A stretch of DNA of 64,000 nt, taken from assembly GCA_963565915.1 (NCBI GenBank), contig OY751489.1, forward strand, positions 2,232,001 through 2,296,000. The letters are read 5' to 3'. A model generated the notes under the pieces. It searched no databases. It was not told the DNA's origin and worked only from the letters and a program-made list of their open reading frames with translations. This DNA comes from Entoloma clypeatum (Eukaryota > Basidiomycota > Agaricomycetes > Agaricales > Entolomataceae). How positions within the stretch are numbered: position 1 is the stretch's first letter; each line of letters opens with the position of its first letter. Below are positions 1 to 64,000 of this stretch, in pieces. A program made the position numbers and the translations under genes.

Positions 1-2
1 AG

Positions 3-2294
3 TGTCTTTGGGAAGTAACGAAATGCCCCATATTGGGATATGTCGTGGGTGAAGGACGTGTCGAGATGGAAACTGAAAAGGTGGACACAATCCGGAACTG
101 GCGAGTACCCACATCAAAAAAGGAAGTCCAGAGGTTCCTGGGATTTGCCAATTTTTATCGACGCTTCATTGAAGGATACTCAAACATCGCAAAGCCACTC
201 ACGACACTTACGGGAAATACAGCATTCACATGGGGACCAGCGGCGCAAGAAGCATTTGAAGGTCTCATACGGGCAATCACGACAGCACCAGTCTTGGCAT
301 TGCCCAAACCGGACGGACAGTTCAGGGTTGAAACCGATGCATCGGGTTATGCAATTGGAGCGGTACTCTCACAGAAACAAGACGACAAGTGGCATCCTAT
401 CGCGTTCTTGTCGCGGACCATGTCCGCGGCCGAACAGAATTACGAGATCTATGACAAGGAACTCTTGGCAGTCATGGAAGCACTGAAGGACTGGCGACAT
501 TATCTACTTGAAGCCAAGGAACGTTTCGAGATCTTAACCGATCACAAAAACCTGGAGTATTTCCGGCGTCCTCAGGACCTAAACCAACGACAGAGGCGCT
601 GGAAGATGAAGCTACAAGACTATGACTTCGAATTGCGACATGTACCTGGGAAGACAAACGCGAAAGCAGACATCCTGTCACGTTTACCCTGGTATGAGAC
701 GGAACTCGAGCCGCAGGACAGCGACCAAATGCTCAAGGAGGGGCTATTTTTGAAACGATTGGAATCAGAAGATGTGATACAAATGGAGATGTTCACGGAG
801 GAACAATTCTTTGAAGGGGGTGAAACATCTGATTCCATCAAAATCGGAAACATCACAACCATCGAAAACCCATGGATCGTACGCATCAAGGCCTCGAATC
901 GCATGGAAACAGAAGTAGCCCAGGGTCTGAAGAAGAATCCTCACTGGTACCAGCAGGAAAATGGCATCACCTACGCAGGAGAACGAGTCTATGTTCCACC
1001 AGACCCACAATTGCGCCAAGAACTGATGTTTGAAGCGCACGACGCACCAGTGGCAGGACATCCAGGACAGTATCGAACGCATGAACTTCTCACTCGCACC
1101 TACTGGTGGCCCACCATCCTACATGACGTAAAGAAGTATGTGAAAGGTTGTGACACCTGTCAACGCAACAAGATCAGCCGCCAAAGGAGACACGCCCCTC
1201 TGCACCCTAACGCCGCGCCAAGTCAACCATGGGAAGATATAGGGATTGACGTCGTAGGACCGATACCAGAATCTGATGGGAAGAACGCAATTCTGGTCAT
1301 CACGGACAGACATTCAAAGATGCTTCATCTCATCCCGACAACCGTGGAACTATCGGCTGAAGGATTAGCCAAGATCTATCGGGACCAGATATGGAAACTT
1401 CATGGAATTCCCAAGAAGATCATCAGCGATAGGGGACCGCAGTTCGCCGCGAAGTTTATGGAGATACTTTGCCGCATGTTAGGGATCAAAAGAAATCTGT
1501 CCACTGCGTACCATCCACAGACTGATGGACAGGCCGAACGATCGCATCAGGAAACCGAGGTGTTCTTACGAAACTTTGTCAACCATCTACAAGATGATTG
1601 GGCGGAATGGATCGCAATCGCAGAATTCCAGTACAATGACAAAGAACATCAAGCGACAAAGTACACACCATTCTATCTCAACTACGGTCTGCATCCTTGG
1701 AAGGGAGAACTTGTGTTGGAAGACACCAATCCGGCAGCAAACGACTTCTTGAAAAAACTCAAACAGGCACGAGAAGAAGCCAACGCAGCACTAAAACAGG
1801 CACAGGATCAGATGAAGAAGACAGTTGACACACGACGAAGCCCGTCTCGGGATTACCGCATCGGAGACAAGGTGTGGCTGGAAGGGACTAACATCAGGAC
1901 TGATCGTCCCTCAAAGAAACTTGACGCCCTCCGACACGGACCGTTCAAAGTCCTAGAGAAGAAAGGAGCTAGCGCATACCGTCTTGATCTTCCCAAAACC
2001 TGGAAAATGATCCACCCTGTGTTCAACGAAACCCTGTTATCGCCATACGAAACCCCGAAGTATGCCATTCAGAAAAAGAAGCCAGCCCCTGATCCGATCA
2101 TCGTCGAAGGACGAGAAGAATACCATGTCTCCACGATCCTGGACTCTCGAAAATTCCGCGGAAAGATCCAGTACCTCGTCCAATGGGAAGGGTATGGCCC
2201 AGAAGAGAACACGTGGGAACCTCGGACTAATGTTCAGAACGCTCAAGACTTGATCCGAGACTTTCATCGGCAAAATCCATCGCGTCCACGATAA
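3..2294 (+). CDS. Ty3/gypsy Pol, C-terminal part: RNase H, integrase, chromodomain (5' partial)
   Basis: About 760 codons remain open from the window edge. Residue numbers count from codon 33. RNase H lies near 95-220 ([24 protein letters not shown]). The integrase HHCC zinc domain lies near 330-385 ([13 protein letters not shown] ... CDTCQRNK). The integrase core spans about 395-560 with acidic residues in GIDVVGP, SDRGPQF and ERSHQE. A C-terminal chromodomain lies near 695-745 ([30 protein letters not shown]). Chromodomains steer integration to modified histones in this clade (family knowledge). No stop interrupts the part visible here. Codon 494-496 is CGA where copy A2 has TGA at 43045, so A1 is the better-preserved copy. 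Reverse transcriptase is off-window. Confidence 0.95.
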
Positions 2295-2409
2295 AAGAAT
2301 AAACTTTGAGCCATTTTCCACATCGACTTCTGTCACATCGAGTTCCCCGCTCCAACTCTTCTCGCCCAACACGCCGTTCTTCTTATACCTTTCAAACATC
2401 ATTTCTGCC

Positions 2410-2778
2410 ATGTCCAACATCACCGCCGCCTCCACCGATGCTTCCGATATCAACCCCACCATCACCACCCTCATCGGCGAAGCGCTCTCCATGCGCGACC
2501 AGATCCATGCGCTCGAAACCTCCGTTGCCGACATCCTTCACCGGCAGATGCATATCCGCCTTCATACCCTTTCCGATTTGCCAACCGCCCCCACCGCTGA
2601 GGAGAAACTCATCCTCAAAAACTATACCAACACCCTTGCTGTCGAGAACCGACGCCTTCGCCTCGCCGTTCGAGGTTTAGAGTTTGCCACGGCGGTAAAC
2701 GATGAACTGATAAAGGATTGGGGTAACCGAGTTGACCCTGCCTGGGCCGATCCAAATGGCAACGATGGATGGGAGTAG
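2410..2778 (+). CDS. Family A accessory ORF between pol and the 3' LTR (122 aa)
   Basis: An ATG-initiated ORF 115 bp after the pol stop and 37 bp before the 3' LTR. It is conserved, with a few changes, in copy A2 (44962-45330), including start, stop and length. The protein is hydrophilic with leucine-rich helical stretches (IGEALSMRDQIHALETSVAD; ENRRLRLAVRGLEFA) that look coiled-coil, and an Asp/Trp-rich end (WADPNGNDGWE). There is no signal peptide or membrane segment, so it is not env-like. I do not recognise the family. It probably needs splicing or reinitiation to be translated. It could be a regulatory or nucleocapsid-associated accessory protein, but nothing in the sequence proves a role. 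Confidence 0.7.
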   Translation: MSNITAASTDASDINPTITTLIGEALSMRDQIHALETSVADILHRQMHIRLHTLSDLPTAPTAEEKLILKNYTNTLAVENRRLRLAVRGLEFATAVNDELIKDWGNRVDPAWADPNGNDGWE

Positions 2779-2802
2779 GTAGTCTGTGAGGACACAGACC
2801 TT

Positions 2803-2812
2803 GAGGAGGGGA
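2803..2812 (+). promoter_or_regulatory. Polypurine tract of A1
   Basis: Purine run GAGGAGGGGA lies 3 bp before the TG of the 3' LTR, the place where plus-strand DNA synthesis is primed. The same tract precedes the 3' LTR of A2. Confidence 0.8.
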
Positions 2813-2815
2813 ACA

Positions 2816-3183
2816 TGTTACGGACTAACGACTACGGACGTATATGCTTACTTTTTCACTTTTACTCATCGGCCCCCGCTTACACATATCGTATTATACT
2901 TTATTTCCTTTAGTATACTTCGCTCCCGCGCTGACTCGCTTTCCGCAGCTGTCTGACTCATTCCGCAGTCGTCTTACTCAGACGCACTGCCTTCCGCAGT
3001 TATCTTACTCAGATACACTGCCTTGCGCAGCACTGACTCATATGCTATCGCCTATAGTCAGTACCTATATAAACCCTTTGTACTATAGCTAGATTCCTTA
3101 GATTTAGCAATCACATTGCTCTTCGCCTTTCCATCTTCCTGCATACTCTGCCCGAACCTTGGAACGGTTTGTTACGCATAACA
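2816..3183 (+). repeat. 3' LTR of A1 (368 bp)
   Basis: Begins TGTTACGGAC and ends GCATAACA, and matches the 370-bp LTRs of A2. It contains a TATATAAA box near 3066, the sequence AGATTTAGCAA about 34 nt downstream, and several TTCCGCAG and TGACTCA or TTACTCA motifs. Confidence 0.93.
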
Positions 3184-3589
3184 CGGTCCTCCGCTCTTGT
3201 CGGATAATGCGATCCGCAAAGCGTGCTGCGCGTCCACTCTTCATGAAAGATAAGGCCCAATAAATTTTAGCGTGGTCGTCTGCGAACTGTTCTGGAGCCA
3301 GCCCCATAAACAATTCACAGGAGTTTAGAAAGGTCCAGCCATTTGCGCGCGATCCGTCGAAGTCTGACGGATTGGCGGGTTTTGCTCGACGCACGCCCGG
3401 ATTGGCCGGAGCGAGCGGAGCAGGTGGAGGTGCGGGTGCGGGAGCAGGTGGGATAGGTGGCGGAGCTGGGGCAGGAATTGCGTTGAAGGCGAGGAGGAGT
3501 TGGTCAAGTTGAGTAGAGATATCAGCGAGAGTTTGACGTTGTTCCTGGAACTCGTGCTCGAGCTGTTCAAGGCGATTGGGGTCGTCCAT
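3184..3589 (-). pseudogene. Gag of family C, N-terminal fragment truncated by A1
   Basis: ATG at 3589 (MDDPNRLEQLEHEFQEQ). A coiled-coil start (EQRQTLADISTQLDQLL) is followed by a Pro/Ala-rich linker and the start of the Retrotrans_gag domain (GWTFLNSCELFMGLAPEQF; MKSGRAARFADRI). It is nearly identical to codons 1-135 of the C2 gag. The reading frame runs into A1 LTR sequence at 3183, so the product is truncated and the zinc knuckle is lost. Confidence 0.9.
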
Positions 3590-3750
3590 TACTATGCGCG
3601 GAGCAGAATCACCGGTTACGGAGAGGTAATTAGAAGAACTGGAAGGGGTGTGAGATGTATCGGAGTCGGATGCGGACGAAGCTACTCCGAAGCGCGGAAT
3701 CGTGACAACGATGCAATCGGACCCGGTCCAATTAGATGAGAACTTTCTAC

Positions 3751-4194
3751 TGTAAGGGCGACCTTACGATCCAAGACTCAAACTCAGATACTTGCAAGGG
3801 AGATCCGAAGATTAGATTGAGCAGTCTGATAAGTAATACAACACACACCTTGCAAGGGAGATCCGAAGAGAAAGTTCTAAGGATTCCCCTGCAAGCTAGC
3901 GAGATAAATAGTAAAATGAGATATGAAATAAAAGATAAAACGAGACATAGGAATGATGAGTAATGGTCGGGAGTAGGGATGGGGGATGAATGGAAATGAG
4001 ATGAATGATAGTACCTGCGATCCGACGTGCGGAGGAGCGGAGGGGCGCGGAGTCGTCGGATGTGGAGAGGTGCAGAGAGGTGAATAAGATATCAGAGGCA
4101 ACAGATACGATCGGAGGGCGTCGGAGGGCGTCGGAGAGCGTCGGAGATGGTGGAAATGAACGGAAAGGGAAAGTGCAAAGTGGTTGCCCTTACA
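3751..4194 (-). repeat. 5' LTR of C1 (444 bp)
   Basis: Plus-strand ends are TGTAAGGGCGACC and GGTTGCCCTTACA. It is the same length as, and almost identical to, the solo LTR at 19642-20085, pointing to recent activity. It contains two copies of CTTGCAAGGGAGATCCGAAG about 70 bp apart and many CGGAG motifs. Confidence 0.93.
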
Positions 4195-5690
4195 CCATCC
4201 GACATCCAAATCTTATCCCTATGAGCCACCAAATCTCGGCAAGTCTTTCTCATCAATGTGTACTCCGACGCTTCAGGGACGGCCATCAAATGGCTCACCT
4301 GTAATGCCCACACACTCCCCTCCCCCGTCATCTTTCTTGGCGGCGACTTCAACTGCCCATCCACTCTCTGGGACGCGGCAGTCCCCTATGCCTCGAGCCT
4401 CTCTACCGATCTCATGCATGTCGCTTCTTCCCTTGATCTTACACTCAGCGGAACGAATACTGACCCTCCCACACGGATCCCGGACAACCCACTACACCGG
4501 CCCTCCACGCTCGACCTCGTCTTCCTCCCGGCCTCCAGGCCTAGAAAGTGCGAACGCTTTTTGTGTCCCTTCAAACGCGACACTTCTGACCACGTCCCCC
4601 TGACCGTCTACCTGCCCGCGACTCTGTACCAGCCATTGGTCTGGCAGATCGTTCCCTTGAAAACCTATGAAGAATATGTCGCAGGTCTCTTAGTCGCCTT
4701 TAGCGTGGTCCCCGACTCCTATGCCTCGGCCCAGGACGTCGAGGCTGCAGCTACTAACCTCCAGACAGCCCTTTCTGAGAACTGGGATACTCACTCTCAC
4801 CCAGTCAAAGGTGCAGGATCGCACTCCCACTTGTGGTGGAGCGAGACGTGCGACTTAGCCAGGCAAGTATACCTTGATACCAAATCTCCCATCGATTATA
4901 ACAATCTTCGGGCAGTAATCCGCGCGGCCAAACGAGAATTCTTTGAAGATCGAATCGAGACCATCGCCCTCTCCCAAAAAAACCCCTGGTCCCTCATGGA
5001 CTGGCACAAGCCCCGTCACTCAGACCCCCTTGCAAATTTGAAGGGGGCCAATGGTGACGTTCTCCACTCTTCTAACGACATGTTTGACGCTTTTGATAAG
5101 GCCTTTCATACGCCTCCTCCGAACTCTCCTAAGATGGATATCCTCGACGAAATCCCACAAGAACCCACTCGAGACTGGATACCAATTACAGGTCCCGAGA
5201 TTACCTCCCTTGTCCTCAAATGCAACCCCAAATCTGCCCCTGGTCCAGACCACGTATCATGGGCTCTCCTCAAGCGTCTCCTCCAAAAAGATGAAGTGTT
5301 GACACGCATTACAACCCTAGCTAACGCCTGCATAGATTATTCTTGCTGGCCTGCAGCTTTCAAAACCTCCGTCACGGTTATCATACCAAAGCCTGGCAAA
5401 GAAACTTACGATAAACCCAAGTCGTTTCGACCCATCGTTCTCCTCAACACGGTGGCAAAGATTATCGAGAAAGTCATCGCCAATCGAATGCAATTCGAAT
5501 GCACTAAGTACAGCCTTGTCCACCGATACCAGTTCGGCGGACTTCGCTACAGATCTACAACTGATGCTGGCATCATCATAACACACAGAGTCTGGAATGG
5601 ATGGGCGAAGAAACGTGACACGGGGGTCGTGGCCTTCGACGTTGCGCAATTCTTCCCTTCTCTGGACCATCAATTCTTGTTAGGAGTACT
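4195..5690 (+). pseudogene. LINE (non-LTR retrotransposon) fragment: endonuclease and start of RT
   Basis: An open frame from about 4195 encodes the end of an APE-type endonuclease (INVYSDASGTAIKWL; catalytic GGDFNCPS; STLDLVFL; TSDHVPL). A linker follows, then the start of reverse transcriptase (KSAPGPDHVSWALLK; SFRPIVLLNTVAKIIEKVI; FDVAQFFPSLDH). It ends before the catalytic YxDD box, where family C leader sequence begins near 5690. The 5' side is cut by the C1 LTR. It is clearly related to the longer LINE at 33764-38269, but the endonuclease motif is intact here and damaged there. It is a dead fragment bracketed by two C-type LTRs. Confidence 0.9.
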
Positions 5691-6283
5691 ACGGAGGAGG
5701 ACAGACTTGAGTCCATGTCGTCAACTCCGAAGTGCGGAATGGCTTCAACGGTACAATTCATACCCGGTCCGTTTAGAGAGAACTTTCTACTGTAAGGGCG
5801 ACCTTACGATCCAACAACTCTGAAGTGCTCTGAAGCAACTCCGATGTCGGACGACTTGCAAGGGAAATCCAAAGTTAAATTAGACTCTACAAAGTACAAT
5901 ATGAGGCGTACCTTGCAAGGGAAATCCAAAGAGAAAGTTCTGAGGATTCCCTTGCAGGCTAGACAGCTATATAGACAATGAGAATTGGAAATGAGGAGAG
6001 GAATGTTGAAATATGACAAAGATCGGGAGTAGGGATGGGAACCGAATATGTAAATCGGAAGCGTGCATGTGGTGGTATAAATCATTGCTCTGACATGCAC
6101 TCCAATGTGGAGGACGGGTCGGAAGTGTTGGAGGTCGGAGGTGTTGAAGGATAGATGGAAACAAAAGGAAATGTAAAGTATAGTAATATAAATAATAGAT
6201 GTACCACAATGGTCGGAGGGTCGGAGGATGGGTCGGAGGTGTCAGAGGTGTCAGATTGAGGAAATCGGATGGTTGCCCTTACA
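5691..6283 (-). mobile_element. Diverged family C 5' LTR plus leader remnant
   Basis: The minus strand reads an LTR (6283-5791) and about 100 bp of leader ending in the same primer-site sequence (plus strand GAGAGAACTTTCTAC) seen next to the other C LTRs. Everything downstream of the leader is missing and LINE sequence follows. No target duplication could be found. This is an older and more diverged copy than C1. Confidence 0.75.
5791..6283 (-). repeat. C-type LTR (493 bp, diverged)
   Basis: Same termini as the other C LTRs (TGTAAGGGCGACC ... GGTTGCCCTTACA) and the duplicated CTTGCAAGGGA motif, but a different central part and many substitutions. A TATATA sequence occurs near 5969. Confidence 0.88.
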
Positions 6284-6550
6284 AGTTGAGGCTGTTGAGC
6301 ACCAGTGGGGGCCGTTGGGGACAAGAGAGGGCTGTTGGGCTCGAGTGGTGGGCGTTGGGCATGGGTTGAAGCCGTTGGGCACGAGTTGGGACCGTTGGGC
6401 AAGAAAGAGGGCCGTTGGGCATGAGAGAGGTCTGTTGGGCATGAGAGAGGTCCTTTGGGCATGAGAAAGGGCTGTTGGACATGAGTGAGGGCCGTTGGAT
6501 GTGAGTTGAGACCGTTGGGCGTGAGAGAGGGCCGTTGGGCATGAGAGGGC
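6284..6550. repeat. 20-bp minisatellite (GTTGGGCATGAGAGAGG type)
   Basis: About a dozen degenerate head-to-tail units of about 20 bp with core GTTGGGC, starting at the LTR edge. The same unit forms arrays near 15600-16300 (opposite strand) and 61900-62110. Long open frames across the array come from the stop-free repeat and are not genes. Confidence 0.85.
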
Positions 6551-7041
6551 TGGGCATCAGAGTCAGATGGCGAACTGGGCAAAGGGTTTGGCCCAGAAAA
6601 GCAAACAAGGGCAAAGAGCCTGCACCTGCCCTCGTTTGGATGCACATCACGCGTGTATCAAATGTGTCAAATAAATGTAAACACACTTACAAAAAACATC
6701 GCACATCTGCCTACATGTCTTACACAGGAGCAACACAGTTTGTGCACAATATCAATTAAGTATTAAAGCATCATATGTCACTTTCTATGTATTTATTTTG
6801 TGAAATTTTGCCACAGACTTTATGATATAGCGATGCGGTGCTCCCACCAAATAATAGTAAACAAGGTGCAGAATGCATCACGCAGGCACACGTGGCCCCT
6901 TCCTCATAGTCTAATAATAGGTTGAGGTAATAGAACTATACATGGGATATGTATTCACCTTCTGAAACACCTTATATAAATTTTAGAAGTCCAGATCAGA
7001 TAGGGATAATCAAATGTACATATTTCAGTAAAAGTGTTATA
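6551..7041. other. Intergenic, no gene seen
   Basis: AT-rich unique sequence between the minisatellite and the Tc1/mariner end. I see no coding signal or recognisable repeat. The last two bases are the TA target site of the transposon. Confidence 0.6.
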
Positions 7042-7092
7042 CAGTGCCTCACAAAACTGATTCAATGTTTGTTGCTTTTTGAATACCTTCAA
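7042..7092 (+). repeat. Left terminal inverted repeat of Tc1/mariner
   Basis: 51 bp that match the reverse complement of 15073-15123 with three mismatches. A palindrome (GAAAGCCCT with AGGGCTTTC) lies just inside, at about 7097-7120. Confidence 0.93.
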
Positions 7093-7188
7093 GATTTGAA
7101 AGCCCTACTTCAGGGCTTTCAGAATATAAAGAAATCATATGATTTAGATCAGAATCCATGGAGATATGATTAAATTAAATCAGCAACT

Positions 7189-7208
7189 CATTGAATCAGT
7201 TTTGTGAG
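7189..7208 (-). repeat. Internal copy of the transposon-end site, left side
   Basis: CATTGAATCAGTTTTGTGAG is the exact reverse complement of 7049-7068 in the left inverted repeat. The left end therefore has two sites facing each other, likely transposase-binding sites. Confidence 0.75.
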
Positions 7209-7230
7209 TACCTATGGCAATTATCAGAAT

Positions 7231-7571
7231 TGTTGAACATATCGCCAGATATGTCGCACCATGTGCTTGTCACAGGAAGTGACTATAAGTCACTATTACC
7301 ATATATGTGAGTTTATGGTATAACCACGGACGCATGACTTGTTTATGTATTGTTTGTACAATGGTCCGTGCGCATATTGGATTAGTATAAATACCCATGT
7401 ATTTAGTACGATGAATCCTAACTCTTGAACACCCAGTTCTCTGAGACGTTGCAGCTAGTTAGCTTCTTGATTCCACTAACGTCTCTTAACCAGGTTAGTC
7501 TAGCTTCCATATGCCTTCGTACCGCTACGTCTTGAGCGCCCTTTGGGCTGCCTACGTCGGTTACATCATTA
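7231..7571 (+). repeat. 5' LTR of the copia element (341 bp)
   Basis: Starts TGTTGAACATATCG and ends ATCATTA, matching 13392-13732. A TATAAATA box at about 7386 predicts transcription starting near 7415. The ATG of the upstream ORF lies in the U5 part at 7511. The LTR ends in TA rather than the usual CA. Confidence 0.93.
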
Positions 7572-8146
7572 GGTTATGGGCCCCGGCCCTAGCGCCACAT
7601 GCTCTAAGTATCTTAGCTTTTGCGCTATTATTGGCAGCATCCGCTTTGTATGCTAGCCTGGAGACTGGTTTCCTCAGTATCGAATACATCGAGCTCGACG
7701 GTTCCCTCAACGGTGAACCTCGCAGCATTCGAGGTATTGAATGTACCTTTCAATGGGCCATTCTTGATCGATTACTTGAGAGAATTCCTGTTACAATGAT
7801 CGTATCACGAGAGCAAGTCCATATGGTGCCAACGGCACAGGGCTCAGTCTCTTCAGGTCTTGATGACAATGGACGCATTGTTGCACGATGCGGGGTGTGT
7901 CGACAACTTGTTGTTGACAGTCAGCATTGCCCAAGGCATTGCATAGACAACACCACCTTTGACTACTCGTGTACTACGTGTGATGCAGGATCAGCCAGGA
8001 CTCGAGTTCAAAACCGCAGACGGCGTAATCGCCGTACTGAGGTACCTGTTGCGGTAATTAGTGATGGCATTTCACATGCTACCACTAGACCAAACAGAGA
8101 ACGAAGAATGATGATCGACAAGGCAGCTCGTCTATTTATTTTCTGA
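7511..8146 (+). CDS. Copia upstream ORF: predicted membrane protein with Cys cluster (211 aa)
   Basis: The ATG lies within the 5' LTR and the frame reads through U5 and the primer-binding site into the leader, ending 22 bp before the next in-frame ATG of gag-pol. Residues 1-50 are strongly hydrophobic (VLSALWAAYVGYII; LSILAFALLLAASALYASL), consistent with two membrane helices. Residues 135-162 hold a CxxC, CxxxC, CxxC cluster (CGVCRQLV, CPRHC, CTTC) that could bind zinc. An Arg-rich stretch (RVQNRRRRNRR) follows. Copia elements usually start with gag; a separate 5' membrane ORF is unusual and I do not recognise the family. The first 21 codons are repeated in the 3' LTR. Length and composition argue for real coding, but function is unknown. 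Confidence 0.65.
   Translation: MPSYRYVLSALWAAYVGYIIRLWAPALAPHALSILAFALLLAASALYASLETGFLSIEYIELDGSLNGEPRSIRGIECTFQWAILDRLLERIPVTMIVSREQVHMVPTAQGSVSSGLDDNGRIVARCGVCRQLVVDSQHCPRHCIDNTTFDYSCTTCDAGSARTRVQNRRRRNRRTEVPVAVISDGISHATTRPNRERRMMIDKAARLFIF
7572..7586 (+). promoter_or_regulatory. Copia primer-binding site (half-tRNA iMet type)
   Basis: GGTTATGGGCCCCGG directly follows the LTR. It complements the anticodon arm of initiator tRNA-Met (GGGCCCATAACC), as in Drosophila copia, where a cleaved tRNA half primes reverse transcription. It does not match a tRNA 3' end. Confidence 0.8.
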
Positions 8147-8200
8147 TGCGCTTTTTCGATATTTCATATGCTGATTCTATTTATGTTTCACAGCATCATC

Positions 8201-11200
8201 ATGTCTTCAAACTCAAAACTCGACCTCGCCTCCTCCGTTCCCAAGCTCACCACCACAAACTTCTCCATCTATCAGGAGAAGATGAGCGCCTACCTGAAGG
8301 CAGCTAAAGTGTGGAGGATCGTCACCGGCGATAAGAAAATCCCGGGTGATCCTAAAGAGACAGATTTCCAAGACAAGTTAAACACTTGGCATGAGCAGGA
8401 CGATCAGGCCCAAGGCCTAATCCAGATGTCCATTTCGGACTCTCTTGTCCATCACATCAAAGGAGCTAAAACCTCCAAGGAGATGTGGGACCTGATCGCC
8501 ACCAAACTGTCCACGGTCGGCCCATCCACCGTCTTTGCTGATTTCCAGCAACTCCTCCGCACCTCTCTTTCTCCCGCCGATCCTTTATCTGGCATCGATA
8601 AGATGCAGACCCTATTTCAGCGACTCGAGCACAACCACATAGATATCCCCAAGTTCGTCCGGATCATGATGATCCTGAATGGACTGCCTCAGGGCTATGA
8701 TGGTCTAGTACACAGCATCCTCTTTGATGCGGTGCACTATGTGGCGCCTGGCGGCAATCAGTCCACAGTACTCAAAATCGGGAAGGTAATCGAGCAAGTA
8801 CGCTCGGAATACTTCCGTAAAAACCCGCACGCTCCACAGTCCCAAGGAAGCGCTCATGCGAATAAGATCTCTGCGGTAAAACGCGCTCGTCCCAACCCCC
8901 CGAAGTACCAGCCTCGCACTGGACCCTCTCAGGGATCTTCGGAAGGACCGGCTGCTAACCAGCAGCATTCGCATCAGCACTCCAAGCCCTGGAAAGGCAA
9001 GGGACATGGAACTTCTGCCGGGAAGACCAAGGGCAAAGGACCCTGGAAAGGTAAAGAGAAGGCGCATTTTGCCTCCTCTGCCATGGATAGCGCCCCTGAT
9101 GGGCAGCTTCCAATCCAGACCTTACCCAACACGGTCATTTACGGAAATGGGTCTATCTTCACTCCGCACCCCTCATCATCCACCGATTGGAGGATTAGGA
9201 ACAACCAATCGCTTGCGATCGGTAACATTCCTGGCCCAGGCCCTTTCACGGACCTGGATGGAGCGCGCACACTAGCTAACAGCATTGGTGTCCCTCCAAC
9301 AGCTCAGAATCTAACTCGCCTCGTCGAGGTCCCTGCACTTCAACGTAATGAAGCTGCAACGTCAAGGCCGCTCTCAGCGCCTCCGACAATGGACCCCCGG
9401 AATCACCGCATTCCGGTTTTTGAAGAAACGCCGAGTAGAATCAGCTGGGCCGATGAGATGGAGACAGAAGACATAGCCCCCACCATAAGGGGCTATTATG
9501 ATGAAGGATACATCAATGACTATATGGAGTATGAAGTTTCCCGTGGTGATGGAAACAACGACGACATGGGGTATGTTTCACATTCAAAAGCACGTACAAT
9601 GCAGTTAACAAATACTTCACAGAAGCCTCTTTGGAGACGAGTGAATGGACGGCGGTCCAATGTATTTTTATCACCTGCTGTACACGCGCTTATAGCGCAA
9701 ATAAATTCTCATTATGCGAATTGTGCTGAATGTAAGAAACAGAATCAATCCAATTGGATTCTTGATTCAGGTGCATCATTGCACTTTACTTATGATATCA
9801 ATGATTTCATTGAGTATACCCCACTAAAAGATCGTCAATCTGTGCAAATTGCACAGAAAGGTCACACTATTCAGATCCTTGGACAAGGAACGGTGTTGAT
9901 TAATCACACCATCAAGAAAAACGGGCGAGAACAAAATAAAATAACTCGTCTATCACCCGTTTATTATATACCAGATTTAGACGTTCGTCTTTTATCTGTA
10001 GGCGAGATCCTTAAACAAGGAAATGAAATTAGCGGACGATTTGGTTCGATCACGCTAAAGACCAATTCAGGTCTTCCTTTGTTTATGTGTTATCCTCATA
10101 AGGCAAATGAATCGATTTATTGGCTAAACACCACGATCATTAAAGAGGAACAAATACACTTGGTTAGTCTTAGTGTCTCACAATCTGTTGATTACGACAC
10201 CTGGCACAAGCGATTCGGACACCCTTCACATGAAGTACTGCGACATGCTTCTAAACATGTCAAAGGTTTCAATGGAGTGGACAAACCGTCCACTGAGCGA
10301 CCCTGCAAAGGATGCGCCCTTGGAAAGATGCCTTCAAAATCTTTCCCACCATCTCAGACACGCGCTAAAGCACCTCTTGAGCTAATCCATTCGGATTTAA
10401 AGCAATTCAAGAAGGCGACTTATAGCAAATATAATTATTATATCAGCTTTGTTGATGACTACACATCACACGCCTGGATCTCTTTATTGAGACTAAAATC
10501 CGATGCACACTCTGCACTTCGTGATTTTAATGCCATGGTTAAAAACCAATTCAATACGACAATTAAAACTTGGCGTTTTGATGGCGGCGGTGAGTTTGTC
10601 CCTTTCCAAGCAGATATGCGTGAGATGGGAATCCAGGGTGAAGTTACTGTGCCGCACCAGCCACAACAAAACGGTTGAGCGGAACGTTTTAACAGAACTT
10701 TAATGGATAAAGCACTTGCTATGTTGCATGATGCTTGCCTACCCGAAATATGGATTCAATTTGCGGTAGAACATGCACTTCACTTGTATAACCAAACTCC
10801 ATTGAAAAGACATGGATGGCTTACTCCGTATGAGTCCCTTAAAAAGGAAAAGCCTGATGTGTCGAACCTACACGTTTTTGGATGTGGTGCTTACGTCTTT
10901 CTTCCAAAAGAAATTCGTACTACCACCGCTAAATCCGAGCTGATGATCTTCATCGGATTTAAAACTGGAACTAAAGGTTACTGGTTTATGCGGATCCCAA
11001 ACAACGTAGTCTTCATAGGTGTCACAGCAATGTTTGATGAACAGCTGTTCCCAAAATGTTCTACAATGAACAAAATACCTTCGATAACACAATACCATGA
11101 TCCAACATCAGACGATATGGGAAACGATGATGTAAATGGACATGATGGCCCGTCTGATTTACCAACCGACAATTTCCATTCGGAAGACAATGATACACAT

Positions 11201-13384
11201 GGTCCTGGCGGTTCACATTACCCGTCTAATCCAGGAACCCATGATGACAATCATAACCTCCCTGATACAAATAGCGACCAAACTGGTCAGCTTCCCGAAG
11301 GTTCCAATCAGACTTCTGATGGACCAAACAGACAGGACACCGCTGAGAATCAGCAGTGGGTTCCCCGGACTCGCAATCCAGGGAAACGTGTGCGCATAGA
11401 TGCACCAAACGATGATCGTACCTTACCAGGTGATTATCGTCCACAGACTGATCATCCTTGTCGTACTCGGGTTATACCCCAGCGTCCTGGAAATGTTTAC
11501 GGGAATGACCCGGCTGAGGCCTTGCGTCAAAATCAGTGTGATTGGAGCAGAACCGTTCAGGAGGATTCACGGCGATACACCTATAATCCCCGATCAGAGA
11601 CCAGACCCCAGCAATCTGGCGCTGTTCCATCAACTAGCTCCGCTGATCCTCAGATGTATCAGAACAATTCCAATCTGAATTCGGATATAGATATGGAGGA
11701 ATTACTCTATATTAGGGAAGGGGGAGGACAGTCACAAATGCTTGCGCACTTGCTATCTAAAGCAATCCCTGCATATGACGAAATTCCACAAGACCCAAAG
11801 TCTTGGCAAATGAAGGACATAAATAAGCTACCTGAAAAGGAAAAGCTTGAATGGAAAGCAGCATGCCGTGAGGAACTAGAAGCCCTCCGGAAGCGCAATG
11901 TCTTTAAGTTGGTTGACCTACCTAAAGGTCGTAAAACCATCAGAAATCGATGGGTATTCGACGTCAAAACTGACGGACGAAAGAAGGCACGACTCGTTGC
12001 CAAGGGTTTCTCACAGATCGAGGGTATCGATTTTGATGAGATCTTCTCACCTGTGATACGTTTCGAGACTATCCGAATCCTCTTCGCCGTAGCTGCGCTT
12101 GAAGGATGGGTGATTGAAGGAGTAGATGTCAAATCAGCTTTTCTCTATGGAGAGCTCGATGAGGAAATCTATATGAATCAACCCGAAGGCTTTGTTGTCA
12201 AAGGCCAAGAACGGAAGGTCATCCGTTTATTAAAAGCACTCTATGGCCTAAAACAGGCTGCGAGAGCGTGGTGGATCGCGCTCAATGCATCAATGGAGAA
12301 GCTAGGTTTTACTCGATGTAGAACTGACTCAGGCGTCTTTGTTTACCACAACAAACAATCAGGTGATTTAATAATCGCTTTGATCTATGTTGATGACGGC
12401 CTGTTCATGGGATCAAACCCAGATCTTGTTCGCAAGATAAAATCTGACTTTAAAAATAAATGGGAAAGTCGTGATCTTGGTATTGCTAAAGAATTCTTGC
12501 GTATGAGAATACGTCAAGATTCAGAAAAGCAGATCGTAACAATTGATCAGTCAGAATACCTGAAGAAGATCATTAAGCGCTTTGGCTTAGAAAATGCAAA
12601 GGCTGCTGACACTCCACTCCCAAAGGGTTATTACCCTGCACCAAATGAGGGGGAGGTGGATCCCACACTCAAAACAAGGTACCAAATGATCATTGGATCG
12701 TTGTTGTACTTGTCCATTGGAACGAGACCGGACATTGCTTTTGCAGTTGCAAAAATGTCACAAATGTCTGCAAACCCTTCCAAAGAGCATGAAAAATATG
12801 CTCTATGGATAATCAGATATCTTGTCGGTACTCAAGACTATTCTATAATCTATGATGGTCGATCCAAAGCTTCCTTTGCAGCATGGACAGATTCAGACTG
12901 GGCATCAGACCCATCTGATAGAAAGTCCCAATCGGGATATTTCCTTAAGCTTGCAGGAGGACTTGTTCTTTGGAAAAGTCGCAAGCAAAAGACAGTGGCA
13001 CATTCGTCCACTGAGGCGGAAATGGTTGCTGCCAGTGAATGTTCGTGGGAGTGCGAATGGGTTACTCATCTCTTCAAAGAACTTGGACTACAGGACATTA
13101 CCAAAATGCCGTTCCATGTAGATAACCAAGGCGCGATTTTCAATGCGCAAAACCCAGTCACTGAAGGCAGAACCAAACATATAGCAATCCATCACTTCGC
13201 TATACGCGATAGAGTTCAAGATGGATTGATCGAACCACGGTTCGTTCCGGGAACTGAGAATCCGGCTGATATGTTTACCAAGCCACTTGGTCGCCAGGAA
13301 TTTGAGAAATTCCGTGCTCTACTCCGGATGGAGTTTAAAGAGCCTTATACTCCACTTACAAAACCTACCTGGGATTCTAAGTGA
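8201..13384 (+). pseudogene. Copia Gag-Pol polyprotein with one in-frame TGA
   Basis: ATG at 8201 (MSSNSKLDLASSV) is preferred over 8168 because copia gags begin with such a motif. Order: Gag (EMWDLIATKL; basic Gly/Lys-rich tail), aspartic protease (WILDSGASLHF), GAG-pre-integrase (WHKRFGHPS; CKGCALGK), integrase with D in IHSDLK, D in RFDGGGEF and E in AERFNRT, copia RT (VARLVAKGFSQIEGIDF-like block; LIYVDDGLF), and RNase H (TDSDWASDPSDRKSQSGY; STEAEMVA; ADMFTKPLG). TGA at 10676-10678 sits just before AERFNRT where an Arg or similar residue is expected (CGA to TGA), cutting the integrase before its catalytic Glu. The rest of the frame is open to 13384. Confidence 0.93.
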
Positions 13385-13391
13385 GGGGGAG
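13382..13391 (+). promoter_or_regulatory. Copia polypurine tract
   Basis: TGAGGGGGAG directly before the 3' LTR, overlapping the end of the gag-pol stop codon. Confidence 0.8.
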
Positions 13392-13732
13392 TGTTGAACA
13401 TATCGCCAGATATGTCGCACCATGTGCTTGTCACAGGAAGTGACTATAAGTCACTATTACCATATATGTGAGTTTATGGTATAACCACGGACGCATGACT
13501 TGTTTATGTATTGTTTGTACAATGGTCCGTGCGCATATTGGATTAGTATAAATACCCATGTATTTAGTACGATGAATCCTAACTCTTGAACACCCAGTTT
13601 CCTGAGACGTTGCAGCTAGTTAGCTTCTTGATTCCACTAACGTCTCTTAACCAGGTTAGTCTAGCTTCCATATGCCTTCGTACCGCTACGTCTTGAGCGC
13701 CCTTTGGGCTGCCTACGTCGGTTACATCATTA
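13392..13732 (+). repeat. 3' LTR of the copia element (341 bp)
   Basis: Same length as the 5' LTR; I see only a TCT/TCC-type difference near 13600. The target duplication AGAAT follows. Confidence 0.93.
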
Positions 13733-13866
13733 AGAATCAAATGCTTCACTGGTTGTATGGTAGCCAGTTGTCATGACTTACTGATGGAACTTGAATAGAA
13801 CCCTGATGGGTTGTCAAGGAAAGTTGTATAAGAAGAATCCAACCTCAACAGCCTCCATAATTAATC

Positions 13867-14883
13867 ATGCACCCTATCTCCTCTTCCCACAAGGAAAACA
13901 TTCTTTCTCTGGCCTCCAATGGTCACTCCACTCGTCATATTGCCTCTAACCTGGGTGTCAGCCAACCAACTGTCTCCAGAGTGCTTCAGAATTTTCTTCC
14001 TCATTGCAATCTCTCTTCTGGTGGTCGTCCATCCAAGCTTTCTCCCACCAACACACGAAACATACTTTCACAAATCACCTCAGGGAAAGCCTCCAATGCT
14101 GTGCAGGCTACCAAACACATCAACACTGTCATCTCCAATCCTGTCTCCCCAGAAACTGTGAGAAGGGTTCTCAGAAAACATGAATTCAAGACTGTAACAA
14201 AGAAGAAAAGACCTTTCTTAAAGGCCATACATCGGAAGAGGCGGTTGGCATTTGCTATGAAGCACAGGGAATGGACAGTGGAGGACTGGAAGAGGGTCAT
14301 TTGGTCAGATGAGACCAAAATCAACAGGTTTGGGTCAGATGGCAAGGAATGGGTCTGGAAAAAGAAGGGTGAGGGGCTTATTGAAAGAGAGGTTCAGGGC
14401 ACAGTCAAGTTTGGGGGAGGAAATATTATGGTTTGGGGTTGTATGGGTTGGGAAGGTGTGGGGAGACTTGCAGAGGTTGAGGGGAGGATGGATGCTGATC
14501 AGTATGTGTCCATTTTGGAGGACAATTTGCTGCCCAGCATGGAGGAGAGTGGAATCTCTGAAGAGGAGATCATTTTTCAGCAGGACAATGACCCCAAGCA
14601 CACCTCCAAGAAGGCCAAAAAATGGATGGACAGCAAGAATATTGCTCTGCTGGATTGGCCTGCACAGTCCCCAGACCTCAATCCTATTGAACACCTCTGG
14701 GTTCATATTAAAAGGAAGTTGAATGAATATCCAACACCACCCAAGGGAGTCTGGGAGATTTGGGACAGAGCAGCAGAGGTGTGGAATAATATAGAGCCAG
14801 AAGTGTGTCAAAACCTGATAGAAAGTATGCCAAGAAGGGTAGAGGCAGTAATCAAAGCTAAGGGGGGTAATACCAAGTACTAA
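13867..14883 (+). CDS. Tc1/mariner transposase, DD34E, apparently intact (338 aa)
   Basis: Cut-and-paste transposase of the enclosing transposon. The N-terminal helix-turn-helix (residues about 10-40: HKENILSLASNGHSTRHIAS, VSQPTVSRVL) and a second one with a GRPSK linker bind the ends. The DDE domain has D in VIWSDETKIN, D in IIFQQDNDPKH and E in SPDLNPIEHLW, with exactly 34 residues between the last two. The frame runs from ATG to stop with full family length and no disruption. Nothing shows whether it is expressed; the copia insertion separates it from the left inverted repeat, so this copy would have to mobilise an 8-kb unit or act in trans. Confidence 0.95.
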   Translation: MHPISSSHKENILSLASNGHSTRHIASNLGVSQPTVSRVLQNFLPHCNLSSGGRPSKLSPTNTRNILSQITSGKASNAVQATKHINTVISNPVSPETVRRVLRKHEFKTVTKKKRPFLKAIHRKRRLAFAMKHREWTVEDWKRVIWSDETKINRFGSDGKEWVWKKKGEGLIEREVQGTVKFGGGNIMVWGCMGWEGVGRLAEVEGRMDADQYVSILEDNLLPSMEESGISEEEIIFQQDNDPKHTSKKAKKWMDSKNIALLDWPAQSPDLNPIEHLWVHIKRKLNEYPTPPKGVWEIWDRAAEVWNNIEPEVCQNLIESMPRRVEAVIKAKGGNTKY

Positions 14884-14914
14884 AGTATAAAATACTGTAT
14901 TTATTGTACATAAT

Positions 14915-14934
14915 CACAAAACTGATTCAATGAG
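14915..14934 (+). repeat. Internal copy of the transposon-end site, right side
   Basis: CACAAAACTGATTCAATGAG repeats the inverted-repeat core of 15099-15118 in opposite orientation, mirroring the left side. Confidence 0.72.
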
Positions 14935-15072
14935 TCCCTGGAGTAATTTGATCATATATTGATCATTTTTTATGGGAATTACATAATTATTGCAGATTCC
15001 AAGAGTCCTGAAGCAGGGCTTTTAACCAGGTACCAATGCCTTCTTTTGATTGGCATTATTTGCAAAGTTATT

Positions 15073-15123
15073 TTGAAGGTATTCACAAAGTAGCAAACAT
15101 TGAATCAGTTTTGTGAGGCACTG
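15073..15123 (-). repeat. Right terminal inverted repeat of Tc1/mariner
   Basis: Reverse complement of 7042-7092 with three mismatches, followed by the TA target duplication. Confidence 0.93.
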
Positions 15124-15125
15124 TA

Positions 15126-15599
15126 TCTCCCTAATGAATGAACCAAATTTGAAAAATGAAGGTGCTGGGAGGTCCCCTGAACGAGGAGAATCCATACAAT
15201 GATTCAATAGCATATATATATTACAGGTAGTTTAAAGTGGTTGTGGAAAGAAAATACTGATTTTTGTATTTGAGGGAACTCATGATGCACTGTTTATCAT
15301 GATTTACAGTGTGTTTTGTGTATCATTTTGCAGTACAGACTTTCTACCATACATATCTCATGTATCTAATTGTTTAAATACTTACTATTAGCTTCTAAGT
15401 ATCTCTACATAGGTTTAGAACTATTTTTAGGACTTCCAGTGCCACAGATTGGGCATTGACGGCGTGATTTTCAACAACGCGAATCACTCAGCATTCATGC
15501 CAAGGACTCTCGGCAATTGCTGAAAGTCAACCCATAAATCTGACCTCGAGCAAAATCTTCCCACACACTTTTTATTCCCCCACCTCCACTCCACCTGGC
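15126..15599. other. Intergenic, no gene seen
   Basis: AT-rich sequence with no recognisable coding region. It leads into the minisatellite. Confidence 0.5.
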
Positions 15600-16300
15600 T
15601 CCACTTCTGCCCAATGGCCACCACCGCTGCCCGATGGCCGCCCCTCGTGCCCAACGGCCCTCTTTAATGCCCAACGGCCTCCCTTTGCACCCAACACCGC
15701 CCCTTTGCACCCAACACCACCCCTTCATGCCCAATGCCCCCCTCATGTGCCCAACGGCCCCCTCTAATGCCCAACGGCCTCCCTGCATGCCCAACAGCCT
15801 CCCTTCATGCCCAACGGACCCTTCACATGCCCAATGGCCACCCATCATGCCCAACGGCCCCCTCTACTGCCCAACGGCCTCCCTGCACACCCAACGGCCT
15901 CCCTGCGCACCCAACGGCCTCCCTGCGCACCCAACAGCCCCTCTTGTGCCCAACGGTGCCCTTTAACACCCAGCGCCCTCCCTTCATGCCAAATGGCCGC
16001 CCTTCGCACCCAAGGTCCCCCTCGTGTGCACAACGGCTGCCTCTCATACCCAACTGCCACAAGTCATGCCCAATGGCCCATACTAGCGCGCAATGGCCCT
16101 CTCTAATGCCCAACGGCACCTTCTCACACCCAACGCTCCCCACTCATGCGCAACGGCCCACTCTCACATCCAGCGGCCTCCTCTCACGTCCAGTGGCCTC
16201 CTCTCACGACCAACGGCCCCTCACTCATGCCCCACAGCCTCGACTCATGCCCAACGGCCCCCCCACTCACATCCAACGGCGTTGTCTCGCGCCCAACACA
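15600..16300. repeat. 20-bp minisatellite, reverse orientation (ATGCCCAACGGCC type)
   Basis: About 30 degenerate units with core GCCCAACGGCC, the reverse complement of the arrays at 6284-6550 and 61900-62110. Several overlapping open frames on both strands are translations of the repeat. Confidence 0.88.
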
Positions 16301-16314
16301 TGTTTTTAAATTAT

Positions 16315-16509
16315 TAGTGTATTACCATAGTTACAACCAGTCTAGACCAGTTTGAACTGGTCCGGTCCAAGCAAAATGACATGCCAAGACTGGTTCCCCC
16401 CAGTTTGGTCTCAGTCTATCGTATTTCTGAGTGATTGAAAGACCAGTCCAGTCTCGGTCCACCCGTTTTTGGGGCAAAAAACCGAACCGAACCGAACCCT
16501 CAAACACTA
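16315..16509. repeat. Degenerate CCAGTCTGG-rich repeat, possibly a decayed MITE
   Basis: Rich in ACCAGTCTAGACCAG-like motifs. It starts TAGTGT and ends CTCAAACACTA, resembling the ends of the better-preserved element at 62511-63009. The inverted repeat is weak and no flanking duplication is clear. Confidence 0.45.
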
Positions 16510-17427
16510 TGTCCTACAGGACGGTGTTGCACTTTCAGCTGAGATTGGTGATGCAACAGTATTAGAGTTAGTTGCACAACACTTTGCTAAGACAGGTAAC
16601 TATCCAACATCAAGCTATTTGCAGATGATATGATTGACTTCAGACATACATCACTATAACGACTTTCATACATATCACAGTGTCATGCAGCATGAGGATG
16701 AGCTTATTGCAACAGGTGGTAGCACAGTTGCATTGCGAGAGAAAGCTCGAGTTACGCTGCAGCCGATCAAGGACAAAACTTTCTGGCAAACTTTAGAAGC
16801 GTGTGATTTCTTTCAGTTTTAAAATTAAACCCACTGACTGTCATTTCTCAGCATCACGGAAATCCTCAAGCCACTTGCAATTGCCAACAATGTCACCCAA
16901 GCACCAAATCTTTGACTCAATCAAGTGTTGATCACCCTGGGGCATCTTTTCAGGATCTACAAGTTTGGGAAATTCAAGACTCACAGCAACAACAGAGAGG
17001 CAATTCAAAACAAGATTCTTGAGAGCCTCGAGAAGCGATGAAAAGCCGCTGATCAAGACATCTTCATTCTCGCCATCTTCTTTAACCCCTACATCCACCA
17101 TGATTTATTTTCGACCACTACCGACGAATTAACACACAATAATCTGTATGAAATGGCTCAGCAGGTCTACATGCGTGTTATGAAGCAGGACACGACAGAT
17201 ATCAAGTTTTGCACCGCTTTTCATGAATATTTTCACCAAGAAAGGGCCTTTTCAGACCAGGCTATGTTGCTTGATCAACATAAGAGTTGGTCGGAGCTAG
17301 AGGTGAGAGTTCATTTGATACTGCAGCTTTGACGGTCACTTACCTCCCCCACAATTATATCTAGCATGTCCCAATTAATATCATCAATATATGGAGAGGT
17401 TTAGGTAATTCTGAATTTGTTAGATTT
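16510..17427 (+). pseudogene. hAT transposase pseudogene, 5' part
   Basis: Translated pieces match the catalytic region of a fungal hAT transposase: LAIANNVTQAPNL, NQVLITLGHLF, KAADQDIFILAIFFNPYIH, then LTHNNLYEMAQQVYMRV and HKSWSELE. A 62-bp intron (17303-17364, GTGAGA...CTAG) follows. Exon sequence (INIINIWRGLGNSEFVRF) then reaches the insertion point of element B and resumes in frame at 24955. There are stops at NL*LNQV (TGA for expected CGA) and EKR*KAA (TGA for TGG). The upstream start is not recognisable. Confidence 0.75.
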
Positions 17428-17903
17428 TGTTAAGAACTGATCGACAAAACGTCGGAGCTACGTCGGACGCGTCGGAAGGTCGGAGCGCGTGCAACGTAGG
17501 GGCAAGGACTTGGCTTCAACTTGTGTGTTGCGCCCTCGCTAATACGTTGGTGTCCTTATTTCGGAGGATCGGAGGATCGGAGGTCGGAGGTCGGACTCAA
17601 GTTAAGAGTCGGAAAGAGGACGGGAGGTATGATGTCGAATCTAAGTTGATATTCAAACTGAAGCTAATACACGATTCTACATAAGTTTAAATACTATGTC
17701 GGAGGACGTGTGGCTTCGTCGGAGTCGGATAACGAGTGGCTGTCGGAGATTCTTAACATAAGTAAAATGGTCGGATGTAAGTAATGTACGTAGTAACGAG
17801 ATTCATAACAGTAAGTATGCATAATAAGTATTAGTCAAAATGTCGGAGGTGTCGGAGGTGTCGGGATTGGTCGGAAATCGTCGGAATGGATCGGAATGTA
17901 ACA
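17428..17903 (-). repeat. 3' LTR of element B (476 bp)
   Basis: Matches 24479-24954 almost base for base. By my count it carries about 22 CGG triplets on the plus strand, nearly all as TCGG and many as GTCGGAG repeats. This is far above the roughly 7 expected by chance for this length. Confidence 0.95.
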
Positions 17904-17918
17904 GTATTTCCCCCTTAG
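17904..17918 (-). promoter_or_regulatory. Polypurine tract of element B
   Basis: The plus strand reads GTATTTCCCCCTTAG, so the sense strand has CTAAGGGGGAAATAC directly before the 3' LTR. Confidence 0.8.
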
Positions 17919-18069
17919 GGCCGAACCCATGAGGCCTAAGGACCTAGGTGGTCGGTGCGCGTGAACTGTGTCATGTGATGCGTTGGTTGAAAATACCGTC
18001 TGAGTGGTTTTTTCTTCTTGTTCCCCCATTCTCCTTTCGTTTTAAACTCTTCCGAAAATAAACCTCAAT

Positions 18070-19027
18070 ATGTCGGCATCCGATTTTCAAAAGGAGATGG
18101 AGGCGCTGCAGGCTAAGCTCGCGGAGGTGGAGGCGAAAAAGCGAGCAGCGGAGGAGGAGGCTGCGAGGAAGGCTGAGGAGGAGCGGAGAGCGGAGGAAGA
18201 GAGGGCTGCGGAGGCGGCGCGGTTAGCGGAGGAGATGCGGGTAGCGGAGGAGATGCGTCGGGCGTCGGAGCTGGCAGCTCAGAAAAGGGCCGATGAAGTG
18301 GCCGCTGCGCAAGGCGCATCGAGCAAGGGGTCGGGGGAGCCGCAGGCGGAGAAGAAGAAGAAGACGACGAAGAAGAGGAAGGTGGAGGAAGTGTCGGCGA
18401 TGGTCGGAGAGGGGTCGGGAGTCGGGGTCGGGGTCGGCACCTGTGATAGGTGCATTGTGAAGGGCGTCGAATGCGAACGCGATGAGTAAGTCCCTCTTTG
18501 GTTCGTCTCTTCTGTTTTAACCTTGTGTTTTTAGGAATAAGTCGTCCTGCAAAGGATGTATCAAAGACAAGAAGAAGTGCGAGGTCGGAGCGTCGGAGGG
18601 GAAGTCGGAGGTGAAGCGCACGGTGAAGGTGAAGGGAAAAGGGAAAGCGACAGAGGTCGGAGGGTCGGAGTCGGAGGTGACGCTGTTGAGCGTCTTGAAG
18701 GAGATTTTGGTGGAGACGAGGCAGATCCGAAGACTGCTCTCAGCAGTTGAAGGAACTGTCAACATTGCATACGTGCCAGAGGAAGTGGAGGAATCGGAGT
18801 CGGAGTCGGAGGGATCGGGGAAGTCGGAGGTGAATGAGGAGATAGAGGAGTTGAGCCTGGAGCAGAGGCTGGTGAAGAAGATCAAGCAAGACATGTTGAA
18901 TCGGAAGAGGTTGGATATGCCGGAGCAGTCCGACATGGACATATCGGACGAGTCGGAGAAGGCGGAGTCGGAGGGGGAGTCAGACAAGGAGGAGGGTCCG
19001 TCCAACAAGAAACAACGTACTAAGTAG
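18070..19027 (+). CDS. Antisense accessory gene of element B: coiled-coil Zn2Cys6-type protein (2 exons, 302 aa)
   Basis: Encoded opposite to gag-pol. Exon 1 is 18070-18485, a 49-bp intron (GTAAGT...TTTTAG) is 18486-18534, and exon 2 is 18535-19027; spliced length is 909 nt including the stop. Residues 3-80 are a charged Ala/Glu/Arg coiled coil (AEVEAKKRAAEEEAARKAEE). A basic stretch (EKKKKTTKKRKVEE) looks like a nuclear signal. A cysteine block then fits CX2CX6CX8CX2CX6C exactly (CDRCIVKGVEC ... CKGCIKDKKKC), the Gal4-type fungal DNA-binding cluster. The C-terminal half is acidic, activator-like, ending in a basic NKKQRTK. Its stop lies 28 bp from the pol stop, tail to tail. A precise intron inside the cluster and an uninterrupted frame argue for a working gene. 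DNA binding is inferred from the motif. Confidence 0.85.
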
Positions 19028-19055
19028 ATAGTAATAGTACTTGTTTTTTCTTGTT

Positions 19056-22000
19056 TCAGAGCGATGTGAGCGGACCCGGTTTGTTGGGATAAGCGGAGTG
19101 AAAGTCGGAGACAAGCTCGGGGGCGTTTTCCAATTCATTGGCTGGTAGCCAAGAGAATTCTTCATCAGTGTTTTCATATCCTAACCAACGGACGAAATAT
19201 AGTAGCTTGCAGCTACGTCGTCGGTCGATCTTTGAGTCAACTATTTCAGCGATCTCGTACTCAAGTTCTCCGTCAATGTCAATCGGAGGAGGCGGAGGTT
19301 GGGTCCGATTCGGAATGGTGTTCGGAGTTACGGGTTCAAGCATGGAGACGTGGTAGACGGGGTGAACACCGCGGAATGTGTCGGGGAGTCGGAGGGTAAA
19401 GGAGTGTGTGCCGGGTTGTGCAATGATCTCGTATGGTCCCAAGTACTTTTCTGAGAGTTTCTTGGATGGGCGTGTTGTGCGGAAGAACTGTGCTTTGACG
19501 AAAACCTGCTGTCCGACAGAAAATGTCGGAGGTGCGATCCGATTATTGTCGGAGGACTTCTGGTAGCGTCGTTGGGCGTTGGAGATGGTGGCTTTCAGTT
19601 CTTGGTGAAGTTCGTCTAAGTCGGTCACAAAGGATCGGGCTTGTAAGGGCGACCTTACGATCCAAGACTCAAACTCAGATACTTGCAAGGGAGATCCGAA
19701 GATTAGATTGAGCAGTCTGATAAGTAATACAACACACACCTTGCAAGGGAGATCCGAAGAGAAAGTTCTAAGGATTCCCCTGCAAGCTAGCGAGATAAAT
19801 AGTAAAATGAGATATGAAATAAAAGATAAAACGAGACATAGGAATGATGAGTAATGGTCGGGAGTAGGGATGGGGGATGAATGGAAACGAGATGAATGAT
19901 AGTACCTGCGATCCGACGTGCGGAGGAGCGGAGGGGCGCGGAGTCGTCGGATGTGGAGAGGTGCAGAGAGGTGAATAAGATATCAGAGGCAACAGATACG
20001 ATCGGAGGGCGTCGGAGGGCGTCGGAGAGCGTCGGAGATGGTGGAAATGAACGGAAAGGGAAAGTGCAAAGTGGTTGCCCTTACAGGGCTCGGGAAGAGG
20101 CGAGGTCTCGTTCCGGGTGAACAGTAATGTTCGGATGGTAACCTTTGTTAGCAAAGAAGGGAGATATGCCAGTGGTAGCACTAGGTGCGTTGTTGTACGC
20201 GAACTCCGCAATCGGAAGGAGAGCGGACCAGTTGTCCTGTTGGTAGTTGCAGAATATCCGCAAGTACTGTTCGAGGGTCTGGTTAGTGCGTTCGGTTTGG
20301 CCATCGCCTTCGGGGTGGTAACCGGAGGTGAAGTGGAGGGTCATGTTTAGAGCCTTTCCGAGAGATCGGAAGAATCGGGAGACGAATTCGGGGCCGCGGT
20401 CGGAGGTGATATGTTCGGGGACGCCGTGTTTAGAGAAGACATGCAATACGAAGAGTACGGCAAGGTCTTCGGAGGTGCAGTGAATTGTTGTCGGAATGAA
20501 AATACTTTGTTTCGTTAATCGGTCAACGATAACGAGGATTGAATCAAAGTTGTCGGAGGTCGGAAGGGTCTCGATGAAATCCATTGAGATAGAATTCCAA
20601 GGACGTTCGGGGATCGGAAGCTGTTTGAGTAGGCCGTAAGGCTTGTGTCTTTGTGGCTTCGATCGCATGCAAGTGGTACATGACTTGCAATAGTGTTTAA
20701 CGAAATCTCGTATTCCGGGCCAGGTATAATCACGCTGAATGAGACTGAGTGTCTTGTTCTGACCTGGGTGTCCAGCAAGCATATGATCGTGCTTGTGCTG
20801 TAGGACTCGGAGTCGGAGGTCGTCGGAGTCGGGAACGTATATCCGATCGTCATGTCGGAGGAAACCATCGGGGTCGAGAGACCAGCGGGGTTTAGGATTT
20901 TTAGAAAGAGTGTCGTAAAGAGTGTCGGAAGGGAGTGCTGTGAGTATGTCGTGGTGAAGCTTTTCTGTGTCCATGATAATGGTTGCACGGAGGACGGGCT
21001 CAAGGAGTTGAGTCGCGCGAACTGAAGCGGAGAGCTGTTCTTGCGAAAAGACTGGTCGGAGGTTGGTCGGATTGATGTCGACGTAGTCGCTATTTCCCCC
21101 TTTAGGATAGACATCCCAACGTCTAGTTAGAGAGTCAGGTTTAGTTCCCAATCGGCCGGGGCAGAATCGGATGACGAGGTTGAACTGAGAAAGGTATTCC
21201 GACCATCGGACTTGTCGGCGTGAAAGAACTTTGGTGGTGGCAAAATACTCGAGATTTTTGTGGTCGGTAACGACGTCAATCGGAGTACCGGAGCCTTCGA
21301 GGTAATGGCGCCAAATTTTAAACGCTTCGTAGATGGCAAGAAGTTCCTTATCGTGGGTGTCATAGTTTACTTCGGGGGCCGTGAAGGTGCGGGAATGGAA
21401 TGCGACGGGGTGGACTTCATTGTCGGAGGTGACTATCGACAGAATAGCCGCTAGGGCATAGTCGGATGCGTCGGTTTCGACAATTATCGGAGAGTCGGGA
21501 ATCCAGTGTGTCAGGATCGGAGCGGTGGTAAATGCCTTTTTCAGGTCATTAAAAGCGGTTCGAGCGTCGTCGGAGAACAGCCAAGTGGCATGTTTCCTGG
21601 TTAAACGAGTGAGTGGAATAGTGATGTTGGAATAGAATGGAATGAAACGTCGGTAAAAGTTTGCAAAACCTAAAAAGGACTGGACGTCCTTCACTCTGCG
21701 CGGTTCAGGCCAATCCTGAATAATCTTGACTTTCGCTTCCGACATTTTGAGTCCGTCGGGAGAAAGGATAAATCCAAGATATTCTACAGTTTCGGCAGAG
21801 AAGTCGCACTTGTCGGCGCGGGCGTAAAGACCATGTTGTCGGAGTCGTCGGAGGACTTCTCGGACATGTTTTTTGTGTTCCTCGGGGTTGTCGGAGTAGA
21901 TCAGGATGTCGTCGAGGTAAACGGTAACACAGTTGTCCAGAAGGTCGGAGAAGATGTCGTTCATAAAACGTTGAAAGGCTGCAGGTGCGTTAGACAATCC

Positions 22001-23209
22001 GAATGGCATGACTAACCATTCAAATGATCCATAGCGAGTGCGGAATGCAGTTTTCCATTCGTCACCTTCAGCGATGCGGACTAGGTGGTATGCATGTCGG
22101 AGGTCTATGGTGGTATAAACGCGTGCTTTTCCGGCAGTGGCTAAGAGGTCGGAGATGAGCGGAAGTGGGTATCGGTCCTTCTTCGTGATTTTGTTCAGGC
22201 CTCGGTAGTCGACGCATAGTCGGAGTGATCCATCTTTCTTTCGGACGAAGAGGATCGGAGCGCCGTGAGGTGAACTAGAAGGTTTGATGAAACCGATATT
22301 GAGGTGCTCATCGATGAAGTCTCGGAGGGATCCAAGTTCGGATTGCGAGAGTGAGTACATCAGACCAATCGGAGGGGAAGTACCTTCCTCCAAATTGATT
22401 TTGAGGTCGTACGGTCGGTGGGGTGCAAGGGTGTCGGCTTTTTTCTTACTGAATACATCAGCAAAATCGTGGTATTCCTCGGGTATGCCAGAGAGGTCGG
22501 GAGCGTCGTCGGAGACAGACGCGGAATTGGCGGAGATGTCGGAGAGGTGAACACAGAAAGCGTATGCCCCAGGAGCTTTACATGCATGGAGATATGCGGC
22601 TGCATTGACCATGGTAATCTGTGGCGGGTCGGAGGTGTTCGGAGTGAGCGGATCGGAGGTGCCCATTGGAGAGGGCGGACACTGCAGAGGTGGCGGAGCT
22701 GCCTCAGCAGTCGACGTCGGAGTCGGACTCGGAGTGTCGGGTAACGTAGAACGGAATAAGATACTGCCCAATACCCAGTCAATCAACGGATTGTAGCGGG
22801 TGAGCCAGTTGTGTCCTAGAACCAAATTACAAGACGAATCGAGGGTTGTCACGTAAAATGCGACGGTCAGAAGTTCACCGGAAGGAAATCGGAGAGGAAG
22901 ATCGATAGATTGTGTGATATACGTATTTGAAGAACCGTCAAAAAGTTTCAAAACCATAGGTGAAGGAATCGGAGTCGGAGATAAGTTTAAAGAAGAAATA
23001 AATCTGGTATCTGCGAAGCAATGTGTAGAACCAGAATCAATAAGAGTCTTTATCGGAAGAGAATCGGAAAAGGTCGGAGATATCAAATCAATACATAGAG
23101 AGTTCGGATTTGAGAGAGCGGACGCATTGAGTCGGAGGGTTTCCAAAGGTGCACGAAAGGAGTCAACGCAATCCCCAGTACGTGCTGGAATCTGAGGACT
23201 GCTTACTAT
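19056..23209 (-). pseudogene. Element B Pol polyprotein, split by a solo LTR
   Basis: The frame is open from the gag overlap at 23209 to the stop at 19056, apart from the inserted LTR at 19642-20085. Domains in order: aspartic protease (LIDSGSTHCF), RT (VDYRGLNKITKKDRYPLP; YLDDILIY), RNase H (VETDASDYALAAILS), zinc domain (AGHPGQNKTLSLIQRDY ... CTTCMRSK), integrase core (SISMDFIE; TSDRGPEFVS; DGQTERTNQ), GPY/F (EKYLGPYEI) and chromodomain (ELEYEIAEIVDSK; YFVRWLGYENTDEEFSWLP). The insertion separates ASSRA from RSFVTDL and the frame closes when LTR and one GGGCT copy are removed. Otherwise the protein looks intact. Expression probably needs a -1 frameshift. Confidence 0.94.
19642..20085 (-). 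repeat. Solo LTR of family C nested in element B (444 bp)
   Basis: Ends TGTAAGGGCGACC and GGTTGCCCTTACA, flanked by GGGCT at 19637-19641 and 20086-20090. It is almost identical to the C1 LTR. A lone LTR with a perfect duplication means the internal part was lost by LTR-LTR recombination. Confidence 0.96.
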
Positions 23210-23215
23210 TTTTTT
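23206..23215 (-). promoter_or_regulatory. Candidate -1 frameshift site (A AAA AAA TAG) of element B
   Basis: In the gag frame the sense strand reads TCA AAA AAA TAG. The pol frame is -1 relative to gag and is open from this point (ATA GTA AGC ...). Seven A's in phase A_AAA_AAA directly before the gag stop fit a canonical slippery heptamer. I could not judge any downstream stimulatory structure. Confidence 0.65.
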
Positions 23216-24432
23216 GACTCGGTCGTCTTCTCCGATTTGTCCTCAGCTTGGGCCGCGCGGGCTTTTGCTTTGGCGTTAGAAGACGATTTCTTCGAGCAGT
23301 CGGAAGCCCGATGACCAACGTTGCCGCAAAACATGCATAAATTATTGTCAAATCGTCGTTGGCGTTCTTGGGGAGTTAATTTCCCATCTTTGCCAAGTTT
23401 GTCGGAGAGGGCGGATTTCGGAGAGGTGGATGACGATTTTTGTTGTTGTTGCGAGTTGGGTTTAGACGATGAGGAGTTGTTGTTGGAGGATGATGAAGCG
23501 GGGGTCTGTTTTTTGTCGGATTTGTCGGATTTGTCGGATTTCGGAGTAGATTTGTCGGAGGAGCGCGATTTCTCGCGTTGACGTTCCCAGTAGCGAGCAT
23601 CAATGTTATGGGCCATTACTTTCAACTCGGCGAGAGTTTTTGGTTTGGGAAAAGTCCCCAAAACGTCCTTGATGCGTTCCGCTAAACCGGTATAGTACCG
23701 ATATCGGAGCGCGCCATCATCCCACTGCGTGCGAGCGGAAAGACGTTTGAAGTCCACGTTGTAACGTAGGATCTTCTGATTGTCGCGCATCCGAAGGTGA
23801 TCCAGGCTATCCTCTGCTTCTCCGGTCGGATCGATAGGTCCGAATTCGGATCGGAGGATGTGCACAAAGGCGGACCAGTCGTCCAACCAGACAGAGTCGT
23901 CGTCGGACTCTCCCAAGAGGGTGGGCTCAAACCATTCGAGCGCGGTTCCTCGGAGGTACGACAGAGCGAAACTGACTTTGTTATCATCGTCGTCAAAAGC
24001 GGGGTTGTTTCGGAAATATAGCGTGCATTGTGCGAGGAAACTGGTGAGTTTCCGAGAGTCGGAACCGTCAAAAGTGTCGGGTTCCTTCGATTTCTTTTTC
24101 GGAGTTTTCGGAGTCTCTCTTCATCGGAGCTCCTGCGTCATAAGCATAATTGCTTCGGCGAGGTTTGGAGTTTGCTCGCGACGGAAAGGATTGTTATCGT
24201 CAAAAGGAGAGGTCGGCGATTTAAAAGGACGGAATTCTTCAGGAATCGGAGGTCCTTGTGTCTGAGGTGTTCGGAGACGAGGTGTCGGAGATATGGGGTC
24301 AGGTTTGGGTGCAGATTCTTCTGCGGGAATATCTTGGAACGTATGTAGAAATGTCGCCCTGGTGTCCTGCAGGTTTGAAGCTTCCGCTGCGGCTGCTGCT
24401 GCGCGGGAGTTCTGTGTGTTGCGGGCTGCCAT
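23206..24432 (-). pseudogene. Element B Gag, interrupted by one TGA
   Basis: ATG at 24432 (MAARNTQNSRAAAAAAEAS). After 103 codons a TGA (24121-24123) follows QELR. The frame then continues through the Retrotrans_gag core (TFDGSDSRKLTSFLAQC; VSFALSYLRGTALEWFEP; MRDNQKILRYNVDFKRL), a Ser/Lys/Asn-rich linker and one CCHC zinc knuckle (CMFCGNVGHRASDC), ending TTESKK-stop at 23206. TGA replaces an expected CGA. Gag packages the RNA in virus-like particles. Confidence 0.9.
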
Positions 24433-24464
24433 AACTGGAATTTGAAATACGGATAAGCAAGTGG

Positions 24465-24476
24465 CAGTTTGAATAT
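24465..24476 (-). promoter_or_regulatory. Self-priming primer-binding site of element B
   Basis: Sense ATATTCAAACTG, 2 nt inside the 5' LTR, complements CAGTTTGAATAT at 24711-24700 in the LTR over 12 nt. That sequence begins 33 nt downstream of the TATTTAAA box (24744-24737), so it should be the 5' end of the transcript. Confidence 0.75.
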
Positions 24477-24478
24477 AC

Positions 24479-24954
24479 TGTTAAGAACTGATCGACAAAA
24501 CGTCGGAGCTACGTCGGACGCGTCGGAAGGTCGGAAGGTCGGAGCGCGTGCAACGTAGGGGCAAGGACTTGGCTTCAACTTGTGTGTTGCGCCCTCGCTA
24601 ATACGTTGGTGTCCTTATTTCGGAGGATCGGAGGTCGGAGGTCGGACTCAAGTTAAGAGTCGGAAAGAGGACGGGAGGTATGATGTCGAATCTAAGTTGA
24701 TATTCAAACTGAAGCTAATACACGATTCTACATAAGTTTAAATACTATGTCGGAGGACGTGTGGCTTCGTCGGAGTCGGATAACGAGTGGCTGTCGGAGA
24801 TTCTTAACATAAGTAAAATGGTCGGATGTAAGTAATGTACGTAGTAACGAGATTCATAACAGTAAGTATGCATAATAAGTATTAGTCAAAATGTCGGAGG
24901 TGTCGGAGGTGTCGGGATTGGTCGGAAATCGTCGGAATGGATCGGAATGTAACA
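24479..24954 (-). repeat. 5' LTR of element B (476 bp)
   Basis: Partner of 17428-17903, flanked on the right by the GATTT duplication. It contains the TATTTAAA box and predicted transcript start used for self-priming. Confidence 0.95.
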
Positions 24955-24959
24955 GATTT

Positions 24960-25325
24960 GTGATTCACGTCCTTTCCATCATTGCAAATTCTGCCACCTG
25001 CGAACGGACATTCAGTGGCTTTGGCATTGCCCACACAAGACTCCAAAATCGGCTCACTGTAGAGAAGGTTCATAAAACACATGTTGTATGCAATGACATC
25101 CAAGAGTATCACAAGAAGAATGGGACCCACCAAGCTCAGTTGAAGTGGAAGTTGGGAGAGATTCTGGAAGAGGACAAATCTGAAGATGACGAACCCCGTT
25201 ATAATGAATCACCGGTCATGGAGCGATCAGAAATCGAGGCGATGTTGCTGGACCCGCCTTCATTTGCTGCAGAGGCTCTGGAACTCATCAACATCTGGTT
25301 TTTGGCAGGGGTCTGGTATGCCTAG
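24960..25325 (+). pseudogene. hAT transposase pseudogene, 3' part (dimerisation domain)
   Basis: The frame continues from 17427 across the element: HVLSIIANSATCERTFSGFG, HTRLQNRLTVEKVHKTHVV. This is the C-terminal hAT dimerisation domain, followed by an acidic tail ending at 25325. This part has no stop codons. The upstream half is broken, so the whole is a pseudogene. Confidence 0.85.
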
Positions 25326-26039
25326 ATAGGTATTGTCAGCGGTTCCCACAGTGAGATCACTTTATATGGCCTTATCTCATCATATAATTGGTTCACAGAA
25401 TGGTGTTGGAAGATCATCTACTGAGCTGGAGTTGGCAGGATGGTAGATGGCAAACTGTAGATGTAAGTATTAGATCTTATTAAATGCTATTTTAATAGAA
25501 TCTCATTCTTTTTGCCAGTCAGTAAGGGGTTATAGTGTTGGATAAGTATTGTAATCTGGGATCATTGCTTGACAAGTCTCTTACCAGTCTGACACTGTAC
25601 AAGCTGATGGTAGATTTAGTCTGGAAGAAGAAATAACATTACCATTGCTCTTCAGATACTGTCAGAAGATGATCAAGCATTGAATAATTATCACAGAAGT
25701 TCAGCTAGTGATACCATGTCCAACAGAAATGCAAAGTAGGAGAGTGCCTTGCCATCAGAATAAATAGTTATTGCAAACAATACCAGCATGGAAATAATTG
25801 CAAGAGATGACAATCATTTATATGCTATGTGAGCTCAGTGTGTATTTATTATAGGAAATGAGATGACCACCATTCACTAGTCACTTTCCAAGAACCAACA
25901 TGACTCTAAACATGACAGCCCCATTTTCCTCTTCAAAAATCTATCATGACAAACCTGACCCAACCCTTTTTGAACATCAGCTTGACTGTTTTGAAACTTT
26001 CCATTCTAGTAAGAAGTCAATGTAAACTCTTTCCCGTCC
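25326..26039. other. Intergenic, no gene seen
   Basis: AT-rich sequence downstream of the hAT stop. It may hold the transposon's 3' non-coding end, but I found no inverted repeat. Confidence 0.5.
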
Positions 26040-26950
26040 TCCGCCTTCACCACCGCCAAGCCCTGGGCCAACTCTTCATCCTCACCAACTCCTCCTTGTT
26101 GGTGGGGTCGTTGCAGTGCTCGATCTCGGCCATGGTGAACTCACGCATGCACAGGAGCCCTGCACGGGGAGAGATTTTGTTGCAGAAGGAACACCCAATT
26201 TGGACAGAGAGAGGCGAAGGGGATGCAGCCGTTGTTACCTGTAGAGTCGGGGAGTGAGTCATTGAAAGGAGGGAAATGGATGGTGACTCACCCTGGGGGC
26301 TGACCGGTGGGACCAATACTGCTTGCAAACATGAGATTGGACTGCTGAGGCTTGTTGACCTCGTCGTCGGTCTCAGGATTCCTGATGTTGTGTTTCCTGC
26401 ATAGCTCGCCCAATTCAGTGCCTGAATAGTTATCCAACTATGAAATAGATGCATATGTCAACCTATGAAGAGCTGTGAATATGCAAAAATCCTCACCTGA
26501 GCCAAAATCTTCTCATATTCATTCATCATGTCCTCCATTTGACTGCTGTCACCTTGGTCTTGCTCTTCTTTTTCTTCTTGTCCTTCTTATCCACGCCGTC
26601 CACGACAGCGCCCCTGGCTTGTCCCCGCCACCCTTGCTTCAAGCACCCCACCAACAAGGTGATTGGCCCTCAGGACGTCTCCGGTCTTGAGATCCTTCAC
26701 CGTCTAGTCTGCGAAATGGGCGACGTGCCCCGATGTCTCAAACACAGGTGCGAGAGTCATAATAATTGTGTAGTCATAATGGTCATGTCGAGCTTGAGCA
26801 TATGCTCCTCGATGATGGTGTTTCTGCCATTCAGCGATGATGTTGGCTTGTAGCGAGGAGCCCGGTGGACCATAGTCATACAACCCTGCCACACCTGTAT
26901 CCCATATTCATTGTTCTGGTTCCTCTTCAGGTTCATGGTTTCCATGTCTT
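26040..26950 (-). pseudogene. Glycyl-tRNA synthetase pseudogene (partial)
   Basis: Minus-strand pieces match eukaryotic glycyl-tRNA synthetase in order: AGLYDYGPPGSSLQANIIAE, LAPVFETSGHVAHFAD, TVKDLKTGDVLRANHLV, NEYEKILAQ, then after an intron (26438-26496) [16 protein letters not shown] and [16 protein letters not shown], then after an intron (26239-26291) NNGCIPFAS and [18 protein letters not shown]. Retained introns mean a genomic duplicate, not a retrocopy. Damage: TAG after FAD where Trp is expected, a frame change in the Lys-rich insert, loss of the YLRPETAQG exon, and three Arg-to-Cys changes ([16 protein letters not shown]). The N- and C-terminal thirds, including the anticodon-binding domain, are absent. 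The gene should exist intact elsewhere. Confidence 0.85.
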
Positions 26951-27947
26951 GCGCTGGGCAATTCCTTCAACCCCGGCAGACATCGAAGGCAAACATAAAT
27001 AGCAGGACATAGGAATTGTCAGTCAGCGGGAGGAAAGCGTTGACCAAGAGCGGCCTATACCAATCACTCACTTCAAAATCGCTCGGGCTCGACGCACGAC
27101 CACACCATATTGTCTTTAGTTCATTCTGTATATTTCCTGTTGATTGATGGGTCAGGAGGATGCCCACATAGTCGATGTTTTCTTTTTACATGACTATGGA
27201 ATCTTCGAGTACCCAGTAATCAAAAAACTTCCTGTTCGATGGGTTATAAGTGAAACACGTCAAGATAGCGGACAGCTTACCGCTTTTTCCTTCTCATCTT
27301 GTCCAGGCCAAACATAATCGCATCTTTGCTCCAGCACCCATGTTTACGCAGGAGAACGCGGCCCCCAATCACCTGGTGTTCACGCTATGAGGGGTGAGTT
27401 CAAATCTAGGTTTGCAGAAACGACGACTTACCTGTACCTTCCCCTTCCCCCTTTCCCTGTAAACCCGCATCATCTTCTGTTCATACCCCAAAAAAAGCGC
27501 TGTAGTGCGCCGTTCATTTCTGCCAGTATGTACATTGACCTTGTCACCTCTCTGTACTCAAGATCGTAAGTAAATTGAAATTGGATTAGAAGAGATACTT
27601 GTCTTGTATGGGTGATCTTGATGGCAAGCAAGGAGTCCGTCAGTGGGGGCGCGAGTCATATCTACAGGATTCTGTCAAGTATTGGTAGCGAGATGGAGTG
27701 AAGGAGGTTGGGTAGTTGTGGTTGAGTGTTGTAAAGATTGATCTTCGAGTCACGCGCTCTACAAGTTCTTTACAATATGTCCCGTCGTATCTCATTGTGG
27801 TTGAGTGTTGTATAGGTTGATCTTTGAGTCACGCGCTCTACGAGTTCTTTACAATACGTCCCATCATATCTCATCTCTCAATCCCGCTATGCTGACGCTC
27901 ACCACATACCACTTGTGCGTGATGTTGACCTTTGCCAGATGTCTTTT
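26951..27947. other. Intergenic, no recognised gene
   Basis: Only short open frames. A minus-strand stretch around 26967-27167 has protein-like composition but I cannot assign it. A short repeat (TTGTGGTTGAGTGTTGTA... with TCACGCGCTCTAC) occurs twice near 27717-27770 and 27796-27845. Confidence 0.4.
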
Positions 27948-28915
27948 TTATTGTTTGCATAGGCCTGCCCAGAGAAAGAAGTGTGTGACGCCATGATGGA
28001 GGTGCTTAATGGGTTCATGAATGGGTTCTTGAGGGTGCATGGTGGGGCAAAGTTCGTTGAGCATGTCCACAATATTGGACCACATAGGCATTTTGCGTGG
28101 CTTCAATGTAATACCCAAAAGTGGAAATTCAATGTTTTCGTTGCCCTGATACGGGTATGTATTCTTCCAATGCACGCCTCGCCGTAAAATGATTGATGAA
28201 GAGCTTCATCCAGCCCCGGACTCTGGAAGTGCGATGTTGTGGGTCCATGACCGAGGAAAGAAGGTCTTGCTCGGGGTCTAGTGGTTCGTCAAGTTTGGGT
28301 TTGGCATCCACAGTGTTTCCGTCCTGGTTCTCGTTCTCCTGGCCTTGTCCTCCCCACCACACCCTTCTTCCTCACCGCGTTCTCCGCCATGTCCTCCGCT
28401 GTGTCCTCCGCCTGTCCTTGCCTCTCTACCACATTCTCCTCTGCCTCATTTCGCTTTTTCTCCTTCCAGTGCTTCCAGGCCATCTTATGGTCCCTCTTCT
28501 GCATCTCCTTGCCTCTGCTCTGCTTCCCCTTGCTTCTGCTCTGCTTCCCCATGCTCCTGCCCCACGGTCTTTTCCAATCACAAGGAAGCCATGAGCATTC
28601 CTTGCAAGTGGGCGAACACATGGTTTCTTGATCTTTCGAGGAATGGGTAGCTCCAGAAGCTTCAACTGCTGCAAAACCTCCAGATGGTAGGCGAGCACAC
28701 GAGGATACAGGATAGAAAGTGAGGAAGCGACCCAGGGTATAGACAGCATGGGGCCAATGCTCCTCTCTGGCTTTCTTCTCCTTGGCATCCTGCATGTGTT
28801 CAAGTGCCAATGCATAGTAGATGAGGATTCCAACGAGAAGTTGGTGAAATTCCGCACAGGTTTTTGAGGAATATAATATGGGTTGAAGCCCCAGCTCAGA
28901 TTCATGAGGGACCAA
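27948..28915 (-). pseudogene. Fragment related to the deaminase-like gene at 47653-50013
   Basis: Minus-strand pieces TCAEFHQLLVGILIYYALAL, HAVYTLGRFLTFYP, a long Lys/Glu-rich linker, RVRGWMKLFINHFTARRALE and NIEFPLLGITL...PMWSNIV run in the same order as TCTEFHWLLKKLLGSFEIHL, a charged linker, SFRDWLRLMVAHLDTVV and ISIIVISPAPLD in the plus-strand gene. A frame change lies near 28300. The catalytic half is not found downstream. Similarity is judged by eye and is moderate. Confidence 0.4.
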
Positions 28916-29700
28916 GGGCGAAAGTGCTTGAGGTCGACCTCTGAGGATGACTGAAGTGAAACGGCGGTCGTCAAGTGTGAATCATGTGGGAACAGGTGCG
29001 ATAGGTCAATCCAAGATAACTGGATTGAAAATTTGAACTTTGGGGAGTAAGCGTGGTTGCCAAGGGATATCCATAAGAGACAAGGAGTGAAAGCGCTCAA
29101 ATCTCTACCCAAGATAATTGAAATGAAAAGTGGAACTGTGATTGTTTGATGATATTTGTGAGAGACGAGGAGCGAAAGTGCTCAAGGTCAACCCAGGGTG
29201 ACTGGAATGAAAAGTCGAGCGTTGCGGACCAGTGGTATTGATGAGAGACGAAAAGCAAAAGCACTCAAGTTCAACCCAGGATGGCTGAAATGAAGAGTCA
29301 AACTTTGAGAAGTGACCGTGGGCATCAAGTGAAATCCATGAAAGACGAACGAAAGCACTCAAGATCAACCCAAGATAACTGGAATGAAAAGTCGAACTTG
29401 AACTTTGGGGAGTGAGGCTGTGGCCGCCAAGCAATATCCATAAGAGACAGGGAGCGAGAGTGCTCAAAATCTCTCCTAGATAGCTAAGTTGGAGGCCAGA
29501 TGACCTCAAAGCCCAAGCCAGACTAATTGACAGGGAAGTTGAAAGTACTGTCAACGATCCAGCTCAGATTCACGAGTAACCAAGGGCGAAAGCGCTCGAG
29601 GTTGATCCCTGAGGATGACTGAAATGAAGAGTGGAACTTTGGAGAGTGACCATGGTTGTCTGATAATCATGAGAACAGGAGCGATAGCACTCAAGGTCAA
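28900..29700. repeat. Degenerate ~85-bp repeat array with GAGCGAAAGCGCTC core
   Basis: Nine units spaced 77-134 bp, each with a version of GGAGCGAAAGCGCTCAAGGT followed by TCAACCCAAGATGACTGAAA-like sequence. The core is an interrupted palindrome (GAGCG-AAA-GCGCTC). The same motif recurs near 46300-47200, 50630-50890 and 63800-63990. Open frames across the array follow the repeat. Confidence 0.75.
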
Positions 29701-29907
29701 CCCAAGATGACTGAAACAAAGAGTCAAACTTCGGGGAGTGACCGTGGTTGAGGAGCTCACTGAGGCCGCTGTCCGAGTTGTGACTGTGACCATTCATATA
29801 AAAACTGCAGTGGTACATATAGCTACTTTGATCCTAGTACCTATTAGCTTCTTCACTACAATAAATATAATCGGTTTTTAAAAGCGTACAAAGATGGTTG
29901 AAAAAAA

Positions 29908-31560
29908 CTACGGAATGCATTCAGTAAGTCGGGATCCATGCCAGTCACTTTCAAAGGAGTCATGAATCAGTGCTAACTCGGTACTAAACCTTGTCCAGAG
30001 TGCCCGAGGGCGAGGGCAGGGATTGTGTCCTTCGATTTCATCCTTTATAGCAAGGAATAATGCCTCACAGGCTGCATTCCATCCTGTATATTGATTGTAA
30101 CCCTTCACGCAAGGTGCGAGGAGTTCTGTGCTTGGCCACAAAGTCTGTGGGACCGTCTGAGGGTGTACTGGGAACACTGTACCAAGGAGTGTATTGATAT
30201 CCTCCGCCATAAGGTCATCATTGTAGTACACTTGTCTGTTAACAGAGTGGCTGAATGTGGGACCATTTAGTGAAGGCCCCATCTTTATGCTTTCCAGATA
30301 TGCAGCACCCCCAATGTATGTAGCAATTTGAGCCTCCATGCCTCCCACAAAAGCAAAGGCCCTACTGCGCGGATGATTGAGGAGTGAAGCAACACACCTT
30401 TTCCAAGTCTGCACCAGCTCCACAGCATCCTCTTCACCACTCAGATGTTGATTCGACTCGATAGGGTCATGGAAAGATGGAGTGACCGGGACCAGGATCC
30501 TGAAATATAGATGGTGTAAGCATAATTGAGGAGATCTGCCATTTGCCATGTTGGATGGGCTGTTAGAGCTTGGCGGATAATAGCCTCTACCAGCTTTCCC
30601 TCTCCTTCGTGTTCAGGGAAATAAAGAACACCAGTCGATAGATAGTCAGAGTCCCATGTTAAATCATTGCCACTGCAAGCCGGGATATTCATGGGCTCTG
30701 CCATCTCACCCTTGTTGCCAAGGTCCGTCATCACAACATTGGCAATGAAGTCCTGATAAAAACCAGCATGTGGTCACAAAAACATAATTAAATGATCAAG
30801 GGTTTATTTATCCTCATCTCCGAATGTGTGACCAAATGCCCTGATTCTGACCTGCCATCCATTTCGTCGTCAGACCCTAGAGAAACAATGTCTTTGCAAT
30901 CCTGGAGGACGAGTTAGACCAATTGGAGAGATTTGAACCATTATTCTTCACTGATCTCAGCTGGTGGAACGGACATGGTCTTAGGTAGTGCACTATCGTC
31001 AATCTTCATGCTAGTATCTTCTGCAGTGTTCTGCACAACTGAGAGTGGAGAGGCGGAAACAGCATACAAAGAGGAGATGGTGGCTAAAGACGAGGAGGCA
31101 GAGGGGAAGCGTGATGAGAGCGACTCCACAGCAGGAGGAGGCACATTGATATTATCCATCTCCCTCTCCTTGGATTGACCCTTATCGCTCTGCGCACTGT
31201 CCACACCAGAAGCAGAGCGCGACAGTGATGCTGGCAACACAAGCAAAGGAGCCGACATTCTCGTTCCTAATACCGACGGGGAGTGGGGAGCATCCTCCAC
31301 TGCACTTTGTCCTAGTGCCTGAACCTCCCAAGCGGTATTCGCATTTCCACCAGCAGTGAGAAGAGACGGCGGCAACAGCGACGCGGGGATGTCCAACATT
31401 GGCCGTGGGTGCGTGTCGCTCTCAGCATCAGCTCTAGCCTTCCCTCACGGGCTGGCATTCCTCTGCTTTCTCAGGAACCCCACTGACACCGCACTAGTTT
31501 TGATGTTCACAGGGGGTGTACTGACAACCACAGGGGACTGCATGCTCTGAAATATCTTTA
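29908..31560 (-). CDS. Unrecognised multi-exon gene or gene remnant
   Basis: Three minus-strand blocks read like protein. 31399-30941 is Ser/Pro-rich (SAPLLVLPASLSRSASGVD). 30752-30560 contains DFIANVVMTDLGNKGEMAEP and SGNDLTWDSDYLSTGVLYFP. 30549-29908 contains RAFAFVGGMEAQIATYIGGA, NGPTFSHSVNRQVYYNDD and YNQYTGWNAACEALF. A likely intron (99 bp, GTCAG...ATCAG) lies at 30753-30851, but its phase does not fit cleanly and the join near 30500 needs a frame change or another intron. No family recognised. The conserved-looking blocks suggest a real Agaricomycete protein, intact or recently decayed. Confidence 0.4.
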
Positions 31561-31856
31561 CATCAGGCCACTGCATACATACTGTACATAGAAAATTGTA
31601 AACTCTATCTTTTTGCGGGCAGCATATTGTGCAAGGGTCAGTCTCGTCTGCAGCGTGTTCTTATTAGTTTGAGGCAAAGAAGCCTCTGGGCGCATTTCTT
31701 GCTGAGGTGGAGAGGTTGTCTCTGTGCCAGCAAGGAAGCATGCACCCAGAAGCGGATGTGAGCCAGAGGATGAATGGTATAAGCGAGACGGTTCACATGC
31801 GCTAAGGCCGTACTTCCCAGAGTCTCAATGTGAAGCAGCTTGCCTTGATGGGTGGT

Positions 31857-32657
31857 TCATGGCCTCTCGGTCTTTGAAATTGTCCTGCCATATACCGTTT
31901 TTCGACTCCAATCAACGTCGCTCGCAAGAGCCCTCGGCGGGATGGATTGACTTGGTCCGTCTCTGCGGTTATTGTCCCCCCATACATGGTTTCCTGATGG
32001 AATACTGCAATTAATGCCACGGCTCCAGAAATCCCACAGAGAAACAGATCGGTCTCTGGTTGCCAAACTGCTGGATTGATTTGACCATAAGCTGGTGTTC
32101 GCAGGCCTGGACCCCCAGTTCTCTCTGGTGCTGGGCGGAGTGGATGGACGCCCCAAGCAGGAGTTTCTGGATGACGACATATAGTCCTGCGAGGATGTGT
32201 CTCTCAAAGTGAACGATTTGTGTCTTGACGAAGAAAATTGACGCTCCGATATTCTTGATGTATGTCCTGTTTGAGGATGACAATCTGTTGGCACCTGGGG
32301 AGGTAGTATAGCTTCGGTAGCAGAGCCTCTTGAGTTGACATCCTGACTTCTGGGTTCTGACAAGAGTCTTGCCTCTACACGCTTGACGTTAGTGGACACT
32401 GTTTCTACGAGGATACCGGTTTTGCAGTTGAATTGCCGCCCTGAATGAGGGGCATGATGAAAACGATAGAGTTCACGTCGGACCTCAGGGCGTTCAAGAG
32501 GGTCTGTATCAACAGCGTCATCATCAGAATCATCCAGAGTCGGCCTCCAAAGATGAAAGACTGCCTGACTTGGCCGAGAGCCATTCATATCAATAACTTC
32601 ACGAGAAGTTCGAGATTTGGAATATTTCGTCACACGAGATGTGTTACACTTTTTCAC
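31857..32657 (-). CDS. Hypothetical ORF (266 aa), uncertain
   Basis: An open minus-strand frame rich in Ser, Arg and Thr (SDDDAVDTDPLERPEV; SRNSCLGRPSTPPSTREN). It has low complexity and no recognised domain. It may be an upstream exon of the gene at 29908-31560 or a chance frame. Confidence 0.25.
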   Translation of the reverse strand: MKKCNTSRVTKYSKSRTSREVIDMNGSRPSQAVFHLWRPTLDDSDDDAVDTDPLERPEVRRELYRFHHAPHSGRQFNCKTGILVETVSTNVKRVEARLLSEPRSQDVNSRGSATEAILPPQVPTDCHPQTGHTSRISERQFSSSRHKSFTLRDTSSQDYMSSSRNSCLGRPSTPPSTRENWGSRPANTSLWSNQSSSLATRDRSVSLWDFWSRGINCSIPSGNHVWGDNNRRDGPSQSIPPRALASDVDWSRKTVYGRTISKTERP

Positions 32658-32962
32658 CCTCTTCCCTATGCGCCTTCACACGACCCCTCAACCCTCGATC
32701 CTTATCAGACCCTGTTTCACTTAACTCCAATGACCCTGGGACACGTGTCCCCCCTATCAGCGCTATGACTCACATCGACTCAGACGATTCCCCTTTTAGA
32801 TACATTTTCACTTGTTATCTCTGACTCACAGCCTTGAGGCCTTATCTCTGACTCCTATGCCACAGCCTCCTTGAAAGATCTATCTAACCAATGGCCTATT
32901 TAGCTCCTATGCAGCACATACTTATTTATAGCCATAGGATAACATATATAAGACCTGTAACC

Positions 32963-33763
32963 TTAGAAGTAGAGGTCCTTAGCTTGACCTAGGCAATTAA
33001 CGCTTACCTGTCTTATCTGGAACGCTCTCAAACTAAGTGCCTTGCGAGGACTTGACTCAGTTACATCGAACCAAGTTGTCCTCTTGAGGAACTCGCTGAT
33101 TGACCAAGTCGACCTAATGAGGAACTTGTTGTGGAAACAGTTCGAACCCACGTGATCTGATCCTTGGACTTGCTGTTGTAGGCTATCGCTGTAACAAGAT
33201 GGGTTGAGATTTTGCCGCCCCCAAAGATAAAAGTCCACAGCGAAACAGTCCTTCTTGGCAATATTTTTCCAAGAGGATGATCTGTCTTCTATATGATATA
33301 TATGAGGGGAGGGATACTTGAGGGTGACGACAACTGAAGACCGAGATGGGGAAAAGTCAATCAAGTGTGGGTCCGCAGCTTCGGAAGATGTCCATTGATA
33401 ATATACTGGTATGTCCTCCAATACCCAAAGCGGAAGATTGACAGTGTCCCAATCTTCGCAGATGTTTAAGACCACACCGCCCCATGCCAGGGAAACTTCA
33501 GAGAAGGATGAGAGCGTTTGTGAAGTTATTTTGGTGAGGGACCAATAATTCAAGAGTACGGCCTCCGGCAACCAAGCCGTCCACCATTTAACAAACCCTA
33601 CCAGCTCCAGCATACCCTTGCTCGCCTGCCAAAAGCCCTCTGCAGAATTGAATGAGAGTTTGGAAGGTGTTGGTTTGAGGCCAGCGTATTCTGGGTAACG
33701 CTGGCATAGTTCGTATATAGTGGATTCAAGCTGTTGAGATTCACTGTGCATAACGGTCTGCTC
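32963..33763 (-). pseudogene. Unknown gene split by a LINE, downstream part
   Basis: A minus-strand frame of about 260 codons: ESTIYELCQRYPEYAGLKPT, LELVGFVKWWTAWLPEAVLL, VNLPLWVLEDIPVYYQW. The Trp-rich segment ending in IPVYYQW resembles unnamed proteins I associate with Agaricomycete genomes, but I know no function. At 33763 the frame meets the 3' end of the LINE. Removing LINE and one target duplication joins it in frame to STEQTVM at 38270-38452, so the insertion interrupted a coding exon. Confidence 0.6.
33749..33763. repeat. Left target-site duplication of the LINE (15 bp)
   Basis: CATAACGGTCTGCTC, repeated exactly at 38270-38284. The poly(A) tail (poly-T on the plus strand) begins at the next base. 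Confidence 0.93.
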
Positions 33764-33807
33764 TTTTTTTTTTTTTTTTTTTGGTCAACAATTTATATAG
33801 CGGTATA

Positions 33808-36800
33808 CTAGGGGTACAGTCTGCTTGACAAGTTCTCGACGGACCCTGATCCACAGTCGCATTGTTCGATCTTGTCGCCAATATTGAACCTATGTCTATA
33901 GTGGCCAATTGGGGCGTGACTGGTGAGGCCGCGAACCATTTGAGCCATGAGGGATTGGGAGTGACCCACATCCTTAAGCCATGTGCCGCCCTTGAGGTGG
34001 GACGGTTTCATTCTTTTGGCCCGAGCGTGGTCTTGGCATCTGACGCACAACCTCGGGAATTGGTAGTGACGGCCAACATACTTGGGGGACTGATACAGGT
34101 TGTTCCAGTCGCCTAGCATGTTGTCCGTGAATTGTTTCGTATTGAAATCGAGGGATCTGGAGGCCGACTCACCACACTCGATGTGTATTGAGGAGGCGAA
34201 GTCGTGCACTGCACGATGGGGTTCAAAGCCATGGTCCGAGCAATCAGGGACATGGTGAAAGAAGACCTTGGATTTCAGACCTGATTCCTCAACCAAGGGA
34301 CCAGGTTACTGATGATAGTGAGCGCAGTTGCCTGCGAGGAGTGGAGGTCCGGGTCTGTGGTGCGCTGAATGGCGTTAACAGAGTTGGTGAAGATGTGGAT
34401 TTCTTCCAGTTGGGAGAGGCCCCCTAGCAGAGTGACCAGGTTGGAGAACCTGTGTCCTATTGCTAAGGTTTCAGTGTCGTCAGAGACTGCGAGGCCATCA
34501 GCCGCCCAGTCTTTGTTGATGGAGTACCCCATGTGCCAGGTTTCCCAAGCTGCAACAGCTTGATGGCCCGACACGAGGGAGGGAACGGCCGCATCGGTGA
34601 CAATGACAGCGGATTTGTTAGAGCAGATGTTGGCATTGAACACCTTGTTAAGGGTGACGAGGCGTAACTTCCTGGCTTCAGCACGCTCCTTAGCGGTTTT
34701 GCCGCGGATAAGAGTGATGTCGTGGATGATGCAGTCAGGAAATCGGTTGAGGACGCGCTTTCCTGGCTCATTGTAATTATTAAAGGGTGATAGGGGAACA
34801 GTCACATTTGCACGGTATGCCCAGATATTGACGAGGGGGGATTTAAGATTATACATAAATTCCGGGGAGTACCATGGTCGTTTTGAGGGGTCTTCCTCAT
34901 CGCAGACCATGACGATCATGTGCCGTGGTGCAAGAGAGTGCATACGGACGCGGTTTCTGCAGGAGAGCTTCTTTAGGTGCAGATGCACCGGAGGCAAGCC
35001 GGCAAGAGATTCGACTGCCCCTGTGGGGGTGGTACAGAAGGCTCCCAGGATCCACAGGGCTGCGCACCTCTGCACTCTGGAGATAGACTTGATGACACCC
35101 TTATTACGGGCGCCATCAAAGTTCCATAGATTGGCCCCATATAGAGCGATCAGTAGAATATATGATCGGTATAGGGTGTGTTTGTGTTTGGGCGTGAGTC
35201 CTTGGACTGAGTTTCCCAGTGATAATAAGGCTCACATTGCGGAGAATGCCTTAGCGGCGTACCGTTTTGCATGCTCAGTGAAGAGGAGCTTGCAGTCGAA
35301 GAAGAACCCCAGGTACCTCCAGAAGGTCTTGGGGACAAGAGGGGAGTCGCCTGTGAAGGGCACATATCCTAGGTCAACCAGGGGGTTATCGTCACCATTC
35401 TTCCTGGAAAAATGGAATGCCTCCGATTTAGAGTGTTTGAGGACAAGCCCAAGGGCTGTAGTCAACTCAAACAGACATTTGTATGCCTTTTTTAGTTTGG
35501 CAAGGTTTTCTTTCCACGTTTCAGACTGGACTATAATGGTCCCGTCATCTATGTAGGAAATGAGGCTAGCCTGTGATTGTTTGGCATGAAACATGTACAT
35601 CAGCGGGGCGAGATATATGGATGAGAGCACGGGGGAGAGGGCAGAGCCCTGACCTATGCCTATGTCCACAGAGAAGAGGTCTGAGAGGTCGTCCTCCCAG
35701 GCATATTGAGTCTGTCTCCCTATTAGGTAGTTGGAGAAGAAGTCCACGACAGTGTTGGGGAATCCCATCCTATCTAATATGAGCACGATAACCGAGTGGT
35801 TTAGAGAGGGAAAGTATTGTGCCAAGTCAATAGCAACAACACTGGTCTTGAGTTTCCTTGACCACCCCGCACGAATGAGGTGGGTGAGGAATTGTCTGGC
35901 ATCTTCAGTGGAGTTCTGACGAACCCCTCCGAATTGTCCTGGGTGTAGCAGACCGTAGCGGGCGAGTTCCCATTGCAGTCTGTTAGCGATAGCTTTCTCA
36001 AATAGTTTGCCCAGGGTGTTTAGAAGCACAATGGGGCGAAACACTTTGGGAACGTCATACGCCAGCTTATTTGGTTTAGGAATAATGACAGTCGTTGAGA
36101 CTTTGAATGCGTCAGGCCAGAACCCTGCCGAGAGGCAAGCGTTCAGGATCCAGACAAACAGCTTCAAGATATGCTCATGTGCAATCAGACACTTGAGGTG
36201 AGACCACATAAGATGATCAGGGCCAGGGGCAGACTGGCTGGAACAGCCGGCCAGGGCCTGGAGGACCTCTTGCGATGAGAATGAAACCCAAGCCCTTTTG
36301 GGTTGAGGTTCAAGAGCACTGCGCAATCTGTCAGGGTCAACAGGGCGCGCTTCGGCAGACTGAAAAGACTTATGAAACACCTCACAAGTCTTGGAAGTTG
36401 TGGAGCAGGTCTCGCCTTCGAAAGTAATAGCCTCAGGAGAGGCATTCTTTCATGGGCCGACCCAGGAGGTAAGGTCCCAGGGACGCTTATTTTTGTTGGA
36501 TACTTCGTCGATTTTCTTGTCAAAGAAGTTCCGTTTGGCGGTGCGAATGATTTTGTGCATGTCACACCAGTCTTGGTCTGTCTTATCCGAGTTGGAGTAG
36601 GTGTGCCACGCGGCCTTGCAGTCCTTATCCCACCAGCCCTTCGACTGGAACAAGTTCCAGGGAGAGCGAGAGAATTTGGTCCACTCGGCCAGGATGAGCT
36701 CCTGAACCTTCTGGGTAATACTAGTGATGTCCTCCCTGGAGGCCGTAGCTGGGATAGGGATGGAGGATATGGATTCCGTAAGTGCAGACAGGAAATGAGT

Positions 36801-37433
36801 TTCCTCTTCCGAGTCTGGGACTATACGGTAGTGTTCCTTCGCGTTAATGAGGGGGGATATGAGGAGGGTGATGATCGAGCGGTGGTCCGACTCGTCTGGG
36901 CTCCCAAGTTTAATGATTGAGTCTTTGTCCATGTTAGGAAGGAAGACCAGATCGATGATGGACAGGGCATTGTTATTCTTAGGGAAGTGGGTGAACCCAG
37001 TCCTATGATGAACAAGACCATGCGAGAATGCGAAGTCTGAGAGGAGAGACACATTATGGTTGTGGCGCACCACTTCAGGGTCCCATAATGGTGAGGGGCA
37101 CTTAAAATTGCCACCTATGTACTGTACAGGAGGAAGGGATGTTCCAAGAGTGGCAAGGACATGTATGGCTGTGCCCTGCATGTCCAAGTAGGCATTAATC
37201 AAGTTGATCTGACCCTCGGGTACAGATATTGAGAGGAGGTTGACATCCCGGTGGCGGATAATGTCTGAGCAAAGTTTAGGTTTCATGGCGGAGCACCACC
37301 TGTGCACGTAAACAATGGCGTGGGGTCGCAGATTCTCATCAAGATTAGCGAAGTTTAGGCCCCCCCCTTGCAGGAGGAGCCTGGTATTATGGGGTTTTTG
37401 CCCCGGCTTTTTACAGCCCCACCCCGGAATCAA
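33808..37433 (-). pseudogene. LINE ORF2: endonuclease, reverse transcriptase, RNase H, Cys-rich end (broken)
   Basis: Endonuclease 37433-36450 (INLINAYLDMQGTAIHV; LSIIDLVFL; DESDHRSII); its catalytic block reads GGNFKCPS instead of GGDFNCPS in the relative at 4195-5690, so the nuclease is probably dead. RT 36380-35232 (SAPGPDHLMWSHLKC; FRPIVLLNTLGKLFEKAI; IDLAQYFPSLNH; IGQGSALSPVLS; SYIDDGTII). RNase H 35075-34275 (AVIVTDAAVPS; IHIFTNSVNAIQ) continuing in another frame to HVPDCSDHGFEPHRAVHDFA. C-terminus APIGHYRHRF and CDCGSGS. TGA codons follow SWVGP (36447-36449) and AFSAM (35232-35234), each where CGA is likely. A frameshift lies near 34290. Confidence 0.9.
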
Positions 37434-38182
37434 CTTAGATTCTCACCTGACTTATTACTACATCAGGAGAACTGACAGAGGATATAGTGCTCTCGAGCCA
37501 GATCAGGGGGACTATCCCTGTCTGCTACGGCCCGCTGGAGGAGTCTTTTACACTCGGCAGGTTTTGGCCCAAAGACCACATCTGCCCCAGTTTCCCGTTC
37601 CCTGGCAGGTGGTTCGCTGATGCCATCTGGCGCGGATCCCCACACTGCCCAGGATCTCTGTCTTGCCATCGCCCAACCGGATGGATCACTCAGGGACAAG
37701 CCACTGATCCGGAGTTGTTAAGACCCTTTGACATATCCAGGGAGTTAAAGCCCGGTGATGTGGGCCCACAGGCAGATGACTAACGACCTACATAGCACCG
37801 CTCAGCCTAGTACATACCCAGGGAACCAGCACATGGATACACCATGAGCCCCCCCAGTGATGCAGCCTGCAAGCGAGAGTGGAACCCCTCTAACGAGTTA
37901 CCCCAATGGAGGTTCAATTTATGCAGGGGGGGGTGACCTGATGGGGGCATATCCCATATTCGGTTTGTTTTTCCACAGATTCCCCCTCTTATCATCCCCT
38001 ATCCAGTTGTTCGGTCCCTTTAAGGGCATCACCATACACCCCATGGGGCGGAGGCTACTTGGGGTGTTGCGGCAACATGTTCCATCATGTGATGTATTAG
38101 GTAATGACACATGACTACTTCGTGCACCCCCAACTTTATGCTACCTTATGAGATGTTCCCACGGTAGACTTACAAGGTGTTG
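37434..38182 (-). other. LINE 5' region, no recognisable ORF1
   Basis: GC-rich sequence between the tRNA-like head and the endonuclease. The longest minus-strand frame (37699-37463) shows no gag, coiled-coil or CCHC feature. Confidence 0.55.
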
Positions 38183-38269
38183 AGTTCAGCCGGGTTCGAA
38201 CCGGCAACCTTTCCCTTGGTGATCAAGCCTAAGATGCAGACAGCATGACCATTATGCCAGACTGCCCCT
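38183..38269 (-). other. tRNA-like head of the LINE (A and B boxes)
   Basis: Sense strand begins AGGGGCAGTCTGGCATAATG exactly at the duplication edge. It has an A-box-like TGGCATAATGG (38259-38249), a perfect B box GGTTCGAACCC (38202-38192), an anticodon-loop-like ATCTTAG and a T-arm stem (GCCGG / CCGGC). The anticodon stem and acceptor stem are imperfect, so it is tRNA-derived rather than a functional tRNA. Lys-CTT is a weak guess for the parent. Confidence 0.65.
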
Positions 38270-38284
38270 CATAACGGTCTGCTC
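38270..38284. repeat. Right target-site duplication of the LINE (15 bp)
   Basis: CATAACGGTCTGCTC, identical to 33749-33763. Confidence 0.93.
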
Positions 38285-38802
38285 CGTACTCGATGGCATA
38301 GCACTACAAAGGTACCATGGGAGGTCTGCAAGAGCGCAAAGAACGGTTGGTGGGAATAGATCCATCGGGTCTGTACAGGCAAGCATGCACCATTGGACCC
38401 CATTGATGGTTGTCAAGTGAATGCGAGCAGGCGGTACTGTCTCAAATGACATTGGAGGCGGGCGCAGACGATAGGTTGCGAATTATTGAAAACACTATCC
38501 AGGAATCAATCTAGTCAAACCCAAAGCATCAAAATACTGTATAGCATTCCCCCAATAGACATACCAGATGAATGAAATCCAACAGTGCAATCCCAAATAT
38601 ACGCTAGTATAAGCTGTTCCACAAGAAGAGTGACAAGCAACGACTTCCGAATGCTTAATGGGTGTAACGAATACACAGAAATAACACCAAGGTGAGCTGA
38701 AGAGAGTACAGTGGGAAGTTGTTTGACAGCTTCAAACTCCGATTCAGATGTGGGAATCGCAAAGACGCAGAGGGAATCATTATGAGATACTGTAGGTTGC
38801 AA
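38270..38802 (-). pseudogene. Unknown gene split by a LINE, upstream part
   Basis: Minus-strand frame 38452-38270 (TTINGVQWCMLACTDPMDLF; LCALADLPWYLCSAMPSSTE) joins the 32963-33763 frame across the insertion. A further frame at 38802-38515 may be an earlier exon (FEAVKQLPTVLSSAHLG). Exon borders and start are uncertain. Confidence 0.45.
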
Positions 38803-39161
38803 CTATAAAAAGTGTTCTACCATTGGCTGCCTGGAACCCAGAAACGGAGCGGGTGAAGCAGACAGTTGGTGAAAAAGGGTGCTGTATGAGGTGACACATT
38901 GCAGGGATGCGAAACAGGTATTAAACGAGCAAAATCTCCAAAGAGCGAAGGTGCTCAACAGCTCACATCTCTCAAAAAGATTATTATATATAAAAACCCA
39001 TTTCGAGATGTCAATCGGGCATCTTTGTTGAGAAATGGGCTGGGCGAGTGGTAGGGCTCGGCAGCGGCGGTATATTCCCAAAATGTGAATGAGAGCAGAC
39101 AAAACTAGAATGTGGAACTGTTGCAATGCTCACCCGAATCACCTCTGCAATGGCATAGACC
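38803..39161. other. Sequence between the split gene and element A2, nothing assigned
   Basis: One minus-strand frame (39126-38803) has no recognisable feature. The stretch ends at the AATAG duplication of A2. Confidence 0.4.
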
Positions 39162-39166
39162 AATAG

Positions 39167-39536
39167 TGTTACGGACTAACGACTACGGACGTATACACTT
39201 ACTTTTTCACTTTTACTCATCGGCCCCCGCTTACACATATCGTATTATACTTTATTTCCTTTAGTATACTTCGCTCCCGCGCTGACTCGCTTTCCGCAGC
39301 TGTCTGACTCATTCCGCAGTCAGCTTACTCATTAGTGCATAGCCTTCCGCAGTCGCCTTACTCATGCGCACTGCCTTCCGCAGTTACTGACTCATTCGCT
39401 ACCGCTCATAGTCAGTACTATATAAGCCTCATGTACCATAGCTACATTCCTTAGATTTAGCAATCACATTGCTCTTCGCCTTTCCATCTTCCTGCATACT
39501 CTGCCCGAACCTTGGAACGGTTTGTTACGCATAACA
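39167..39536 (+). repeat. 5' LTR of A2 (370 bp)
   Basis: TGTTACGGAC...GCATAACA. It contains TATATAA (39419-39425), predicted transcript start AGATTTAGCAA (39453-39463), four TTCCGCAG units and several TGACTCA or TTACTCA motifs (39285-39400). Confidence 0.95.
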
Positions 39537-39538
39537 AG

Positions 39539-39549
39539 TTGCTAAATCT
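39539..39549 (+). promoter_or_regulatory. Self-priming primer-binding site of family A
   Basis: TTGCTAAATCT, 2 nt inside the LTR, is the exact complement of AGATTTAGCAA (39453-39463), which starts 34 nt from the TATA box. This is the Tf1/sushi arrangement, where the transcript's own 5' end primes reverse transcription. I see no match to a tRNA 3' end. Confidence 0.8.
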
Positions 39550-40325
39550 CATTAGGTTCGCCCAGAGCGAAGAGAGCAACTACCAGACGAGTCAAGACAT
39601 CGCGCTTCTTTGAAGACTTCACCAGTAACCCATTCAGCACGCCAGAAGCCAGACAGGAGGAGCTAAGTCCTCGAGACAGTATCGATTTTACACTCATCCA
39701 GCAGTACATCGAATCGGAGATCCGTCGCATCCTACAGCAGGTGCTTGACGAAGAACTAGACAACAACGAGCATCGCCCTCACGGCGAGATAGCAGAGAGC
39801 ATCCATCTTGCTCGGCAACACCAGATCGCGCATTACAACGCCCGACAGAACGAACTCAAAAGCTTTCGCGTTCAAGAAGGACCTCAGACAGGTCGGATCA
39901 CAGAGATCAAAGAGTTTATCGGTGTCCAGACAACCGTTATCAGAAGATTGATTAGGACGCTCATGTCGAGACGTCCCAGAGCCGCATCACCATGTCTTAC
40001 TCGAAGCAGCAGATCTACGCCCACTTCACCACCGACGAGCAACAGACCGAGTACAACCGTTGGGCACGAAACGAGAGACTTGACCCCTTCTCGCGACCAA
40101 CAGACGCGCAGGAACAGAGATTCCTTAGAGATTTACAGAGGAAATACTCTGAATGTTTTGCCACCGATTCCGCCGATGAGTCCCCTGACGAATTTACTTT
40201 TGACTCCGTGCAGTCAGATATCGAACAGACGCCTAGAACAGGGACTCATTTTCAATCCTTACCTGTATCCCAAACCCCATCTTCATCCCAACAACCCGAC
40301 TCCTCTTCTCCTCCGCAGGTTCTAG
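39546..40325 (+). other. Leader ORF of A2 without ATG start, overlapping gag
   Basis: Open from just after the primer site. Up to about 39990 it reads like protein (FFEDFTSNPFSTPEARQEE; FTLIQQYIESEIRRILQQVL; ITEIKEFIGVQTTVIRRLI). After 39992 it overlaps gag out of frame and loses this character. It could be an N-terminal Gag extension separated by a 1-bp indel, a spliced or non-ATG ORF, or chance. No second copy of this region is in the window. Confidence 0.35.
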
Positions 40326-41194
40326 ACATGGCAGAAGCACCGACAGTACAAACAATGGATACATCCAAGATCATCAAAGATCCTGGGATGTTCAAAGACA
40401 GACACACCTTCGACGAGTGGTGGAAAGCCACCAAATTATACATCAGGTTCCAGAAGGGCCTATCCGACGATCAGAAAATTCTTGCGGTGTTATCCCGCAT
40501 GATGGAAGGGTCCGGTAAACACTGGGCCAGCAACAAGTTAGACGACCTTGCCACCGATGGCGAGAACATCACCTGGTTAGGTTTCTCAGATGACATCGCT
40601 ACGCGATTCTCTATTGCCAACAAGTCGGCAGCGGCCAAGGCGAGACTCGAAGTCCTGAAACAGGAGAAATGCACCATCGACGAATTCTTGGACGAATTTG
40701 AAGAGCTCTTGAAGCTGTCAAACCTTGGCGAAGAAACTGGGAAATACATCCTGGAAAAGAACGTCAACTGCAGAATTTCTGAACAAGTGGCTAGCGATGG
40801 CAAGACATACACTGATTACGCAAAGGAGATCCGAAACAAGGGACGACAGATGGAGGGACATGCATTAGTCATCCGAGGGGGTGGCGACACACGCACTGGA
40901 TCGGGCACCACTTATGGTGGTCAAGGCAAAGCCATGGAGATTGACAAAGCAGGAGTAGCCCATTGCTACAACTGTCAGCGCTTTGGTCACCTTGCCAAAG
41001 ACTGCAAAGCCCCAAAGAAGAAAGATGGTCATAAGTGTTTCAACTGCGACCAAGAAGGACATATCGCGCGCAACTGCCGCAAGCCAAAGAAGAACTCTGG
41101 AAAGATTAGGAAGGTGTCTGATGGAGATACCGATGATGATGAAACCATCACCATAGAGACCGATAAGAAGGATTTTCCTGAAGGGTCCGATTAA
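39992..41194 (+). CDS. Family A Gag (400 aa)
   Basis: ATG at 39992 in a good context (CACCATG). An acidic and Ser/Pro-rich N-terminal third is followed by the Retrotrans_gag core (KDRHTFDEWWKATKLYIRFQ; GKHWASNKLDDL; KARLEVLKQEKCTIDEFLDE), then two CCHC zinc knuckles (CYNCQRFGHLAKDC, CFNCDQEGHIARNC) with basic linkers that bind element RNA, and an acidic tail. No stop interrupts it. Pol begins in the -1 frame, overlapping by a few codons, so a frameshift or reinitiation is needed. Confidence 0.93.
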   Translation: MSYSKQQIYAHFTTDEQQTEYNRWARNERLDPFSRPTDAQEQRFLRDLQRKYSECFATDSADESPDEFTFDSVQSDIEQTPRTGTHFQSLPVSQTPSSSQQPDSSSPPQVLDMAEAPTVQTMDTSKIIKDPGMFKDRHTFDEWWKATKLYIRFQKGLSDDQKILAVLSRMMEGSGKHWASNKLDDLATDGENITWLGFSDDIATRFSIANKSAAAKARLEVLKQEKCTIDEFLDEFEELLKLSNLGEETGKYILEKNVNCRISEQVASDGKTYTDYAKEIRNKGRQMEGHALVIRGGGDTRTGSGTTYGGQGKAMEIDKAGVAHCYNCQRFGHLAKDCKAPKKKDGHKCFNCDQEGHIARNCRKPKKNSGKIRKVSDGDTDDDETITIETDKKDFPEGSD

Positions 41195-44100
41195 ACAACG
41201 CTAAGTCGCGACCCTTATCCATTAAACGAACTCGCTTGCCTGGTGCAGCTACAGACAATATAACTTATGTTATCCCTGCAAAGCGAGCCGTTGCGTCAAC
41301 TAAGATTGTCAAAGGAGATAAACCTCCGAAACGACGAGAGATCAAGCTGCAAGCTCAGATCAAAACACGACGAGGACCAAAAGCCATTCGACCCGAGGTT
41401 GATAGCGGATGTGAACGCACATGTATCCATCCCAGAATAGTACGCGAACAGAACCTTCCCACACGTGGAATAAAGCCCATATCAATCCTAAATGCGGATG
41501 GATCGCCGAACCGACAACAGAAAGCAGAAAAACTTGCCGAAGTCAAGCTGGACTTAGGAACACACCAGGAAACCATGGAAGCAATGGTATTGGACATTGG
41601 GAGAACGGACATGCTTTTGGGACATGACTGGTTGGTACACCACAACCCCACAATCAATTGGACGACCGGCGCTGTAACATTCAACCGGTGCCCATCAACA
41701 TGTCAAACCAAACACTCGGATTTCAGGGTTAACCTTAATGGTCGCAAACATCGGGTTCGCATGGTGGAAGTACGAGACAAGGACGCGCCCAAGAAATCGG
41801 ATCAGAAATGGAAGCCCGGAGACCCCATATTGGAAGCAGTTACTCCCACACCACCTCCCACAACCAAACGACCCTCATACGTTGAACGTTTTGCCCATCT
41901 CTTTGAAAAAGAAAACTTTGACAAGATCCCAAAGGAAAGAGAATGGGACCACGGCATCGAACTTACACCGGACACACCAAAGGAGCTAGGAGGAAACACG
42001 TATCCTATGACCCAAAAGGAGCAAGAAGAACTGGACGAATTCATCGATGAAGGCCTGGCAACCGGAAAGATCCGACCGTCCAAATCCCCTTATGCATCAC
42101 CCTGCTTCTTCATTAACAAGAAAGACGGTTCCAAACGATTGGTACAGGATTATCGCACGGTCAATAAATTCACGGTTAAGGACAAATTCCCACTCCCACG
42201 CATCAACGACCTCTTAGATGTATTGAAGGACGCAGTCTACTTCAACAAAATGGACATCATGTGGGGATACAATAACGTGCGGATCAAGAAGGGTGACGAA
42301 TGGAAAGCCGCCTTCCTGACCAGCTGAGGATTGTTTGAACCATTGGTCATGTTTTTTGGTCTCTGCAACTCCCCAGGAACGTTCTCTCGGATGATGGCCA
42401 GCCTATTCAGGGATCAGATCCGTCGGCGCATCTGTGTGATTTACATGGATGACATAGTGGTTATTGGTAAAACCAAGGAAGAACTCGCCCGGAACACCGA
42501 AGAGATCTTGCAGATTCTGTCAGACAATGACCTGTTCCTAAAGGAGAAGAAGTGTCTTTGGGAAGTAACAAAATGCCCCATATTGGGATATGTCGTTGGA
42601 GAAGGACGTGTTGAGATGGAAACCGAAAAGGTGGACACAATCCGGAACTGGCGAGTACCCACATCAAAAAAGGAAGTCCAGAGGTTCCTGGGATTTGCCA
42701 ATTTTTATCGACGCTTCATTGAAGGATACTCAAACATCGCAAAGCCACTCACAACACTTATGGGGAATACAGCATTCACATGGGGACCAGCGGCGCAAGA
42801 AGCATTTGAAGGTCTCATACAGGCAATCACGACGGCACCAGTCTTGGCATTGCCCAAACCGGATGGACAGTTCAGGGTCGAAACCGATGCATCGGGTTAT
42901 GCGATTGGAGCAGTACTTTCACAGAAACAAGATGACAAGTGGCATCCTATCGCGTTCTTGTCGCGGACCATGTCCGCGGCTGAACAGAATTACGAGATAT
43001 ATGACAAGGAACTCTTGGCAGTCATGGAAGCACTGAAGGACTGGTGACATTATCTACTTGAAGCCAAGGAACGTTTCGAGATCTTAACCGATCACAAAAA
43101 CCTGGAGTATTTCCGGCGTCCTCAGGACCTAAACCAACGACAGAGGCGCTGGAAGATGAAGTTACAAGACTATGACTTCGAACTGCGACATGTACCTGGG
43201 AAGACAAACGCAAAAGCAGACATCCTGTCACGTTTACCCTGGTATGAGACGGAACTCGAGCCGCAGGACAGCGACCAAATGCTCAAGGAGGGGCTATTTT
43301 TGAAACGATTGGAATCAGAAGATGTGATACAAATGGAGATGTTCACGGAGGAACAATTCTTTGAAGGGGGTGAAACATCTGATTCCATCAAAATCGGAAA
43401 CATCACAACCATCGAAAACCCATGGATCGCACGCATCAAGGCCTCGAATCGCATGGAGACAGAAGTAGCCCAGGGTCTGAAGAAGAATCCTCACTGGTAC
43501 CAGCAGGAAAATGGCATCACCTACGCAGGAGAACGAGTCTATGTTCCACCAGACCCACAATTGCGCCAAGAACTGATGTTTGAAGCGCACGACGCACCAG
43601 TGGCAGGACATCCAGGACAATATCGAACACATGAACTCCTCACTCGCACCTACTGGTGGCCCACCATCCTACATGATGTAAAGAAGTATGTGAAAGGTTG
43701 TGACACCTGTCAACGTAACAAGATCAGCCGCCAAAGGAGACACGCCCCTCTACACCCTAACGCCGCGCCAAGTCAACCATGGGAAGACATAGGGATTGAC
43801 GTCGTGGGACCGATACCAGAATCTGATGGGAAGAACACAATTCTGGTCATCACAGACAGACATTCAAAGATGCTTCATCTCATCCCGACAACCGTGGAAC
43901 TATCGGCTGAAGGATTAGCCAAGATCTATTGGGACCAGATATGGAAGCTTCATGGGATCCCTAAGAAGATCATTAGCGACAGAGGACCACAGTTCGCCGC
44001 GAAGTTCATGGAGATACTTTGCCGCATGTTGGGAATCAAGAGAAACCTGTCCACTGCGTACCATCCACAAACTGATGGACAAGCCGAACGATCGCATCAG

Positions 44101-44844
44101 GAAACCGAGGTGTTCTTACGAAACTTTGTCAACCATCTACAAGATGATTGGGCGGAATGGATTGCAATCGCAGAATTCCAGTACAATGACAAAGAACATC
44201 AAGCGACAAAGTACACACCATTCTATCTCAACTACGGTCTGCATCCTTGGAAGGGAGAACTTGTGTTGGAAGACACCAATCCAGCGGCAAACGACTTCTT
44301 GAAAAAACTCAAACAGGCACGAGAAGAAGCCAACACAGCACTGAAACAAGCCCAGGATCAGATGAAGAAGACAGTTGACACACGACGAAGCCCGTCTCGG
44401 AATTACCGCATCGGAGACAAGGTGTGGCTGGAAGGGACTAACATCAGGACTGATCGTCCCTCAAAGAAACTTGACGCCCTCCGACATGGACCGTTCAAAG
44501 TCCTAGAAAAGAAAGGAGCTAGCGCATACCGTCTTGATCTTCCCAAAACCTGGAAGATGATCCACCCTGTGTTCAACGAGACCCTGTTATCGCCATACGA
44601 AACCCCAAAGTATGCCATTCAGAAAAAGAAGCCAGCCCCTGATCCGATCATCGTCGAAGGACGAGAGGAATACCATGTCTCCACGATCCTGGACTCTCGG
44701 AAATTCTGTGGACAGATCCAGTACCTTGTCCAATGGGAAGGGTATGGCCCAGAAGAGAACACATGGGAACCTCGGACTAATGTTCAGAACACTCAAAATT
44801 TGATCCGAGATTTCCATCGGCAAAATCCATCGCGTCCACGATAA
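41182..44844 (+). pseudogene. Family A Pol polyprotein with two in-frame TGA codons
   Basis: Single frame, open from 41182. Protease (EVDSGCERTCIH; LLGHDWLVHHNP), RT (FINKKDGSKRLVQDYRTVN; KMDIMWGYNNVRIK; YMDDIVVIG), RNase H ([15 protein letters not shown]), integrase zinc domain ([21 protein letters not shown]), core ([25 protein letters not shown]) and chromodomain ([30 protein letters not shown]). TGA at 42325-42327 stands where RT families have Arg before GLFEPLVM. TGA at 43045-43047 stands where copy A1 has CGA (494-496). Both look like C-to-T at CpG. Confidence 0.95.
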
Positions 44845-44961
44845 AAGAACAAACTTTGAGAACCATTTTCCACATCGACTTCTGTCACATCGAGTTCCCC
44901 GCTCCAACTCTTCTCGCCCAACACGCCGTTCTTCTTATACTTTTCAAACATCATTTCTGCC

Positions 44962-45330
44962 ATGTCCAACATCACCGCCGCCTCCACCGATGTTTCCGAT
45001 ATCAACCCCACCATCACCACCCTCATTGGCGAAGCGCTCTCCATGCGCGACCAGATCCATGCGCTCGAAACCTCTGTCGCCGACATCCTCCACCGGCAGA
45101 TGCATATCCGCCTTCATACCCTCTCCGATTTACCAACCACCCCCACCGCTGAGGAGAAGCTCATCCTCAAAAATTATACCAACACCCTTGCTGTCGAGAA
45201 TCGACGCCTTCGCCTTGCCGTTCGAGGTTTAGAGTTTGCCACGGCGGTAAACGATGAACTGATAAAGGATTGGGGTAACCGAGTTGACCCTGCCTGGGCC
45301 GATCCAAATGGCAACGATGGATGGGAATAG
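44962..45330 (+). CDS. Family A accessory ORF, A2 copy (122 aa)
   Basis: Same start, stop and length as 2410-2778 with few substitutions (for example VSDI for ASDI, LPTTPT for LPTAPT). It lies 117 bp after the pol stop. Helical, coiled-coil-like, no membrane segment. Unlike pol in this copy, it has no nonsense codon. Confidence 0.7.
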   Translation: MSNITAASTDVSDINPTITTLIGEALSMRDQIHALETSVADILHRQMHIRLHTLSDLPTTPTAEEKLILKNYTNTLAVENRRLRLAVRGLEFATAVNDELIKDWGNRVDPAWADPNGNDGWE

Positions 45331-45354
45331 GTAGTCTGTGAGGACACAGACCTT

Positions 45355-45364
45355 GAGGAGGGGA
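45355..45364 (+). promoter_or_regulatory. Polypurine tract of A2
   Basis: GAGGAGGGGA 3 bp before the 3' LTR. Confidence 0.8.
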
Positions 45365-45367
45365 ACA

Positions 45368-45737
45368 TGTTACGGACTAACGACTACGGACGTATACACT
45401 TACTTTTTCACTTTTACTCATCGGCCCCCGCTTACATATATCGTATTATACTTTATTTCCTTTAGTATACTTCGCTCCCGCGCTGACTCGCTTTCCGCAG
45501 CTGTCTGACTCATTCCGCAGTCAGCTTACTCATTAGTGCATAGCCTTCCGCAGTCGCCTTACTCATGCGCACTGCCTTCCGCAGTTACTGACTCATTCGC
45601 TACCGCTCATAGTCAGTACTATATAAGCCTCATGTACCATAGCTACATTCCTTAGATTTAGCAATCACATTGCTCTTCGCCTTTCCATCTTCCTGCATAC
45701 TCTGCCCGAACCTTGGAACGGTTTGTTACGCATAACA
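45368..45737 (+). repeat. 3' LTR of A2 (370 bp)
   Basis: Same length and nearly the same sequence as 39167-39536. The AATAG duplication follows. Confidence 0.96.
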
Positions 45738-45883
45738 AATAGCAAGGGGGACACCTTCAGCTGACCAGCCTTGGTATCGTCCGAGGCGTCCACAATAGAA
45801 TGGTGGCATTACACAAACGTAACCTGAAAAGCGAGAGCACTTAACGTGCAATGTGATCTCGGCGTCAGGGATGGGCTGGTTTT

Positions 45884-46259
45884 TGTAAGGGCAACCACTT
45901 TCACTTTTCACTTTTCCTTCACTTTCTTCCTTTCCTTTCTATTCCACCATCTCCGACGTCCTCCGATCATATCCGCTGTCTCCGACATCTTATCCGCCTC
46001 TCCGCATCCGACGACTCCGCCCCCATCCGCTACTCCGCACGTCGGATCGCAGGTACTATCATTCATCTTGTTTCCATTCATCCTTCATCGCTACTCCCGA
46101 TCATTGCTCATCATTCATGTGTCTCGTTTTATCTCTTATTTCATATCTCATTTTACTATTTATCGCAGCTAGCTTGCAGGGGAATCTTTAGAACTTTCTC
46201 TTTGGATCTCCCTTGCAAGTATCTGAGTTTGAGTCTTGGATCGTAAGGTCGCCCTTACA
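45884..46259 (+). repeat. Solo LTR of family C (376 bp)
   Basis: Plus-strand reading TGTAAGGGCAACC...GGTCGCCCTTACA, opposite in orientation to the other C LTRs in the window, flanked by GTTTT at 45879-45883 and 46260-46264. It lies only 146 bp from the A2 3' LTR. Confidence 0.94.
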
Positions 46260-46676
46260 GTTTTTGCGCTCCTCGTTTTTATCGATGCTGTAAGTGCACA
46301 TCCAACCATCACATGAGAAGCGAGGGTGCTCAACCTTGACACTGGCCACATCCTTGTGTGAAACGGTGCTGGACATCTCAATAATTGGGATGTTCCCGGT
46401 GTGCGAATTGACTTAGGTGAAGAAAAGACAAAATCAGAATTGGACCAGACTTGAGCACTCCCTGCTCACCTGTGCAATGGTACCCACTCATAGTGATGAC
46501 ATCTTGAGAAAACTGCAACTAGCTTCAAAGGATGTAAGCTTTTTGCACTCCTCATTTTCATTGATGCTATAAGTGCAGGTCCAACCATCACATGAGAAGT
46601 GAGGGCGCTCAACCATGATGCTGGCCATACGATGCATCCTTGCATGAAGCGGTGCTGGACATCTCAACAATTGAGA
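46258..46676. repeat. Tandem duplication of about 280 bp
   Basis: 46258-46390 and 46538-46676 share TTTTTGC.CTCCTC, CCAACCATCACATGAGAAG, GCTCAACC and GGTGCTGGACATCTCAA in the same order. Confidence 0.7.
46340..46518 (+). repeat. Left arm of an inverted repeat around the deaminase-like gene
   Basis: Its reverse complement matches 50430-50617 at roughly 80% by eye, including TCATAGTGATGACATCTTGA, GACAAAATCAGAATT and CACACCGGGAACATCCCA (shared as complements). Confidence 0.7.
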
Positions 46677-47095
46677 AGGGGTCATCTAAAGTAGATGTTG
46701 AAGACTGGTACCCTCAATGATGGAGGTGTCCATTGAGCAGCCCGACCAGGAGCGAAAGCGCTCAAGGTCTGGCTCTCGGACATGTTGAATAGTGACCGTG
46801 ACACTTGTGACAGCTAAATGCAAAACATTTGAGCCCAAGTGGTGACAGTCACGGTAACCGGCAACCACTTCTCGTCCACCTCTCGCCCACCTGGCTTGGA
46901 CTGGCATGAAGCCATACCCAGCTCCATGTGGACCACAATGCCAAGGATGAGCTGGAGTGCAGGTGGATCTTGAGTGCTTTCGCTCCTGGTCTTTTGGACC
47001 TCCCAGCATCTTGAGCTTCTACACTCCCACCATTCACGATGGGGCCTTGAGCGCCTTCGCTCCTGGTCCTTCATGGGCACCTCAATCATTATTGT

Positions 47096-47285
47096 GTTAT
47101 GTCAACTTCAAACGCAGGCGGATCCCGAGCGCTTTCACTCCTGGTCTTTCTACAATCCCGCATTGTTGCCTGTCTTTTCTATATCTATCATATTGGCCAC
47201 GACCTCCCAGCATCTCGAGCTTCTACACTCCCATGGTCCTTCATGGGCACCTCAATCATTCTTGTGTTATGTCAACTTCAAACGC
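47096..47285 (+). repeat. Direct repeat, left copy
   Basis: Shares GTCAACTTCAAACGCAGG, CTACAATCCCGCATTGTTGC and ATATTGGCCACGACCTCCCA with 50700-50880 in the same orientation, almost identical over about 120 bp. Both copies carry the GAGTGCTTTCGCTCCTGGTC motif. Confidence 0.8.
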
Positions 47286-47652
47286 AGAATTCAGACCGCA
47301 CACCTGTTAAGTTCGGAACAGACGTCCACGGTGACCACATGACTGGCAAAGTCAATACAGTCAGCATTGAATGTTGAATGTTGGCGCCCGGTCAAAAATG
47401 GCTCTGACTCGCCCATCCGAAAGATCCGAGCAGATATGAACTGTGCCCACGGTCATTTCAGATAGGATATGAAGAGTCCAACGAGTCTGGCCTCAGTCAT
47501 CACACTTCCATCTCTCCATCCACCCAACATACCACAAGAGTGCTATGGAACAGGTGAACCCAGAAGCGTCTGAGACTGGTCCCGTAAGAATTCTGCTGAG
47601 CCATATCCCACCCACTCAAGCCCATCTCCTTAGAAATTGACGTGGCTATTGG

Positions 47653-50013
47653 ATGACATCAAACAATTATTTAAGTCCAACACGTCCATGTGGGAACAAC
47701 ACAAGGGCGATATTTTCGTGTTCCGCAGTATATCAATGCTGCTATCACAGCTCCCCAAAGGCGACGACATGCATGTCCAGCATGAAAACGACACTCAAGT
47801 CACTGCCGAGGCCCATCGAGAGTTACGGATACTTGTTGCTCACAACCACCCTCATTCAACACCATGAAGTCATTGCTATTGTGGCACGATGCAATGGGGT
47901 ATTTTCTGATGGTCTGGGGATGGGCGTTTCAGCAGGCTTTGGGGTCACAGTGAATCTTCGAAGAGGAGGCACCAAGATGGATGGCTGTCTGGGAGGCAGG
48001 ACTTTAAAGCCGCTTGCCTTCCCAATGCAAGAGTTGGGCGTTGATCCAAGGACTTGCGAAGAGTCCCTTCGGAAATTAAATGTCGCCGAGGCCTTAGACA
48101 ACAATTTAGACACTGATGGAGAGTTGCTTCGGGATTTGTATGTTGTGGGGGCCTTGGGCAGTAATCCAGAGACTCATGAACAATCACTTTGGAAACTCTA
48201 TGTCATTATGGACGCATATGTCCAACTCATAACTGTCAGGCCAGCACCTTTCTCAAACTTCTTTTAGGAAAGAACAACCATTTGAGCATCACATTGTGAT
48301 CACGACGATGCTCATCAACCACTCAAAACGTTCAGCAAACAACACCATTCTTCAACAATACATCCTCGCTGCATGCTTCCCAAAAATCTTGGAATGGATG
48401 ACACATGAAGAGTTTTCAATGCCTTTTGTCAAATCCCTCAATGCCATCCCACCATCTTTCAAGTTCAAGCGCGCGAACCCAGAGGAACCTGGCTCTGACG
48501 GGTATCTACGCTCCCTCATACCTGGACTTGCCAAGGAGTTCGCCATTCCAAAGTTACATGAACAATCTAAAGACACCACTCACCACCTTCCACTCTACAC
48601 GGCGGACACCTGCACCGAGTTTCACTGGCTCTTAAAGAAGCTTCTCGGATCCTTTGAAATTCACCTTCAAAAGTTGGTGTCTGCATCTCCTGAAGATTTT
48701 CCCTCTAAATTAAACATCACCACTTCGTTGGGACATGCCCTTTGGTCGTTTGCTGTGAGCGATGCGATTGAAAGCCACCTGAAAACGGTTGAAACACACC
48801 TAAAGAAGAGCATGGATTTGCAGAAGGTCAAGGGTAGCAACGGTGGAGGTGTTAGCAACTATGATGAAGATGTTAAGCACGATAAGGATGAAGGCATTGA
48901 AAGTGGTGAACAAGGTGAAGGTATTGAAGGCCGTGATGATCCAGACCTCCGGGACGTGCAACCTGACGAGGCGGTCCCGATGTGGAAGTCGTTTAGGGAC
49001 TGGTTGAGGCTGATGGTTGCTCATCTCGATACTGTAGTGACCATCCACAATCACATCACTGGCCCACTGTTCTCTTACATGGGCATTTCAATCATAGTCA
49101 TATCTCCTGCACCTCTAGACTCAGCGCTGCTTCCTTGGAAGATGCTGCTGCGGTCACCACGGTACTTTTCTGGGATGGCAGACTCCAATGAGGAGATTAT
49201 CAAATTTTTTGAAAGGTGGATGGATAAGATGAATCTCATGAGGAATACCACAAGCAACCTCAATGACACCCTGCACCATGGTGACAGGCCAAAACCATCC
49301 AAACTTCGCAACCACATTCGCCCGTTGCTCGACAAGGAGTGGGAAAGCGATACCGACATCACGCCTATCGTCAAAATACTCCAGCTGTTGAATGATACTC
49401 ATCTGCAATCTCTTATGGCTGACCATTTGGGCCAAATCAAGGAGGCCATCAGTCTGCTCAAGACTGTAACACTACCCGTCGTTAAGCTTTTCAAGAAACT
49501 AAAACATATGGAGATGGGGTTGGGGTTTATTGGCACGATACACTGCGAACTTCAGGCTGCCACCGCAACCGCTAGAAGTTGCAATCCTGGGCCTGAGCTC
49601 GCAATGTTGTTCAAGGTGTGTTTTGATTATTTTTGTCCTCTCTCAATCCCTTGATATTTTCAACATAGGAAGCGGGATACATCCTAGGTGTTTCCAAACC
49701 ATGCTGCCTGGTTTGTGACCAAGTACTCTCAGCATTGTCACCGTCAAGCCAGCCCTTGGAGAAATTCGTCATGTGGGGCGCTCACCCTGTAATCTCAGCA
49801 GTCTCATTGCCAACTTCACTTCCCCCGCAGATCGTCTACAGCATGAATATGAAGTTCGGGGAGCAATTGAGAGCGGGGCTCATCAAACTCATAAACGACA
49901 CCAAATGGAAGCGAAGCCGCACCCAATCTACAACCTCAATGAGGCCTTCCTTGGAGTCCCTCCTTCAGCGGGCAGTGTTGAGTCCTATGAGAAACCCAAC
50001 TTATGGACAGTGA
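47653..50013 (+). CDS. OTT_1508-like (nucleic acid deaminase-fold) protein, structure uncertain
   Basis: The main exon spans 48268-49615 (acceptor CTTTTAG at 48267), then a 53-bp intron (49616-49668, GTGTGT...CATAG, phase 0), then 49669-50013. The N-terminal half holds helical blocks (TCTEFHWLLKKLLGSFEIHL; HALWSFAVSDAIESHL), then a Gly/Asp/Glu linker. The C-terminal half has the deaminase signature: HCELQ (HxE) in exon 1, then YILGVSKPCCLVCDQVL (PCC..C) in exon 2, followed by LPTSLPPQIVYSMNMKFGEQ. These fit the fungal OTT_1508-like deaminase family, whose substrate is unknown. Upstream, 47653-48267 (EVIAIVARCN, then two or three ~21-aa repeats such as EESLRKLNVAEALDNNLDTD) is probably exon 1, but the frame near 47650-47870 is ambiguous. 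Confidence 0.55.
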
Positions 50014-50429
50014 CTATCCTTCAATATGCTTCATGCTCTGATGCCTTCACCCTCCGGTATGTTCTCCCTTGGTAATTCAATTTGATGATTCTCGTGCTTC
50101 AGTCTGGACTCTATCTACCTCGACATTTATATTGACTACAATGGGCATTCTTGGCCCCATTTGCCAACGAGACACCTTGTTTCATGTACTTCCTATATAC
50201 TCGTCCAATATTTTTGGCATACCTAATTTTGTACTCTCCAGTTGTGGCAGTATGACATTCAATGTGAATAGTACTTGACTTGAAGTCTGAGAGGAGTGAC
50301 TCAAATGTCACCAGTGTGACATCAGTCATGACTCATGATTCACATGCTTTATGTACATATGTTTGTCACTCTGGGCCATCTCAGACTCTCTCAGGCTACA
50401 TCTCCTCAGAGTCCTGTGCTATGCAGAGC

Positions 50430-50617
50430 AAGAGTTGCGACTTTTTCAAGATGTCATCGCTATGAGTGGGTACCATCACGCAGGTGAGCACGGAGCGCTC
50501 TAGTCTGGTCTAATTCTGATTTTATCTTTTCTTCACCCAAGATAATTCACACACCGGGAACATCCCACTTGTTGAGACGTCCAGCACCGTTTCATGCAAG
50601 GATGCATTGTATGGCAG
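50430..50617 (-). repeat. Right arm of the inverted repeat
   Basis: Reverse complement of about 46340-46518 (see that entry). Confidence 0.7.
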
Positions 50618-50699
50618 AGCCAGATCTTGAGCGCTTTCACTCCTGGTCAGGCTGCTCCTCCATCATTAGCACCTGAACCGGTACCTCGATCATTACTGT

Positions 50700-50880
50700 G
50701 TTGTGTGTCAACTTCAAACGCAGGTGGGTCTTGAGTGCTTTCGCTCCTGGTCTTTCTACAATCCCGCATTGTTGCCTGTCTTTTCTATATCTCTCATATT
50801 GGCCACGACCTCCCAGCATCCTGGACCTTCACGAGTACCTCAATCATTACTGTGTTATATCAACTTCAAACGCAGGTGGA
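50700..50880 (+). repeat. Direct repeat, right copy
   Basis: Same orientation as 47096-47285; contains two GAG.GCTTT.GCTCCTGGTC motifs. Confidence 0.8.
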
Positions 50881-53100
50881 TCTTGAGCACTTTTGCTCCT
50901 GGTCCTTTGTAAATCCCAGATGGTTTACTATCTCTGCCAACTCTCACGTCAGCTACGCCTTCCCTGCCCTTAATGATCTGGGCCTTCGGCCTTTCAACTA
51001 TCAGCAATGCGACCACCCTCAACATTGACTATGATTTGGTCCTTGATTGCTGGGCACCAGTCAATGACTCATCACATCGCCACAACACTTTTGAGTCAAA
51101 AAGGGTACTTTGCACTTCTTTCAACAGGACGCCCCTCCACTGCACGGCAGGTGGGTGGCCCCCTCACATCATACATCCTCCTTTAGGTGCTATTCTAGTA
51201 ATGAATGTGCCACCAGCTTGGTCTCAAGCTTGTATCTGTGGACGGACATTCTCAGTACCACAGGCATACACATATCACAGATGCAGTTGCCCGAAGACTA
51301 AGAAATGACTTTCTTCTGCCTTGGAAAAGGCCAAGGAGGTCTTTCAGGTGAAAAAACACTGGATGTGGCACGGCAAGAAGCTATGGAGACTTCAGGTCAT
51401 CTTGCCGCTGAGCTGCCTTTGAATGAGGTGAATTGCCTAGCCACCACGTCTAGCCACTGTCATTGCTTACCGAGAGATTGTGTTCAGGCCACCGAGACAA
51501 CCGTCAACTACGATGATCTCCATCAACCTATAGCAGAACAGAGGACGTGCCGAGAACATCGCCAATTGCCAAAGTGCTATCAGGATATAGCACCTGAACC
51601 TCCAGCTGCACTTCCCCCTGCATCTTTGCAGGCCCTGTCAGATTGTGCGCAAGCGGAGCCAACAACAGCATCTCAGCCCCCATCTCAGCAATTCCCAGCG
51701 CCTGTGTCTCTGGTCAGAAGGATCATCAAATCTGTGCGCAATGGATTTGGCCTTTTCCGACAATACCACGCAACTTGCTTCCCTGATCATGATCCTAGCG
51801 ACAATATCACACCCAACAACTTGATAGACACATCCTCAGACCTGTCTTCCACCCCTCTGGCCCACAGCTACCGCCCATATCCAAACCAATCAACATTTCT
51901 GCTAGGAGAATGGTATTGGAATGATGGTGAAAAGAAATCGCAGTCCAGCTTCCAGAATCTCCTCAAGATAGTTGGACATCCAGACTTTTGCCCGGAGGAT
52001 GTTGCAGGCAAGAATTGGCGACTTATTGACACCCAGCTTAGCGGAGAGCGCTGCGAGGAGGACGATGGCTGGGAGGATGAACAGGATAGCAGACCCAGAG
52101 GGTGGATCCAAACGCCAATTAAAATTAACGTTCCCTTCCAAAAACAAATGCTGCACCCGGGTCAAAAAGAGTTCAATGCGGGCATTCTTCATCATCGCAA
52201 GTTGACCTCCATGATCAGGGAGAAAATCACCCGACCCTCTGTGCACCCCCACCTCCATTTCGAACCTTACAAATTATTTTGGCAACCAAATCAGCCAGTC
52301 CAGGTCCATGGCGAGCTGTACACATCAGAGGCATTCATCAAGGCTCATAGCGAGCTCCAAGATTCTCCCCAAGAACCGGGATGCGACCTTCCAAGGGTTG
52401 TGATCGGTCTCATGTTCGCCTCTGATGGCACCCACCTCACGTCTTTCAGCAACGCTAAATTGTGGCCGTTTATCTCATGATAGGAAATGAGTCAAAAGAT
52501 TGAAGGTCTAAACCTTCCTGTCATGCATTCGAACATGTTGCTTATCTGGAAACGGTGCATGAAACCACATATGCCGATGTCATGCGGACCTCAATCCTGT
52601 TGAATGATAGCTCCCTGATGCCTTTGCAACCTTCGCCGCGGAGAATATCGGCAAGGGACCCAATTCCACGTTTATGGGGCATTGCCATTGAGAAATGTAC
52701 CATGCTCAATGGTCAATCATCCTCAACGATGAATTTCTGGAAGCATACTGGCATGGAATGGTCATCAAATGTTGTGATGGCGTTTGGCACCATTTTTACC
52801 CACACATATTCACATATTCCGCAGATTACAAGGAGAAGTGAGTTCTCACCACATCGTCAGAATACTAAAAACTCATATATTGTTAAGTAGGTGAAACGTC
52901 GGAGCTTCGTCGGAGTCCATCGGAGGTCGGACATAGGACTGAGACCGGAGCAGAACTCCGGAAATGCGGAGGAACGACGAAGGGGAGGGACGTGGCTTCA
53001 ACGTATGTGTTGCACCGCCGTTTGTTGGATAAGGTGTCCCAATTTCAGGAGGTCGGAGGTGCGGAGGGTCGGAGGTGCGGAGGTCGGAGGTGGTTGGAAC

Positions 53101-53320
53101 ATGGTGAAGATCAAGGGCAAGGGGAAGGCTGTAGAAATGGGATCGGAGGATGTGTCGGAAGACACAGTTCTATGTGTACTATATGATTTTCTTTAGTTAG
53201 ATGAAGTTGGAGGAGTCAGAAAAAGCGGAGAGGTCGGAGATAGATTCAAGTGAGAAAGTGTTGAATAAGCCAGAGGAGGCGGTTGCAGAGAGAACAAAAC
53301 CTTTTGGTTCTAATAGTTGA
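53101..53320 (+). pseudogene. Remnant of the B-type antisense accessory gene in element D
   Basis: The plus strand reads VKIKGKGKAVEMGSEDVSED then an acidic stretch (EESEKAERSEIDSSEKV), like VKVKGKGKATEVGGSESEV and the acidic tail of the 18070-19027 protein. Position and strand relative to the element match. The coiled coil and cysteine cluster are gone and stops intervene. Confidence 0.55.
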
Positions 53321-54173
53321 CAAATGTCAAAAACATCGAAGATGACTCGGAAGCGGAGCAGACATGTCGGAGGTCAAGGAGGCAATGGCTGAAAATGCGG
53401 AGTTGTAATGGATGAATGGAGGAAACTGGTCAACAGTGTCAGGATGGACTCCATTCCGACTGGAGGAGATGTCCAAAAGGTCGGAAATGGTGATTGGATG
53501 AGGCCAATGTCGGAGGTGATGAAGGGAGTAAGTGGTGCTTTCACTGGGTGACTATTTCCCCCTTAGAATAGACGTCCCAACGTCTATCTTAAGACACAAG
53601 AGAAAAATGACAGAAAACACCGGAGATGTGCGGAGGTGGTATGAAAAACATCGGAGGTGTGCGGAGATAATCAGAGGTGGTATGAAAAACATCGGAGGTG
53701 GTATGAAAAACATCGGAGTAGATCTGATGTCAGAGATGGAGATGTCGGAGATGGAGGTGTCGGAGGTGTCCAGAAAATTAGATATCGGAGGTGATCAGAG
53801 GTCGGAGTGGAGTGTTTGCAAAAGTGGCATCAATGCCAACTTAAGCAATGAGACGTCGGGGCTTGCACTCTTCAGAAAATGGATGGAAAAGGTACTGGCC
53901 CAATACCCATACAATGCAAAGATTGTGAAGTGGGTGAGCTAGTGGAATCCTAGAACCAGATAAATTCGAGCCAAGCGAGGGTTCAAAAAAAATGACAGAG
54001 TGTCCACAGAGGGACGAAAACGGAGGTCGGAGGTGATCAACCACAAATGAATGGGTCAATCAAATGAGTGGGCAATGAAGACCCAAAAAATGCGGAGATG
54101 TCGGAGATGCCGGATGGTGTTTTGGAGTGCCATGGCTAGCAGGAATCCAAAAACGGTTTGAGTTCGAATATAC

Positions 54174-54382
54174 TGTTAAGTAGGTGAAATGTCGGAGCTT
54201 CGTCGGAGTCCGTCGGAGGTCGGAGGTAGGACTGAGACCGGAGCAGAACTCCGGAAATGCGGAGGTAACAGATGTCCGGAATATCGGAATTGATCAGAGA
54301 TTGTTGGAGCGGAATTGATCGGAATTGATCGGAATTGATCGGAGATGATCGGAGGTTGTTGGAGCCAGAATGGTATATAACA
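54174..54382 (-). repeat. Right LTR (5') of element D, 209 bp
   Basis: TGTTAAGTAGG to TATATAACA. The first 95 bp match 52881-52975; the rest is short GGAATTGATC repeats. Adjacent internal sequence GTTCGAATATAC resembles the B primer-site region. Confidence 0.7.
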
Positions 54383-55460
54383 TATATCTTAGAATACTAC
54401 TAGCCAGCATCCGCAATCTTGGTTGCTGCCCTTGTCCTCAGTGTCTCATACCATTGGATCGTGTTTCTAATACGGGAATGCGTCGGGACATGGCACAGCG
54501 CCTGTCCCTTGCCCGTATTGACGGTGTGAAGCGTTGTAGTCATGTCAAGGCTGCGCGAGAGGTCATATATGGGAGCAACTGCTCGGTTGACAGTGCGGGT
54601 GTGGAGAGGCTTCTAAAAGAGGATTCTCTGGTTCCAACAGCAGTGAGTGTGCCTTTTTGTTATGCGGCTGAGGTTAACGACCCACTGTTTCAGAATGCAT
54701 TCTCGGATAAGCTATCGCCACTCGACTTCAATATGTTCGACATGCTAGTTGTAGACCTAATGCATGAAGTTGAGCTTGGCATCTGGAAGGCAGTATTCAT
54801 CCATCTGCTACGCATTCTAGACTGCGGGAATGAAAACCTGAAATATGAACTGGATCAGCGGTACACATTATTAGTACAACCTTTGGGATCTAACACTAAG
54901 CTTCAACTTCATTAGCTTCAGAGAGATTCCGCCTTTTGGGATTGATGGTGTAAGGAGGACAACGATGAACCGGTTGGAACTAAAGAAGATGACGGCACAT
55001 GATTAGGAGGATATGTTGCAAGTAAGTAGGGTTGATGGCTAGATTTAAAATGAACATAACTCACGTCTAAATGCTCATCCAGTGCGCCATCCTGGCCTTT
55101 GATGGCCTCCTTCCTGAACCCCACAATACACGTATTCTCCAGCTTCTGTTCGATCTGGCTCACTGGCATGGTCTTGCCAAGCTATGGATGCACACAGACC
55201 TCACTCTAGGACTTTTGTCACAAGGCACTACATCTCTGGGCGACAGACTTCGCGGATTCCAGAAGGAGACATGTGTAGCATTTCCAACACGGGAATTGGA
55301 ATGCGAGAAGGTTGCCCGAACACCACCTATGATGTGCGGCGTGGGACCGATATTGTCAAGCTGGGGGCGTCTCGTTGCAATGTCATGTTACTCGCAGATT
55401 ACGCAGATGATTCCAACCCTTCAAATTTACATTGCTTTTTGTACGCACGAATACTAGGGG

Positions 55461-55745
55461 CATATCATGCCAATGTGATCGATACAGGGCCAGGAATGCG
55501 TAGGCAATGGCACAGGTACTCCCACTGGTATGACAATGCCGACCCGTACCCATACCCACACAGGTACCTGTCGACCCGCAGGTAGATGCAGCGCTGGTAT
55601 GCGCAGGTACCGACAGGTTCGGGTTCCCACACGGGTGTTTGCAGTAGAAAAAACATGTATTTAAACTACCAAAAAAAAAACTACGTCGGGATGCATGCGT
55701 CATACTACACCCTGCTGGGGACTTGTTGTCCCCAGCCCCATCCTC
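55461..55745. other. GTACCC/GGGTAC-rich low-complexity sequence
   Basis: Repeats such as GACCCGTACCCATACCCA and ACAGGTACC follow the transposase tail. Similar text in inverse orientation (GACCCGTGCCATTGCC) lies near 62230-62320. No gene. Confidence 0.5.
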
Positions 55746-55750
55746 CTAGC

Positions 55751-56166
55751 TGTAAGGGCGACCTTACAATCCAAGACTCAAACTCAGATACTTGCAAGGG
55801 AGATCCGAAGTTTAGATTGAGCAGTCTAATAAGTAATACAACACATACCTTGCAAGGAAGATCCGAAGAGAAAGTTCTAAGGATTCCCCTGCAAGCTAGC
55901 TGCGATAAATAGTAAAATGAGATATGAAATAAGAGATAAAACGAGACGCATGAATGATGAGCAATGATCGGGAGTAGCGATGAAGGATGAATGGAAACAA
56001 GATGAATGATAGTACCTGTGATCCGACGTGCGGAGTAGTGGATGGGGGCGGAGTCGTCGGATGCGGAGAGGCGGATAAGATGTCGGAGACAGCGGATACA
56101 ATCAGAGGACGTCGGAGATGGTGGAATAGAAAGGAAAGGAAGAAAGTGAAAGTGGTTGCCCTTACA
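55751..56166 (-). repeat. 3' LTR of C2 (416 bp)
   Basis: Differs from the 5' LTR by an 18-bp gap and ten substitutions, nine of them CG against TG or CA. Confidence 0.96.
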
Positions 56167-56180
56167 TCACCCCCCCTTCA
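56167..56180 (-). promoter_or_regulatory. Polypurine tract of C2
   Basis: Sense TGAAGGGGGGGTGA directly before the 3' LTR. Confidence 0.8.
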
Positions 56181-56189
56181 AGGCACGGC

Positions 56190-59100
56190 GTCTCGACGTG
56201 TCAGGCGAAACGAGTCGAATATCGCGGCGGCGATCCGCCGCGGAGCTCCCGGATGACGTCGGTAGAAGTCGCGGACTAGGCGTGGAGCGTGGACATTGTC
56301 TTCTGCTTCCCAGGAATTCTCTTCATAGCCATATCCCTTCCATTTGACCAAGAATTGAAGCTTGCCTCAATGCAGTCGGCTGTCCAAGAGGTTTTCAACA
56401 TCGTACTCTAATTCTTCTCCGACTACTGTCGGAGGCGGAGGAGAGCGGACTTGGCGTCGGAAAGGGTTGTTGGGAACTAGTGAAAGTTTGACGACATGGA
56501 ATACTGGGTGAACGCGGGACATGGAAGGGGGAAGGCGAAGTTCATAGGCATGTGTTCTGACAGGTCGGACCACTGGGAAAGGGCCTACGTATCGATGTGC
56601 AAGCTTTTTTGTGGGTCGGGTGGTTTTGAGGTCTGATGAGTCTAAAAAGACCTTGTCCCCCGGGCAGAATGTCGGAGTGGTGCTCCGATGCTGGTTGTAG
56701 TATCGCGCCATGTCATCTTTTGCCTTTGTCAGTGCTGTGCGAGCCTCCTCTAGAGCGGACTTCATCCGCTGGCTGAAATCCGCTACCGCCTCGATCTCCG
56801 TCCGCTTCTCGCGAGGTTCGAATCCCATGCGCGGATGGCAGCCGGTGTCAATGTAGAATGGAGTTTGATGTGTCGATGCATGAACATGGTTGTTGTATGC
56901 AAATTCAGCCATCGGAAGCCATTCGTCCCAATCGTCTTGACGTTCATTGACGAATAGGCGAAGGTATTGTTCTAATCCTTGATTGACCCGCTCCGTCTGT
57001 CCGTCCGACTGCGGATGGTAGGCTGTCGAGGCAGCAACCTTAATGTTAAGCAGCCTGTATAGTTCGTGCGTGAACTTGGCGACAAACTGTGGTCCTCGGT
57101 CAGAGACAATGGCCTCTGGGAGTCCGTGGAGTTTCCAGACATTTTGAACATAGGAGCATGCAGTCCCGAGTGCGGAGATGTCGGAGTGCATCGGGATGAA
57201 GTGTCCCCGCTTCCCTACTGAGTCCACTACGGCCATGATAGCGTCGTAGCCATGGGCTTCTGGTAGTTCAGTAATGAAGTCAACACTGGTTACTTGCCAC
57301 CGCTCCGTGGGGACCGGTAGCGGATTGAGCTCTCCGGAGGGCAGAGTGCGTCAGACCTTGGTGCGGAGGCAAGGGTCGCATGTCTTGCAATATTGACCTA
57401 TTAAACGGGACATGTGCAGCCACCAGTAATTGCGCAACACCAGTTCCAAGGTTTTCCACCGTCCAGGATGTCCGGCCACCGGAGTGCCACGGCGCTGTGT
57501 GAGGATCCGACGACGCAGTTGGGGATTGTTAGGAACATAGATACGATCCCTGAAGTAGAGCAAACCTTCCGCTTGCCTCCACTCCGCACTACAGATGGAC
57601 CCTGCTCCGACGGTTGGAAGGGATTTGACAACCTCCGCCACACTATCTTCCAGTAACCCCTCTCGGATTCCCTGTCGGACCTGGCGGAGGACGTCGCATT
57701 CTTCCCCTTGAACGGTTACCCCCCGCATTGCTCGCACTGCAAACAATTCTGGTCGCAGAAGGATGATGTTTTCGTTGTCCCATGATCCGTCTCCGTGGTC
57801 CGCTCGTCGGGACCAAGCGTCGGACTTGCCCATTGACTTGCCAGGTTGATGGTGCATTTTGAAATCGAAATGAGCGAGGTATAAGGACCATCTAGCCTGT
57901 CGTCGATTTAGTTTTTGAGCTGTCATGAAGTACTCAAGATTTTTGTGGTCCGTCCAAATCTCCACTGTCTTCTCCGCTCCTTCAAGGAAGTGCCTCCACT
58001 CCTCTAATGCGCGGACCACTGCCAACATCTCCTTGTCATAGATCTCGTAGTTGCGTTCCACCGGACTAAGGCTTTTGGAATAGAATGCGACAGGGTGCCA
58101 CTTACCGTCCTCTGTTGGTTGGGACAGTACTGCTCCGGTTGCAAAGTCCGAGCTATCCGCTTCTATCCGCCACTTCTTTCCATGATCAGCTAAGACCAGG
58201 ATCGGAGCGGATGTAATCCTCCGCTTCAACTCTGCAAATGCGGACACTTCTCCCTCCCTCCAAGACCAGAGGTGCCCTTTCTTCGTGAGCTCGAAAAGAG
58301 GGCACGCGATGTCCGAAAACCCTTCAATAAAATGGCGATAGAAGTTAGTGAACCCCAGAAAGGACTGTACTTCTCGGACGTTTGTCGGAGCAGGCCACTC
58401 CGCGACCCCCGCTACTTTCACCGGATCCATCTCTACGCGTCCTTGTTCAATAATAAGGCCTAGGTATTCAATGCGTGTTTGTTCAAACTCGCATTTCTCT
58501 GGTTTTAGATAGAGTTTGTGTTCGCGAAGTCGTTCCAGTACAATCCGTGTGACTCTTCGATGCTCTGCAAGGGTCTCCGTGAAGATGAGTATGTCGTCGA
58601 GGTAAACACAGACTACACCTTCAGTGATAAGGTCCTGAAAGATCTCGTTCATCATAGTCTGGAATGTGGATGGACTATTAGTGAGGCCGAAGAACATCAC
58701 CAATGGTTCATAGAGTCCGCGATTGGTCCGAAAAGTGGCCTTCCACTCGTCTCCGGGCTTTATCCGTACATTGTTGTAACCCCAGCGGATGTCGAGTTTG
58801 GTGAAGTATTGAGCGCGTTGAAGTTTATTGATCAGTTCGGATATGAGCGGAAGCGGATACTTGTTTTTGATAGTTTTGGAATTGAGTGACCGGTAGTCTT
58901 GTACAAGACGAAGGGAGCCATCCTTTTTCTTGATATAGAACACCGGAGATGCCATCGGAGACTTGGAAGGGCGGATCCGACCAGTTGCAAGGTTTTCCTC
59001 CAAAAACGCGTCGAGTTCCTTCCGTTCGTTCGGAGCAAGCGGATATACCTTACACCCCGCCGGAGAGGCGTCCGGAACAAGTTCAATGGCGTGGTCCCAA

Positions 59101-60245
59101 GTCCGCTCTTCCGGTAAGGTGTCAAAAGAGGTCTTTGAGAATATGCCTTCGAAGTCAAACAAGTGGTCTGGTACAGAGTCGCGGAAAGATTTAGGTTTTT
59201 GGTTACTGAGGAAGGCCTCCGATAGATGTTGCGAGATATTGGATGAAGCATGGATGAACTCCGCCTCCGCAGGTACTGTTCCGACAAAAAGGCGGTCTCC
59301 CTCCTCAAACTCATCCTCTTCCTCATCGTTATCCGCTAACTCCTCTGCTTCCTCTTCTTCTGTGACATCCTCCACCCATGGGCCACGTGGAGCCTCCTCC
59401 TCTAGACCGGACGTCGGAGTGGAACCCATCTGACAGGCTCAGATGCGGACTTGTTCAAACTTCTGCTCCTTCCGCTCTTGGGCTGCCTCCTGGTGGCATG
59501 TCCGACATCGTGCAGGACACCGGCTCATCTTCACTTCCCCTGATGTCCAATCTACCTCGGGGTTGTGTTCCTTGAGCCAAGTGAAGCCTAACACGATTTC
59601 TTGTTTTCCCAAACTTGTGACTGCAAGCTGGGTCCGTTCTGAGTGATCCCGGTAGCGGAGCACTACATCCAACACCTCCGTTATTGCTCCGGCCTCGTTT
59701 GGAGTTCCGTCGATGTTGTATACCGGAATTGCGTGTTGTAGTTTTCGAGTAGAGAGTCAATGTTTCTCGACCAGAGTGCGTTCAATAAACGACCCTGTTG
59801 CCCCGCTGTCGAGTAAGGCCTTTTGTGATAGTGTGTCTTTGGTGTCGGTAGTTTCAAGAACTATGTCTAGTTCAATAGAATTGTCGGGGTGAGCAGAGGC
59901 GAGGACATATTGTTTTGGAAGCCAACGCTCCCATTTAGAGAGGCGAAGGTGGATGGGATTTGCGGAGTTGGGTGCGACTATGGAATCGTTTGCAGGCTTA
60001 GAGATGGAGGGTATAGGATCATATTGTTCCATAAATAAGGCAGCATAACGATTTTTAGCAGACAACGAGGGCGCACTGTTCACTCGCTGTGGGGAGGAAA
60101 ATCCTCCTGTCCTCCCTCCGACTCCGCAGACTCCGTGGGCGGAACGGAGTTGCCTTCCGCTGCGTCCTTGACCACGAGTTGTTCCATAACAAACTCGTCC
60201 TGCTCCTCCATTATCATGAAGCGAACATCGAAGCGAAGGGGGCAT
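56190..60245 (-). pseudogene. Family C Pol polyprotein with four in-frame TGA codons
   Basis: One continuous frame, in the -1 phase to gag. Protease (ALLDSGATGSFIE), TGA at 59757-59759, then VLGFTWLKEHNPEVDW, TGA at 59439-59441, RT (YIKKKDGSLRLVQDYRSLN; YLDDILIF), RNase H (EADSSDFATGAVLS), zinc domain (AGHPGRWKTLELVL; CKTCDPCLR), TGA at 57351-57353, integrase core (TSVDFITEL; VSDRGPQFVAKF; DGQTERVNQ), GPY/F (HRYVGPFPVV), TGA at 56367-56369, then a chromodomain (LQFLVKWKGYGYEENSWEAE) ending near 56190. In each case restoring CGA (Arg) fits the family pattern. Chromodomain plus RNase H order marks a chromovirus. Confidence 0.93.
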
Positions 60246-61234
60246 TCACGACTAAAGTGACCCGTTTTGTTACATCTGAAGCATGCATTGGCATTCTTGC
60301 CTTTGACATGTGAAGTATCAATGTCCATTGCATTGGGGTCCCTTGTCAGCGGAGCGGATGCGGATGCAAGCGGAGCTGTGCGTGGAGTGAATGGAATGTA
60401 GGGGCGAGGGAATACTGAGGTGCCAGGTACTCTTGGTCCGACAACATTGCAGAAGGCGGAGGTACGGGTCGGAGCAGTGGCTTTGAAGGCTTTGTTGGCA
60501 ATCCTATTGTCGTCATTGACTCGTGCTGCAGAGTACCACTCATCGGGGTTGTCATCCGCAGGTCGTCCGTGGGTCAGGGTGGCAATCTCGTTCTGAATGT
60601 CGGAACGGAGACCATGGCGGAATTTGAGTACTATATTGGTATCCTCCTGATAGCCTGCTTTGTCAATGTAGTCTTTGAACTCGTCAATATAGGTCTCGAC
60701 ATCCCGTTGACCTTGATAATAGGATTCTCCTTCGAGGATCAGTCTCGCGTCCTGTTCCTCATTCTTCGGAGTGAACTCCGTTGTAAAGACGGCGCGGAAG
60801 TCCACCCAAGTCCGATAAGGCGGAGCACCGGTCCTCCGCTCTTGTCGGATAATGCGATCCGCAAAGCGTGCTGCGCGTCCACTCTTCATGAAAGATAAGG
60901 CCCAATAAATTTTAGCGTGGTCGTCTGCGAACTGTTCCGGAGCCAGCCCCATAAACAATTCACAGGAGTTTAGAAAGGTCCAGCCATTTGCGCGCGATCC
61001 GTCGAAGTCTGACGGATTGGCGGGTTTTGCTCGACGCACGCCCGGATTGGCCGGAGCGAGCGGAGCAGGTGGAGGTGCGGGTGCGGGAGCAGGTGGGATA
61101 GGTGGCGGAGCTGGGGCAGGAATTGCGTTGAAGGCGAGGAGGAGTTGGTCAAGTTGAGTCGAGATATCAGCGAGAGTTTGACGTTGTTCCTGGAACTTGT
61201 GCTCGAGCTGTTCAAGGCGATTGGGGTCGTCCAT
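60080..61234 (-). CDS. Family C Gag (about 384 aa)
   Basis: ATG at 61234 (MDDPNRLEQLEHKF). A coiled-coil start, then a Pro/Ala-rich linker, the Retrotrans_gag core (GWTFLNSCELFMGLAPEQFA; YYQGQRDVETYIDEFKDYID; IVLKFRHGLRSDIQNEIATL), one CCHC knuckle (CFRCNKTGHFSRECP) and an acidic end (EGGQEDFPPHSE). The frame is intact. Its first 135 codons are duplicated in C1 (3184-3589). Confidence 0.93.
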   Translation of the reverse strand: MDDPNRLEQLEHKFQEQRQTLADISTQLDQLLLAFNAIPAPAPPPIPPAPAPAPPPAPLAPANPGVRRAKPANPSDFDGSRANGWTFLNSCELFMGLAPEQFADDHAKIYWALSFMKSGRAARFADRIIRQERRTGAPPYRTWVDFRAVFTTEFTPKNEEQDARLILEGESYYQGQRDVETYIDEFKDYIDKAGYQEDTNIVLKFRHGLRSDIQNEIATLTHGRPADDNPDEWYSAARVNDDNRIANKAFKATAPTRTSAFCNVVGPRVPGTSVFPRPYIPFTPRTAPLASASAPLTRDPNAMDIDTSHVKGKNANACFRCNKTGHFSRECPLRFDVRFMIMEEQDEFVMEQLVVKDAAEGNSVPPTESAESEGGQEDFPPHSE

Positions 61235-61388
61235 TACTATGCGCAGAGCAGAATCACCAGTTACGGAGAGGTAGTTACTGTAGAAGAACTGGAAGGGGTG
61301 TGAGATGTATTGGAGTCGGACACAGACGAAGCTGCTCCGAAGCGCAGAATCGTGACAACGATGCAATCGGACCCGGTCCAATTAGAAG

Positions 61389-61398
61389 AGAACTTTCT
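61389..61398 (-). promoter_or_regulatory. Self-priming primer-binding site of family C
   Basis: Plus-strand AGAACTTTCT, 2 nt from the LTR edge. The sense primer site AGAAAGTTCT complements AGAACTTTCT at 61528-61519 in the LTR, which starts 33 nt from a TATTTAT box (61561-61555). Confidence 0.7.
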
Positions 61399-61400
61399 AC

Positions 61401-61834
61401 TGTAAGGGCGACCTTACAATCCAAGACTCAAACTCAGATACTTGCAAGGGAGATCCGAAGTTTAGATTGAGCAGTCTAATAAGTAATACAACACATACCT
61501 TGCAAGGGAGATCCGAAGAGAAAGTTCTAAGGATTCCCCTGCAAGCTAGCTGCGATAAATAGTAAAATGAGATATGAAATAAGAGATAAAACGAGACGCA
61601 TGAATGATGAGCAATGATCAGGAGTAGCAATGAAGGATGAATGGAAACAAGATGAATGATAGTACCTGCGATCCAATGTGCGGAGTAGCGGATGGGGGCG
61701 GAGTCGTCGGATGCGGAGAGGCGGATAAGATGTCAGAGACAGCGGATACGATCGGAGGACGTCGGAGATGGTGGAATAGAAAGGAAAGGAAGAAAGTGAA
61801 GGAAAAGTGAAAAGTGAAAGTGGTTGCCCTTACA
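61401..61834 (-). repeat. 5' LTR of C2 (434 bp)
   Basis: TGTAAGGGCGACC...GGTTGCCCTTACA on the plus strand, followed by CTAGC. It carries an extra GGAAAAGTGAAAAGTGAA-type 18-bp segment compared with the 3' LTR. Confidence 0.96.
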
Positions 61835-61839
61835 CTAGC

Positions 61840-62110
61840 CCCACTCTTCTCCTCCAGGTGCGAGTGGGGCGTGATGTGTGGCCATTCAGGGCGGTGGGCG
61901 CGTGTGGGGGCCGGTGGGCATGAGAGGTGCCCGTTGGGGTGAGTGGCGGCCGTTGGGCATGTGTGGCGGCCGTTGGGCGCGTGTGGGGGCCGGTGGGCAT
62001 GTGGGGGGGCGGTTGGGCGCATGTGGGGACCGTTGGGCATGAGAGGTGCCCGTTGGATGGCGAGAGACGGCTGTTGGGCGGTGGTGGGGGCGAGACATTA
62101 CCGTTGAGAG
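61840..62110. repeat. 20-bp minisatellite (GTTGGGCATG type)
   Basis: Degenerate units such as GCCGTTGGGCATGTGTGGCG, starting a few bases after the CTAGC duplication. Same family as 6284-6550 and, inverted, 15600-16300. Confidence 0.82.
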
Positions 62111-62510
62111 CGGCAGATGGCCGTTGGGTGTTTTGGCAAGAACCAGCCTTGGGCACCAGGTGTGGGCATTGGCGAAGAGTCCCGAGGCAGTGCCACGTCA
62201 GAGCGTGACATGTGACAGGTACTGCCAGGGGTCGTGGGTTGCGAAAACATGACCCATACCCAGACCCATTGATACCCCAACCCGTAACCCGGGGGGGTTA
62301 CCCTGACCCGTGCCATTGCCTAGAAATGTGGGACTATGAGGCCCGCTGCTTGGAATTTTTGTGGGTGTGATGGTATGAGGTTGTTGATGCGGGGTCTTCA
62401 GCATGGAATAATTCCACATTGGACTCAGTCCGCTTCCCTCCTATGCATGAGGATGATTCCTTTGGCTTTCTGGATCCGCACGATGTACTGCGGGGGTGTC
62501 ATATTCTCCC

Positions 62511-63009
62511 TAGTGTTTGAAAGTCCAGTCCAGTCCGGTTTTTTGCCCAAAAAATTGAGAACCTAGAACCAAGACTGGTTGAGTGGTTTCTCCAAAAAAC
62601 TGAAACCAGGACTGGACTGGTCAAAGACTGGTGAACCAGTCTTTCCTTTCTCAAAAAGGTAAACCAGGACTGGTTTGAACTGGTTTAAACTGATTATTTC
62701 CAATTTATTAAAACTGTTTCAAAATATCATTTATAACACATTTCAAAACATTTTATAGAAGCTTTGATGAACAAAATCTATATGAACCTATATGAACCTG
62801 TGTGAACCTATGACCAGTTTACATTTTTTGAGTCTCAAATCAAGACTGGTGTTGAACCGGTCTTCTTTTTTTTCCAAAATTTGAAGAACCTGAGACTGAT
62901 CAATCCTCAAAAATCTGAAACTTGAGACTGCAGTCCAGTCTCTCACCAGTCTTTACCAGTCTGGTTCTGGTTCAGTTCTAGGTCTTTGAGACTGGACTTC
63001 AAAACACTA
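62511..63009. mobile_element. hAT-like MITE candidate (499 bp)
   Basis: Terminal inverted repeats TAGTGTTTGAAAGTCCAGTC and GACTGGACTTCAAAACACTA flank a core rich in ACTGGTTTGAACTGG motifs. Flanks ATTCTCCC and ATCCTCCC match at 7 of 8 positions, fitting an 8-bp duplication. TAGTG ends and 8-bp duplications are hAT hallmarks. There is no coding capacity. Confidence 0.6.
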
Positions 63010-63507
63010 ATCCTCCCTGCCTTTGCAAAGGGCAAACAAAAAGAAAACAAGATTGATGTATCACGTTGTGCCAAAGATAGCGGAGACTACAAGCTGTATT
63101 ATGTTGGCTGGTATGTTCAGCAGTGCACTATGAGTTTGACACTGATCCGAATTGAATTGGCAGGTGTTCTGACCAGGATTTGCTCATGTGCTATCATTGC
63201 GGCCTGGGTGTCGGCCATCTTCATGCACACTGTTCTAGCTGTATTCCTGACACCTCAAGAAATCTCAATGCTTCAGATGATCTATTTGCAGATCCCGAAC
63301 CACCGCCAGGCAACGTGGATACACATGTTACAGATATGGGTAGCAACGTGTATCACGAATCACATAACACAGAAATGGTCATGGAAGATCATGACTTGGA
63401 GGGTTGGGAGGATGTGGAGAGCAATACTTCAGGAGATGATAACCACAAAAGTGACTATGATTCGGAAGACGATTACCAAGGGATATATGAATAATATTCC
63501 GATTTGA
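63010..63507 (+). other. Possible remnant coding stretch, unidentified
   Basis: A frame at 63180-63494 includes CYHCGLGVGHLHAHCSSC and a Glu/Asp-rich tail (EGWEDVESNTSGDDNHKSDY). It resembles the variable N-terminal part of a transposase, but I cannot name it and no start is clear. Confidence 0.25.
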
Positions 63508-63799
63508 TACACCAACCTTGGGAGGCTTAACGTCATTTTTCAAAATGGAGAATGGGACAGGGTTTAAGGGCGTGGAACACTGAAGCTCTGATCGCTGTCC
63601 TCTGTGACACTTCAACACACTCTCAGGCGGAATCCACCTATAGTAACTTCAATTCAAATGGAGGGGGGACCATGAGCCCTTTCACTTCAAGTTCACGAAC
63701 ACCCAATGCTTTCAACTCCTTGTGTCACCGTCAGCTATGGCTTGAGTTATTTTGGACCGCTTGCTTTTTCATTTCAACTACTAGTATCCGGGACAGCGT

Positions 63800-63990
63800 T
63801 ACCTTGAGCGCTTTTGCTCCTCAGCTGGTCCTTCACGAATCTGGTTGACACATGCCGGTACACGATGACGACCTACTATAGCGCAAACCGCAAACGACAC
63901 CTGAATCACAGTTGAGCGTTCTCGCTCCTCATAACACTTAGACTTGTGCCATCCTCTTAACGCCAAGGCTGAGTTGAAGTGCTCTTGCTC
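63800..63990 (+). repeat. GAGCGCTTTTGCTCC-type motifs at the window end
   Basis: CTTGAGCGCTTTTGCTCCTC near 63806, TTGAGCGTTCTCGCTCCTCA near 63912 and a weaker copy near 63974, in the same orientation as those upstream of the deaminase-like gene. Confidence 0.55.
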
Positions 63991-64000
63991 TGCATTTCAA

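Follow-up and report, generated by a model that had tools for sequence, protein, structure and literature searches.

Plant gypsy elements can carry, between pol and the 3' LTR, antisense genes to which no function has yet been assigned (PMC7264820, PMC11963269). These plant aORF-3R genes (Grande gene23, RIRE2, Retand TRP28) are, like the gene reported here, additional antisense ORFs of Ty3/gypsy elements. The present gene differs in that it resides in fungal chromodomain elements, encodes a Cys6 zinc-cluster-like protein, has an intron inside the cluster and is accompanied by an element-wide CGG motif; by term counts, the words zinc and intron are absent from the main text of both papers. In fungi, an additional antisense gene, brtn, was published for a Boty-like element of Botrytis whose gag-pol likewise ends in a chromodomain (Zhao et al., 2011, as cited in PMC7264820, PMC8365987 and PMC4227169). 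The first-pass annotation of our locus had known of no described fungal case with a Gal4-type cluster; brtn limits this to the cluster, of which the descriptions of brtn in these citing papers make no mention. A search of the open library found no zinc-cluster gene of such kind, which is weak evidence given that scope. The word antisense is absent from a survey of fungal LTR elements (PMC3248453), and one paper retrieved by "binuclear cluster" together with "retrotransposon" (PMC2644716) was discarded, as "binuclear cluster" is merely part of a reference title there.

Three further systems are relevant to the function of such a gene. VANC21, encoded by an Arabidopsis VANDAL transposon, is described as recognising a short word that occurs at high density and in one orientation in its own transposon (PMC5735166), and the targets of VANC6 contain other words (PMC5735166, PMC10398659). 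CGG triplets are the usual target of Zn2Cys6 proteins in fungi; Pho7, one of these proteins, recognises a TCGGA-cored site that has only one CGG, perhaps as a monomer (PMC5559640). Fungal DNA transposons are reported to carry TET/JBP genes thought to oppose DNA methylation (PMC12730594); these resemble the present case in being genes on fungal mobile elements and differ in encoding an enzyme and in residing on DNA transposons.

The window, a stretch of 64,000 nt of the Entoloma clypeatum genome, contains a chromodomain Ty3/gypsy retrotransposon on the minus strand (element B) with a gene in antisense between pol and the 3' LTR (Table 1). Comparison of its two LTRs (476 bp each) showed 0 mismatches and 2 gaps with a total of 16 nt. 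The window copy is not an intact element, because its pol is interrupted by a solo LTR, of which 300 nt are identical to a stretch at 3751 and which is ~60% like the LTRs of a gypsy element at 55.7-61.8 kb. When the pol of the window element was compared with a protein collection, 7956 of the 7960 scored candidates were pol relatives. Named relatives at 71-76% identity came from Agaricus, Leucocoprinus, Trametes and Pleurotus, and named ascomycete, smut and amphibian matches were at 46-55%; the closest matches (to 82%) were metagenome proteins. Elsewhere in the window, arrays with a 20-bp period were observed at 6270-6549, 15571-16200 and 61928-62067, and repeats built around MPNG and HPT could be read in the ORFs at 15.6-16.3 kb. 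Nothing was returned when the window was scanned for Rfam families and tRNAs.

Table 1. Features of element B and its antisense gene (positions in the window).
Feature	Position	Strand	Basis or remark
Target-site duplication GATTT	left 17423-17427, right 24955-24959		sequence reading
3' LTR of element B	17428-17903	-	also forms the upstream region of the antisense gene
Antisense gene, exon 1 (Ala/Glu/Arg/Lys-rich N-terminus, basic stretch, first Cys triad)	18070-18485	+	138 codons plus two bases; spliced-frame reading
KKKKTTKKRK basic stretch, nuclear-signal-like	18352-18381	+	by eye
First triad C-x2-C-x6-C (CDRCIVKGVEC)	18442-18474	+	exon 1
Intron	18486-18534	+	49 nt, GTAAGT...TTTTTAG, phase 2
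Antisense gene, exon 2 (second Cys triad, acidic tail, SNKKQRTK C-terminus, stop codon)	18535-19027	+	
Second triad C-x2-C-x6-C (CKGCIKDKKKC)	18548-18580	+	exon 2; more basic half
Glu/Ser/Asp-rich tail	18779-18997	+	by eye
pol C-terminus, Tf2-1-like SH3 and chromodomain	19056-19641	-	pol stop faces antisense stop
Solo LTR inserted in pol	19642-20080		~439 bp
pol: protease, RT, RNase H, integrase	20081-23146	-	domain search
gag part with zinc knuckle	23206-23916	-	domain search
5' LTR of element B	24479-24954	-	

The two-exon gene (18070-19027, plus strand) comprises 302 codons plus stop, and 28 bp separate its stop from that of pol. The 49-bp intron, the 302-codon spliced frame and the exact cysteine spacing noted in the first-pass annotation were all reproduced from the window sequence: the predicted protein contains CDRCIVKGVEC-ERDENKSS-CKGCIKDKKKC, i.e., C-x2-C-x6-C-x8-C-x2-C-x6-C. 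It was equally correct that only splicing completes the cluster, as the triads lie in separate exons and the unspliced frame runs past the first triad to end in a stop formed at the donor (GAG TAA). The coiled coil and the nuclear-signal-like stretches of that annotation are by-eye readings.

A search of the genome (60.08 Mb, 20 contigs) yielded at least 185 exon-level matches of the window protein, designated family 1. Family 2, first met beside locus L008, had 149 genomic matches, and family 3, detected next to pol copies sharing 74-75% identity with the query, had at least 159. At least three element families of this genome thus carry an antisense gene at this position. For family 3, 17 pol matches of its type occurred among the 150 scored out of 2307 candidates; among the matches listed, a family-3 antisense match adjoined pol on the opposite strand in 16 of these 17, and none lay beside the remaining one (C11:1112212). 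We examined 79 distinct gene loci (39 of family 1, 26 of family 2 and 14 of family 3), counting once both the window copy (L020) and L043, which L036 repeats; 50 of them were the best-scoring search matches and the rest were hand-picked, many for divergence. Splicing produced a six-cysteine cluster in 73 of the 79 (39, 21 and 13 in families 1-3). It was lost in six: L041 had a deletion, L042, L074 and L076 had a stop in the second triad, and no pair of triads was found in L067 and L077. The start and a C-terminal KKQ, KKA or KTA were both kept in 30/39, 18/21 and 8/13 loci, some of which had been fetched short. Of the cluster-bearing loci, 11 extended less than 300 bp past the gene. In the others, a pol C-terminus in opposite orientation adjoined the gene in 38/39, 18/18 and 5/5 distinct loci of families 1-3, the exception being L035 of family 1, which lacks a pol match. 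The antisense stop was mostly 28-75 bp from the end of pol, in a few cases 150-200 bp. The same ORF next to pol in sister elements and a retained cysteine block in other copies, whose absence the first-pass annotation had named as refuting its reading, were both found.

Sequence similarity between the families was uneven. Profile comparison (hhalign), whose values may be inflated by biased composition, linked families 1 and 2 with a probability of 95 (E 2.8e-8) and families 2 and 3 with a probability of 51 (E 1.5e-4) over a stretch spanning the cluster; the link between families 1 and 3 was weak (probability 6.5), and plain BLASTP aligned families 1 and 2 at 28% (E 9). Common descent is argued mainly from place, orientation, intron site and phase, cysteine order and the basic C-terminus (SNKKQRTK, SNKKQRK, PPAKKAKTQ).

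The intron had phase 2 in all 73 cluster-bearing loci and the same site in the three families; counted from the first base of the first-Cys codon, the donor lay 44 nt downstream in families 1 and 3 and 47 nt downstream in family 2. Its length was 48 or 49 nt in family 1, 49, 50 or 51 nt in family 2 and 46, 49, 51, 56 or 64 nt in family 3, so that every residue modulo 3 is represented, with the exons in frame throughout. Because the intron finder required GT..AG ends (GTR..YAG for L061-L080) and preferred GTAAGT- or GTGAGT-like donors, the canonical ends are partly by construction; this applies less to the constant site and variable length. Selection was assessed by the NG86 method on the open spliced frames of 17 chosen copies (42 pairs). 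The dN/dS ratio was 0.18-0.41 in 40 pairs: 0.20-0.41 in 21/21 pairs of family 1, 0.24-0.40 in 5/6 of family 2 (the remaining pair, at 1.41, had a single synonymous change) and 0.18-0.36 in 14/15 of family 3 (the remaining pair at 0.59). The antisense protein is under purifying selection, and a chance ORF was rejected on the basis of dN/dS and the constant site and phase of the intron. The at least 185 genomic matches, the two further families, the constant intron site and the purifying selection are more than chance would give, and the antisense gene is almost certainly a conserved, element-encoded coding gene.

Gal4-class Zn2Cys6 clusters follow the spacing rule C-x2-C-x6-C-x5-12-C-x2-C-x6-8-C, and the antisense clusters fit it with x8 in family 1, x11 in family 2 and x10 in family 3. 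A Pfam scan of the whole window protein gave no Zn_clus match, and when the clusters of families 1 and 2 were scanned in isolation they reached 13.5 and 14.1 bits, short of the 21-bit cut-off, their best stretches being matched in crossed order. The Zn2Cys6-type label of the first-pass annotation holds for the spacing; membership of the Gal4 class is at most putative. Among 177,635 PDB sequences searched at E up to 10, five matches were obtained, four of them Gal4 or Ppr1: three Gal4 chains (E 1, 2.1 and 4.1), Ppr1 (7.5) and a ribosomal protein (3.7). The Gal4 alignment included all six cysteines in order, with a best E of 1 that is not significant. As this resemblance is suggestive rather than significant, we refer to the protein as zinc-cluster-like. 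In Gal4-class proteins, the basic residues between the second and third cysteines touch CGG. The antisense protein shares with Gal4, Ppr1 and Pho7 the Cys6 spacing and, in the words of its elements, a match to their CGG recognition core, but it lies below the Pfam cut-off and its second triad is the more basic one, the basic residues being, by eye, mainly there in all three families.

Pfam Zn_clus itself was found at 29 places in a six-frame search of the genome. Two of these were inspected (L081 737-1531, L082 741-1421) and read as one recurring gene in a single frame, which has a Zn_clus domain and an acidic stretch (MQQVYDDDANPNLDIPSKARATAACAPC...) and scored nearly equally at four of the 29 places; one of the four lay beside a family-1 antisense gene fragment. 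It may be a further mobile gene with a zinc cluster.

No homologue was found in the protein collection, as searched with residues 90-302 of the window protein and residues 88-215 of a family-3 protein. The 7956 pol relatives in the same collection indicate that this was not for want of fungal data; the result is limited by the poor prediction of spliced genes in metagenomes and by the low complexity of the protein. Public viral contigs gave no match. Among public genome contigs, query A3 gave no match and query A4 led to two distant gypsy contigs, in which a cysteine scan showed no pair of triads; one of them, L092, ends soon after pol. Positions 1-4122 of L092 hold a fungal-looking gypsy pol frame in a soil bacterial MAG record (probably contamination).

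What is new here, antisense gypsy genes being already known from plants and Botrytis, is that the elements with the antisense gene are filled with the words (T/G)CGGA(G), mainly on the strand of that gene and most densely in the LTR. CGG is the classical half-site of Gal4-class proteins. The top over-represented hexamers of the family-1 LTR were GTCGGA (16 forward, 0 reversed) and TCGGAG (11 and 0). TCGGA occurred 20 times on the plus strand of the 476-bp 3' LTR and 0 times reversed, against a mean of 1.6 and a maximum of 7 in 1000 shuffles. This corresponds to 42/kb in the LTR, compared with 16/kb internally, where 98 forward and 16 reversed occurrences were counted, and 1.1 and 0.5/kb on the two strands of host DNA, sampled as six 2.5-kb pieces (15 kb) at round coordinates. 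For families 2 and 3, an LTR-side stretch of a single copy was delimited by eye in each; CGGA was present there 21 and 29 times (shuffle means 3.3 and 7.3) and reversed 0 and 5 times. The base before CGGA was T at 20/20 sites of the family-1 LTR, 42% in family 2 and 51% in family 3.

The coding regions were compared with 1000 synonymous-codon shuffles in which both the protein and the codon usage were fixed. In element B, both TCCGA and CTCCG were over-represented in pol. TCCGA (sense-strand reading) ranked first of all 5-mers in the pol and gag of this element, with 53 occurrences vs. 15.6 expected in pol (0/1000; 20, 17 and 16 in the three frames) and 13 vs. 4.9 in gag (0/1000); the chromodomain part had 7 vs. 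3.1 (5/1000), and the antisense gene itself had 14 TCGGAG vs. 7.1 (0/1000). CTCCG, TCCGA and TCCGC were among the top four 5-mers in the pol of families 2 and 3: the counts were 45 vs. 17.8, 34 vs. 17.3 and 42 vs. 16.7 in family 2, where CCGCT was the fourth, and 63 vs. 23.8, 41 vs. 21.5 and 33 vs. 14.7 in family 3. Reversed TCGGA was not enriched in the pols of families 1-3 (z -0.3 to 1.0). GCGGA in family 2 pol (7 vs. 1.8) and ACGGA in family 3 pol (13 vs. 4.5) were enriched in the sense orientation, so the strand bias is strong, not absolute.

In outward design these elements resemble VANC systems: they encode a protein of their own, contain a dense one-orientation motif and form related families with shifted motifs. 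The motif is also rare elsewhere, save in one gene-less gypsy family, where it occupies both strands. The VANC systems differ in being DNA transposons with a mainly non-coding motif, and binding and demethylation are reported for them (PMC5735166, PMC10398659), whereas the present system is known from its sequence and has pol and gag enriched at fixed codon usage. We consider that the antisense protein binds the CGGA(G) motif of its own element with a probability of roughly 45%.

Several other explanations of the motif have to be weighed against this reading. It is doubtful, though worth considering, that the accessory protein has another job and that a host protein, either an activator or part of the silencing machinery, reads the CGGA words. 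The Pfam Zn_clus scores below cut-off are compatible with such a host reader, as is the high-copy gypsy family at 55746-61834 (minus strand), which has a 1356-codon open frame in many of its genomic matches and no room for an antisense gene. Its internal part had 27 and 32 CGGAG on the two strands vs. 7.0 and 7.4 expected (5.2 and 6.1 per kb; the sum approaches the value of 14.7 in element B). At fixed codon usage, its frames were enriched in CGGAG, TCGGA and GCGGA; the motif is therefore not strictly tied to the gene in cis. It is possible that this family uses the zinc-cluster protein in trans, which would reconcile it with binding by the antisense protein, or that the word is read by a host protein. 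The dense, strongly strand-biased form of the motif, however, was seen only in the three gene-carrying families among the elements compared. The copia, Tc1 and gypsy2 frames of the same genome showed no comparable enrichment, and the gypsy2 LTR had 4 reversed GCGGA vs. 0.6 expected. TCCGA and CTCCG were not enriched in the two distant gypsy pols from soil contigs; L092 had 12 TCGGA in the other orientation vs. 5.2. The top 5-mer of L092 at fixed codon usage was CACAG (18 vs. 4.5), and other elements may carry their own words. Within the window, the region 52500-54500 had 32 TCGGA vs. 1 reversed, and at 52875-54269 it contained a pair of ~100-bp repeats resembling the starts of family-3-type LTRs; this region is perhaps a non-autonomous derivative that retained the motif.

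The peak of motif density in the LTR, the close spacing of CGGA (5-12 bp for 46/67 spacings in the three LTR stretches) and the activator-like acidic tail (by eye) would also suit a plain LTR transcription factor acting through the LTR arrays only, with the motif of the coding part due to another cause. We regard this as unlikely, as it leaves unexplained why pol and gag are enriched when protein and codon usage are kept fixed. Less probable still is a motif acting at the RNA level, in which Gag or the antisense protein would bind CUCCGA in the sense RNA and so serve its packaging, export or decay: the strong single-strand bias in families 1-3 agrees with this, but the DNA sites of VANC21 are likewise in one orientation, the close spacing and the CGG core are in keeping with recognition of DNA, and the gene-less family has both orientations. 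Finally, the gene might be a passenger, a recently captured host gene or a chance frame, with which the low-complexity composition and the negative homologue search of the protein collection would agree; the conserved place, intron and cysteines in three families and the dN/dS below 1 make this highly improbable. Of the two origins proposed in the first-pass annotation, the element-encoded gene is retained and the captured host gene set aside: a gene common to sister elements and two further families is not a private capture, and a host-gene passenger is disfavoured.

On the reading that the antisense protein binds its own motif, the gene would long have belonged to a chromodomain Ty3/gypsy lineage as an accessory gene. 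It would be transcribed against gag-pol from within or next to the 3' LTR and then spliced. Its product is predicted to be a nuclear, zinc-binding, zinc-cluster-like protein with a helical-looking N-terminus, the Cys6 cluster, an acidic tail and a basic C-terminus, which would bind CGGA(G) words throughout its own element, most densely in the LTRs, and thereby mark or activate copies of its own family. It could do so as an LTR-bound activator or, in a bolder version, as a sequence-specific anti-silencing factor opposing CpG methylation, an outcome that we consider rather doubtful. The full picture of a retroelement counterpart of VANC is held just as tentatively: an antisense zinc-cluster protein would coat the CGGA(G) words of the element and shield or reopen the family against CpG methylation, with the words maintained in gag and pol by synonymous choice, words and cluster diverging together (TCGGA in family 1, mixed with GCGGA in families 2 and 3) and the gene-less gypsy family riding in trans.

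The decay of the copies bears on the silencing part of this proposal. A strong excess of CpG-to-TpG/CpA changes was observed among copies of the family 1 and 2 gene regions (L001-L060), with transitions per site at CpG vs. other C/G of 0.149 vs. 0.003, 2.454 vs. 0.180 and 0.410 vs. 0.056 in groups of 11, 19 and 18 copies, respectively. This CpG-biased decay suggests exposure of the elements to methylation; a TCG preference of decay, as in rusts, was not found in the copies compared. CpGs within the motif decayed about like other CpGs (0.258 vs. 0.291 in old copies of family 1, 0.067 vs. 0.043 in family 2 and 0.039 vs. 0.060 in family 3), leaving no trace of protection in the copies compared.

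The antisense gene offers two testable handles, a cysteine cluster and a matching element-wide DNA word. If this pair works together, LTR retrotransposons would possess a self-recognition like that of the plant VANDAL transposons and their coding DNA would at the same time serve as a landing strip for a regulator that the element itself encodes.
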